Positions 1 through 42,698 of a stretch of DNA of 42,698 nt are shown here, piece after piece. The stretch is taken from positions 1-42,698 of the forward strand of contig CAMUXV010000007.1 in assembly GCA_947164795.1 (NCBI GenBank). The letters are read 5' to 3'. The position numbers and the translations under genes were made by a program. The notes below the pieces were generated by a model. The model made no database searches. It saw only the letters and a list, made by a program, of their open reading frames with translations, and was not told the origin of the DNA. Each line of letters starts with the position of its first letter. The stretch's first letter is position 1. The stretch comes from an uncultured Caryophanales bacterium. GTDB lineage: Bacteria > Bacillota_I > Bacilli_A > RF39 > UBA660.

Positions 1-369
1 CTTTCGCATTCTGAGTTCATAGCACTTATGACATCTCTCTCCCCGCTCGGGACAGGTCTCAAGTCCCTTTGCAATCCTGTAAAAGGAATCCGGATCATAG
101 TCTGCATCAAGGATCTTTATCTCGTACTTTCCCTTTTTCTCGGCGTGATATGCATTAATTACTCTTATCTGTTCTTCTTTTCTTTTTATATATTCTTGAT
201 ATGGCGATATGTTTGGATTATAATAAAGTATTGTAATGTCAAAATAATTTGTTAGATAACTTATTACGTAACTACTGCATGGTCCACAACAACTGTGTAG
301 CAATATTTTCTTTTTCTCTGTTAGGCTTTTTAAAATTTCTTCACATTTATTACTATAATTATCTATCAT
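1..369 (-). CDS. queH: Epoxyqueuosine reductase QueH, C-terminus missing
   Basis: Seen: a minus-strand frame opens at ATG 369 behind AAGGAG and stays open to base 1, so only the first 123 residues are present. The motif LLHSCCGPCS (residues 23-32) and the Cys cluster TCPERGERCHKCYEL (C106, C113, C116) are diagnostic of QueH (DUF208), the cobalamin-independent enzyme that reduces epoxyqueuosine to queuosine in tRNA. Family members are usually about 180-220 residues, so roughly the last third lies outside the window. Oddity: bases 1-160 (residues about 70-123) are near 44 % GC, while the start of the gene is near 25 % like the rest of the window. It is divergent from the gene at 486 and shares a symmetric promoter region with it. 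Confidence 0.9.
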   Translation of the reverse strand, partial: MIDNYSNKCEEILKSLTEKKKILLHSCCGPCSSYVISYLTNYFDITILYYNPNISPYQEYIKRKEEQIRVINAYHAEKKGKYEIKILDADYDPDSFYRIAKGLETCPERGERCHKCYELRMRK

Positions 370-393
370 ATTTTCTCCTTTTTTTGTAAATAT

Positions 394-422
394 ATTATAT
401 CATGTTGGATTTTTATTAACAA
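394..422 (-). promoter_or_regulatory. Sigma-A promoter of queH
   Basis: On the minus strand, -35 TTGTTA (422-417), a 17-base spacer and -10 TATAAT (399-394) with an upstream TGn (TGATATAAT). The -35 lies in one arm (415-423) of a 9-bp inverted repeat whose other arm (437-445) holds the -35 of the divergent promoter. Confidence 0.65.
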
Positions 423-437
423 TCTTTTTAAATATTA

Positions 438-466
438 TTGTTAATTTTTTTTGTTTTTGGTATACT
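438..466 (+). promoter_or_regulatory. Sigma-A promoter of the thioredoxin-fold/trmL pair
   Basis: -35 TTGTTA (438-443), 17-base spacer, -10 TATACT (461-466) preceded by TGG (extended -10). It is the mirror image of the queH promoter. The two -35 boxes are the arms of the inverted repeat ATTAACAAT / ATTGTTAAT. Confidence 0.65.
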
Positions 467-485
467 TTATAAGAGGTGATAACTT

Positions 486-974
486 ATGGAAATTACAAAA
501 AAAATTCCAATTAAAAATTACATTATACTTTCATTAATTATTATAATTTCGATATTTATTATTATTTATTGTTATGTTTGGTATGGTGTTTATGAAAAGG
601 AAAATCTTAATATATCGGTATCTTCTCAATATTTTATTGTTATTCAATACAATGAACTTGATAATTACTTGACGGAAAATAAGGACGCTATTATTTATGT
701 TTCAGGAGCAAATAATGATGAAATAAAGAAATTTGAAAAAAAATTTATCAAATTAATTAATAAATATTCTCTTAATAATAGTATTTTGTATTTGAATATT
801 AGTAATAAGCTTAAGGATAATGAAAAGATTCTTCATTTATTTAGTGAAGATGTTCCATATATTATTGTATTTGAAAATGGTAATATTAAGTCTAGGTTTG
901 ATGTAAAAAATAATAATTACAACATTGATTTAGTCACTAATTATCTTATTAGCGAAGGTGTTATTGATGATTAA
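486..974 (+). CDS. Membrane-anchored thioredoxin-fold protein, no CxxC
   Basis: A 162-residue protein, ATG 486 behind AGAGGTG. Residues about 12-34 form one membrane segment, leaving an outside domain of about 120 residues. That domain reads like a thioredoxin fold: a strand (AIIYVSG), a long helix, a second strand (SILYLNIS) and a VPYIIVFENG segment that matches the cis-Pro and following strands of thioredoxins. No CxxC is present where the active site should be, so disulfide exchange is unlikely and a binding or structural role is more plausible. Its end overlaps trmL by a few bases, which suggests cotranscription. The exact family is not recognised; the fold assignment is inference from pattern. 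Confidence 0.6.
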   Translation: MEITKKIPIKNYIILSLIIIISIFIIIYCYVWYGVYEKENLNISVSSQYFIVIQYNELDNYLTENKDAIIYVSGANNDEIKKFEKKFIKLINKYSLNNSILYLNISNKLKDNEKILHLFSEDVPYIIVFENGNIKSRFDVKNNNYNIDLVTNYLISEGVIDD

Positions 975-1476
975 TATTGTCTTATATGAGCCTGAAATAC
1001 CTGAAAATACTGGTAATATTATGAGAACATGTGCTGCGACTAATTCTAAATTACATTTGATTGAGCCTTTTGGTTTTATATTTGATGAGAATAGAATAAA
1101 AAGGAGTGGTGCTAATTATATTGATAAAGTTAATTATGAAATTTATTTGGATTATAATGATTTTTTTAATAAGAATACTGGAAAGCTTTATTACTTAACT
1201 AGGTATGGGACTAAAACATATAGTGATATTGATTTTTCTAATAAAGATGAAGATATTTATCTGATATTTGGTAAGGAAAGTACAGGTATTCCAAAAAATA
1301 TTCTTCATGATAATCTAGAAAATTGTTATAGAATTCCTACGAGTGATAATGTGAGAGCACTTAATTTATCTAATTGCGTTGCTCTTGTAACTTATGAGGC
1401 ATTAAGGCAACAGGGATTCCCAAATTTGTTATTTAGTGATCCCTTTAAAGGAGAAGATTATTTAAAAACAGAATAG
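967..1476 (+). CDS. trmL: tRNA (cytidine/uridine-34 2'-O-)-methyltransferase TrmL
   Basis: SPOUT-family methyltransferase of the TrmL/YibK type, which methylates the ribose of the wobble base in tRNA-Leu using SAM. Seen: the N-terminal motif EPEIPENTGNIMRTCAA, the central LIFGKESTGIP and the C-terminal knot motif IPTSDNVRALNLSNCVAL, all in family order. The length of 169 residues is normal. ATG 967 is preferred over GTG 958 because AAGGTG (955-960) is 6 bases upstream and MINIVLYEPEIPENTG matches family N-termini. The gene overlaps the end of the upstream gene and is closed by a terminator that includes its stop codon. Confidence 0.93.
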   Translation: MINIVLYEPEIPENTGNIMRTCAATNSKLHLIEPFGFIFDENRIKRSGANYIDKVNYEIYLDYNDFFNKNTGKLYYLTRYGTKTYSDIDFSNKDEDIYLIFGKESTGIPKNILHDNLENCYRIPTSDNVRALNLSNCVALVTYEALRQQGFPNLLFSDPFKGEDYLKTE

Positions 1477-1503
1477 TTTTTAAGAAACTGTTTTGTTTTT
1501 TTT
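1465..1503 (+). terminator. Rho-independent terminator after trmL
   Basis: AAAACAG (1465-1471) pairs with CTGTTTT (1488-1494), followed by a T-rich run to 1503. The stop codon TAG lies in the loop. Confidence 0.6.
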
Positions 1504-1563
1504 GTTATAATTTTTTCGTTATGATAGATACTGTAGTTTTTAATGAAAAATGCAAAAAGTATC

Positions 1564-1592
1564 TTTCTTTTTATTTAAAAAAATGGTATTAT
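1564..1592 (+). promoter_or_regulatory. Candidate promoter of the Tad/T4SS block
   Basis: Extended -10 TGGTATTAT (hexamer 1587-1592) with a weak -35 TTTCTT (1564-1569) at 17 bases. A strong GGAGGT at 1611-1616 and ATG 1625 follow. The same weak -35 with TGn -10 arrangement recurs at 11816-11844. Confidence 0.45.
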
Positions 1593-1624
1593 TTTAATAG
1601 GATAGACTACGGAGGTATACTTTT

Positions 1625-2302
1625 ATGAAAAGAATTTGCTATTTCATGATGACAATTATATTGTTATGCTTATTCATGAATAAGGTTAATGCTGTTTGTA
1701 GTGATGATGAGTATAATTCTTTAAAAAAGGAAATTGATAAAGTTACTATTTCATATAAGCATTTGGGTGGAGTTTCTAAAGAAGATGGTTCAATTGTTTA
1801 TAATGAATTTATCGTAACTGCTTCTAAAATTCCCAATGATGTTTATGTTCATTTATATCCTATGACTTCAGAAAAATTTGTGGTAGTAGATAATAGTTTA
1901 AAAATTAAATTAACTACAGGTAGTTGGCAGTATAATTTTTATTCATCTAAATGTGAGAAAAAGATTGGTTCAATTTCTTTTAAATTACCAACTTTTAATA
2001 TTTATTTGCTGGATTCTTTATGTGAAGGAGTTGATTCAGATGATTTTAAATTATGTGGAAAATATTATGAAAGTTATGTTAGTAGAGAGGATTTCGAAAA
2101 GAGAGTAATGCAGTATAAACAATTGCATACTAATAGTGAAGATGATAATACTGAAGATGATAATGATAAATTTATAGATAAAATAATTAATTTTGTTCTG
2201 AAAAATTATTTATATATAATTGGCTTAGTTGTATTTGTAGTTTTAATTATATTTATAGTTTATAAGAGAAATAAGAAAAAGGGTGTTTATTTATTGAAGT
2301 AA
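1625..2302 (+). CDS. Secreted, C-terminally anchored protein of unknown family
   Basis: A 225-residue protein, ATG 1625 behind GGAGGT. Seen: a signal peptide (residues 1-24, ending VNA), an outside domain with four Cys (VCSDDEY, SKCEKK, DSLCEG, KLCGKY) that could form two disulfides, an acidic linker rich in Glu/Asp/Asn (about 165-182), a single membrane helix (about 191-212) and a basic tail YKRNKKKG. It is the first gene of the block and is followed 20 bases later by another secreted protein. No family is recognised. Position and topology suggest a surface component of the pilus/secretion machine, which is inference. Confidence 0.7.
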   Translation: MKRICYFMMTIILLCLFMNKVNAVCSDDEYNSLKKEIDKVTISYKHLGGVSKEDGSIVYNEFIVTASKIPNDVYVHLYPMTSEKFVVVDNSLKIKLTTGSWQYNFYSSKCEKKIGSISFKLPTFNIYLLDSLCEGVDSDDFKLCGKYYESYVSREDFEKRVMQYKQLHTNSEDDNTEDDNDKFIDKIINFVLKNYLYIIGLVVFVVLIIFIVYKRNKKKGVYLLK

Positions 2303-2322
2303 ATAATTAAGGAGGAAGTAAA

Positions 2323-4227
2323 ATGACTAAGAGAAAAAAGTTGATTTTAGCAGTATTTTTTGTTATTTTGTTTTTTCCGATAATGAGGGTTTATTCAGAA
2401 GAACTTGATGTGGTTACAATTATTAAAACTTATAATAATTATTATTTCTTTGAGGAGCCATTCGATAGCAACAATTCTTATTCGACAGTTAATTATGGAT
2501 TGTTTGCTCCTCCGAAACTTGGTCATGCTTATGATCATTTTGAAATTATTGAATTAAGCAGAAAAATGAACAATAATAAAACAATTGATACATTTTATGA
2601 TTTTTATGAAAAATTATCTAATATAAGTAATGCAAGTTTTATTCCTATTGATAGTAATAGATATTGTTTGACCTTTACTTTGAGTGAAGGATATAATACA
2701 TATTATAATCATAGCTGTTGGAAAAGCGATTTGGATTCCGATTGGCAGGGTTATTATACTAAAGATAGTAATGGCTGTTATTATTATTTTAATGATGTTA
2801 ATAAAAACAATTGTATTATTAATCCTAGTAATACTTTAAATATAAAGCCATTAGAGAAATCATGTGCTAGTGTTAATAGATTTACTGCGGATGGCTCTAA
2901 GATTCGAGGTATTGATATAAGTGACATTAATACTGTTCTTGAAATTACTAGGGCACCATTAAATATTGTTTCAAGTGAACCTAAAAATTATTTTGAGGTT
3001 AAGAAGGGAAGCAATTTTGTTAGTAATAATAACTTGACTTCTTGCCCCGATTATAATGATAATGAACATTATGTTAATCCTATTGGCAATGGAGAAATGT
3101 TTTCTCCTGTATTAGGAAAGTATAGTTATGATGTTACTTATTATGCATGCAAGTATAAACCGGTTGAACTAAAATTAAATTGTAATTCTTCTAACACTAT
3201 TACAAGGTCATGTGCAAAAACGACAGTTGAAATAGGAAATGTTAATCAGGGAACTGCGGCAAGAGCTGAGTTTGGGATATCTCAAACAGGAACTATTTCT
3301 AATATACTTACTCCAAGTATAATATATCAGGGTGGTGGAATTAAATTTGGATTTGTTTATTACAATACAATTAATTGGGATTATAAAATTGGAACATTGT
3401 TAAAAAACGAAAATATGACTGAGTATGAGGCTAAAAAAGAAGTTTTGGCTGCTGTAAAGCAAAAAATAAAAAATGAAACTGAGGTTGTTAATGATTTAAG
3501 CGTTAATATTAATATTACTCCTAAAGTTATAGAAATTGCTGATATAAATAACAATCTTATTAAGAGTTGCAAGCAGACTATTGATGGTGATTTTGAACAT
3601 GGAGTTGTAACAACGATATGTACTGTTTTCTTACCTGTAACGAATATTAAGCCATATACTGGTCAAATTACTGGTATTTCTGGAGAAATTGGTAATGGCG
3701 TTAATAATAAAATGTATACTGAAATTAAATATTCTGGAAACCTAAATATTAGTGCTAATGTCAGTGGCCTTAATTTGATAAAAGGTAAAAAAGATGAATC
3801 AGATTGGAGTATAAATTTAAATCCGGATATCAATGATGAAAGTTGTCAGGTGAATATTTACAATAGGATGTATGAGGAAACTACAAGTACTAATAAGACA
3901 ATTAGATATAAATTTATATATAGACCTATTGATTTGAATAATCCATTTCCTAGTAGAGCGGCGGGAGCTAACTGGTATAATTGGTATAGTAAGGAAAGTA
4001 ATAGAGATAGGCTTGAAAATTCTTATTCTAAATTACAATACAGAGTTGAATTAAATCCAACCGTAATATCAGAAATTAAGAAATTTAATAATGGAAAAAA
4101 TTATCTTGATTGGGATGGATTTGAGAATGATAAAAGTTCCTTTATTAATAGTAATGATGGAGTTGATTATAAATTTGGTAATTGTTTTGATATAAAGGGA
4201 CAAAATATTGTAGGTGATAGTTCATGA
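2323..4227 (+). CDS. Large secreted protein, candidate pilus-associated or adhesin
   Basis: A 634-residue protein, ATG 2323 behind AAGGAGG. A signal peptide covers residues 1-28 (hydrophobic core LILAVFFVILFFP, then SEE). The rest is polar, Asn/Tyr/Ser-rich and contains many spaced Cys, for example in SCPDYND, YACKYK, LNCNS, RSCAKT, KSCKQT, TTICTV and DESCQV, suggesting a disulfide-stabilised extracellular beta-rich protein. No membrane anchor, LPxTG motif or recognised domain was found. It overlaps the next gene by ATGA, so translation is probably coupled. Function is unknown; a tip adhesin or minor pilin is only a guess from context. Confidence 0.65.
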   Translation: MTKRKKLILAVFFVILFFPIMRVYSEELDVVTIIKTYNNYYFFEEPFDSNNSYSTVNYGLFAPPKLGHAYDHFEIIELSRKMNNNKTIDTFYDFYEKLSNISNASFIPIDSNRYCLTFTLSEGYNTYYNHSCWKSDLDSDWQGYYTKDSNGCYYYFNDVNKNNCIINPSNTLNIKPLEKSCASVNRFTADGSKIRGIDISDINTVLEITRAPLNIVSSEPKNYFEVKKGSNFVSNNNLTSCPDYNDNEHYVNPIGNGEMFSPVLGKYSYDVTYYACKYKPVELKLNCNSSNTITRSCAKTTVEIGNVNQGTAARAEFGISQTGTISNILTPSIIYQGGGIKFGFVYYNTINWDYKIGTLLKNENMTEYEAKKEVLAAVKQKIKNETEVVNDLSVNINITPKVIEIADINNNLIKSCKQTIDGDFEHGVVTTICTVFLPVTNIKPYTGQITGISGEIGNGVNNKMYTEIKYSGNLNISANVSGLNLIKGKKDESDWSINLNPDINDESCQVNIYNRMYEETTSTNKTIRYKFIYRPIDLNNPFPSRAAGANWYNWYSKESNRDRLENSYSKLQYRVELNPTVISEIKKFNNGKNYLDWDGFENDKSSFINSNDGVDYKFGNCFDIKGQNIVGDSS

Positions 4228-5117
4228 AATGGTCTATAGCTACTGTTGGAATTCTTATTTTAGGATTGATTGGTATTGCAGTAATGCTTTTGTTTCAAAA
4301 TCTTACTACTTCTAGTGAGAATGACTACTATTTGCTTAAAGAAATTACGGAATCAGCAATGTTTGATGCTATTGACATTAGTTATTACCGTGAAACTGGT
4401 AATGTTAAAATTGTAAGGGAAAAATTTGTTGAAAATTTTACTAGAAGATATGCTGAGTCAACTTTGTTTATTGGTGGTAAATATATTATTTCATTTTTTG
4501 ATATAATGGAGGAGCCTCCTAAAGTATCACTTCTTGTTAATACTGGTGTCATAGATTATCAAATATATGGGGAAGATACCAAAGCAAATTATGATGTTTT
4601 AAATAGTCTTTCTGGTATATTTGAATATTCAAATAATAAAAAGAGTAATAGTCAAGTTTATGAAAGAAAGTTTTATTCTAAAACATATTATTCAATGCCA
4701 AAATTGGGTTCTGATGGTTTAGTTGATGTTAATCAACCATTTAATATTCCTAATGAGATTTCTCAGAGAGAAATTAAAAATGGTTCTATTAATATTACAT
4801 TTAGTAATATTAGGACTAGTAATAATATGGAAGATATTTTGCAAGCACTTCTTTATAGAGAAATTGATTGGGTTAAGGCTACTAGAGAAGACGAGATGAG
4901 GACTAATTATTATGCTATTATTGATACTAGTAAATATGCTTCTAGTTGTGATGTTAATAATATTTATTTCTATGATTGTAAAAATAATATAGATGAACAT
5001 ATGCAGTGTGATAAGTATAATAACTTTTGGCTTCATTGGGATGGCAAATGTTATGATGGTGAAGAAGCGTTGTTAGTCTTTAATATGAATTTTGAATATG
5101 ATGAATATGAATATTAA
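4224..5117 (+). CDS. TadE-like or pseudopilin-like membrane protein (unknown family)
   Basis: A 297-residue protein starting at ATG 4224, which overlaps the previous stop, with AGGTGAT upstream. One hydrophobic helix lies at residues 5-25, followed directly by SSENDYYLLKEITESA, an amphipathic helix-like stretch. This layout (short N-terminus, one helix, extended alpha helix, outside domain) resembles TadE/TadF-type and other pilin-like proteins. The remainder is a soluble domain with Cys pairs near the end (SSCDVNN, YDCKNN, MQCDKY, GKCYDG). No family is recognised by name. Lying just before cpaB, it may be a minor pilin or assembly factor. Confidence 0.5.
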   Translation: MKWSIATVGILILGLIGIAVMLLFQNLTTSSENDYYLLKEITESAMFDAIDISYYRETGNVKIVREKFVENFTRRYAESTLFIGGKYIISFFDIMEEPPKVSLLVNTGVIDYQIYGEDTKANYDVLNSLSGIFEYSNNKKSNSQVYERKFYSKTYYSMPKLGSDGLVDVNQPFNIPNEISQREIKNGSINITFSNIRTSNNMEDILQALLYREIDWVKATREDEMRTNYYAIIDTSKYASSCDVNNIYFYDCKNNIDEHMQCDKYNNFWLHWDGKCYDGEEALLVFNMNFEYDEYEY

Positions 5118-5141
5118 TTGAAGTAAAAAGGAGGAAATATT

Positions 5142-5972
5142 ATGAATTTAAAAGCTTCAATGAAGAAATTTTTAGGTAACAAGAATACTGTTACTATACT
5201 AGGGGTAGTATTATGTTTAGTAATACTGTATATTGGTTATAATTATCGTATTAATTCTCAAGTTGAATTAGTACAAGTACCTTATGCTAAGGTTACTATA
5301 CAACCTAGAACTTATATTACTAACGATATGATTGGTACTATGAATGTTCCTAAATCCTTTCTTGTTGGTAAGTATTATTCTACAATTAATGGACTTATAG
5401 GTAAGTATTCTAATTATAATACCGTTATATCTAAAGGAAGTTTATTCTATGCTGATTTAGTAGTGGATGCTAAGGATTTACCTGATTCTGCTTTTATGAA
5501 TGTTCCACAGGGTTCTACTGTTATTATTTATCCGGTTAATATTTATACTACTTATGCTAATTCGATGGCACCGGGAAGTCATATTAATATTTACTATAAA
5601 TCTCTAAATGATAATGGCGAAGTTATGTTTGGTAAATTTATTAGTAATATTGAAATATTGGATGTTAAGGATTCTTCAGGTAGACATGTATTTGAAAATA
5701 GTGAAGAAACTAGAACTCCTGCTTATTTATTGTTTGCTGTACCAGAAGAAACACATTTACTTCTTAGAAAGGCTTTATATTTAAATGATTATGGTGTTGA
5801 ATTAATACTTATTCCTAATACTGAGACTTTGACTGAGAATGATACTGTACATGTAAGTAGTTCTCAAATAGAAGAATTTATTAATTCTAAAACTGCTTTT
5901 GTTTCTGTCGATGATTTACCTCAAATTAGTGGGCAAGTAGTTGAAGAAAGTAATGTACAAACTAATGAATAA
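5142..5972 (+). CDS. cpaB: CpaB/RcpC-type SAF-domain pilus assembly protein
   Basis: A 276-residue protein, ATG 5142 behind AAAAGGAGG. A membrane helix occupies residues about 17-34. It is followed by a SAF domain (about 45-110) with the CpaB signature VPYAKVTIQPRTYITNDMI and then VPKSFL. In Tad systems CpaB/RcpC sits outside the membrane next to the pilus channel. In Gram-negatives it stabilises the secretin; in monoderms, which have no secretin, its partner is unknown. The C-terminal half (PAYLLFAVPEETHLLLRKAL) matches the second conserved block of the family. It is directly upstream of cpaF, the usual Tad order. Confidence 0.85.
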   Translation: MNLKASMKKFLGNKNTVTILGVVLCLVILYIGYNYRINSQVELVQVPYAKVTIQPRTYITNDMIGTMNVPKSFLVGKYYSTINGLIGKYSNYNTVISKGSLFYADLVVDAKDLPDSAFMNVPQGSTVIIYPVNIYTTYANSMAPGSHINIYYKSLNDNGEVMFGKFISNIEILDVKDSSGRHVFENSEETRTPAYLLFAVPEETHLLLRKALYLNDYGVELILIPNTETLTENDTVHVSSSQIEEFINSKTAFVSVDDLPQISGQVVEESNVQTNE

Positions 5973-6006
5973 TAAATAATTATTATGGATAAAGGAGGGG
6001 ATTTAA

Positions 6007-7275
6007 TTGGACGAACAATTTAGTCAAATTGATTTTGGACCTTTAAAACAATTTTTAGACAATGATGATGTAACAGATATATCTTATGATAATGGTGGAC
6101 AAGTATGGTTGAAGACATTATCTAAGGGTGTATTTAGGGTAGAAAATACTGGCATTGATAATGCGCTTATGGAAAAGATTGCCTTTCAATGTGCTAATTC
6201 AATGGGTAAATCGTTTAATATGGCTAATCCAATGTTAGATGCTGAATCTACTGAACTTCGTATGAATTTTTTGCACGATTCTATAGCTAAAAATGGAATA
6301 GCTGTACTTATAAGAAAAACACCCGCTAAAATTAGATTGGAAAAAGAAAAAATTATTAAAGAGGATTATATTAGACTTAATATTCATGACTTTTTACTTA
6401 AATGTGTAGAAGGACATTGTAATATTATTGTTAGTGGAGAGACTGGTTCTGGTAAAACAGAATTTATCAAATATTTAGCTGCTCATACTAAAGAAAATGA
6501 AAAGCTTATTACTATTGAGGATACTTTGGAACTTCATTTGGATAAGATATTTCCTTATAGAGATATTGTTGCTATGAAGACTAATAATATTGCATCTTAT
6601 TCTGATATATTAGTGGCGTGTATGAGACAGAATCCTAGATGGATATTATTATCGGAGGTTAGAAGTGCTGAAGCAGTTATGGCTGTGAGAAATTCTATTT
6701 CTTCTGGACATAATATTTTATCGACAATACATGCTGATAAAGCAGAATCAATTCCAAATAGAATGTATAGTTTATTGGAGACTAATCAAGATGTTACTCA
6801 GTTTTTAGCTACTATTCATAGATATGTTCAACTTGGTGTTCATATTAAGGGATATTTTAGTACTAAATATAATGCTTTTCATAGAGAAGTATCCGAGGTT
6901 GTAGAGTTTTATGTTGATGAAAATAATAATCCTAAATCAAAAACTTTATATAAGAAGACCCCTGATGGTAAGGAAATGATTGCTAATCCTTCTAGATATT
7001 TGATCGGATATTTGGAAACACAGGGTGTTATTATTCCTAGTGATATTCTTATAAAAGAAGAATTTAAGGATGCCAGTCATTATGTTGTAGATAATAGTAG
7101 TAATAGCGATAATTCTACATTTGTTCAAGATGTTAGTAATGTACAAAGGGTATCAAATATTAATACTAATATTCAGAGTAATGTTATGCCAAATATTTAT
7201 GCTTCAAGTAATCAAGTAAATAGTTCGGGATATACTCCTAATGCTGTTAATGTGACTGGTATTAATAATGGATAA
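6007..7275 (+). CDS. cpaF: CpaF/TadA (VirB11-like) secretion ATPase
   Basis: A 422-residue hexameric motor ATPase of the type II/IV secretion superfamily. The start is TTG 6007, 6 bases behind a strong AAAGGAGGGG; no ATG is better placed. Seen: Walker A GETGSGKT (about residues 144-151), Asp box TIEDTLEL, Walker B region RWILLSEVRSAEA and His box GHNILSTIHADKAES. Most CpaF proteins read GEVRGxE in the Walker B region; here it is SEVRSAE. The last 75 or so residues are a Ser/Asn-rich low-complexity tail not typical of the family. Followed by tadB/tadC, it would drive Tad pilus assembly; as a VirB11 relative it could also serve the T4SS genes downstream (inference). Confidence 0.92.
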   Translation: MDEQFSQIDFGPLKQFLDNDDVTDISYDNGGQVWLKTLSKGVFRVENTGIDNALMEKIAFQCANSMGKSFNMANPMLDAESTELRMNFLHDSIAKNGIAVLIRKTPAKIRLEKEKIIKEDYIRLNIHDFLLKCVEGHCNIIVSGETGSGKTEFIKYLAAHTKENEKLITIEDTLELHLDKIFPYRDIVAMKTNNIASYSDILVACMRQNPRWILLSEVRSAEAVMAVRNSISSGHNILSTIHADKAESIPNRMYSLLETNQDVTQFLATIHRYVQLGVHIKGYFSTKYNAFHREVSEVVEFYVDENNNPKSKTLYKKTPDGKEMIANPSRYLIGYLETQGVIIPSDILIKEEFKDASHYVVDNSSNSDNSTFVQDVSNVQRVSNINTNIQSNVMPNIYASSNQVNSSGYTPNAVNVTGINNG

Positions 7276-7289
7276 GAGGTGATTAAGTA

Positions 7290-8183
7290 GTGGAAATTAT
7301 TTTAATTGGTTTAATTATTATATTTATTATTTCTTATCGTACTAAAAGAGGAGAATCTGTATACAAATTTATTTCTCAGCAGGCTATTAATACTTATAAA
7401 AAAATTGAGCCTTATTCTTTTAAGGTTATGAGAGAAAAAGTTAAAGAGTTAGGCCTTGAATATAGTCCTAGACAATATTTATTTCAAGTATTATTATTTG
7501 CGAGTTTAGCTGGTGGTATTAGTTATCTATATTTTTATAATATAATTATTTCGATTGTTTATATAGTTATTGCTATTGCTTTTATTCCATATGTTACTTA
7601 TTTAAGGTGTAAAAGACAGTATAGTGAATATTTATTTGAACAAGTACAGGTTTATTGTACTAATACTATAATGGAATTTGCCACTACGCAAGCTTTTGTT
7701 AAAAGTTTAGAAGGAGTAGTAGAGTCTGGATTACTTGAAGAGCCTTTACTTAGTGATGTGAGAATGATGATTGCTTTGTCTTATGAAAAAGGTGATGTTT
7801 ATGATTCAATTAAATATATGGATACTAAATATCCGTACTATATGGTTAAAAATATGCATCAATTATTTTTGCAAGTAACTAAAGAGGGTGCTAAAGATAC
7901 TCAGGGTACTTTTGAAAATATGCTTACTGATATTGATGTATTAGTAGAGGGTGTATATAGAGATAGAACGGATAGAGCTAATTTCCATAGACAATTTGTA
8001 ACTTTTGGTGTTGCTTTATATGGTATGATAGCACTTATTCAAATACTTATTGGTCAAGAGACTTATATAGCGATGGTGGATAATATGATTATTAGAATAT
8101 TTGTTCATTTAGTTGTTATTGTTAATAGTTATTTTCTTCTAGCAGGAGAAAAATATTATAACGAGAATGTAGGTGCTGAGTAA
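7290..8183 (+). CDS. tadB: TadB-like inner-membrane platform protein
   Basis: A 297-residue protein, GTG 7290 behind AGAGGTG. Membrane helices lie at the N-terminus (residues 1-15), about 68-100 and two near the C-terminus (about 238-290). They flank a cytoplasmic helical domain (about 105-230) of the type II secretion F/GspF kind, with the typical sequence KYPYYMVKNMHQLFLQV. TadB and TadC together form the membrane platform that couples CpaF to pilin assembly. The stop overlaps the tadC start by one base (TAATG), indicating coupled translation. Confidence 0.8.
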   Translation: MEIILIGLIIIFIISYRTKRGESVYKFISQQAINTYKKIEPYSFKVMREKVKELGLEYSPRQYLFQVLLFASLAGGISYLYFYNIIISIVYIVIAIAFIPYVTYLRCKRQYSEYLFEQVQVYCTNTIMEFATTQAFVKSLEGVVESGLLEEPLLSDVRMMIALSYEKGDVYDSIKYMDTKYPYYMVKNMHQLFLQVTKEGAKDTQGTFENMLTDIDVLVEGVYRDRTDRANFHRQFVTFGVALYGMIALIQILIGQETYIAMVDNMIIRIFVHLVVIVNSYFLLAGEKYYNENVGAE

Positions 8184-8968
8184 TGTATATAGAAATGCTC
8201 CTAGTGGCTGTCATTGCTTTATATATACTTATGGTCAATGGTAAAATAAGTGGGGATATTAGTACTAATAATAAATTGTGTAATTTATTAAAAGAAAAAG
8301 ATTATGACTTTTTACTTATTGCTAAATATGGTGATAGGGTGTATAATCCTAATGAAGTATTTATGAAAAGAATAAAGAATGGTATATTGGTATCAGTTGC
8401 TCTGATATTTCTATTCTTAACTCAAATGAGTTATTTGGGTATTATATTAGCATTGGTAATAGGATATGTTGTTTATAAAATGCAATATTTAAGTTTAAGA
8501 AAATGGTATAAGGTACATCTTAATTATATAGATTCACTTTTACCGTATTATTTAAAGACTTTAGAGGTGTTAATTCATCATTATACTGTACCTGTAGCGA
8601 TTGCCAGAAGTATAGATGATGCACCTGAAGTATTTAAACCAGGATTAAAAAGACTTATTGAAAAAATAGAAAAAGGTGATTCTTCTGTTGATCCTTATAT
8701 GGATTTTGCTAAAGAATATCCAGTAAGGGATTCGATGAGAATGATGAGATTATTATATAGATTGAGTCTTGGTGAACAAGAAAAGAAACATGAACAATTA
8801 ACTTCATTTTCTAAATCTGTTTCATCTCTTCAAGCTAAAGCTAGAGAAATTAAGTATAAGGGTAGACTTGATGCTATGGAAAGAAGAACTATGGTAATGA
8901 TGGTTGTTACTGGTGGAGGTTCTTTATTACTACTATTGATTTCAATTTTTATGTTAATTTCAATATAA
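8183..8968 (+). CDS. tadC: TadC-like platform protein
   Basis: A 261-residue protein beginning at ATG 8183 within the tadB stop. Helices are at the N-terminus (about 1-17), about 69-96 and the C-terminus (about 236-260). A GspF-like cytoplasmic domain between them reads YIDSLLPYYLKTLEVLIHHY and later MRMMRLLYRLSLGEQEK. It is shorter than most TadC proteins but has the expected architecture and position. The next two genes encode pilin-like proteins, completing a minimal Tad set apart from a prepilin peptidase. Confidence 0.78.
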   Translation: MYIEMLLVAVIALYILMVNGKISGDISTNNKLCNLLKEKDYDFLLIAKYGDRVYNPNEVFMKRIKNGILVSVALIFLFLTQMSYLGIILALVIGYVVYKMQYLSLRKWYKVHLNYIDSLLPYYLKTLEVLIHHYTVPVAIARSIDDAPEVFKPGLKRLIEKIEKGDSSVDPYMDFAKEYPVRDSMRMMRLLYRLSLGEQEKKHEQLTSFSKSVSSLQAKAREIKYKGRLDAMERRTMVMMVVTGGGSLLLLLISIFMLISI

Positions 8969-9025
8969 AAATTTGAAATATAAATGAAAAATGAAAAAAA
9001 ACACATGTAGAAAGAAGGTGAGATA

Positions 9026-9202
9026 ATGAAAGAAGCTACTGGTGAAGTATCAGGAACAGTTATTACAATTGTTTTACTTGGATTAGTTCTTGCTATTGGA
9101 GTATGGTTATTTGGTGGAGAAAATTCTATAGGTAGAAAATGGATACAAAATACGTTTGAGCGCCAAACAGGTATTGATAGTCAGACAATAATATTAAAGT
9201 AG
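9026..9202 (+). CDS. Short Flp-pilin-like protein (58 aa)
   Basis: A short frame opens at ATG 9026, well placed behind AAGAAGGTGAG, and stops at TAG 9202. The product begins MKEATGEVSGTVITIVLLG and has one hydrophobic helix (about 11-30), then a short polar tail. The leader plus Gly plus helix layout matches Flp/TadE-type prepilins (leader ending in Gly, hydrophobic alpha-1), and the size fits Flp pilins (50-70 residues). The normally conserved Glu at +5 after the putative cleavage Gly is missing. The next gene starts with nearly the same leader (MKEAVGG). Its place between tadC and a TadE-like gene is where Tad loci commonly carry pilins. Function as the major or a minor Tad pilin is inference. 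Confidence 0.65.
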   Translation: MKEATGEVSGTVITIVLLGLVLAIGVWLFGGENSIGRKWIQNTFERQTGIDSQTIILK

Positions 9203-9212
9203 GTGATGAGAG

Positions 9213-9671
9213 ATGAAAGAAGCAGTTGGTGGAACATTTATGATATATGTTTTATTGATATTTTTAGCTGTATATATTACTTTTTTAGCAGTAGCTTTAA
9301 ATTATGCTAAGGCTTTTAGAGTAAAGAATAGTATTATTGATATTATAGAACAGAATGAGGGAATGGATGAATCTGACTTTAATAGTAGAGAAGGCAATAT
9401 TAAAACTGGTGTTACTGGTCAGATTAATCAAAAATTAAATGATTATAATTATTTTATAAATCTAAATAATGATCAAGTTAATTCATATTGTGGGAAAGAA
9501 GAAAATCATTTTGGTCTTGGTTATTGTATTAATAGCAAGACAAATGATCTTGGTAGAGAATATTATCAGGTAGTAACTTTTGTTCAAATTAAATTTCCTT
9601 TCTTGGATAACTTGAGTATTACTATTCCAATAAGGGGTGAAACTAGAGTTATAGAAAGGATTAAAAGTTAA
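9213..9671 (+). CDS. TadE/TadF-like pilin-related protein
   Basis: A 152-residue protein, ATG 9213 behind AGGTGATGAG. It starts MKEAVGGTFMIYVLLIF, the same MKEA-Gly leader as the preceding 58-residue protein. One helix (about 8-32) is followed by NYAKAFRVKNSIIDIIEQ, the alpha-helical continuation seen in TadE/TadF pseudopilins, then a soluble domain with two Cys (NSYCGKEE, LGYCINSK) and a final beta-rich stretch. Pseudopilins of this type are minor components of Tad pili. As in its neighbour, Glu+5 is not in the canonical place. Confidence 0.65.
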   Translation: MKEAVGGTFMIYVLLIFLAVYITFLAVALNYAKAFRVKNSIIDIIEQNEGMDESDFNSREGNIKTGVTGQINQKLNDYNYFINLNNDQVNSYCGKEENHFGLGYCINSKTNDLGREYYQVVTFVQIKFPFLDNLSITIPIRGETRVIERIKS

Positions 9672-9672
9672 T

Positions 9673-10695
9673 ATGGATACTGTTATTGGTAATAAGTATT
9701 TAGATATTTTTAATAATCTTGATATAGAGGTTTCTAAAAAAATGGAAGGCGAATATGAAGTTGACGAAATTATTAATTCTTTTGGTAATTTCTTCTTTAA
9801 TAGAATGTTTTTAGATATTACTTCAATTAAAAATTATAAAGATATTTCTAATTTGAAAAAATTATCTATGAATATCGATATGAGTAAAGTAATACTTTTG
9901 TTGGATAAGGAAGATGCTATTAGTAAATCTGATGTATTTTTGTCTAATTTGGTTAGTATGGGTATTTATAATTTTACTTCGGATAGTAATAATTTAATGT
10001 ATCTTTATAATAATCCTAATATATATCGTGATGTTGCTCATTATCAAGATATTGATAATAATAAAATTGATAATAATGTTTCTGAGACTGCTATCTCTTA
10101 TATGTTTACTTCAAAGAAAAAAATAGTGCTTGGTATTAAAAATGTTACTGATCATGCAGGTGCTACTACTTTTTCTTATTTGATTAAAAAAGTAGTTGAT
10201 AGTTATTACAGTACTATGATAATTGAGATAGATAGAAGAGATCTTACTTTCTTTAATGATAATAATGTTTTATCTATTAGAGATGATGAATTTAAAGATG
10301 TACTTAATAAGTATAATGAGGTAGATTTATTTGTTGTTGATTTAAATAAATCTAAAAATGATAATTTATGTACTGCTATCTTGTATTTAATTGAACCTTC
10401 TATGTTTAAATTAAATAAGTTATCTAGTATTAATCCTAGTATTTTTAATGAGGTAAGGAATAAAAAAATTGTATTAAATAAAATATTGTTAGATAGCAAA
10501 GATATTAATAATTTTGAAAATGAATCTAACTTGAAAGTATTTTATAACGTTGGTTCTATATGTGATAGAGAAAATAATACTGATATTTTTGGGCCTTTGC
10601 TTGTCAAACTTGGATATATTAAAGATGATATTGTTAATGAAGTAGTAGGGGAACATACTAATAAAAAAAGTATATTTGATATTTTTAAAAAATAG
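9673..10695 (+). CDS. TadZ/CpaE-like ATPase-fold protein with degenerate P-loop
   Basis: A 340-residue cytoplasmic protein starting one base after the previous stop. Residues about 1-125 resemble the atypical receiver domain of TadZ/CpaE (ISNLKKLSMNIDMSKVILLL). From about residue 148 a ParA/MinD-type fold begins with KKIVLGIKNVTDHAGATTFS, followed by MIIEIDRRDL and VDLFVVDLNKSK, which match the strands after the P-loop and Walker B. The P-loop reads AGATT where a classical deviant Walker A has GGxGKT, so the nucleotide-binding Lys is absent, as in several TadZ proteins. In Tad systems TadZ/CpaE places the apparatus at the pole. Assignment rests on fold pattern and neighbours. Confidence 0.6.
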   Translation: MDTVIGNKYLDIFNNLDIEVSKKMEGEYEVDEIINSFGNFFFNRMFLDITSIKNYKDISNLKKLSMNIDMSKVILLLDKEDAISKSDVFLSNLVSMGIYNFTSDSNNLMYLYNNPNIYRDVAHYQDIDNNKIDNNVSETAISYMFTSKKKIVLGIKNVTDHAGATTFSYLIKKVVDSYYSTMIIEIDRRDLTFFNDNNVLSIRDDEFKDVLNKYNEVDLFVVDLNKSKNDNLCTAILYLIEPSMFKLNKLSSINPSIFNEVRNKKIVLNKILLDSKDINNFENESNLKVFYNVGSICDRENNTDIFGPLLVKLGYIKDDIVNEVVGEHTNKKSIFDIFKK

Positions 10696-10697
10696 TA

Positions 10698-10726
10698 TTG
10701 GTAAATATTGTTTTTTATGTTAAAAT
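10698..10726 (+). promoter_or_regulatory. Candidate promoter of the first VirB2-like gene
   Basis: -35 TTGGTA (10698-10703), 17-base spacer, extended -10 TGTTAAAAT (hexamer 10721-10726), then GAAGGAG and ATG 10754. Confidence 0.5.
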
Positions 10727-10753
10727 AATAATATACTGAAGGAGTTGATTTAT

Positions 10754-11293
10754 ATGCAGATTATGGCTGCAGTTGATATATGTACTAATGAGTATGCACC
10801 CGTATGGAATATAGTTGGATTTGTTGTGAATGTTATTAGAATAGGAATACCTATTGTATTAATATTATTTGGTATGATAGATTTAACTAAGGCTGTTATT
10901 GCTAATAAAGAAGATGAAGTAAAGAAAGCTACTAAATTACTTGGTAAGAGGTTTTTATATGCAGTTGGAGTATTTGCTTCTGTATGGATTGTTACTTTTG
11001 TATTAGATTTAGCAGCGGGTACTATTGGTAAAAATAATAGTGATTATAAATATGATGAATCTTCTTGGAAAAAATGTTGGGCTTTAATTAATGGCGATGA
11101 TGTTGATGGTGTTATACAAGAAAATAATAATGCAGCTGAAAAAGCATGCTATATGATTAAAAATAGAACTGGGGAAATATATTCTTGGGAAGAAAAGGAC
11201 AAAGTAAATGGTAAAGATGGTTATACTTTGATTCCAGGAATTAATTCTCCTGGTGATTGTAATAAGAAGAATGAAGGTATTAGTATACAATAA
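10754..11293 (+). CDS. VirB2/TrbC-like two-helix membrane protein, copy 1
   Basis: A 179-residue protein. ATG 10754 lies 9 bases after GGAG; an in-frame TTG at 10745 is less likely. Two long hydrophobic helices (about residues 17-49 and 66-93) flank a charged loop, NKEDEVKKATKLLGKR. This is the size and topology of VirB2/TrbC-type pilins and of related two-helix proteins in Gram-positive T4SS. The stretch after the second helix (about 85 residues, with Cys in KKCWAL, EKACYM and PGDCNK) is an outside tail absent from classical VirB2. The core is very similar to the next gene, so the two arose by duplication. A role as T4SS pilin or channel component is inference. Confidence 0.6.
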   Translation: MQIMAAVDICTNEYAPVWNIVGFVVNVIRIGIPIVLILFGMIDLTKAVIANKEDEVKKATKLLGKRFLYAVGVFASVWIVTFVLDLAAGTIGKNNSDYKYDESSWKKCWALINGDDVDGVIQENNNAAEKACYMIKNRTGEIYSWEEKDKVNGKDGYTLIPGINSPGDCNKKNEGISIQ

Positions 11294-11345
11294 TTTTAAT
11301 ATGTTTATTTCTTTTATAAAAAATATAAAAAACAATTAATTTTAT

Positions 11346-11374
11346 TTGACATTTAATATACTTTGATGTAGAAT
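11346..11374 (+). promoter_or_regulatory. Strong sigma-A promoter of the second VirB2-like gene
   Basis: Perfect -35 TTGACA (11346-11351), 17-base spacer, -10 TAGAAT (11369-11374), then AAGGAGG and ATG 11405. It is one of the two best -35 boxes in the window. Confidence 0.75.
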
Positions 11375-11404
11375 ATAATTATAGTAATTAAGGAGGAGTT
11401 ATAT

Positions 11405-11788
11405 ATGATTAATGTTTTAGCTACTTATATCTGTGGTGCCGCTAGTAGCATTAAACCAGTATGGAATATTGTTGGATTTATTATTAATGCTATCATGATT
11501 GGCGTGCCTATTTTACTTATCATTTTTGGTATGATTGATTTAGGCAAAGCTGTTATTGCTAGTAAGGAAGACGAAGTAAAGAAAGCTACTAAATTACTAG
11601 GAAAAAGATTCCTATATGCAATTGGTGTATTTGCAATTGTATGGATTGTAACATTTATTTTAGGTACAATAGCAAATATGGCTGACGAAAATTATACTTA
11701 CAATGAAGATTCTTGGCAGAAATGTTGGAAATGTAATATTAGAAAAACTGTAAGTATTGATTCTGATTATTGTAAATCAAATGAGTAA
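11405..11788 (+). CDS. VirB2/TrbC-like two-helix membrane protein, copy 2
   Basis: A 127-residue paralogue of the preceding protein. The segment PVWNIVGFIINAIMIG, the loop SKEDEVKKATKLLGKRFLYA and the second helix align almost residue for residue with copy 1. It lacks most of the long outside tail, ending instead in a short Cys-containing stretch (QKCWKCNIRK, SDYCKSNE). It is the only gene of the block with its own near-consensus promoter and a strong terminator on either side, so it can be made in excess of its neighbours, as expected for a major structural subunit. A VirB2-type pilin is the best guess. Confidence 0.6.
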   Translation: MINVLATYICGAASSIKPVWNIVGFIINAIMIGVPILLIIFGMIDLGKAVIASKEDEVKKATKLLGKRFLYAIGVFAIVWIVTFILGTIANMADENYTYNEDSWQKCWKCNIRKTVSIDSDYCKSNE

Positions 11789-11793
11789 TTTAT

Positions 11794-11828
11794 AAAAGAA
11801 ATTATTAAAATGTAATTTCTTTTTTTTT
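11794..11828 (+). terminator. Strong terminator after VirB2-like copy 2
   Basis: A perfect 11-bp stem AAAAGAAATTA (11794-11804) / TAATTTCTTTT (11813-11823), 8-base loop, and T-run through 11828. Confidence 0.8.
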
Positions 11829-11844
11829 AATTGTATGATATAAT
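11816..11844 (+). promoter_or_regulatory. Candidate promoter of the fused VirB2-module gene
   Basis: Extended -10 TGATATAAT (hexamer 11839-11844) with a weak -35 TTTCTT (11816-11821) at 17 bases, overlapping the terminator's right arm. It is followed by TCGGAGG and ATG 11886. Confidence 0.45.
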
Positions 11845-11885
11845 GATAATGATTTAAAATATTTTATTTGTCGGAGGATATTATT

Positions 11886-13931
11886 ATGAGAAAAAAACTT
11901 ATATTATTAGTTGTTTTAATAGTTTGTTTGTTTATATATATTGGTAGAGCAAATGCTGTTGTTATGTGGATGCAATGTACTGCTGGTGAAAATGATTTAT
12001 ATATACAGAATAGACATCCTAATGCTGATAGGGTTGGGGTTGGTAATTTTGCGTGGGATGTTTTAGAATTTGCTGGAATTGAAAACTTACAAGATGCATA
12101 TGCAAAGTATAATACAATTGTTACAATTAATGGATATCATTCTACCTCTGGCGTTAAAAGGGTTTTTTATGTTGGTGGTAATGAAGGTGTCAGTACTAGA
12201 TTTTTTGATGTTCATGGCCCTGTTTATTTTGCTCAAAGGGAGGGACATAGGGCAGACAAATTTGATAATAATGTTTGTTGGTATAAAAATGATGGTGGTA
12301 GCTTCTTGGCTGGCGGAGATGATATGACTGAATGCGAAGAAGACGACAATATTGGCTTTTTAGATCCTTCTGAAATAGATAAAGGATTTTGCCCTGAAGC
12401 TTTATATATAACCACTGGTGGAAATACCGGAGGTGCAACAAAGGGGGATTTTATAGTTGCAACTGGTAAAACACAGGCTCCTGTTTCTCCTGAAGTATTA
12501 AATGGTTATAAGCTTGTTATTTATAAAACTAAAACACAGATTGATACTAATATGTGGGTTATGGAGGTATATAATAATGCAGGTATTTATGCAGCAATGT
12601 ATGGCATAAGTTTTCAAGAATTTCTTGATTCGCTGCAAAAATATAAACCTAAAGATAATGCTGAGAAGGTGGTAGTTAACGGCTTACTTATAGCTGCTAC
12701 TGACAAGCGATATGCTTTTTATATTCCGTCATTTTTATTAGGAGTGCCTGGTATAAGTAATTATGAATATGGGGAGGCCCATGCTATTTTAACTTCGGAT
12801 TATTTAAGCGATGCTGAATTTGTTGATTGGACACAACATACTTTGTTAGTAAAACTGTCAAAATTAGGCAAGAATTTTTATAAAATAACTGAATCTGATA
12901 AGTATCCCGAGGTTCTTTTGGGAAATATTACTGAGCAACGTGTAATATCAAATACTGTTCGTAATTCATCTGCAGGGGACAAAACATATTGGAAAGAAGT
13001 TAAAGAGTGGCTAGATGATAATAATTCTTTTATTGAAAATGATGAAGAATTCTCTAAGTTTAATGAAGGAAAAGAATATGGTGATTTGATAGCTGATGCT
13101 GAAAAGGCTACTGAGGCATTTGATTCTCAAAATAAGTATGATCTTTCGAAAGAAAAAAATGGAGCAATTGATTTTCAAAGCTATTTTGACGAATTAGAAG
13201 GAGCATATACGATTATAGAAAAACTTGCTTATAATGCAGGATACGAAAAAAGAAATCCTGATTGTAAAATTTCTGAAGATAAAAGCAATGATTCAACAGA
13301 ATCATTAAGAGATTCTGTTTCTTGTCAAATATTTGGAAAACCATTTACAAATATGGTTGCTGATTCTGCATTTGATTCGGAAAAATTAGATGATGTAATA
13401 ATTGAAGTTTTTTCACAATCTTTGGAGGATCAATTAAACATTTTAATTGGAAATAATAATTCTTTGCTTAATCATAATGGTATATTGAAAGATTATACAA
13501 TTAAACTTTTAAAACTAGCATATTATATCAAAACAAATTATTCAGAGGAACTTAGTGGCGAGCAAATGGAAAGATTAAATAGTATAATTTCTAATTATGC
13601 CCAATTGGCTAGGAATAAATATGGTGCTGAAGTTATTGTTGATTGCGATACTTTGCTAGGAGAGGATTTTTTAAATAAAATAGGTAAATATGTTGATATT
13701 ATTAAAATAGCTATTCCAATTATTCTAATAGGATTTGGTGTTTTAGATTTTTCTAAAGCTGTTTTTGCTGGTAATGATGATGAAATGAAGAAAGCACAAA
13801 AGAAGTTTTTGATGCGTATTGTTATTGCGGTATTATTCTTTTTATTACCATTTATTTTGAAAATTTTATTAAGTATTGCAAATAAGGCTTGGTATTTTAT
13901 TTCTCCTAATAGTTGCAATATTATAAAATAA
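11886..13931 (+). CDS. Large secreted protein with C-terminal VirB2-like membrane module
   Basis: A 681-residue protein. ATG 11886, 8 bases after GGAGG, is preferred over an upstream TTG. A signal peptide (residues 1-23, ending ANA) leads to about 570 outside residues with Cys in MQCTAGE, NVCWYKN, TECEEDD, GFCPEA, NPDCKIS and VSCQIFG. The C-terminus (about 605-675) holds two helices around the loop AGNDDEMKKAQKKFLMR, preceded by AIPIILIGFGVLDFSKAVF. This is recognisably the same module as the two preceding small proteins (IPIVLILFGMIDLTKAV). So a pilin-like module is fused to a large ectodomain. The ectodomain belongs to no family I recognise. It may cap or anchor the fibre or channel (inference). 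Confidence 0.6.
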   Translation: MRKKLILLVVLIVCLFIYIGRANAVVMWMQCTAGENDLYIQNRHPNADRVGVGNFAWDVLEFAGIENLQDAYAKYNTIVTINGYHSTSGVKRVFYVGGNEGVSTRFFDVHGPVYFAQREGHRADKFDNNVCWYKNDGGSFLAGGDDMTECEEDDNIGFLDPSEIDKGFCPEALYITTGGNTGGATKGDFIVATGKTQAPVSPEVLNGYKLVIYKTKTQIDTNMWVMEVYNNAGIYAAMYGISFQEFLDSLQKYKPKDNAEKVVVNGLLIAATDKRYAFYIPSFLLGVPGISNYEYGEAHAILTSDYLSDAEFVDWTQHTLLVKLSKLGKNFYKITESDKYPEVLLGNITEQRVISNTVRNSSAGDKTYWKEVKEWLDDNNSFIENDEEFSKFNEGKEYGDLIADAEKATEAFDSQNKYDLSKEKNGAIDFQSYFDELEGAYTIIEKLAYNAGYEKRNPDCKISEDKSNDSTESLRDSVSCQIFGKPFTNMVADSAFDSEKLDDVIIEVFSQSLEDQLNILIGNNNSLLNHNGILKDYTIKLLKLAYYIKTNYSEELSGEQMERLNSIISNYAQLARNKYGAEVIVDCDTLLGEDFLNKIGKYVDIIKIAIPIILIGFGVLDFSKAVFAGNDDEMKKAQKKFLMRIVIAVLFFLLPFILKILLSIANKAWYFISPNSCNIIK

Positions 13932-13946
13932 ATGAGGTGATGATAA

Positions 13947-16007
13947 ATGATTTTTCATTTTAGTGTATTTAACGATATTTCATTTGCAATTGAACAGGCT
14001 TTAAGAAGCTTAATAGGATCTCTAGCTGGTTTCTTATATGATTATATTGTTGAACTTTTTAATGTTTTTATGTATATTGCAAGAGCAGAAATTTTAGATA
14101 ATGCTTATGTTAAACTTGTATATACAAGGGTGGGAATGATCTTAGGATTATTTATGTTATTTAAGCTTTCTTTTACTCTTATTCAATCTTTGATAAATCC
14201 TGATAAATTTACTGATAAGAAAAATGGATTTGCTGCTGTTATAACTAGAATTATTATAGCTATAGTTTTGCTTGGTGTTACACCTTCAATTTTTAGATTT
14301 GCTTTAAATTTTCAAAGCGTTATAGTAGGTTCTAGTGGAGACAATAATAATGTTTTATATAAAATTGTTGTTAATAATGATGTTATAGAGGCAGATACAA
14401 AAACTTTTGGAAATAGGCTTGCTACAGATTTATTTTTTAGTTTTTTTAGGGAAAAAACTGATGTTCATATGCCTTCGGAAGTTCAAACTATATGCGATCT
14501 TGATGCAAATTGTGTATTTAAAGTTATTGGTTATAATACGTTGAAGAGGGATGCATACGATGGAAAAATAAAATTTAAGGATTTGGTTCCTTATTTATCT
14601 ATACGTGATAATGGATATTATGTATATGATTGGGATATTATATTGTCTGTCGGTGTTGGTGTAGCCATTTTATGGATTTTGATTAATTATTGTATAAGTA
14701 TAGCAACACGTGTTATACAGATTGCTTATTTGCAGATAATATCTCCTATTCCAATTCTATCTTATATTAGTGATCCTGATGGTGCTTTTAAGAGATGGTT
14801 AAAACAGTGTTCTACAACATATTTAGAATTGTTTTTGAGATTAGGAATAATATATTTTATTGTTACCGTTTGCAATGCTGTTTTAGAGACTATTAATAAT
14901 AGTGAATCTGATTTTTTTATCAGTAGTGGACTTCAGGAAGGTACAACACAATATACACTTGTGAAGCTATTTATTATTCTTGGCTTGTTAATGTTTGGAA
15001 AAAGAGTTCCAGAACTTATTAAAGACTTATTCCCTGGTGATGGTAAATTTGATCTTGGTATTAAAAGTCCTAAAAAATTGTTTGGTGAAATACCTGGTAT
15101 TAATACTGCCTATGGTGTTGCAAAAGGTGCTGCTACATTTGGAGCAGGTGCATTAGCTGGTGGTGCTGTTGGTCTTATTGGAGGGCGTGGATTTTTTGGC
15201 CGTGTAAGTGGATTGTTTGGTGGTTTAACTAAAGGTGGAATTAGTGGTGCTAAGGGTACTAAACTATCAGATATTATTGCTAATAGAGCCTCTATGAATA
15301 AACAACAGAGAATAAATGCTGCAAATGGCTCTACTTGGGCAGGTAGATTTGCTGAGAATCTTTTTGATAAACTTGGCTTAGAAAATTCAGTAGAAGGTCT
15401 TGATAGGATGATACATAATATTGACTTAGAAAATCGAAGAATAGATGATGATATTCAACTTAATGATCTTGATCCAATAAGAGTTCAAACACAAAGAAAT
15501 GATGCAGTTCTTAATGCCAGAAAAGCGATTGTCAGTGAGATAGATAGTCAGCTTCTTAGGGAAGATAATAATGAAGCAATAGCAGTTAGTACAAGACATT
15601 ATCGCGATTTGTTAAATTCGGCTGTGGAGAGATATAATCGTTCGGGTAGCGATGTTGACCTTAGAGCACTTGAACGTGCTAGAACTGATTACTATGATCA
15701 ACTAGAAGTTTCTAGAGCACAATACTTTAATGCGCATAGAGAGAATAATGCTACAATCGCACGTAATATGCAAGTTGTTCGTGATCAATCAGGTCAAGAA
15801 GTTTATTTATGGGGTGATTTAACTAGAGTTAGGAATGAAGCTAGAACGGCTAATGCTAATATGTCTGCAGACATTGCTAGACTTGATTATGAGAAAGAAG
15901 AACTTAATAGAACTAAAGAAGCAAATAATAGACAAAAAGATACGCTTGAGCGTAGAAAAATTGTTTCACAGGCTGATATTGATGCTAATAAAAATAAACA
16001 ACATTAG
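13947..16007 (+). CDS. VirB6/TrbL-like polytopic T4SS channel protein
   Basis: A 686-residue protein, ATG 13947 behind GAGGTGATG. Residues 1-375 or so hold six or seven membrane helices with a polar outside loop (about 120-225), including helices at about 62-85, 95-118, 229-252 and 290-315, and the conserved-looking RVIQIAYLQIISPIPILSYI. This is the layout of VirB6/TrbL-type proteins that form the inner-membrane T4SS channel. After a Gly/Ala-rich stretch (AAATFGAGALAGGAVGLIGG kind, about 392-430) comes a charged cytoplasmic domain of about 250 residues with predicted coiled coil (DYEKEELNRTKEANNRQKD). It is followed by the VirB3-like and VirB4 genes, the usual T4SS order. Confidence 0.72.
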   Translation: MIFHFSVFNDISFAIEQALRSLIGSLAGFLYDYIVELFNVFMYIARAEILDNAYVKLVYTRVGMILGLFMLFKLSFTLIQSLINPDKFTDKKNGFAAVITRIIIAIVLLGVTPSIFRFALNFQSVIVGSSGDNNNVLYKIVVNNDVIEADTKTFGNRLATDLFFSFFREKTDVHMPSEVQTICDLDANCVFKVIGYNTLKRDAYDGKIKFKDLVPYLSIRDNGYYVYDWDIILSVGVGVAILWILINYCISIATRVIQIAYLQIISPIPILSYISDPDGAFKRWLKQCSTTYLELFLRLGIIYFIVTVCNAVLETINNSESDFFISSGLQEGTTQYTLVKLFIILGLLMFGKRVPELIKDLFPGDGKFDLGIKSPKKLFGEIPGINTAYGVAKGAATFGAGALAGGAVGLIGGRGFFGRVSGLFGGLTKGGISGAKGTKLSDIIANRASMNKQQRINAANGSTWAGRFAENLFDKLGLENSVEGLDRMIHNIDLENRRIDDDIQLNDLDPIRVQTQRNDAVLNARKAIVSEIDSQLLREDNNEAIAVSTRHYRDLLNSAVERYNRSGSDVDLRALERARTDYYDQLEVSRAQYFNAHRENNATIARNMQVVRDQSGQEVYLWGDLTRVRNEARTANANMSADIARLDYEKEELNRTKEANNRQKDTLERRKIVSQADIDANKNKQH

Positions 16008-16029
16008 TTAAAAAGGAGTGTGATATATA

Positions 16030-16350
16030 GTGAATGGATATTTAGTACCTGCTAATGCTAAGAAGGGTACACTTATACTTAATGTTTTTAGACCTATTGA
16101 TGCTATTATATTTGGTGTTGGAGCTTTTATATCTTTGCTTTTGTTTGTTATTATTAATTCTAGTAGTACTTTCTTAATTCTTATTGCTTGCTTACCTGTT
16201 GCAGTAACTGGATTTTTGGTTATTCCAATACCTAATTATCATAATGTATTATGTGCTATACAGAGCATATATAGGTTTTTTATGGGAAGAAGAAATTATA
16301 AATGGAGAGGTTGGTGTTTTTATGAAAAATTCGGCAAAGAAGACAAATAG
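16030..16350 (+). CDS. VirB3/PrgI-like small T4SS membrane protein
   Basis: A 106-residue protein, GTG 16030 behind AAAAGGAGTG. Two adjacent membrane helices (about 24-47 and 50-68) are followed by a basic cytoplasmic tail ending SIYRFFMGRRNYKWRG. Small two-helix PrgI/VirB3-type proteins lie just before VirB4 in nearly all Gram-positive T4SS, and PrgI-family members share this length and the Pro-containing second helix. Its 3' end overlaps the next gene by 29 bases in another frame, which indicates coupling. Confidence 0.7.
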   Translation: MNGYLVPANAKKGTLILNVFRPIDAIIFGVGAFISLLLFVIINSSSTFLILIACLPVAVTGFLVIPIPNYHNVLCAIQSIYRFFMGRRNYKWRGWCFYEKFGKEDK

Positions 16351-16876
16351 TGGTTTTACTGAAGATTGGGTTCCTATTAGTTCTATTGCGAATGGTTGTA
16401 TTGTTTTGAATAATAAAATTAAAGTCACTGGTGTTAAAATTAAACCTAGAAATATATTTATTCTTGATCAAGCTACACAAGATAATGTAATAGTGGCTTT
16501 AAAAAACTTTTATAATATGATTGATTTTGAATTTTGGCTTATTAGTGCTGATAGACCTGTAGATCTTAATGCTTATTTAGCTAGATTACAGTTATTATAT
16601 AATCAGAGTACTAGTCCAGCTATTAGGAAACTTATTAATCAGGATATTGATAAAGCTAATTCTTTTATGGATAATAATATTACTGATACTGAGTATTATA
16701 TATTATTTAGGGAGAAGAATGATGATTTGATTCAGAAGAGACTTAGAACTTTGATTACTGGTTTAGCTAATAGTGGGTTAGAAGCTGTTCAAACTTCTAA
16801 TGATGATTTGAGAGTAATTCTTGATAATTTTCTTAATAGTGGAATGACTACTAATTTTAAGGTGGTGACTTCGTAA
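16322..16876 (+). CDS. VirB4 N-terminal domain as a separate protein
   Basis: A 184-residue protein. ATG 16322 follows a GGAGAGG site inside the preceding gene; an open frame further upstream is only overlap. The segment VPISSIANGCIVLNNKIKVT, followed by a helix (QDNVIVALKNFYNMID) and FEFWLISADRPVDLNAYL, matches the first domain of Firmicute VirB4 proteins, whose N-terminus typically has an I-x-DG-x-(I/V)-x-L-x-(N/D) strand pair. There is no P-loop here. The stop overlaps the start of the VirB4 ATPase gene by one base (TAATG), so the two chains are made together. I read the pair as a VirB4 divided in two genes, from pattern and order. Confidence 0.65.
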   Translation: MKNSAKKTNSGFTEDWVPISSIANGCIVLNNKIKVTGVKIKPRNIFILDQATQDNVIVALKNFYNMIDFEFWLISADRPVDLNAYLARLQLLYNQSTSPAIRKLINQDIDKANSFMDNNITDTEYYILFREKNDDLIQKRLRTLITGLANSGLEAVQTSNDDLRVILDNFLNSGMTTNFKVVTS

Positions 16877-18660
16877 TGAATTTTAAAAGTGAAATTGCTC
16901 CTAAGGGGTTACAATTTAATCCTTCGGATTTTGTTATTAGTGATAAGTATGCAACTATTTTAACAGTTATTTCTTATCCTAGATTTATTGGACCTGGTTA
17001 TTTGTCTAATCTTACTAATATGTCTGGTGTTAAGCTTGTAGTTAAACATATTCCTGTGTCTTTTAGTGTTTTATCTAAGATGCTTAATAAAGAGATATCT
17101 GATTTAAGAAGTAGATATCAACAGGAAAAGGATAGAACTATTCAAGAAAGAATTAGACAAGATGTTGATTCTCTAGAGTATTTTATCCAGCAGTTTACTG
17201 CTTCTCAAGCTAAAACTTTTGATTTTCAGATGCATATTATGATTACTGCTGATACTAGAGAAGAACTTGAAATGAAAAAAGTTAATGTTAAAAACTATAT
17301 GGATGCTATGGAACTTAGAGCTATTCCTTTAAGATTTGAGCAAGAAAGAGTATTTAAGTCTATGCTTCCTATATTTGAAAAGCAAGTAGTGGAGGATAGG
17401 ATAGGTACTCCAATGCCTTCTCCTACAATGGCTGCAATGTATCCTTTTATCTTTGATAGTATTAAGGATGATGGATTATCTACTTTACTTGGTGTTGATT
17501 TTTCTGGGGGAGTAGTATTATTTAATCAATTCTTGTATCAACTTAGAAAAGAGAGTAATAGGAATAATGCTAATATGATTATGCTAGGTACTTCTGGTAG
17601 TGGTAAGAGTACTGCGGCTAAATTAATTCTTAGAAGTCATATTAGAAATGGATATCAAATTGTTGCTGTAGACCCTGAGGGTGAAATTAGTGAAATGACC
17701 AGAATGTATGGTGGAGATGTAGTGGACCTTGGTAAAGGTGGAGAATACGGTATGGTCAATCCACTTGAGGTTATTATGGATGCAGATGAAACTGAAATTC
17801 AAAATGGTCTTGGATATACTGTTCTTAATAAGACATTGCAATCGTTAAAAGCGTTTATGAAGTATTATTCTCCTGATATTGAAGAAGATGTTTTGGCTTT
17901 ATTTAGTGAAGTTGTTCAAGATACTTATGCTAGGTTTGGTATTACATTTACTAGTGATTTTTCAAAATTTACTTCAGATGATTATCCTATATTTAGTGAT
18001 GTATATGTTACTGTTACTAGTAAACTTACTTCTATGACAGAGAAGACTCACGAAAGAGATGTTATGGAAAGGCTTGAACTTAAACTTAGACCTTTAGTTA
18101 GAGAGCTTCAATATTATTTTAACGGTAAAACTTCTATAAATACTGATAGTGATTTTTTAGTATTTAATATTAAGGAACTTATGAATTCTGATGCTAATAT
18201 TCGTAATGCTCTATTATTTAATATTCTTAAATTTGCTTGGGGATTATGTTTAAATCCTGATGTTAATACTATTTTATCTGTTGATGAAGCTCATGTTCTT
18301 TTGGGAGCTAAAAATGAACTTGGTGCTGAATTCTTAGCACAAGTTCAAAGAAGAGCAAGAAAATATAATACTGGTACTATTATAATTACTCAGCAACCAT
18401 CTGATTTTGTTGCTGATGGAATTCTTATGCATGGTAAGGCTATATTTGATAATTCATCTTATTATTTAGTAATGGGATTGAAAAAACAATCAGTGGATGA
18501 TTTATCTATGCTTATTGATTTAAATGATAATGAAAAAGAAGCTATTAAGAGGTTTAGTCAGGGTGAAGCATTATTTGTTTGTGGTAATAGAAGAATGCAA
18601 ATTAATGTTATTGCTACTGATGATGAATTAGAATCATTTGGCTCTGGTGGTGGATTATAG
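16876..18660 (+). CDS. virB4: VirB4/TraC-type T4SS ATPase
   Basis: A 594-residue ATPase, the central energiser of type IV secretion. Seen: Walker A GTSGSGKS (about residues 238-245), the following DPEGEISEM motif, Walker B TILSVDEAHVLLG (Asp-Glu at about 470-471), then QVQRRARKYNTGTIIITQQP, the conserved arginine and QQP motif of VirB4/TraC/HerA-family enzymes. The stretch before the P-loop (about 235 residues) is shorter than in full-length VirB4; the missing first domain is encoded by the overlapping upstream gene. The end GSGGGL is a short flexible tail. An M23 hydrolase gene follows after 27 bases. Confidence 0.93.
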   Translation: MNFKSEIAPKGLQFNPSDFVISDKYATILTVISYPRFIGPGYLSNLTNMSGVKLVVKHIPVSFSVLSKMLNKEISDLRSRYQQEKDRTIQERIRQDVDSLEYFIQQFTASQAKTFDFQMHIMITADTREELEMKKVNVKNYMDAMELRAIPLRFEQERVFKSMLPIFEKQVVEDRIGTPMPSPTMAAMYPFIFDSIKDDGLSTLLGVDFSGGVVLFNQFLYQLRKESNRNNANMIMLGTSGSGKSTAAKLILRSHIRNGYQIVAVDPEGEISEMTRMYGGDVVDLGKGGEYGMVNPLEVIMDADETEIQNGLGYTVLNKTLQSLKAFMKYYSPDIEEDVLALFSEVVQDTYARFGITFTSDFSKFTSDDYPIFSDVYVTVTSKLTSMTEKTHERDVMERLELKLRPLVRELQYYFNGKTSINTDSDFLVFNIKELMNSDANIRNALLFNILKFAWGLCLNPDVNTILSVDEAHVLLGAKNELGAEFLAQVQRRARKYNTGTIIITQQPSDFVADGILMHGKAIFDNSSYYLVMGLKKQSVDDLSMLIDLNDNEKEAIKRFSQGEALFVCGNRRMQINVIATDDELESFGSGGGL

Positions 18661-18669
18661 TTTTAATAT

Positions 18670-18689
18670 ATGAAGTGAGGTGGCTTCAT
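18670..18689 (+). promoter_or_regulatory. Hairpin with SD in loop and start codon in stem (M23 gene)
   Basis: ATGAAG (18670-18675) can pair with CTTCAT (18684-18689). The loop TGAGGTGG holds the SD (GAGGTGG) and the right arm includes the first bases of the ATG at 18688. This could modulate translation of the hydrolase; it is a short 6-bp stem, so the effect is uncertain. Confidence 0.4.
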
Positions 18690-19635
18690 GAAAAAAAATA
18701 TAAATAAAGAAGAAAATAGAGTTTCTAAAAATAGTGATATTAGGGGTATTGTTAATAATAATTTAAGAAATAATGACAGTGTTAAAAAGGCAGATAGTGA
18801 TAGTATTGCTAATGAACAACCAAATAGTCAAGAAGTTATTAATAGTTCATTGGATAATTTTGATGAAGTAGATACTAGTAAAGAATTAAAGGCAGGAATT
18901 AAATTAGTCAGAAAAATTATTCGTATTATTATTATTCCTATTTTAATTTCTGCTTTTTTCTTTTTACTAATCTTCATTGCTATAATTACAGTACTTTATA
19001 TGCTTGATATATTTGATATTGATTCTAGTTCTAGTGGAAGTAATAATATTACTTATGACTTGTCGTCATATGTTTCTACTACTGATAATAATGATTATTG
19101 GTGGCCTATTGGTAGTAGAGAAACTACTACCATAGATGGAAAATTATTTGCAATGGGTGATCCTGGCTCCAATGAGCTTTCAGCTTATTTTAATGGTAAT
19201 GATGAAGTACACAAAGGGCGTCATTTTGGTATAGATATTAGTGCGGGCATTAATGAAGAAAATGTAATTGCTTCAAAGGATGGAAAAGTAATATATCCAT
19301 ATGCTGACTCTCCAATTGATATTGGTACGTGTCAAGATTATTATGGTGCAAGAATTAACTGTTCTGGATATGGTAATTATGTTATGATTGAGCATAATGA
19401 TGGTGCTGTTACTTTATATGGTCATATGTATGAAAATTCTATTACTGTGAGAGAAGGAGATATTGTTAAGCAGGGGCAAGTAATTGGTAAGAGTGGATCA
19501 TCTGGTGATTCCACTGGAGGCCATTTACATTTTGAAATTAGACCTAATGGTACTCCTGTTGATCCGTTGGATTATGTTTCTGCTAATAATCCTAGACCAG
19601 GTAAGACTTATTATCAGAGAGATGTTATTAATTAA
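18688..19635 (+). CDS. M23 peptidoglycan hydrolase of the T4SS
   Basis: A 315-residue membrane-anchored endopeptidase. A polar cytoplasmic N-terminus (residues 1-75, Asn/Ser/Lys-rich) precedes one membrane helix (about 80-107). A Ser-rich linker and an LytM/M23 domain (about 165-300) follow. Zinc ligands are visible in GRHFGIDIS (His, Asp) and GHLHFEI (His-x-His), with YGHMY between them, so the site looks intact. M23 enzymes cut peptide cross-links in peptidoglycan. Gram-positive conjugation systems carry such an enzyme at this position to open the wall, replacing VirB1. The start ATG 18688 is unambiguous. Confidence 0.88.
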   Translation: MKKNINKEENRVSKNSDIRGIVNNNLRNNDSVKKADSDSIANEQPNSQEVINSSLDNFDEVDTSKELKAGIKLVRKIIRIIIIPILISAFFFLLIFIAIITVLYMLDIFDIDSSSSGSNNITYDLSSYVSTTDNNDYWWPIGSRETTTIDGKLFAMGDPGSNELSAYFNGNDEVHKGRHFGIDISAGINEENVIASKDGKVIYPYADSPIDIGTCQDYYGARINCSGYGNYVMIEHNDGAVTLYGHMYENSITVREGDIVKQGQVIGKSGSSGDSTGGHLHFEIRPNGTPVDPLDYVSANNPRPGKTYYQRDVIN

Positions 19636-19647
19636 GGAGGAAGTATA

Positions 19648-20505
19648 GTGAAAAGGGATGATAGAAAAACTTTAATTGTTATTCTTATTATATGTGTTAT
19701 TTGCTGCTTAATTGTTTTTCTTGTAAATAGGAAAAGCAATGTAGATAAATTATCTTTTGTTGATGATTATAGTACTTTCTTTTCTGTTACTAGAGAAGTT
19801 GACAATTATATTAATTATATTGCTAAGGATGACAGGAGTAGTATTATTAATTTATTAGATAATAAATATATTAGTAACAGTAATGTTGATGAATTAAAGT
19901 TTGATAATTATACTTCTTTTACTAGTTTAGATTCGAGAAATATCAGCTATGTAAAAATTGGTAAGAATTATTTATATTTAGTTAAGGGTAAGATTATTGA
20001 AGTAAATTATGACACAACAATTATTATTGATGATGATTTTATGATACTTGTCTTAAATGATACTTTAAATAATTCTTATTCTGTGTACCCTGTTAATGGT
20101 AAAAATTTTGAGGAAATTATTAATAGCATTAAAAAAATTAATATAGATAGTAACGATGTAAATGGTATAATAAAGTCTAATCAACTTAGTGATGTAGATG
20201 TTTGTAAATTATATTTTTCTGATTATGTCAATAAACTCTTAAATAATACTAGGGAAGCATATGATATGCTTAATAGTGATATGAAAAAGAAATTTGATGG
20301 TTATGAGGATTTTGATAAGCAGATTAATGATAATTTGGATAAGATTACTTCATTAAGTAAATTATGTAAAAAAGATGAATATAAAGATGGTAGAGTATAT
20401 TCTGTTATTGATAATAATGAAAATAGTTACTTTTTTACTGAGAATGGAGTTATGAATTATAAGGTTGATTTTTATTTTAAAAATACTGATAAAATTGGGG
20501 AATAA
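19648..20505 (+). CDS. Bitopic protein, candidate VirB8/TcpC-like
   Basis: A 285-residue protein, GTG 19648 behind a perfect AAGGAGG. A basic N-terminus and one membrane helix (about 9-26) precede two outside halves. Each could form an NTF2-like fold: the first begins FSVTREVDNYINYIAKDD and the second begins KLYFSDYVNKLLNNTREA and ends NYKVDFYF. Single-helix proteins with two NTF2-like domains (TcpC, VirB8 relatives) are standard in Gram-positive T4SS and usually lie close to the hydrolase gene. Sequence similarity is not strong enough to see by eye, so the assignment rests on topology and neighbourhood. A terminator overlaps its stop. Confidence 0.45.
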   Translation: MKRDDRKTLIVILIICVICCLIVFLVNRKSNVDKLSFVDDYSTFFSVTREVDNYINYIAKDDRSSIINLLDNKYISNSNVDELKFDNYTSFTSLDSRNISYVKIGKNYLYLVKGKIIEVNYDTTIIIDDDFMILVLNDTLNNSYSVYPVNGKNFEEIINSIKKINIDSNDVNGIIKSNQLSDVDVCKLYFSDYVNKLLNNTREAYDMLNSDMKKKFDGYEDFDKQINDNLDKITSLSKLCKKDEYKDGRVYSVIDNNENSYFFTENGVMNYKVDFYFKNTDKIGE

Positions 20506-20520
20506 GCCCCTTTTTCTTTT
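20497..20520 (+). terminator. Terminator after the VirB8-like gene
   Basis: GGGG (20497-20500), 6-base loop containing the stop codon, CCCC (20507-20510), then TTTTTCTTTT. The stem is short but all G-C in an AT-rich setting. Confidence 0.6.
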
Positions 20521-20531
20521 TAAAAATTTTG

Positions 20532-20560
20532 TTTACTTTTTAAACTAATGATGCTATAAT
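20532..20560 (+). promoter_or_regulatory. Promoter of the VirD4-like gene
   Basis: -35 TTTACT (20532-20537), 17-base spacer, extended -10 TGCTATAAT (hexamer 20555-20560), then TGTGGAGG and ATG 20586. Confidence 0.7.
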
Positions 20561-20585
20561 AGTGTTAGTTTGTGGAGGTATATAT

Positions 20586-22748
20586 ATGAAAATTAAGGTA
20601 GAAAAGAAAGATTTGATTATTTTTATTTGTTTTTGTTTCTTTTTGTTATATCTTTGTGCTATAGGTGTACTTAATGTTGCTAATATTTTTTCTACTGGTA
20701 AATTTTATGGTTTTTTACCTTTTATGGCATTTACTGGTAAGTATATTGGAGCGACTTTTTTATTATTTATTGTTTCGCTTATTGGTATCTTTTTGGCTGT
20801 TAAATCTTATATCTTTAGTAGTGATAAGGGCGGATTTGGACTTAGTATTGGTGCAAAAAAAGAAAAAGGATATTCTAGATGGGCTACTGACAGTGAATTT
20901 AAAAAAGGACTTGATGTTGTTAACATAAAGGATAGTAGTATACCTGCTGCAGGTATTGCTTTATATAGTAAAAAAGGCAAAATGTGGGTTGATAATGGTG
21001 AAGATCATTATTTAGTAATGGGTGCTACTGGTAGTGGTAAAACTGTTATTGTTGCGAAACCAATGATAAAGCTTCTTGCTAAGCATAATGAGTCGATGAT
21101 TTTAACTGATCCTAAAGGTGAATTGTATGAGGAGACAGCTGAAATATTAAAAGAAGCTGGTTATAATATTGTTACTTTGAATTTTAGAGATCCACAGCAT
21201 GGTAATGCTTGGAACCCGATGAGTTTGCCCTATAAATTATATAAAGAGGGAAATACTGATAAAGCTATTGAACTTTTAGATGACTTAGCTCTTAATATTC
21301 TATATGAAGAGAAGAGTAGTGGTGATCCTTTCTGGGAAAAAACTGCAGCGGATTATTTTACTGGTTTAGCATTGGGTTTATTTGAAGATGCTACTCCTGA
21401 ACAAGTTAATTTAAATAGTTTAAATTTAATGTGTAGTTTAGGTGAAGAAAGATTTGGTGGACCTAATAATAATTATATTAAAGAATATTTTAATGGTAAG
21501 GATCCTTCTAAACCTGCTTATATTAATGCTTCTGGTACGGTATTTACTGCAGATGAAACTAAGCAAGGTATTATTGCTACATTTAAGCAAAAAATTAAAT
21601 TATTCTCTTCTAGGGAAAATTTATCTGAGATGCTTTCTTATAGTGATTTTGATATGAGGGACATTGGTAGAAAGAAAACTGCGGTATTTTTAATTGTACA
21701 AGATGAGAAGAAAACACTTCATCCACTTGCTACAATATTTATTAAACAGTGTTATGAAACTCTTATAGATGTTGCTCAAGAATCTGGAGGAAAACTTCCA
21801 TTTAGAACTAATTTTATTTTGGATGAGTTTGCTAATATGCCACCTTTAAAGGATGTTACTACAATGGTTACTGCTGCGAGAAGTAGACTTATTAGATTTA
21901 CTTTTATTATTCAGAACTTTGCACAGCTTACTCAAGTATATGGTAAAGAAAACGGAGATACTATTCGTGGTAATTGTAATTTGTTGTATTTAATTAGTAG
22001 TGAAATTGCTGCTCTTGAAGAGATTAGTAAAATGTGTGGTGAAGTTAAATCTAAAGAAAAAGATAAAACTGCTTCGACACCTCTTGTAACTGTTAGTGAT
22101 TTACAAAGACTTAGCAAGTTTGAAATTATTGTTTTAAGAAGAAGATTATTTCCTTATAAGACTAGATTTCAAACTGACTTTGAGGTTGATTGGGGAAAGA
22201 GTTATCCAAATTCTACTCCTCCAACTAGAGAAAAGAAAACTGTTGAACTATTTGATATAAGAGAGTTTGTTAAAGCTAAAAAGCAAGAAAAGATGGCTAA
22301 TATGGAATCTTTTCAACCATCAGGTCCTTTTGGCGGGGCTAATCCTTTTATTGGAACTAGTCCATTTGGTGGTTCATCAATGGGAGGAAATCCATTTGCA
22401 GGTTCTAATCCATTTGGTGGTTCTGTTCCTAGTTTTATGAATGAGCCTATTAAATCAAATGATGATAGTGATGGCTTTAATATTGATGATTTAGTTAAGA
22501 AGATAGATGCTAAAATAGCGGAAATTGAAAAAGAAGAGGAACTTGCCAAAGAAAATAAGATATCTAATGATGTTTCATTAAAAGATTTAGTTCCTAATAA
22601 AACTATTGATGTTTCTATTGAAGATAATAGTGATGATAATAAAGAAACTACAGAGTTAAATAATAGTGTTGATAAAAGAGAAGTAACTACTGTATATGAA
22701 GATAATACTGATGATGACTTCTTTGATGATTTCTTTAGTGATGATTGA
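20586..22748 (+). CDS. virD4: VirD4/TraG-type coupling ATPase
   Basis: A 720-residue protein that would feed substrate (DNA or protein) into the T4SS channel. ATG 20586 follows GTGGAGG. Two membrane helices (about 8-32 and 46-74) precede the motor. Seen: Walker A GATGSGKT (about 146-153), LTDPKGELYEET, QDEKKTLHPLATIF and Walker B FILDEFANMPP (Asp-Glu about 413-414), in TraG/VirD4 order. After the motor (about 575 on) comes a low-complexity segment with repeated NPF/PFGG units (GANPFIG, TSPFGGS, GGNPFAG, SNPFGGS) and an acidic tail. The tail may be a docking region. It has its own promoter and terminator, so it can be regulated separately from the rest of the block. No relaxase is nearby. Confidence 0.92.
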   Translation: MKIKVEKKDLIIFICFCFFLLYLCAIGVLNVANIFSTGKFYGFLPFMAFTGKYIGATFLLFIVSLIGIFLAVKSYIFSSDKGGFGLSIGAKKEKGYSRWATDSEFKKGLDVVNIKDSSIPAAGIALYSKKGKMWVDNGEDHYLVMGATGSGKTVIVAKPMIKLLAKHNESMILTDPKGELYEETAEILKEAGYNIVTLNFRDPQHGNAWNPMSLPYKLYKEGNTDKAIELLDDLALNILYEEKSSGDPFWEKTAADYFTGLALGLFEDATPEQVNLNSLNLMCSLGEERFGGPNNNYIKEYFNGKDPSKPAYINASGTVFTADETKQGIIATFKQKIKLFSSRENLSEMLSYSDFDMRDIGRKKTAVFLIVQDEKKTLHPLATIFIKQCYETLIDVAQESGGKLPFRTNFILDEFANMPPLKDVTTMVTAARSRLIRFTFIIQNFAQLTQVYGKENGDTIRGNCNLLYLISSEIAALEEISKMCGEVKSKEKDKTASTPLVTVSDLQRLSKFEIIVLRRRLFPYKTRFQTDFEVDWGKSYPNSTPPTREKKTVELFDIREFVKAKKQEKMANMESFQPSGPFGGANPFIGTSPFGGSSMGGNPFAGSNPFGGSVPSFMNEPIKSNDDSDGFNIDDLVKKIDAKIAEIEKEEELAKENKISNDVSLKDLVPNKTIDVSIEDNSDDNKETTELNNSVDKREVTTVYEDNTDDDFFDDFFSDD

Positions 22749-22775
22749 AATGTAACTAATATGTTACATTTTTTT
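22748..22775 (+). terminator. Strong terminator closing the Tad/T4SS block
   Basis: AAATGTAAC (22748-22756) / GTTACATTT (22763-22771), loop TAATAT, T-run to 22775. It overlaps the last base of the TGA stop. Confidence 0.8.
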
Positions 22776-22787
22776 GTGTTTATTAAC

Positions 22788-22816
22788 TTTTCAAATATAA
22801 TTCCTGCGTATATATT
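22788..22816 (+). promoter_or_regulatory. Candidate promoter of the rhodanese gene
   Basis: -35-like TTTTCA (22788-22793), 17-base spacer, -10 TATATT (22811-22816), then AGAGGTG and ATG 22834. Alternatives exist in this AT-rich stretch. Confidence 0.35.
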
Positions 22817-22833
22817 ATATTAGAGGTGTTAAT

Positions 22834-23109
22834 ATGAATACTGTATCTATTGATGATGTAATGAAAATGGATAGTCCTATAATTGTTGATGTAAGAGATA
22901 ATTATTCATATAATATGTCTCATGTTAAAAATTCTATTAATATTCCATATTATAATTTACTCAATAATTTTTCGCATTATCTTGATAAGAATAAGGTTTA
23001 TTATTTATATTGTGGAGAGGGTAAACAGAGTCTTGAAATAAGTAAAAGACTTAATTCTTTTGGATATAATACTATGTCTATTTCAGGAGGATTTATTTCA
23101 TTTAAATAG
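22834..23109 (+). CDS. Single-domain rhodanese-like sulfurtransferase
   Basis: A 91-residue protein, ATG 22834 behind AGAGGTG. It is one rhodanese domain: IIVDVRDNYSYNMSHV, then INIPYYNL and the active loop YLYCGEGKQSLEIS, whose Cys (about residue 60) would carry the persulfide; SGGF closes the domain. Slightly short for the family (usually about 100), but the core is complete. Such proteins move sulfur for tRNA thiolation or Fe-S assembly. sufB lies one gene away, which is suggestive but not proof of a link. Confidence 0.85.
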   Translation: MNTVSIDDVMKMDSPIIVDVRDNYSYNMSHVKNSINIPYYNLLNNFSHYLDKNKVYYLYCGEGKQSLEISKRLNSFGYNTMSISGGFISFK

Positions 23110-23125
23110 ATTTATTTCATATATT
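23097..23125 (+). promoter_or_regulatory. Candidate sigma-E-type promoter of yunB
   Basis: CATATATT (23118-23125) resembles the sigma-E -10 (CATAnnnT), with TTCATTT (23097-23103) 14 bases upstream as a weak -35. Transcription would begin at or next to the ATG at 23131, and no SD is present. A sigma-A reading (TATATT, 23120-23125) is also possible. Confidence 0.35.
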
Positions 23126-23130
23126 TTAGT

Positions 23131-23868
23131 ATGATGTTGATACTAAAGAAAAAAAAGAAGAAAAGACTTTTTTCTTCAATAATTTTTTTAATTGTTATTT
23201 CTATTATTTTTTCAATACTGTTTATTAAGTTTTATTCTGATAAAGCTGTTCCTGTTATTATTGATTACTCACAAGATGAAATTAAAAGATTGATGCTTTT
23301 GGTTATTAATACTTCTATTGGTGAATATGCTAGTAAAACTGATACTAATGATCTTTTTATTGTTAGATATAATAGTAGTGGAGAAATTATTTTAATTGAT
23401 TTTGATTCTAATAAATCTTCTTTAGTATTAAATAATATTACTAATTTAATAGAGTATAATTTAAATGAAATAGAAAAAGGAAATATTGATAAGTTTAGAG
23501 ATTATTATAGTGATTATAATTTTAATCTTTTAAAAAAGGGTATTGTAGTAGAGGTGCCATTTGGTACTTCCTTTAATACTAATTTTTTGAATAATTTGGG
23601 ACCTAAGGTTCCTGTGCGCATTTCTTTTACTAGAAATATTGAGACTGGTTTTAGTACTGAAGTTGTAGAATATGGTATTAACAATGCACTTTTAAAACTT
23701 AATATAATTATTAAAGTTAATGTGAGAGTTATTTTACCTATTATTAGTGATGATATTACTAATGATTTTACGATTCCTATTTCTATGAAGGTTATTCAGG
23801 GGAAGATACCTAGTTATTATATGGATGGTTTTACTACTAATTCTAATATTGTAAAGGGAAGCAACTAA
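23131..23868 (+). CDS. yunB: Sporulation protein YunB
   Basis: A 245-residue protein. A basic N-terminus (KKKKKKRLF) and a membrane helix (about 13-33) precede an outside domain. Family hallmarks are visible: VPFGTSFNTNFLNNLGPKVP, then a Glu-rich strand, EYGINNALLKLNIIIKVNV, and IPISMKVIQGKIPSYY at the end. YunB is made in the mother cell in Bacillus (sigma-E regulon) and contributes to sporulation; its biochemical role is not known. Start is ATG 23131 or 23134. Neither has a Shine-Dalgarno sequence, and the ATG directly follows a -10-like TATATT, so the message may be leaderless. Confidence 0.82.
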   Translation: MMLILKKKKKKRLFSSIIFLIVISIIFSILFIKFYSDKAVPVIIDYSQDEIKRLMLLVINTSIGEYASKTDTNDLFIVRYNSSGEIILIDFDSNKSSLVLNNITNLIEYNLNEIEKGNIDKFRDYYSDYNFNLLKKGIVVEVPFGTSFNTNFLNNLGPKVPVRISFTRNIETGFSTEVVEYGINNALLKLNIIIKVNVRVILPIISDDITNDFTIPISMKVIQGKIPSYYMDGFTTNSNIVKGSN

Positions 23869-23870
23869 AT

Positions 23871-23895
23871 GTAAAGGTGCTTTCTTTTCCTTTAC
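23871..23895 (+). terminator. Weak hairpin after yunB
   Basis: GTAAAGG (23871-23877) / CCTTTAC (23889-23895) with an 11-base T-rich loop and no clear T-run after it. The right arm overlaps the sufB -35, so it may be an attenuating or regulatory hairpin rather than a terminator. Confidence 0.35.
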
Positions 23896-23919
23896 TTATT
23901 GGATAATTTAATTTATAAT
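23891..23919 (+). promoter_or_regulatory. Promoter of sufB
   Basis: -35 TTTACT (23891-23896), 17-base spacer, -10 TATAAT (23914-23919), followed closely by AGGTG and ATG 23937. Confidence 0.6.
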
Positions 23920-23936
23920 ATTTTTAGGTGATGAAT

Positions 23937-25247
23937 ATGAAACTTACAAGTGATGTGGTTAAACATATATCTAATATCAAAGGCGAACCTGAATGGATGC
24001 TTAAGTTTAGACTTAGTGCATTAGATGCTTTTGATAAAAGTAGTAATCCTTCTTTTGGCCCTAAACTAGATATTGATTATGATAATATCAATTATTATAA
24101 AGAGAGAGAAGAGAATCTTACAGATAACTGGAATAATTTGTCTTGTTCAGTTAGAAATTTATTTGATGACTTGGGAGTTATATCTGCGGAGAAAAAATAT
24201 TTAGATGGTGTTGGTGCTCAGTATGATAGTGAGGTTATTTATCACAATATGAATAAAGAACTTAAGGAGAAGCATGTTATTTTCTGTGATACTGATACTG
24301 CTTTAAGAGAATATCCAAATATTTTTAAGAAATATTTTAATACTTTAGTCAAATACAATGAAAATAAATTTACGGCTTTAAATGGTGCCGTTTGGTCTGG
24401 TGGTACTTTTATTTATATACCTCCTGATACACATTTGGATAGACCGCTTCAGAGTTATTTTAGAATTAATAGTAGGAATATGGGACAATTTGAAAGAACT
24501 CTTATTATTGTTGACGATAATAGTGAACTTCATTATATAGAGGGATGTACTGCTCCTACTTATACAGAAGATGCGCTTCATGCAGCAGTTGTTGAAATAT
24601 TTGTTGGTAAGAATTCTAAATGTAGATATACTACTATTCAAAATTGGTCTAGTGATGTATATAATTTAGTTACTAAGAGAGCTGTTGTTGATGATAATGG
24701 TCTTATGGAATGGATAGATGGTAATGTTGGAGCTAAGACTAATATGAAATATCCTTGTTGTATTTTAAAAGGTGATAATTCTAGAGGCAGTTGTATTACT
24801 GTAGCAGCTGCTGGTAATGGTCAAATACAAGATAGTGGTGCTAAAATGATTCATTTAGGTAAAAATACTAAGAGTAATATTGTATCAAAATCTATTGCAT
24901 CTGGAGGTGGAAATGCTATCTATAGAGGTACTGTTAGAATTAGTAAGAATGCAATTAATTCTAGGGCTTCTGTTAAATGTGATACTTTAATACTCGATAA
25001 TATATCTAAAAGTGATACAATTCCAACTAATATTGTGGATAATAATAGTTCTTTTATGGAACACGAAGCTACAGTATCTAAAATAAGTGAAGATAAATTG
25101 TTTTATTTAATGAGTAGAGGCATTGATGAAGAAAAGGCTAAAGAGCTTATTATTATGGGTTTTGTTAATGCTTTTAGAGAAGAACTTCCTATGGAGTATG
25201 CAGTTGAATTAAATAGGTTATTGGCACTTAATATTGGAGGTAAATGA
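23937..25247 (+). CDS. sufB: Fe-S cluster scaffold SufB
   Basis: A 436-residue SufB, part of the SufBCD scaffold that builds Fe-S clusters. Seen: the N-terminal GEPEWMLKFRLSALDAF, the beta-helix core GAVWSGGTFIYIPPD and the C-terminal EHEATVSKISEDKLFYLMSR. The scaffold Cys in KCDTL (about residue 348) and the His in MEHEA (about 376) are present. ATG 23937 is favoured over 23928/23931 because AGGTG (23926-23930) is 6 bases away. The length is a little under the usual 465. sufC, sufD, sufS and sufU are not in the window, so sufB is separated from its usual operon partners. The stop overlaps the next gene. Confidence 0.95.
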   Translation: MKLTSDVVKHISNIKGEPEWMLKFRLSALDAFDKSSNPSFGPKLDIDYDNINYYKEREENLTDNWNNLSCSVRNLFDDLGVISAEKKYLDGVGAQYDSEVIYHNMNKELKEKHVIFCDTDTALREYPNIFKKYFNTLVKYNENKFTALNGAVWSGGTFIYIPPDTHLDRPLQSYFRINSRNMGQFERTLIIVDDNSELHYIEGCTAPTYTEDALHAAVVEIFVGKNSKCRYTTIQNWSSDVYNLVTKRAVVDDNGLMEWIDGNVGAKTNMKYPCCILKGDNSRGSCITVAAAGNGQIQDSGAKMIHLGKNTKSNIVSKSIASGGGNAIYRGTVRISKNAINSRASVKCDTLILDNISKSDTIPTNIVDNNSSFMEHEATVSKISEDKLFYLMSRGIDEEKAKELIIMGFVNAFREELPMEYAVELNRLLALNIGGK

Positions 25248-26533
25248 TGAAAAAATTTTTATTTACTATTATTAGTATAATAATTTTAGGCTTTATTGGT
25301 TATTATGTATATGTTAATTATTTTAGTAATTCTATTCCCAAAATTGATATTGAAGAAGCATTAGCAGATATTGATGAATATTATATTTATGGTAATCATT
25401 TTAATATTAAGGGAAGTTTAAAGATTACTGATATTAACTATAAAAAAATTTATCTTGTTCTATATAATGGTGAAGAGAAGAAATTTGATGTTATTGATGA
25501 AAAAGATGGGACTATTATTAATTTTTCAACTTCAGAGGATATTAATGAAGGGATGTATATTGATAATTTAGATCGAGGTATTTATTATTTGTTTTTAAAA
25601 CTTACTTATGAAAATGAAGATGACAAAGAGAATCCTATTTATAGGTATTACGTTCTAAAAAATAATACTGATTATAAGGAAAGTACATATTATACTTTAT
25701 CTAAATATGATAATAAAATTATTATTAATAGTGATGAGGAATATGGTACTCTTATGTTTAGCGTAAATCAAAATGGTGATAATAATATATATGATGTCAC
25801 TATTGATCCTGGGCATGGTGGACTTGATAGTGGTGCTTTATCTGGTAATTATAAAGAGAGCGATTTTACAATGAATATTAGTTTAAAAATAAAAGATTAT
25901 CTGGAGGATAAAGGATTAAAAGTGAAACTTACCCATGATAAGGATGAGATTTCACCTGAAAAGACGATGCCTAAATATGATAAACATGGTAGAGCGGTTA
26001 TTCCTAATGAAGTTAAATCTAAGTATACTTTTTCTATTCATATTAATAAAAATACTTATTCTAGTGTAAAAGGAATAGAAATATATACTCCTGATAGAAT
26101 TAATTATGATTTTGCTAAGGATATTGTTAAAAATATTGTAGATAGTACGGAATTTGGTTACTCTACTAATAAAATGTATAAAGTATCAGATGGCGTATAT
26201 ACTCATAATTTTACTAATAGTGAAGTTAAATCTTCTCTTAATGAATATAATAAAAATGGATATAAGCCGTTTGATGTATCTACAAAATCAAATTATTTAT
26301 TTATGATAAGAGAAACAGGGGGATATTTAACTGGTGCATATGTTGACAATAGAAATTCTTCTAAAGTTGGTGTTAATCCATATTATAACAGTAATATAGG
26401 GAATGAATCTTATTTACTTGAACTTGGATATTTATCTAATACAAGTGATTTAGACATATTACTTAGGAGTGAGGATAAGTTAGCAAAGGCAATTGGGGCT
26501 TCTATTATTAGAGAAATTAGTAAGGAATTATGA
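25247..26533 (+). CDS. N-acetylmuramoyl-L-alanine amidase (Amidase_3)
   Basis: A 428-residue zinc amidase that cleaves the bond between MurNAc and the stem peptide. ATG 25247 is 5 bases after GGAGGT; ATG 25244 is possible but too close. A membrane helix (about 3-24) is followed by an outside beta-rich domain (about 30-180) without a recognised family and then the catalytic domain (about 184-428). Ligands are visible: His in DPGHGGLDSGA (about 190), Glu in YKESDFTMN (about 204) and His in FSIHIN (about 265), with the catalytic Glu in LLELGYLSN (about 392). The closest familiar relatives are CwlD/LytC-type enzymes; without a search I cannot say whether it is vegetative or sporulation-linked. 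Confidence 0.88.
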   Translation: MKKFLFTIISIIILGFIGYYVYVNYFSNSIPKIDIEEALADIDEYYIYGNHFNIKGSLKITDINYKKIYLVLYNGEEKKFDVIDEKDGTIINFSTSEDINEGMYIDNLDRGIYYLFLKLTYENEDDKENPIYRYYVLKNNTDYKESTYYTLSKYDNKIIINSDEEYGTLMFSVNQNGDNNIYDVTIDPGHGGLDSGALSGNYKESDFTMNISLKIKDYLEDKGLKVKLTHDKDEISPEKTMPKYDKHGRAVIPNEVKSKYTFSIHINKNTYSSVKGIEIYTPDRINYDFAKDIVKNIVDSTEFGYSTNKMYKVSDGVYTHNFTNSEVKSSLNEYNKNGYKPFDVSTKSNYLFMIRETGGYLTGAYVDNRNSSKVGVNPYYNSNIGNESYLLELGYLSNTSDLDILLRSEDKLAKAIGASIIREISKEL

Positions 26534-26601
26534 AAAAGTGTCAAATGAGTGTAAAGTTGTATTTTATATAAAAAACTTTTTTGATTATTAAAAAATAATA
26601 T

Positions 26602-26668
26602 AAAAATATTTTTTAGTAATTATTAAAGTTTTTTTCTTATTAAATATTTATTAAAAAATATTTTTTAG
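26602..26668. repeat. Two copies of AAAAATATTTTTTAG upstream of ssb
   Basis: The 15-mer AAAAATATTTTTTAG occurs at 26602-26616 and 26654-26668, 52 bases (about five helical turns) apart. Each has a palindromic AAAAATATTTTT core. They lie in a very AT-rich stretch (26534-26690) between the amidase and ssb that otherwise holds no gene. They may bend DNA or bind a regulator; by composition alone such runs are also likely by chance. Confidence 0.4.
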
Positions 26669-26672
26669 CTAT

Positions 26673-26702
26673 TTGATTTGGTAATTTATATCGTGGTATA
26701 TT
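26673..26702 (+). promoter_or_regulatory. Candidate promoter of ssb
   Basis: -35 TTGATT (26673-26678), 18-base spacer, extended -10 TGGTATATT (hexamer 26697-26702), then AAAGGAGGT (26710-26718) and ATG 26723. Confidence 0.5.
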
Positions 26703-26722
26703 TCTTTCGAAAGGAGGTAATT

Positions 26723-27100
26723 ATGGTTAATCAAATTGTTTTAGTGGGTAGGATAGCAAAAACTCCTGAAGTTAGAACTACAGAAAATGGTAAGAAATAT
26801 GCATCCCTTACCCTTGCTGTTCCTAGAGCCTATAAGAATGTTAATGGAGAATATGATACTGATTTTTTAGATTGTACTCTTTGGACTCAAGTTGCTGAAG
26901 CTACCAGTGAATATTGTAATACTGGCGATATGATAGGTGTTAAAGGCCGCGTACAAAATAGAATTATTGAGTCTCCTGATGGGACTAGGAAAAGAAAGAC
27001 TGAGATTGTTGCGGAAAGAGTAACATTCTTAACTTCTAATCCTAATCGTAAAAGAGATGAAATGGATTCAGATGAAAATCCTGACGAAGAAGCAGATTAA
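26723..27100 (+). CDS. ssb: Single-stranded DNA-binding protein
   Basis: A 125-residue SSB, ATG 26723 behind a perfect AAAGGAGGT. The OB fold is complete: MVNQIVLVGRIAKTPEVR, then FLDCTLWTQVAEATSEYC and GDMIGVKGRVQNR. The tail after residue 105 is short and acidic (MDSDENPDEEAD). It lacks the hydrophobic DDDIPF-type tip that most bacterial SSBs use to recruit repair and replication proteins. This may be a second SSB, or the lineage may use another tip. It stands alone here, not between rpsF and rpsR. Confidence 0.92.
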   Translation: MVNQIVLVGRIAKTPEVRTTENGKKYASLTLAVPRAYKNVNGEYDTDFLDCTLWTQVAEATSEYCNTGDMIGVKGRVQNRIIESPDGTRKRKTEIVAERVTFLTSNPNRKRDEMDSDENPDEEAD

Positions 27101-27188
27101 TTTCTACTTCTTTCTGTTTTAGATAATCATAGTTATATATGAAATGAGTTATAATATATAATGCTATTAATTGTTTATTGTAAATATA

Positions 27189-27217
27189 TTTATTCTTATT
27201 ACTATTTTTGATATAAT
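27189..27217 (+). promoter_or_regulatory. Promoter in front of the decayed gene
   Basis: Extended -10 TGATATAAT (hexamer 27212-27217) with -35-like TTTATT (27189-27194) at 17 bases. TAAGGAG and ATG 27251 follow. The control region looks intact although the gene is broken. Confidence 0.5.
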
Positions 27218-27250
27218 ATTTATATGAAAAATCGCTAAGGAGAAAGAGCC

Positions 27251-28549
27251 ATGGATATTGATAGTGTTATACAACAGTTAGATAAGAAAATTGTAGATTT
27301 AAATTATCAGCCAAAGGTAAATATAGATGATAAAAAAATGCAATTATTGGAAAGAATTAAGAATGGGGAAGATATTAGTTATTCATTAAATCTTGATGAT
27401 CTATTAAGTATTGATTCATCAAATAACATTTCATTTCTTGAATATGTCTGTAGAAATTGCTTGCCTTTTCACTTATAAAATAAGAGAACAAATACTAAAA
27501 AATAAAGGAGCACTATATATTTGTGCTAAAAATAATTATTTGAAGTGGATTAATAATTTTAGTAATGAAGATACATTTTTTGAGAAAGTTGATGGTGATA
27601 TAATACTTCTTCAATTTATATGTGATAATAAAGTAGAACTTTCATTTTCAATTTTATCTGATTTTAAGAAACGTTATGAAATTATTGATTATTTGATTAA
27701 ATGTGAAATTGGATATTATAGTCAAATATCTAATGAAATTGTTAAAATTTTGTTTACTGAACAGAATGGTATTTTTCCAATTGATAAATATATTGATAAT
27801 AAAAAATTGTTTTCTGAAATTATAAAAAAAGCTCCTCGCGATATGTTAATTAACTATTGCAAGGTTAATTATAAGCTTGGTATATTAGTAGATGCTGGAG
27901 AAGATATTCTTCTTACTGATTATGGAAATGGTAAAATGGTTATAGATGAGCTTTTTGATAGAGGATTTAGTCCAACGTTTAATGGTTATGATTTTACTGA
28001 TAAAAGAAGTTCAAAGTGGAAGGTTTGATTTACTTTATAATGGCGATTTAAACTTGCTTTTCATGCCATTTGATTCTAATAAGAGTTATTTTGATTTAAT
28101 GATTGAACAGCAAAAGCAAGGTAAAAATATGAATTTTGAAAAGATGTCAAATTGTTTTAAGTATAGTTCGTAATTATATGTTAAGAAATTAGTAGCGTTA
28201 GCTCATAATAATATGATAGGTTATATACCTGAAATAACAAGTGAAATGTTAGACAATTGTTATATTAATAAAATACTTGGATCTCATAAATTTATTAATG
28301 ATACTGATTTGGAGGAAAAGAAAAATTATGGAAGGTAATATTGCCGATAAGGAACTATATACCATTGCTGTTTTAAGGTATAAAGAAGAGAATCCTATTT
28401 TAAATGCTTACAATTTATTTTCTAATATTTGGAATCTTTGCAACGATTATTCTTTAAAGATTAGTATAATAGCAGAGGCTATTCAAAAACATATTTTAGT
28501 TGAAGAAACTGAATTGTATAAGAAAACTTTTATTGAAAAAAGTGAATAA
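27251..28549 (+). pseudogene. Decayed gene of unknown function with three frame breaks
   Basis: One ancestral reading frame of about 430 codons can be followed through three frames. The first part starts at ATG 27251 behind TAAGGAG and runs to 27478. The text continues in the next frame (about 27440-28028, including TYKIREQILKNKGALYICAK), then in the third (about 28010-28340, including GRFDLLYNGDLNLLFMPFDS, with an in-frame TAA at 28171-28173 and then KKLVALAHNNMIGYIPEI), and finally in the first frame again (ATG 28328 to 28549, MEGNIADKELYTIAVL). Each change is in the same direction (+1). Codon bias is the same throughout. The product would be a soluble, helix-rich protein; no family is recognised. 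Sequencing error is possible but would need at least three frameshifts plus a stop. Confidence 0.6.
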
Positions 28550-28637
28550 TTTTATTGTACTATATTTTATATTAGTATAGTGTTATTATGAATTATTTCC
28601 TAAAAAATGTTAAATTATCTATACAAATTATTATTTT

Positions 28638-28646
28638 TGTTATAGA
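28638..28646 (+). promoter_or_regulatory. Extended -10 upstream of the XRE regulator gene
   Basis: TGTTATAGA (28638-28646), the same extended -10 as upstream of 32730. No convincing -35 at 17 bases. Confidence 0.35.
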
Positions 28647-28695
28647 ATAGTATTACAAAGAGGTAATAAAGGTTTTTGAAAGGAAATGAACTAAC

Positions 28696-29058
28696 ATGGT
28701 GGGAAAAAGATTAAAAGAAATTAGAATGCAAAAAGGGTTATCACAGCAAGCCCTTGGCAATATGATTGGAGTCACTAAAGTATCAATATGTGGGTATGAG
28801 AATGGTGCGAGAGTTCCCACAATTGATAATTTAGTTAAACTAGCAGATAACTTAAATACTACAATTGATTATTTGTTGGGGAGAGAAGTTACTGTTATGA
28901 ATGAGGAAAATAAATCTTATATTGGCTCTATTTCTTATGAAGATGTTTGTCTTATTATGGAACTTAGACATTATCCTAATTTATATGGTAAACTTTTAAA
29001 AGATTGCAAAAGATCGGCAAGTTTAATTAATAAAAAACTTATTAATAATAAACAGTGA
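28696..29058 (+). CDS. XRE-family transcriptional regulator
   Basis: A 120-residue DNA-binding protein, ATG 28696 behind GAAAGGAAATG. Residues about 3-60 form a Cro/cI-type helix-turn-helix: LKEIRMQKGLSQQALGNMIG, then SICGYENGARVPTIDNLVKL and TTIDYLLGR. The C-terminal 55 residues are helical and unassigned, probably for dimerisation. It stands alone between the decayed gene and a lipoprotein gene and ends in a strong terminator. Its target is unknown; either neighbour is possible. Confidence 0.88.
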   Translation: MVGKRLKEIRMQKGLSQQALGNMIGVTKVSICGYENGARVPTIDNLVKLADNLNTTIDYLLGREVTVMNEENKSYIGSISYEDVCLIMELRHYPNLYGKLLKDCKRSASLINKKLINNKQ

Positions 29059-29059
29059 G

Positions 29060-29088
29060 TTAGCTATTTTAAAATAGCTAATTTTTTT
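29060..29088 (+). terminator. Terminator after the XRE gene
   Basis: Palindromic TTAGCTAT (29060-29067) / ATAGCTAA (29074-29081), then seven T. Confidence 0.75.
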
Positions 29089-29156
29089 GGTAAAAAATTC
29101 TTATATAAAAATAGTATTATTTGTTAATACTAATATTAGAAAGGAGTTAATTATTT

Positions 29157-29702
29157 ATGAAAAAAGCTTTACTTATAATAGCGGTAATAGCAGTATTGTC
29201 TGGATGTGGTACTAATGATAGTTTAACATGTACTACTGAAAATACTCTTGGTAATATTAGTTCTAGTACATCATATAAAATTGATTACAAAGATAATGAT
29301 GTTAAAATGATGACTGTTACTTATGAATATAAAGATGGTCATACTGACGGTGTTGGAACTGGTACTGATGGTACTACGCAGGACGATGATACTACTGGTG
29401 AGACTGATGGTGTTATTGATGGTGTAGTAGGAGAAGCACTTGATGATGTAGTTAGTGGAGTTACTAATACTATATTAGATCTTGCAGACATTAAAACAAG
29501 ACATAATGCTAGATTTGGTAATTATACTAACACTAATGGATTTATGACTTCTATTGACACGGATAATGATAATGATTATAAGGTAACTTATACTTATGAT
29601 TTTAGTAAATTATCTGATGATGATATTAGTACTTTTGGAATTAGTAGAGATTTTGATACTATGCAGAGTATGTACACTAATCGCGGATTAACTTGTAGAT
29701 AA
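29157..29702 (+). CDS. Secreted lipoprotein, acidic and Thr/Asp/Gly-rich
   Basis: A 181-residue protein, ATG 29157 behind AGAAAGGAG. A lipobox signal peptide ends AVLSGC, so the mature protein begins at Cys 17 and is lipid-anchored outside the membrane. After a short domain (LTCTTENTLGN, then KMMTVTYEYKDG), residues about 62-85 are a low-complexity run of Thr, Asp and Gly. The end (DYKVTYTYDFSKLSDDDIST, NRGLTC) resembles the pattern of small YehR/DUF1307-like lipoproteins, with a Cys near each end. The function of that family is not known. The resemblance is by eye only. Confidence 0.7.
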   Translation: MKKALLIIAVIAVLSGCGTNDSLTCTTENTLGNISSSTSYKIDYKDNDVKMMTVTYEYKDGHTDGVGTGTDGTTQDDDTTGETDGVIDGVVGEALDDVVSGVTNTILDLADIKTRHNARFGNYTNTNGFMTSIDTDNDNDYKVTYTYDFSKLSDDDISTFGISRDFDTMQSMYTNRGLTCR

Positions 29703-29703
29703 A

Positions 29704-29730
29704 AAAATGTAGCCTATTTGGCTACATTTT
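29704..29730. terminator. Bidirectional terminator between lipoprotein and cotJC
   Basis: An 11-bp stem AAAATGTAGCC (29704-29714) / GGCTACATTTT (29720-29730), loop TATTT, flanked by A-runs on the left and T-rich bases on the right. It serves the converging genes; the cotJC stop lies inside the stem. Confidence 0.8.
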
Positions 29731-30288
29731 GCTTTTATATTTTTTTTTATAATCATCATATAATTCTTTAAATCTAGTAAAGTGTATTATTTCTCTTTGC
29801 CTTAAGAATAATAGTGGGCCTATTACATCTGGATCATCTGTTAGATCTAATAAGTTTTCATAAACTGCTCTTGCTTTTTGTTCTGCAGCCATATCTTCAG
29901 AAATATCCGCAAGAGGATCTCCTGTTGTGGCAAAATATGCTACAGTAAATGGTACTCCATTAGCGTCAGTTGGATATAATGCTCTTCCATGTTCAGCATA
30001 GTGAGTATCTAATCCGGCTTTTTTTAATTCTTCAATAGTGGCATCTTTCATTAATTGATATATCATAGTTGATATTATTTCAACATGTGCTAGTTCCTCA
30101 GTTCCTATATCAGTTAATAATGCTTTACCTTTATCATCCGGCATTGTATATCGTTGATTTAAATATCTCCATGCCGCTGCTAGTTCTCCATTGCTTCCAC
30201 CGTATTGGGTGACAAGATATTTTGCTATACGTAAATCTTTCTTTTTGATATTTACTGGATATTCTAATGTTTTAACGTATTTCCACAT
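29722..30288 (-). CDS. cotJC: Spore coat / manganese catalase-like protein CotJC
   Basis: A 188-residue protein on the minus strand, ATG 30288 behind GGGAGGTG. It belongs to the manganese-catalase ferritin-like family. MWKYVKTLEYPV and QYGGSNGELAAAWRYLNQ open the four-helix bundle, TDIGTEELAHVEII supplies a Glu/His metal site, and AEQKARAVYENLLDLTDDPD then LRQREIIHFTRF supply the second. CotJC is a coat protein of Bacillus spores and is found widely in spore-forming Bacillota; catalase activity is plausible. Its start overlaps the stop of the cotJB gene (TAATG). Confidence 0.93.
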   Translation of the reverse strand: MWKYVKTLEYPVNIKKKDLRIAKYLVTQYGGSNGELAAAWRYLNQRYTMPDDKGKALLTDIGTEELAHVEIISTMIYQLMKDATIEELKKAGLDTHYAEHGRALYPTDANGVPFTVAYFATTGDPLADISEDMAAEQKARAVYENLLDLTDDPDVIGPLLFLRQREIIHFTRFKELYDDYKKKYKSKM

Positions 30289-30776
30289 TATTTTTGCACC
30301 TCCCAAGGCCATGGTGAATTATTCCAAGTCCAATTATTCTTTTGGTTATCGCTATCTATTGTAAGCGGTCCATATTTTTCTTCAAACATATTTGTTAAAT
30401 TTTTTTTGTTATTTAAATATGTATTGAATAGTTTTAAGGCATCTCTATCATTTGGATACATGTCTAGATATAATTGTATATCTATCATAGCAAAAGTGTA
30501 TTCCATAATTTGAAGTAGCATATCTTCTCTTTCATTTTTAGCAGTTAGTTTTCTTGGTTTATAATTTTTGTATTCATCATAAAGGTTTTTGAACATATTT
30601 CCTTTTTTAAAACCTTCTTCTGTATCTATAATATTCTTGTTTTGATTATTTGAAGTATTTATATTATTTGGTAGTAAACTTTGATAGTTTAAGTCTTCAA
30701 TTATTTGATTTGAATTTGGCATATAATTCATATCATTATATCCATTAAGATAATTGTAATAATCATTAAAATTCAT
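30288..30776 (-). CDS. cotJB: CotJA-CotJB fusion spore coat protein
   Basis: A 162-residue protein, minus strand, ATG 30776 behind TAGGGAGG. Residues about 85-162 are CotJB: LLQIMEYTFAMIDIQLYLDM, PNDRDALKLFN and EEKYGPLT, ending in the family's Trp-rich NSPWPWEVQK. CotJB alone is usually 80-90 residues. Before it lies EEGFKKGNMFKNLYDEYKNY (about 53-72), which matches the short conserved core of CotJA. The first 50 residues are Asn/Tyr-rich and variable, as in CotJA. So the usual cotJA-cotJB gene pair appears fused into one frame here, followed by cotJC in the normal order. Confidence 0.8.
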   Translation of the reverse strand: MNFNDYYNYLNGYNDMNYMPNSNQIIEDLNYQSLLPNNINTSNNQNKNIIDTEEGFKKGNMFKNLYDEYKNYKPRKLTAKNEREDMLLQIMEYTFAMIDIQLYLDMYPNDRDALKLFNTYLNNKKNLTNMFEEKYGPLTIDSDNQKNNWTWNNSPWPWEVQK

Positions 30777-30795
30777 TATTTTTCCTCCCTAAAAT

Positions 30796-30824
30796 AGATT
30801 ATGAGATTAGTTGTTTTGTGTATA
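30796..30824 (-). promoter_or_regulatory. Candidate sigma-E-type promoter of cotJ
   Basis: Minus strand: CATAATCT (30803-30796) resembles a sigma-E -10, with TATACAC (30824-30818) 14 bases upstream. In Bacillus the cotJ operon is sigma-E dependent. The -35 match is weak. Confidence 0.3.
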
Positions 30825-30922
30825 GGATAAAACCTAATATTGGTAAATTTAATTAATTATTAAAAAATGCTTTTATTTCTTTTGTGTTTAATATATAATT
30901 ATTATGTAAGGAGTTGATTTAA

Positions 30923-31645
30923 ATGGCTAAGTTTTGTTCTAATTGTGGTAAAGAATTGAATGACAATGCCGATATTTGTTTGAATTGTGGAGTTTTGGTA
31001 AATAAAGACGGTAATAAAAGAACCACTATTGATAATGTAAAGGCTAAAAAGAAATCTTTTCCAATATGGGCTATTGTTCTCATTGTGGTGGGATGTGTTA
31101 TATTAATGCCTTTAATAATAATTATTTTAGTTGGTATATTTGCTTTTAATGTTGTTAAGGATAATGGCAGTGATTACTTGGATAAAGCTAATAATTATTT
31201 TAATGATTATGTAGAAGATTATGATGTTATAGCAGATGGCACAATAGGAGATACATTGGAAATAGATAATATAAAATTTACTCTTAATAGTGCTATTAAA
31301 TATGAATCTATTGAATATAATACTCCAGAAGAGGGAAGTGAGTATTTAGTATTTTTCTTTGATATAGAGAATACTTCTTCTGAGGAAAAATTAATTACTT
31401 ACTTAAATTTTAATGGGTTAGTTGATGATGAAAAATGTAATCCGAAATTTTTCTTTGATGAAATAGATGGTATTGGTAATTTGAATAAAAGTTTGAAATC
31501 TGGTGAAACTACTAGCGGATATGTAGCTTTTGAGATTAATAAAGATTGGGATAATTTTGATTTGAATTATAGAAGATTAATGGATAACAAAGGAATTTCT
31601 TTCTATGTTGTTAATGAGAAAGATAATGATAATTCTGAAATATAG
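30923..31645 (+). CDS. Zinc-ribbon membrane protein with DUF4352-like outside domain
   Basis: A 240-residue protein, ATG 30923 behind AAGGAG; a -10 TATAAT lies at 30894-30899. Residues 1-25 hold a zinc ribbon with two CxxC knuckles (FCSNCGKEL and ICLNCGVL). A basic stretch precedes one membrane helix (about 49-73). The outside part (about 105-235) looks like the immunoglobulin-like DUF4352 fold: IGDTLEIDNIKFTLNSAI, EGSEYLVFFFDIENTSSEEK, LKSGETTSGYVAFEI. The function of such proteins is unknown. It probably forms an operon with the cvpA-like and thioredoxin genes (12-base gaps). Confidence 0.75.
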   Translation: MAKFCSNCGKELNDNADICLNCGVLVNKDGNKRTTIDNVKAKKKSFPIWAIVLIVVGCVILMPLIIIILVGIFAFNVVKDNGSDYLDKANNYFNDYVEDYDVIADGTIGDTLEIDNIKFTLNSAIKYESIEYNTPEEGSEYLVFFFDIENTSSEEKLITYLNFNGLVDDEKCNPKFFFDEIDGIGNLNKSLKSGETTSGYVAFEINKDWDNFDLNYRRLMDNKGISFYVVNEKDNDNSEI

Positions 31646-31657
31646 AGTGGTGATGTT

Positions 31658-32353
31658 ATGGCAGTAGTAGATATTTTAATATTAATATTACTTGCACTAG
31701 GTGCAATTGCTGGTTTTAAAGCTGGTGTTATTAAGAAAACAACTGATTTTGTCGGAATGTTTGTTATTGTGATTCTTTCTTTTTATCTTAAAAATTATTT
31801 GTCTGTCATTATGTATGAAAATTTACCATTTTTTAATTTTGGTGGTATCATAAAAGGAGTAGAAGTAATTAACATTTTATTTTATGAAGTGCTTGCTTTT
31901 ATTATTGTATTTCTTGTACTTTTATTTGTTTTGAGAGTATTACTTATGGTGACTGGTCTTATTGAGAAAATACTTAAAGCTACGATTATACTTAGTATTC
32001 CTTCTAAAATACTTGGTATATTCGTTGGTATAATTGAGATGTATGTATATGTGTTTATTGCTTTAGTATTTTTATCTCTTCCAGTATTTAATATTTCTTA
32101 TATAAAAGAATCAAAACTTGCTAATTTTATGCTTAATGATACTCCTATAATATCTTCGATGTCTGAAGATATTATAGGGACATATGGTGAAGTATATGAT
32201 CTTATTGATAATAAAGCAAATAAGACTAGTGAAGAAGTAAATACCGAAATATTGAAGGTTTTAATTAATAAGGAAGTTATTACTAAAGAGTCTGCTAGAA
32301 AGTTGGTAGATAAGAATAAACTTCATTTAAGTGATAATACTATATTGGAATAG
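31658..32353 (+). CDS. CvpA-family membrane protein
   Basis: A 231-residue protein, ATG 31658 behind AGTGGTGATG. Four membrane helices (about 5-22, 28-47, 70-100, 115-143). The first reads VDILILILLALGAIAGFKAG, the hallmark of CvpA/colicin V production proteins, in which a Gly-x-x-x-Gly turn follows the first helix. The C-terminal 80 residues are soluble (KTSEEVNTEILKVLINKEVI). Family function is unsettled; links to envelope homeostasis and biofilm have been reported. Between the zinc-ribbon gene and a thioredoxin gene, it may be part of an envelope-maintenance unit. Confidence 0.72.
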   Translation: MAVVDILILILLALGAIAGFKAGVIKKTTDFVGMFVIVILSFYLKNYLSVIMYENLPFFNFGGIIKGVEVINILFYEVLAFIIVFLVLLFVLRVLLMVTGLIEKILKATIILSIPSKILGIFVGIIEMYVYVFIALVFLSLPVFNISYIKESKLANFMLNDTPIISSMSEDIIGTYGEVYDLIDNKANKTSEEVNTEILKVLINKEVITKESARKLVDKNKLHLSDNTILE

Positions 32354-32364
32354 AGGAGGTTAAT

Positions 32365-32658
32365 ATGGGACTTATTCATTATGAAAATAATTTTTCTTCT
32401 TTAATAGAAAATAAAGCAGTAGTGGATTTCTATGCTTCTTGGTGTGGACCTTGTAAAATGTTTGCTCCAATATTTGAAGAAGTTGCTAATGAAATGGATT
32501 TCAACTTTATTAAAGTTGATACTGATAATAATTCTGATCTTGCTAGAGGATATGGGGTTATGAGTATTCCGACTATTATTTTGTTTGAAAATGGTAGTGA
32601 AGTCAAGAGATATATTGGATTTATGTCAAAGGAAGAATTTATTAAATTTTTAAATTAA
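32365..32658 (+). CDS. trxA: Thioredoxin
   Basis: A 97-residue classical thioredoxin, ATG 32365 behind AGAGGAGG. Active site FYASWCGPCKMFAPIF (WCGPC, about residues 26-30), cis-Pro in VMSIPTIILF, and GSEVKRYIGFMSKEE at the end. No signal peptide, so cytoplasmic. It is the last gene of the three-gene unit from 30923 and is followed by a terminator that overlaps its stop. Confidence 0.93.
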   Translation: MGLIHYENNFSSLIENKAVVDFYASWCGPCKMFAPIFEEVANEMDFNFIKVDTDNNSDLARGYGVMSIPTIILFENGSEVKRYIGFMSKEEFIKFLN

Positions 32659-32683
32659 GCAATGTATTTTATTGCTTTTTTTT
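32657..32683 (+). terminator. Terminator after the thioredoxin gene
   Basis: AAGCAAT (32657-32663) / ATTGCTT (32671-32677), 7-base loop, T-run to 32683. Confidence 0.75.
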
Positions 32684-32709
32684 GATAATTTTGTTATTAT
32701 TGTTATAGA
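32681..32709 (+). promoter_or_regulatory. Candidate promoter of the TasA-like gene
   Basis: -35 TTTGAT (32681-32686), 17-base spacer, extended -10 TGTTATAGA (hexamer 32704-32709). GAAAGTGGTG and ATG 32730 follow. Confidence 0.45.
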
Positions 32710-32729
32710 TATATAGAAAGTGGTGTTGT

Positions 32730-33287
32730 ATGGAAAAAGGAAGAAAAGTTAATGGTTTTTATTTAGTCGTCTTGTTCTTATCATTAATTATTATTGTAAT
32801 AGGGGCAACAGTTGCATATTTAACACTAGCAGGTAAAGAGGAGGATGATAGTACACAGATATGGACTGGTACATTATCTATTAATTATGTTGATGGTAAA
32901 GAGATAAAGGCATATGACCTTTATCCTATTGAAGAACCTAAATTAGGTGATACTATGTTTGTATATACAAAAAAATTTGCTGTTACTAGTAATGGCTCTT
33001 TAGATCAAAATATTGATTTGTATATTGATATTACTAAAAATGAATTTGTTAGTAATCATTTGAGATATTCTTTATATGATGCAAGTGGAAATAAAATGGA
33101 TACTGGTGGTTTTCCAACTACAGGTAAAATTCTTGTAGCTTCTAATATATTTTTAAAAAGTGGGGAAACGAAAGATTTTACAATATTATTATGGCTTATG
33201 GAAACTAAGGAAAATCAAAATAATGAACAAGATTGTTCTTTCAATGGGGAATTTGATATTTTTGCTAATCAAATTAAATATGAATAA
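32730..33287 (+). CDS. Secreted or anchored beta-sandwich protein, TasA/camelysin-like candidate
   Basis: A 185-residue protein. A hydrophobic segment (about 11-32) ends IGATVAYLTLAG, which recalls the GGTxAYFTD end of SipW-dependent signal peptides found on TasA and camelysin. The mature part is a predicted beta sandwich with KKFAVTSNGSLDQNIDLYID and SNIFLKSGETKDFTILLWLM, the type of paired strands seen in that family, and no Cys pair except one near the end. No SipW-type peptidase gene is in the window. The identification is by eye and tentative; it may simply be a bitopic protein. Confidence 0.45.
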   Translation: MEKGRKVNGFYLVVLFLSLIIIVIGATVAYLTLAGKEEDDSTQIWTGTLSINYVDGKEIKAYDLYPIEEPKLGDTMFVYTKKFAVTSNGSLDQNIDLYIDITKNEFVSNHLRYSLYDASGNKMDTGGFPTTGKILVASNIFLKSGETKDFTILLWLMETKENQNNEQDCSFNGEFDIFANQIKYE

Positions 33288-33306
33288 ACTGCTTGTCAGT
33301 TTTTTC
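33286..33306 (+). terminator. Terminator after the TasA-like gene
   Basis: AAACTG (33286-33291) / CAGTTT (33297-33302), loop CTTGT, T-run to 33306. Confidence 0.65.
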
Positions 33307-33334
33307 TTTATTGTGATTGGAGATGTATATTATT

Positions 33335-34177
33335 ATGATAGGAAAAATAATTAGAATTAGTGATTATAAATTTACTTATGGAGAGGAAACTATTTATATT
33401 AATGTATTTGGTGCTTTTAAAGATATCAAAAGTGGTAATAAATATATTGTTTATAGTTATGATAATAAGAAAATTTGTTATGGCTGTTTCTTTATAAAAG
33501 ATAATATTGGTACTGTCATGATTTCAAAGGATATGGACAATGAGGTTATAAAAAATTTTGTGGACGATGTTTTATTTGACAAAAAAAGTAACGAATATGA
33601 CATTATTGATCTTAATGATATTAATAATATTCAAATCATTGATGAAAAAGTATATGAATCTCCTGCTGATATTAATAAATTATTTGATATCACTATTCCT
33701 AGGAATAGTAATGAAGAAATGAAAGAGCAGCCAAAGAAAAAAATCCCTTTATTTGTTTTTACTATTATATTATTATTTGCTGCATTAGGATTATTTTTAT
33801 TTATTAATCCTGAGATTATTACAGGTAAGAATGTTGCATATTTGTGTAATAAAATGTATAATCATAATAAATTGCCTGCAGATATAAAAGAGGATAGGAT
33901 AATTACCTTTAATAGTAAGGGAAAAATTATAAGTATGGATGTTAATACTGATTATATTTTTATGGATATAGAATATTATAAAGAGTTTAAAAATAAAAGT
34001 TACTTTTATAAATATATAGATGAGGCTGATACGTATAAATTTGATGATGCAAATAATACTTATAGGGTATTTTCAAATGTTGATGTTGATACTGATTATT
34101 TTTTGCCAGATACTGATAGAGAACTTATTACTTATTTTAAAAGTAATGGTTATGATTGCAAAATTAAAGAAGAGTGA
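33335..34177 (+). CDS. Bitopic membrane protein of unknown function
   Basis: The start could be ATG 33335 (280 residues), 12 bases after GGAG, or ATG 33323 with a poorer site. A soluble N-terminal half (about 1-140; GKIIRISDYKFTYGEETIYI) is followed by one membrane helix (about 146-165, PLFVFTIILLFAALGLFLFI) and an outside half (about 170-280) with Cys in YLCNKM and YDCKIK. No family is recognised. The stop overlaps the region just before holA, so the two are likely cotranscribed, though no functional tie is evident. Confidence 0.65.
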   Translation: MIGKIIRISDYKFTYGEETIYINVFGAFKDIKSGNKYIVYSYDNKKICYGCFFIKDNIGTVMISKDMDNEVIKNFVDDVLFDKKSNEYDIIDLNDINNIQIIDEKVYESPADINKLFDITIPRNSNEEMKEQPKKKIPLFVFTIILLFAALGLFLFINPEIITGKNVAYLCNKMYNHNKLPADIKEDRIITFNSKGKIISMDVNTDYIFMDIEYYKEFKNKSYFYKYIDEADTYKFDDANNTYRVFSNVDVDTDYFLPDTDRELITYFKSNGYDCKIKEE

Positions 34178-34182
34178 TTTAC

Positions 34183-35133
34183 ATGAAGAATTTTTATTTA
34201 TTATATGGTGATGATAAGTCTATTTTGAATAGAGAAATTGATAATATTAAGAACAATATTTCTATTAATAATGATGACATTATTTATTATGATATTAATT
34301 CTATAGAAGATATTGTTAATGAGGCTGAGACTATTAGTATGTTTTCTAATACGAAATTATTAATTATTGATAGTACTAATTACTTATCTGATAAAAAGGA
34401 AATTAGTAATATAAAATTACTTGAAGATTATTTTGATAATTTTAATTCTACTAGTTATTTATTGTTTATATGTAATAGTTCTTCTATTGATTCTAGAAAG
34501 AAACTAGTTAAACTTATTAGTGTTAAGGGAATCGTTAAGAAAGTTGAAGCTACTGATGAATATCTTTGTAATTATATAATGAATTATTTAAATAGCAAAG
34601 GCTATAAATTTAATAAACTTTTTTCTAATTATTTGATTAGTAGGTGTGGTAATAATATTGATAACTTAACTAATGAATTGGATAAATTAATGTTATATAA
34701 AAATGTTGATAAAGAAATTACTAGAGAAGATATTAATTTAATTACTAATGAGAATATTGATGATTCAATTTTTGATTTAGTAGGAGCAATTATAAAAAAG
34801 GATACTAATAAAGCTATTAAACTTTATAATAATTTTGTTTTAGATGGTATGGATGCTAGTCAAATTATTAATATGTTGGCTTCGCAAATAAGATTATTAT
34901 TTCAGGTAAAAAGACTTTATAATCAAGGAAAAGGCAATGACGAAATAGCTAAAATACTTGAATTTAAGAGTGTATATAGAGTGAAATATTTATTAAGTGA
35001 TAGCTATTATTATACAGAAAATGATTTGCTTAAATATTTATCTAAATTGGCAGATTTAGATCATGACATTAAACTTGGATTAGTAGATGGCAATACTGGT
35101 ATAGAACTTTTAATTGCTAAAAAAGATATGTAA
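34183..35133 (+). CDS. holA: DNA polymerase III delta subunit
   Basis: A 316-residue clamp-loader subunit that opens the beta clamp at primed sites. ATG 34183 is preferred (MKNFYLLYGDDKSILNREID is the family N-terminus); GTG 34174 is in frame but overlaps the previous stop. Seen: YLLYGDD, LLIIDSTNYLSD, SKGYKFNKLFSNYLISRCG, NLTNELDKLMLYK, and the C-terminal domain with MDASQIINMLASQIRLLFQV and LADLDHDIKLGLVDGNTGIE, all in the normal order. Length is usual for the family. It converges with sspI; the stops are only 3 bases apart. Confidence 0.93.
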   Translation: MKNFYLLYGDDKSILNREIDNIKNNISINNDDIIYYDINSIEDIVNEAETISMFSNTKLLIIDSTNYLSDKKEISNIKLLEDYFDNFNSTSYLLFICNSSSIDSRKKLVKLISVKGIVKKVEATDEYLCNYIMNYLNSKGYKFNKLFSNYLISRCGNNIDNLTNELDKLMLYKNVDKEITREDINLITNENIDDSIFDLVGAIIKKDTNKAIKLYNNFVLDGMDASQIINMLASQIRLLFQVKRLYNQGKGNDEIAKILEFKSVYRVKYLLSDSYYYTENDLLKYLSKLADLDHDIKLGLVDGNTGIELLIAKKDM

Positions 35134-35151
35134 TATTACATACCTTTTTTT
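35127..35151. terminator. Bidirectional terminator between holA and sspI
   Basis: The perfect palindrome TATGTAATATTACATA (35127-35142) contains both stop codons. It has CCTTTTTTT on the right and an A-run on the left, which serves as the T-run for sspI. Confidence 0.7.
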
Positions 35152-35342
35152 ATATTAGAAAGTATTTTTTCTTTTTCTTCATTAGTACTTTTATTCCATG
35201 CTAATTCAAATAATACTCCAAGTCCTATTAAAGTGTCATCATCTCTTGATGATATTGATTCTTCAATGGAAGACTTTATTTCCTCTTCAGTATCATCTTT
35301 AAAATTATTTATAATATACTTTCTAATATCAATGTTATCCAT
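35136..35342 (-). CDS. sspI: Small acid-soluble spore protein SspI
   Basis: A 68-residue protein on the minus strand, ATG 35342 behind GGTGAT (ATG 35354 is in frame but has no SD). It matches SspI of Bacillus in length and pattern: MDNIDIRKYIINN at the start, EEEIKSSIEESISSRDDDT in the middle, then the hallmark LIGLGVLFELAWNKSTNEEK. SspI is a minor spore-core SASP, expressed under sigma-G in Bacillus. It lies opposite the upstream region of hemW. Together with yunB and cotJ it points to sporulation in this lineage. Confidence 0.88.
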   Translation of the reverse strand: MDNIDIRKYIINNFKDDTEEEIKSSIEESISSRDDDTLIGLGVLFELAWNKSTNEEKEKILSNIKKGM

Positions 35343-35357
35343 TTTTATCACCATTAT

Positions 35358-35386
35358 TATAATGTTATTTTTTTACCATTTTATAC
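35358..35386 (-). promoter_or_regulatory. Sigma-G-type promoter of sspI
   Basis: Minus strand: -35 GTATA (35386-35382), 17-base spacer, -10 CATTATA (35364-35358). This fits the Bacillus sigma-G consensus as I know it (GHATR, 17-18 bases, CATnHTA). The -35 directly abuts the hemW -35 on the other strand. Confidence 0.6.
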
Positions 35387-35415
35387 TTGATTATAAATAT
35401 TTAGTATGTTATTCT
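35387..35415 (+). promoter_or_regulatory. Candidate promoter of hemW
   Basis: -35 TTGATT (35387-35392), 17-base spacer, extended -10 TGTTATTCT (hexamer 35410-35415), then TGGTG and ATG 35431. Confidence 0.55.
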
Positions 35416-35430
35416 AATTTTGGTGATTTT

Positions 35431-36507
35431 ATGTCGATATATATTCATATTCCTTTTTGTACTAGTATATGTAGTTATTGTGATTTTTGTAAGATAATTT
35501 ATAATGAAAAATATATTAGTAATTATTTAGAGATGCTAGAAAAAGAAATAAAAGAAAGATATAGGGGAGAAAAAGTAAAAACAATCTTTATAGGTGGAGG
35601 TACTCCTACTAGTTTAAGTTATGATGAATTAAAAAGATTATTTGATATTATTAATATATTTGATATAGAGGAGAAAGTAGAATTTACAATAGAAAGCAAT
35701 ATTGAATCTATTGATGAAGATAAACTAAAATTAATGAATATATATGGAGTAAATAGGATTAGTATAGGAGTAGAGTCTTTTGATGATAATACTTTAAAAT
35801 TACTTGGAAGAAGACATAATAAAGAAGATATACTTAATAAAATTGAATTAGTTAAAAAATATTTTGATAATATTAATATTGATTTAATATATGCTGCTTA
35901 TAATGATATTAATATATTAAAAAATGATATAGATAATTTCCTTAAATTAGATATTCCTCATATATCTACTTATAGTTTAATTATTGAAGACAATACTATA
36001 TTGAAAATAAATGGTATGAATAATATTGATGAAGACTTAGATTATGATATGTATAAGTATATAGAAAAAACTTTAGAAAATAATAATTATATTCATTATG
36101 AGATAAGCAATTATGCTAAAAAAGGATATAAATCTAAGCATAATCTTGTATATTGGGATAATGATGATTATTATGGATTTGGCCTTTCTAGTACTAGTTA
36201 TATTGATAATATAAGAAGAGTTAATACGAAGAATTTATCTAAGTATTTAAGAGGAGAATTTATTAGTAATGAAGAGTTAGAGGGTACTTCTATTAGAATG
36301 GAGAATGAAGTGATGCTTGGACTTAGAAAGATTGAAGGAATAGATATTAATAAATTTAAAGATAGATATGGTAAAGATATTGAAGATGTATTTAATATTG
36401 ATGATTTTATTAGAGATAATTATTTGGTTAAAGATAATAATTATCTTAGAATTAATAAGGAATATATGTATATATCTAATGAGATTATAAGTAGATTATT
36501 TAATTGA
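35431..36507 (+). CDS. hemW: Radical SAM heme chaperone HemW
   Basis: A 358-residue protein. ATG 35431 behind TGGTG gives MSIYIHIPFCTSICSYCDFC, the family N-terminus; a longer open frame upstream is antisense to sspI and not real. The CxxxCxYC cluster binds the 4Fe-4S. GGGTPTSL, then GVNRISIGVESFDDNTLKLL, then the C-terminal YWDNDDYYGFGLSSTSYI follow in order. HemW resembles coproporphyrinogen III dehydrogenase (HemN) but acts as a heme chaperone in the studied cases. The stop is inside the -35 of the mscS promoter. Confidence 0.92.
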   Translation: MSIYIHIPFCTSICSYCDFCKIIYNEKYISNYLEMLEKEIKERYRGEKVKTIFIGGGTPTSLSYDELKRLFDIINIFDIEEKVEFTIESNIESIDEDKLKLMNIYGVNRISIGVESFDDNTLKLLGRRHNKEDILNKIELVKKYFDNINIDLIYAAYNDINILKNDIDNFLKLDIPHISTYSLIIEDNTILKINGMNNIDEDLDYDMYKYIEKTLENNNYIHYEISNYAKKGYKSKHNLVYWDNDDYYGFGLSSTSYIDNIRRVNTKNLSKYLRGEFISNEELEGTSIRMENEVMLGLRKIEGIDINKFKDRYGKDIEDVFNIDDFIRDNYLVKDNNYLRINKEYMYISNEIISRLFN

Positions 36508-36532
36508 CATAATAATATATTTAATTTATAAT
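36504..36532 (+). promoter_or_regulatory. Consensus sigma-A promoter of mscS
   Basis: -35 TTGACA (36504-36509), 17-base spacer, -10 TATAAT (36527-36532), a perfect match to the consensus. It overlaps the hemW stop; GAAGGATG and ATG 36556 follow. Confidence 0.85.
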
Positions 36533-36555
36533 TAGAATGAAAGAAGGATGTAGTT

Positions 36556-37356
36556 ATGGAGAAAGTTATTAAATTTATTACTAATGAAAAAGTATATATG
36601 CCAATAGTATATATTTTAATTGGAGTAATTGTATATAGTTTACTTAGTAGAGTTATTAATAAAATATTATCTAGACATAATGGTAAAAGTTATAAAGATA
36701 AGAGAAAGGGTACTATTATTAATTTACTCAGAAGTGTAGTTAAGTATATTGTTCTTATATTTATTGTACTTGGTATTCTAAAATTATATGGAGTAGATAC
36801 GACGAGTATTATTGCATCACTAGGAGTATTTGCTGCGGTTATTGGTCTTGCTTTTCAAGATATCTTAAAAGATTTACTCGCAGGTATTTCTATTATATTT
36901 GATAATAAATATGCTGTTGGAGATGTTGTAGAAATAAATGGATTTAAGGGTACCGTTATTGAACTAGGACTTAGGACTACTAAAATTAAATCATTTTCTG
37001 GTGAAGTAAAATGTATTGGTAATTCTGCATTTAATGAGGTCACTAATTTTAATATGGCTAATGCCGATTTATTTCTTAAACTTAATGTTGCATATAATAC
37101 TGATCTTGATAAATTAGAAAAAGTACTTGAGGGATTGGAAAAGGATATTCTCAATATAGAGAATGTTACTGAATATAAATTACTAGGTGTGGATGAATTT
37201 AGTGATTCTTCAATTGTATATATGGTTGACATAAGTTGTAAAGCTATGACTATGTTAGGAATAAAGAGGAAAGTATTAAGACTCGTAAAAGATGCTTTTG
37301 ATAAAGAAGGTATTAGTATTCCATATACTACTGTTGATGTAAATATTAGAAAGTAG
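36556..37356 (+). CDS. mscS: Small-conductance mechanosensitive channel (MscS family)
   Basis: A 266-residue channel that releases solutes under hypo-osmotic stress. ATG 36556 follows GAAGGATG. Three membrane helices (about 13-35, 60-82, 85-112) end in the pore helix ASLGVFAAVIGLAFQDILKD, with the Gly/Ala pattern of MscS TM3. The beta domain starts IIFDNKYAVGDVVEINGFKG and continues VIELGLRTTKIKSFSGEVKC, both family hallmarks. The cytoplasmic vestibule follows to the end. It shares an operon with the HD-domain gene 6 bases on. Confidence 0.92.
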   Translation: MEKVIKFITNEKVYMPIVYILIGVIVYSLLSRVINKILSRHNGKSYKDKRKGTIINLLRSVVKYIVLIFIVLGILKLYGVDTTSIIASLGVFAAVIGLAFQDILKDLLAGISIIFDNKYAVGDVVEINGFKGTVIELGLRTTKIKSFSGEVKCIGNSAFNEVTNFNMANADLFLKLNVAYNTDLDKLEKVLEGLEKDILNIENVTEYKLLGVDEFSDSSIVYMVDISCKAMTMLGIKRKVLRLVKDAFDKEGISIPYTTVDVNIRK

Positions 37357-37362
37357 GCATAA

Positions 37363-37938
37363 ATGGAGAAAATTGATTATTTTAATAAGGAATATAATTA
37401 TATTAAAGATGATAAGATAAGAGAAGATTTAAAGTATTTAGTTAGTAATTTACCAGATTATTTCTTTGAAATAGAAGCTTCTTCTACTGGTAAATATCAT
37501 CCTAAGTTTGCATCTGGTAAGAATGGATTAGTTAGACATACTAAAGTAGCGGTACGTATTGCTTATGAGTTAATGAATAATCCTGCACTTAATAATTTTA
37601 CTAATAGAGAAAAGGATTTAATATTACTTGCTCTTACTTTACATGATGGATTAAAATGTGGTAATCCAAAAGAAAGATATACTAGATTTGATCATCCATT
37701 ACTTGCTTCTTCCTTTGTAAAAGAACATAAGGATAAGTTATCTCTTAGAGATGATGATATTGAATTTGTATCTAGTGTTATTAGTACTCATATGGGTAAT
37801 TGGAATGTTGATTATAATGGTAATGAGGTACTACCTAAACCTAAAAATAAATATCAAAGATTTGTTCATATGTGTGATTTTCTAGCTAGTAGGAAAGTTA
37901 TTAATGTTGAATTTAATGGTATAGAAATAATAGAATAG
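37363..37938 (+). CDS. HD-domain phosphohydrolase
   Basis: A 191-residue cytoplasmic protein starting 6 bases after mscS. Metal-binding residues of the HD superfamily are visible in order: His in GLVRHTKVAVRIA, the HD pair in ALTLHDGLKCG, His in RFDHPLLAS, His in ISTHMGNW and Asp in VHMCDFLAS. Such enzymes hydrolyse phosphate esters, often of nucleotides; the substrate is unknown here. Cotranscription with mscS suggests a stress link but is not proof. A terminator overlaps its stop. Confidence 0.85.
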   Translation: MEKIDYFNKEYNYIKDDKIREDLKYLVSNLPDYFFEIEASSTGKYHPKFASGKNGLVRHTKVAVRIAYELMNNPALNNFTNREKDLILLALTLHDGLKCGNPKERYTRFDHPLLASSFVKEHKDKLSLRDDDIEFVSSVISTHMGNWNVDYNGNEVLPKPKNKYQRFVHMCDFLASRKVINVEFNGIEIIE

Positions 37939-37961
37939 ACTTCTAATAGAGGTCTATTTTT
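37934..37961 (+). terminator. Terminator after the HD gene
   Basis: AATAGACTTC (37934-37943) / GAGGTCTATT (37949-37958), one G-T pair, loop TAATA, T-run to 37961. Confidence 0.7.
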
Positions 37962-37974
37962 AATATATTTTAGT

Positions 37975-38124
37975 ATGAGAAAAAGAGTATTAATTCTTCC
38001 TTTTTTAATTATATCTTTAATGATACTTCTTATTAGTATGGAAGATAATTATGCTGTAAGAGATATTGTGTTAGTTATTAGTATCTTTTTATTTGTTATT
38101 ACTATTTATGAAATAATAAGATAG
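37975..38124 (+). CDS. Two-helix membrane miniprotein (49 aa)
   Basis: A short frame, ATG 37975 to TAG 38124, encodes 49 residues. It starts MRKRVLILPFLIISLMILLI (first helix), has a short charged loop MEDNYAVRDI, then a second helix IVLVISIFLFVITIYEIIR. Base use matches the neighbouring genes. There is no SD; the ATG directly follows ATATATTTTAGT, the same 12 bases that precede yunB. That shared context supports translation from a leaderless or SD-independent message. Function unknown. Confidence 0.5.
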   Translation: MRKRVLILPFLIISLMILLISMEDNYAVRDIVLVISIFLFVITIYEIIR

Positions 38125-38179
38125 TTTATTATTAAGAATAAAGACTATGTACTAGAGTAATATAATAAAGGATTATGGA

Positions 38180-38208
38180 GAAGTGATTTATCACTTCGGG
38201 AAGCGAAG
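38180..38208 (+). other. GC-richer double hairpin in an otherwise empty stretch
   Basis: GAAGTGA (38180-38186) / TCACTTC (38191-38197) with a TTTA loop overlaps a second possible stem CTTCG (38194-38198) / CGAAG (38204-38208). The two are mutually exclusive. The flanking region 38125-38284 has no gene. It could be a structured RNA leader or a leftover of a mobile repeat; no known family is recognised. Confidence 0.4.
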
Positions 38209-38257
38209 CGGTTAATTATAAAAAAATTATTATTTTTTTTCTGGTATTATATATAAG

Positions 38258-38273
38258 TTAATTGTCAAATTAA
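38258..38273. promoter_or_regulatory. Inverted repeat upstream of the three-gene unit
   Basis: TTAATT (38258-38263) / AATTAA (38268-38273) around GTCA, 12 bases upstream of the -35 of the promoter at 38285. A candidate operator, but the bases are simple. Confidence 0.25.
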
Positions 38274-38284
38274 TGTTAAATATA

Positions 38285-38313
38285 TTGAATAAAGAAATTT
38301 TTTATTATATAAT
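38285..38313 (+). promoter_or_regulatory. Promoter of the three-gene unknown unit
   Basis: -35 TTGAAT (38285-38290), 17-base spacer, -10 TATAAT (38308-38313), then ATAGGAGG and ATG 38335. Confidence 0.7.
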
Positions 38314-38334
38314 TTAAGCATAGGAGGATTATAA

Positions 38335-38718
38335 ATGAAAGATTATAGGAGTCCAATAAATGGAAGTGAATTAAAACCAACAAATATGTCGAATATAATG
38401 TATAGTGAACATGATGATATACTGTATAAAGTGACTGATACAGGAAATATTATTCCATTAAGGAGTCCAATAAATGGAAGTGAATTAAAACCAACAAATA
38501 TGTCGAATATAATGTATAGTGAACATGATGATATGTATTATAAAATAGATGATAACAATTCAATAATACCTTTAAAAAGTCAAGTTCATGGTGGAAGACT
38601 TGTACCAAATGTTGATGGAACAATATATGATGAATCTACGGGGTTATTTTATGAAGGGGATGGAACAGCTATTGATGATAGTTTTATTGAACAGAGTAGT
38701 TTTAAAAAAAGTAGATAG
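38335..38718 (+). CDS. Repeat protein of unknown function (three 38-residue units)
   Basis: A 127-residue protein, ATG 38335 behind ATAGGAGG. It consists of tandem units: SPINGSELKPTNMSNIMYSE in units 1 and 2 is identical, followed by HDD(I/M)(L/Y)YK and (I/V)-rich IIPL. Unit 3 (KSQVHGGRLVPNVDGTIYDE onward) is a diverged copy. The DNA of units 1 and 2 is identical over 74 bases (38347-38420 and 38461-38534), offset 114 bases. No signal peptide or membrane helix. No family is recognised. It is the first gene of a tight unit with the two genes that follow. Confidence 0.65.
   Translation: MKDYRSPINGSELKPTNMSNIMYSEHDDILYKVTDTGNIIPLRSPINGSELKPTNMSNIMYSEHDDMYYKIDDNNSIIPLKSQVHGGRLVPNVDGTIYDESTGLFYEGDGTAIDDSFIEQSSFKKSR
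38347..38534 (+). repeat. Tandem direct repeat, 114-bp period, 74 bp identical
   Basis: 38347-38420 and 38461-38534 are identical over 74 bases with no mismatch. The 114-base period is exactly 38 codons, so the frame is kept. The identity in both codon wobble and amino acid shows a very recent duplication inside the gene. Confidence 0.9.
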
Positions 38719-38729
38719 GAGGATATAAA

Positions 38730-39437
38730 ATGAATGATAACGAAAATAATTATCCAACATTAGAAGATAATTTAATTAAAGATTTACAATGGGAAAAATA
38801 TAAATTGGAGAAAAAGCAATTAGAAAATCAACAGGAACAACTTGACCATCAACGATGGCTAAATAGAGATCAAGAATATGCTGAAGAAAAAATTATACAT
38901 GATTTAGATAATATTTCTCCAAATGAAATAGTTAATCACTATTCTTTCATGGCAGATTTCTTTAATATTGTTGATATGATATCATTTAACCATATTATGG
39001 AAAATGCGCAAAAAGGTAATTTTGATTTGCAGGAACTTCAAAGTATTATTCCAACGCAAAATGGACAAGAGAGATTTAAACAGATAGCATCACGATTAGG
39101 TCCAAATATGAATCTACAATCTCTATCTTCAGCGGTTGGTGATGCCATTAAAAGTATGTCTGATCAAAGAACTAAATTAGTGTCAGAATCTTTAGATAAT
39201 GCGAGAAAGGATATTGACGTTAGAACAGAAGGGGTTACCAAAAAAATGGACGCACTTGAACATATTAGGGAAAAATCACTTACTACTCAGAATATTTATG
39301 GTCAGGCACAAACAAATCTTGATGAGGCTATTTCGGATATTGAAAGATTTAAGAATGCAAGAAGGAAACAATTACAAGATGATGAACAATTTAGAAAAGC
39401 TCATGCAAGTAATACTTCGACACTTGGAGGAAGATAA
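38730..39437 (+). CDS. Coiled-coil protein of unknown function
   Basis: A 235-residue soluble protein, ATG 38730 behind ATAGGAGG. Residues about 17-50 form a strong coiled coil (KYKLEKKQLENQQEQLDHQR) and about 140-225 a second helical stretch (KSMSDQRTKLVSESLDNARK, DALEHIREKSL), with a globular middle (about 58-135). No catalytic motif or membrane segment. It lies between the repeat protein and a small acidic protein in one unit, and its stop touches the start of the next gene. Function unknown; a structural or scaffold role is a guess. Confidence 0.65.
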   Translation: MNDNENNYPTLEDNLIKDLQWEKYKLEKKQLENQQEQLDHQRWLNRDQEYAEEKIIHDLDNISPNEIVNHYSFMADFFNIVDMISFNHIMENAQKGNFDLQELQSIIPTQNGQERFKQIASRLGPNMNLQSLSSAVGDAIKSMSDQRTKLVSESLDNARKDIDVRTEGVTKKMDALEHIREKSLTTQNIYGQAQTNLDEAISDIERFKNARRKQLQDDEQFRKAHASNTSTLGGR

Positions 39438-39698
39438 ATGAGTGATGAATTCAAAGAAGCATATGAAAATCTAAGTTTACAAGAAAAAAGAAATCAAATT
39501 AGTAATGAATTATTATTTATAAGTGAATTTATTAAAAATATTGAAGATGAATATAATATAAGCAGTTCATTAAATTTAGAAAAATATGATTTGGATATTA
39601 GTAAAGATGAGAACGAAGTGTTAAAATGCTTGTATGAAGGCGTTTATAAGATAGAAAAGGAATTGATAACATTATTTTCAACTATATTTAAACAATAG
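39438..39698 (+). CDS. Small helical protein of unknown function
   Basis: An 86-residue protein whose ATG 39438 directly follows the previous stop, with GGAGG 7 bases upstream. It is highly charged and helical (LSLQEKRNQISNELLFISEF, DISKDENEVLKCLYEGVYKI), with no membrane segment or known motif. Tight coupling to the coiled-coil gene suggests the two proteins act together. Confidence 0.6.
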   Translation: MSDEFKEAYENLSLQEKRNQISNELLFISEFIKNIEDEYNISSSLNLEKYDLDISKDENEVLKCLYEGVYKIEKELITLFSTIFKQ

Positions 39699-39776
39699 TT
39701 TAATATAATTAATGTTTAAAAATAGAATAACAATAATTATACATTAAAATATGAAATAGTATAATGATTAAATAAT

Positions 39777-39801
39777 AAAGTGGTATTAAATACTGCTTTT
39801 T
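39777..39801 (+). terminator. Terminator between the unknown unit and dnaG
   Basis: AAAGTGGTAT (39777-39786) / ATACTGCTTT (39790-39799) with two G-T pairs, 3-base loop, T-run to 39801. Confidence 0.55.
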
Positions 39802-39825
39802 ATTATGGATAGAGTTAACTTTTGC

Positions 39826-39854
39826 TTTACAAAGAAAAGTATTTGTTATATAAT
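39826..39854 (+). promoter_or_regulatory. Promoter of dnaG-rpoD
   Basis: -35 TTTACA (39826-39831), 17-base spacer, -10 TATAAT (39849-39854), then AAGGAGATGG and ATG 39886. Confidence 0.75.
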
Positions 39855-39885
39855 TATATTGGTTTTTTGTAAGGAGATGGGTTTT

Positions 39886-41619
39886 ATGGCTTATATCAGT
39901 AATGAAGTTATTAATGAGATAAGAAATAAAACTGATATAGTAGATGTAGTATCTAGATATGTTAATCTTACAAAAAGAGGAAAGAATTATATAGGAGTAT
40001 GTCCATTTCATGATGATCATTCTCCTAGTATGAGTGTTAGTCCAGAAAAACAGATATTTACTTGTTTTTCATGTGGTGCATCAGGTAATGTTTTTACTTT
40101 TGTATCTGATTTTGAAAAGATATCTTTTAGTGAAGCAGTTAAATTACTAGGAGATAAAGTAGGTATTAATATTGGTAATAATTTTATTACTAAGAAAGAA
40201 AAAGATGATTATATAGATATATATAATCTTACTAGTAAATTTTATCAGAATAGTTTATTTACTAATTTGGGTAAGAATGCTATAGCGTATTTAGAAAAGA
40301 GAAAGATAGATAAAGAAACTATTAAGAAATTTGGTATTGGTCTTTCCATACAGAAAGTGTCTCTTACAGAATATTTAAAGAGTAAAAAATATAATATAGA
40401 TAAGCTTATTGATATTGGTCTTACTAATGAGAATGGTAATGATATATTTATTAATAGAATTATGTTTCCAATACATGATTTAAGTGGTAATGTAGTAGCT
40501 TTTTCTGGTAGAATATATAATACGAAAGATAATTCTAAGTATATTAATACAAAGGAAACAGATAGGTTTAAGAAGGGTAAAATACTATATAATTATCATA
40601 TTGCTAGAGAATACTTAAAGAAAAATGATAGTGTTATATTAATGGAAGGTCAGATGGATGTTATAAGAAGTTCAACGGTAGGTATTAATAATTGCATAGC
40701 TACCATGGGAACAGCTTTAACAAAAGACCACAGAAGTATTCTAAAAAATATGACTAATAATATTATTCTTTGTTTTGATGGAGATGCTGCGGGGGAAAAG
40801 GCTACGAATGCAGCTATAGAGATTTTAGAGGATACTAATATTAATATTAGAGTAGTAAGACTGCCTAATAATATGGATCCTGATGAGTATATATTAAAAG
40901 AGGGAGTAGATTCTTTTAAAGAACAAATTAAAAATGCTATAAGTTTAGTAGATTATAAGATGGAGATTCTTAAGAAGAATAAGAATTTAAATGATATTAA
41001 GGATATTTCATCATATTTAAATAGTGTTATTAAGGAACTTGTTAATATTAATGATGATATAGCATTGGAACTTAATTTAAAGAAGTTATCTACTAACTAT
41101 AATGTTGATTATGTTACCTTAAAAAGTAAGTATGATAATTTAAAGAGTAAGAAGAAAGAAGTAGTGGGGGTAATTAAACCTAAAAAGGTTTATGATAAAT
41201 ATGGAAAAGCCCAGACTAGTTTAATCTACTATATGTTAAAGAGTAGTACAGTTATTAATATGGTTGAAAAGAGAGTAGGATATTTTCCGGATAATAATAT
41301 TAGAGAATTATCTAATGAAATTATTTACTATTTTCACAAATATGGTATAATAAATATCGCTGATTTTATTAGTTTTATTGCAGATAGAGAAGAAATACTT
41401 AATACTCTTAAAGAAATTATTGCTATGGATAAAGAGGAAGATTTTAAATTAGAAGAGATTGAGGATTATATTTTTGTGATAAATGAGTATCATAAAGAAG
41501 TAAAGATTGAAAACCTAAATAAAAAATTGAAGGAAGAAAGAGATCCTCATAAACAAGCAAAAATATCTTTAGAGATTATGAATTTAAGAAAAGGAGTAAG
41601 AAATGGTACCAGAGATTAA
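39886..41619 (+). CDS. dnaG: DNA primase
   Basis: A 577-residue primase that makes RNA primers at the replication fork. ATG 39886 behind AAGGAGATGG; an open frame to 39805 lacks the family's start. The N-terminal zinc finger has C39, H42 ([15 protein letters not shown]) and C60, C63 ([10 protein letters not shown]). The RNA polymerase/TOPRIM core has [16 protein letters not shown], then MEGQMDVI (Glu about 254) and [12 protein letters not shown] (Asp about 298 and 300). The rest is the helicase-interacting domain, poorly conserved as usual. It overlaps rpoD by 17 bases, the classic dnaG-rpoD macromolecular synthesis operon without rpsU. Confidence 0.96.
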
Positions 41620-42698
41620 AGATTTTGAAGCTAGAAAAGATGCTTTAATAAAAAAAGGAAAAGAACTAGGCTTTATTACTTATGAAGAATTAGCTGAAGA
41701 ACTAAAAGGTTTAGAAGTAAGTAGTGATTTACTTGATGATTTATATAATTCTTTAATGGAAAATGATATAAGTGTAGTATCAGAGTCTGATTTAGATGAT
41801 GCTAGTGAAGATGAAGATGCTGGTGGTAATTTAGAGGATATTTTAAAAGATGATAATATTGCTAAAGAATTAACTATTAATGATCCAGTTAGAATGTATT
41901 TAAAAGAAATTGGTAAAATTAGTTTGTTATCGTTAGAAGAAGAGACTAAATTATCAGAAAGAATTGCTAATGGTGATGAACAAGCCAAAAATATACTAGC
42001 AGAATCTAACCTTCGTTTAGTTGTATCTATTGCTAAGAGATATGTTGGTAGAGGAATGTTATTCTTAGACCTTATTCAAGAAGGTAATATAGGTCTTATG
42101 AAGGCCGTTGAGAAGTTTGATGCCAATAAGGGATATAAGTTTTCTACTTATGCTACTTGGTGGATTAGACAAGCTATTACGAGAGCGATAGCAGATCAAG
42201 CTAGGACTATTAGGGTTCCTGTTCATATGGTTGAAACAATTAATAAATTATCAAGATTTCAAAGACAACTTACTCTTGAACTTAATAGAGAACCTACTGA
42301 TGAAGAACTTGCTAAGAAGATGGGTATGAGTCCTGAAAAGGTAAGAGAGGTAATTAAGATTGCACAAGACCCTGTATCACTAGAAACTCCGATTGGTGAA
42401 GAAGATGATTCACATTTAGGTGATTTTGTACCAGATGAAAGCAATATGTCACCAGAGGACTTTACTATTCATGAAATGCTTAAAGAGGAAATATCTGATG
42501 TACTTCTTACGTTAACTGAAAGAGAAGAACAAGTGCTTAGACTTAGATTTGGGCTTGATGATGGCTGCTGCAAGACGCTTGAAGAAGTCGGCCAGATGTT
42601 TGGAGTAACTCGTGAAAGAATTAGACAGATTGAAGCTAAGGCACTTAGAAAATTAAGACATCCATCTAGAAGTAGAAAATTAAAGGATTTCTTAAATG
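41603..42698 (+). CDS. rpoD: Primary sigma factor RpoD (SigA), last codons cut
   Basis: At least 365 residues; ATG 41603 behind AAGGAG, overlapping the dnaG end. Seen in order: region 1.1-like N-terminus ([20 protein letters not shown]), 1.2 ([20 protein letters not shown]), 2.1-2.4 ([52 protein letters not shown]), region 3 ([14 protein letters not shown]) and 4.2 ([20 protein letters not shown]). The window ends just before the expected stop, after KDFLN. There is no large non-conserved insert, as usual in Bacillota. In region 4 the usual DGRPRTLEEVG reads [11 protein letters not shown], with GC-richer codons there than around it. Confidence 0.97.

Follow-up and report, generated by a model that had tools for sequence, protein, structure and literature searches.

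In one uncultured family of gut Bacilli, the gene directly upstream of virB6 in a chromosomal T4SS operon encodes a protein that ends in the same two-helix pilin module found in the small pilins encoded just before it, and fusion of this module to a large ectodomain is the rule in this Bacilli family, not a one-off. The family is thereby a case of gut Bacillota with apparently VirB2-like pilins in a fixed chromosomal machine, plus a second, ectodomain-bearing pilin class. Here the small proteins are called class A pilins, and the proteins encoded directly upstream of VirB6 (slot B) class B pilins. The window, that is the whole stretch of 42,698 nucleotides that was analysed, is contig 7 of a host assembly of 879 kb that is 76% complete. 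It includes the following features:

5142..5972, + strand: RcpC/CpaB-like Flp-pilus assembly protein (6 of the orthologues matched PF16976, best 4.8e-8)
6007..7275, + strand: TadA/VirB11-type ATPase (T2SSE profile, 2.5e-26)
7290..8968, + strand: two related polytopic membrane proteins in the TadB/TadC position (assigned by position only; no match in Pfam)
9673..10695, + strand: CpaE-position protein immediately before the pilins (named only from its position)
10754..11293, + strand: class A pilin 1, 179 aa, module near the N-terminus and an unusually long C-terminal tail
11346..11374, + strand: promoter-like TTGACA-17-TAGAAT before pilin 2 (11/12 matches, best of 41; number of such sites no more than chance)
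11405..11788, + strand: class A pilin 2, 127 aa, candidate major pilin (helices 17-51 and 55-92 predicted by AlphaFold2)
11794..11823, + strand: intrinsic-terminator-like hairpin with T run in the gap between pilin 2 and class B (-9.2 kcal/mol, z -4.35)
11886..13931, + strand: class B pilin, 681 aa, with signal peptide, large ectodomain and C-terminal module
11886..11957, + strand: class B signal peptide, residues 1-24 (ending in RANA), called from sequence
11958..13643, + strand: class B ectodomain, residues 25-586; N-terminal region with conserved C31 and C169 (C...CP motif), helical at 366-579
13644..13916, + strand: class B pilin module with flanking C587 and C677; helices 592-627 and 631-672 (AlphaFold2)
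13947..16007, + strand: VirB6-like membrane protein (NF045848, 2.4e-13, below the model's own cut-off)
16030..16350, + strand: small membrane protein, weakly TcpE/PrgI-like (weak likeness, conserved position)
16876..18660, + strand: VirB4-like ATPase (NF045975, 8e-106)
18688..19635, + strand: membrane-anchored M23-type endopeptidase (named from sequence and conserved position)
20562..22748, + strand: VirD4-like coupling ATPase (named from sequence and conserved position)

A pilin module common to three consecutive ORFs

The first-pass annotation of this DNA had described one two-helix module in two small proteins and at the C-terminus of a 681-residue protein. We confirmed the three ORFs at their coordinates together with the loop sequences; their ATG starts at 10754, 11405 and 11886 all have good ribosome-binding sites (AGGAG, AAGGAGG and CGGAGG, respectively). 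BLASTP aligned pilin 1 with residues 597-665 of the 681-aa protein at 43% identity (E 2e-7) and pilin 2 with the same C-terminus at 42% (E 2e-8), residues 597-668 being the part matched by the modules of both. Between the two small pilins identity is higher, 72% over 95 aa (E 5e-47), which bears out the view of the first two proteins as recent paralogues and the third as more diverged. When 60 class A and 69 class B orthologues were compared profile to profile, they aligned over 85 columns with a probability of 99.8 and an E-value of 1.6e-30. The annotation would have been refuted if the small proteins lacked a significant match to the large one, or fell into an unrelated two-helix family; the match proved significant, and profile searches led to the T4SS pilin family PF18895.

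Within the module D, R, P, F and two cysteines are invariant or nearly so, and the hairpin loop has a net charge of about +3. In the 69 aligned class B sequences C587, R644 and C677 are invariant. A chance likeness of hydrophobic helices is ruled out by the polar invariant residues, the E-values and synteny. A cysteine stands on each side of the hairpin in 274/276 modules of all classes, a pattern that suggests a disulphide across the hairpin. Nearest neighbours were of the same class for 109/116 A-type and 95/102 B-type modules. As the A and B modules form separate classes, they represent an old paralogue pair of one operon and not a recent fusion; a recent duplication and fusion of a neighbouring pilin is ruled out on the same ground. 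Signal-peptide-like segments were present in 66/69 long class B proteins, 14/115 class A proteins and 0/13 enzyme fusions that begin with the module, a distribution that fits a hairpin with its two ends on the outside.

Relatives that score above the curated cut-off of 26.6 bits (L016, 30.7; L038, 28.3; L053, 39.1) place the module with PF18895 (T4SS_pilin). PF18895 matched 16/69 class B proteins at E<=0.001 and 23/60 class A proteins at E<=0.01. The class B protein of the window scored 16.8 bits (E 0.0074, residues 596-661), below the cut-off of 26.6, and its two small pilins gave no match to this profile. VirB2-like traits are present: AlphaFold2 predicts two long hydrophobic helices with a short charged loop in pilin 2 and in class B, and the genes adjoin virB6/virB4 of a T4SS. 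A single comparison with TrbC of R751 gave no match, and a sequence search of the PDB, solved pilins included, gave none either. Fold matches to the pilin model (mean pLDDT 74.5) were generic membrane hairpins only; no conjugative pilin was among them, which does not exclude one.

The class B pilin across the family

The module was present in 106/117 genomes sampled from the order, all of one family. With the threshold unchanged, class-wide and phylum-wide samples contained it in 22/198 and 10/295 genomes, respectively, again all from this family. Since all class and phylum matches fell into one uncultured gut Bacilli family, the module is a family trait within the sampled Bacillota. Scanning genome contigs for VirB4 identified named relatives among uncultured Bacilli/Tenericutes MAGs and 'Candidatus Onthousia'; the genome-contig scan with the 681-aa protein as query and a plasmid protein search gave no match. 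Genome by genome, the module and the operon's VirB4 occurred both in 97 cases, neither in 9 and only one of them in 11 (p = 2.8e-7, uncorrected for kinship). A few genomes have instead a distinct, longer VirB4 of 785-804 aa.

The usual order in the family is CpaB, TadA, the TadB/TadC-position proteins, one or two small proteins and the CpaE-position protein, followed by one to several class A pilins, class B, VirB6, the TcpE/PrgI-like protein, VirB4, M23 and VirD4. In every slot-B locus class B is followed directly by the VirB6-like gene. Comparison of the module with the VirB6 profile gave an E-value of 8e-4 but a probability of 24%, which is a hint only. PF03432, the one relaxase family searched, was detected in 9/58 family genomes, elsewhere than at the T4SS locus, and not in the incomplete genome of the window. 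A conjugative element (ICE) was rejected, as no relaxase was found at the locus in the PF03432 search and the operon occupies a single conserved chromosomal locus.

To define the class B set we took 100 distinct complete module proteins encoded directly upstream of VirB6, and in 100/100 the module was C-terminal. Residues preceding the module numbered 185-604 in 69/100 of these slot-B proteins and 20-110 in the other 31/100, which implies that a large ectodomain is not essential to slot B; the class B protein of the window is near the long end of the range. Among same-genus relatives class B was found upstream of VirB6 in 10/10, either intact or cut by a contig end. A separate secreted ORF of ~360-530 aa occupied the gap in 10/25 loci with short class B proteins versus 5/47 (p = 0.006, uncorrected for kinship); at one of these ten loci, L181, the ORF is an unrelated insertion, and p is 0.014 without it.

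Secretion of the 681-residue protein, as proposed from the window alone, is borne out by its N-terminal hydrophobic segment, which ends in ANA, A24 being near-invariant in 69 orthologues. Few parts of the operon evolve as fast as the ectodomain that follows: median identity within the genus was 18% for the ectodomain, 49% for the B module and 92% for VirB4. A Cys...Cys-Pro region is nevertheless common to the ectodomains, in which CP occurs 88 times as against 13 +/- 3 in shuffles. An ectodomain profile trained on half the loci returned 10 matches at E <= 1 among 2,249 test ORFs, and all 10 were module proteins of this operon. The AlphaFold2 model of class B, of low confidence (mean pLDDT 53), comprises a beta-rich part at the N-terminus, helices at 366-579 and, behind them, the hairpin; its best Foldseek match in the PDB had an E-value of 0.04, which is not usable, and the fold of the ectodomain is not assignable from it.

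A hairpin with a T run separates the last class A gene from class B in 56/62 loci, 43 of them strong (uncorrected for kinship). The same type was found at only 0-5% of most other junctions, more hairpins being present between TadC and the next gene (22/63), between class A genes (10/20) and between B and VirB6 (10/99). In type IV pili, a terminator after the major pilin gene is a described way of keeping downstream pilus genes low (PMC11841053). A conserved A-to-B hairpin that is rare at most other junctions is what abundant A and scarce B would predict, and its position behind the small pilin gene speaks for the large protein being scarce. The natural reading is that class A would be the major pilin and class B a minor component.

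Proposed role of the class B pilin

We favour, with modest confidence, a model in which class B, a minor T4SS pilin docked on VirB6, carries a variable surface domain and does VirB5-like work at the stalk or tip. The operon would be a domesticated, apparently relaxase-free chromosomal T4SS with a Tad-type ATPase and CpaB parts, and the class A proteins, presumably polymerising, would be the abundant VirB2-like pilins of this machine. Class B would be a low-copy pilin paralogue that is exported by its signal peptide, inserts its hairpin into the membrane with both ends outside and closed by the cysteine pair, and docks at the pilin site, most likely on the neighbouring VirB6. Scarce class B could be the first to occupy the VirB6 recruitment site, which would place it at the stalk or tip. 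There the ectodomain might act as an adhesive domain and do the job of VirB5 in diderm T4SSs, namely to make contact with another cell or surface or to recognise it; its fast evolution fits contact with a variable partner. If class B does dock on VirB6, it would offer a simple recognition tip for a monoderm T4SS that has neither an outer membrane nor VirB5. The first-pass annotation had suggested that the large protein assembles through the shared module as an anchor or tip. Assembly through the module gains support from a fusion that is kept family-wide at one operon slot, between the pilins and virB6; for the tip or anchor role, we infer it.

The survey of fusions in related genomes, which that annotation had recommended, found the ectodomain fusion family-wide and also fusions of the module to enzymes. 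Two further fusions are encoded in the host genome: L002 is a secreted protein of 394 aa whose module lies close to the C-terminus, and L005, of 329 aa, begins with the module, followed by a CHAP domain. One relative has 16 copies of the module. Scanning 50 further fusions revealed CHAP (9), C39-like (6), GDSL (4), VanY (3) and NlpC/P60 (2) domains and single cases of S11, YkuD and GH99. Altogether the module is fused to about ten extracellular enzyme families, cell-wall enzymes included, far from the operon. That the partners are mostly enzymes expected outside the cell agrees with the inferred topology of the hairpin. It is conceivable, though we put it forward only tentatively, that the pilin hairpin is a general docking tag which places both the variable recognition domain of class B and wall-cutting and other extracellular enzymes (CHAP, NlpC/P60, C39, VanY, D-Ala-D-Ala carboxypeptidase, L,D-transpeptidase, GDSL and GH99) on a domesticated Tad/T4SS hybrid, the result being a surface apparatus decorated with pilins for contact with neighbours. 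With the enzyme fusions, the use of a pilin as a modular display tag can be put to the test.

The same fusions could mean that the hairpin is a borrowed membrane anchor, class B and the enzyme fusions being surface proteins outside the T4SS. Two helices are enough to hold a protein in the membrane, and the dispersed wall-enzyme fusions do lie far from the operon. However, simple anchoring does not require D, R, P, F and two cysteines to stay (nearly) invariant, nor a slot that lies between the pilins and virB6 and has a conserved terminator, and the modules co-occur with the T4SS genome by genome; we regard this explanation as improbable. It also seems unlikely to us that class B is a fixed part of the platform, such as a VirB6 collar or a replacement for VirB8/VirB10, whose ectodomain spans the thick wall. 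The constant position beside virB6, the predicted helical segment 366-579 before the module and a length that differs by genus, as that of a spacer might, all speak for it, but neither the low ectodomain identity within a genus (18%) nor the shrinkage to <110 aa in a third of the loci fits a simple structural spacer.

Up to 16 modules per genome, joined to diverse hydrolases, also resemble an effector repertoire, in which case class B and the enzyme fusions would be T4SS substrates and the module a recognition signal instead of a structural unit. Class B, however, has a classical signal peptide and a single conserved operon slot, and by the inferred topology the enzymes are already outside and do not need export by the T4SS, so that we find this very hard to credit. 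The docked minor pilin remains our preferred reading.

Comparison with known systems

For the T4SS of R388 it has been proposed that the VirB6 pentamer recruits VirB2 pilins and that VirB5, which sits on this pentamer, is pushed outwards as the pilus grows by addition of VirB2 (PMC9259494). VirB5/TrwJ of R388 is likewise exported and works with VirB6 (PMC9259494); class B, whose gene adjoins virB6, may work like it. VirB5 is, however, a separate protein mounted on VirB6, whereas class B ends in a pilin hairpin and was not filed as VirB5 for this reason. With the Flp/Tad pilus the operon has in common a TadA-type ATPase and RcpC/CpaB (PF16976); unlike in Flp/Tad, the pilins here are of T4SS type, and TadB/TadC are identified from position only; nor was an Flp prepilin identified.

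Of the systems described so far, the pilin arrays of Patescibacteria and the archaeal Ced/Ted systems for DNA import come nearest to this one. The Ced/Ted systems are likewise domesticated chromosomal T4SSs with a VirB2-like pilin, a VirB6-like and a VirB4-like protein (PMC9905601). The Ted pilin gene lies directly upstream of the virB6-like gene, as here, and the VirB6-like protein there includes a pilin-like stretch of its own (PMC9905601). The available parts of that account describe no large pilin-linked ectodomain (PMC9905601), and TadA, CpaB and a VirD4-like protein are present in the operon studied here. Searches of the open-licence literature returned neither a T4SS pilin joined to a large ectodomain or to enzymes nor any description of a T4SS from this Bacilli family, which is not proof of novelty.

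According to recent papers, monoderm T4SSs are generally without VirB2 pilins, with the exception of Patescibacteria (PMC12857230, PMC12102498, PMC9905601), and a review presents Patescibacteria as monoderms with the potential for such pili (PMC12857230). The VirB2-like pilin arrays of Patescibacteria are likewise made up of short two-helix tandem pilins adjoining virB6/virB4, and the T4SSs are likewise chromosomal, of monoderms and mostly relaxase-free (PMC12102498); no pilin with a fused large ectodomain or enzyme is described in the available parts of that study (PMC12102498). Unlike the Patescibacteria systems, the one described here has a Bacillota host, Tad-type genes and an ectodomain-bearing pilin paralogue before virB6.

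Further module fusions and an ORF family between the pilin-like genes

Two more fusions of the two-helix module were identified in the window's own genome, one on contig 35 (L002) and one on contig 13 (L005). Judged by eye, the N-terminal part of the former resembles a SleB-type wall hydrolase, with no Pfam match.

L002:631-1815, contig 35, secreted module-fusion protein of 394 aa
L005:1426-2415, contig 13, module fusion with a CHAP domain

Relatives encode numerous scattered proteins (L247-L265) in which the module comes first and is joined to varied extracellular enzymes, including a tandem run of four such proteins at L247.

At some loci, an ORF family of approximately 360-390 aa, characterized by an N-terminal membrane segment and the C-terminal end G(S/T)GTxxDPYxxK, lies between the genes for the small pilins (class A) and the ectodomain-bearing proteins (class B), more commonly where class B is short. 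Two examples, with similar ORFs elsewhere:

L041:8782-9864, member of the ORF family
L167:5675-6838, member of the ORF family

VirB4 genes and the upstream region

VirB4 of the operon is seemingly split in two (16244-18660): alignment of the family model to the 594-aa ORF starts only at model position 294, and a gap of about 500-560 bases 5' of VirB4 recurs in nearly all relatives.

16244-16876, 210-aa ORF overlapping the start of the 594-aa VirB4 ORF

Another VirB4 type, encoded in one piece and 785-804 aa long, occurs in a few genomes (G142, G083, G136, G052, G085 and G148); it differs from the chromosomal type and is possibly located on mobile elements.

Upstream of the operon, two secreted proteins are encoded (1625-4227), the second weakly conserved inside the genus.

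A possible pilin-like stretch in the VirB6-like protein

In an hhalign comparison (probability 24%, E 8e-4), residues 77-122 of the VirB6-like protein (14175-14312) resembled part of the pilin module, namely its loop and its second helix. This resemblance is reminiscent of the reported kinship of VirB2 and VirB6.
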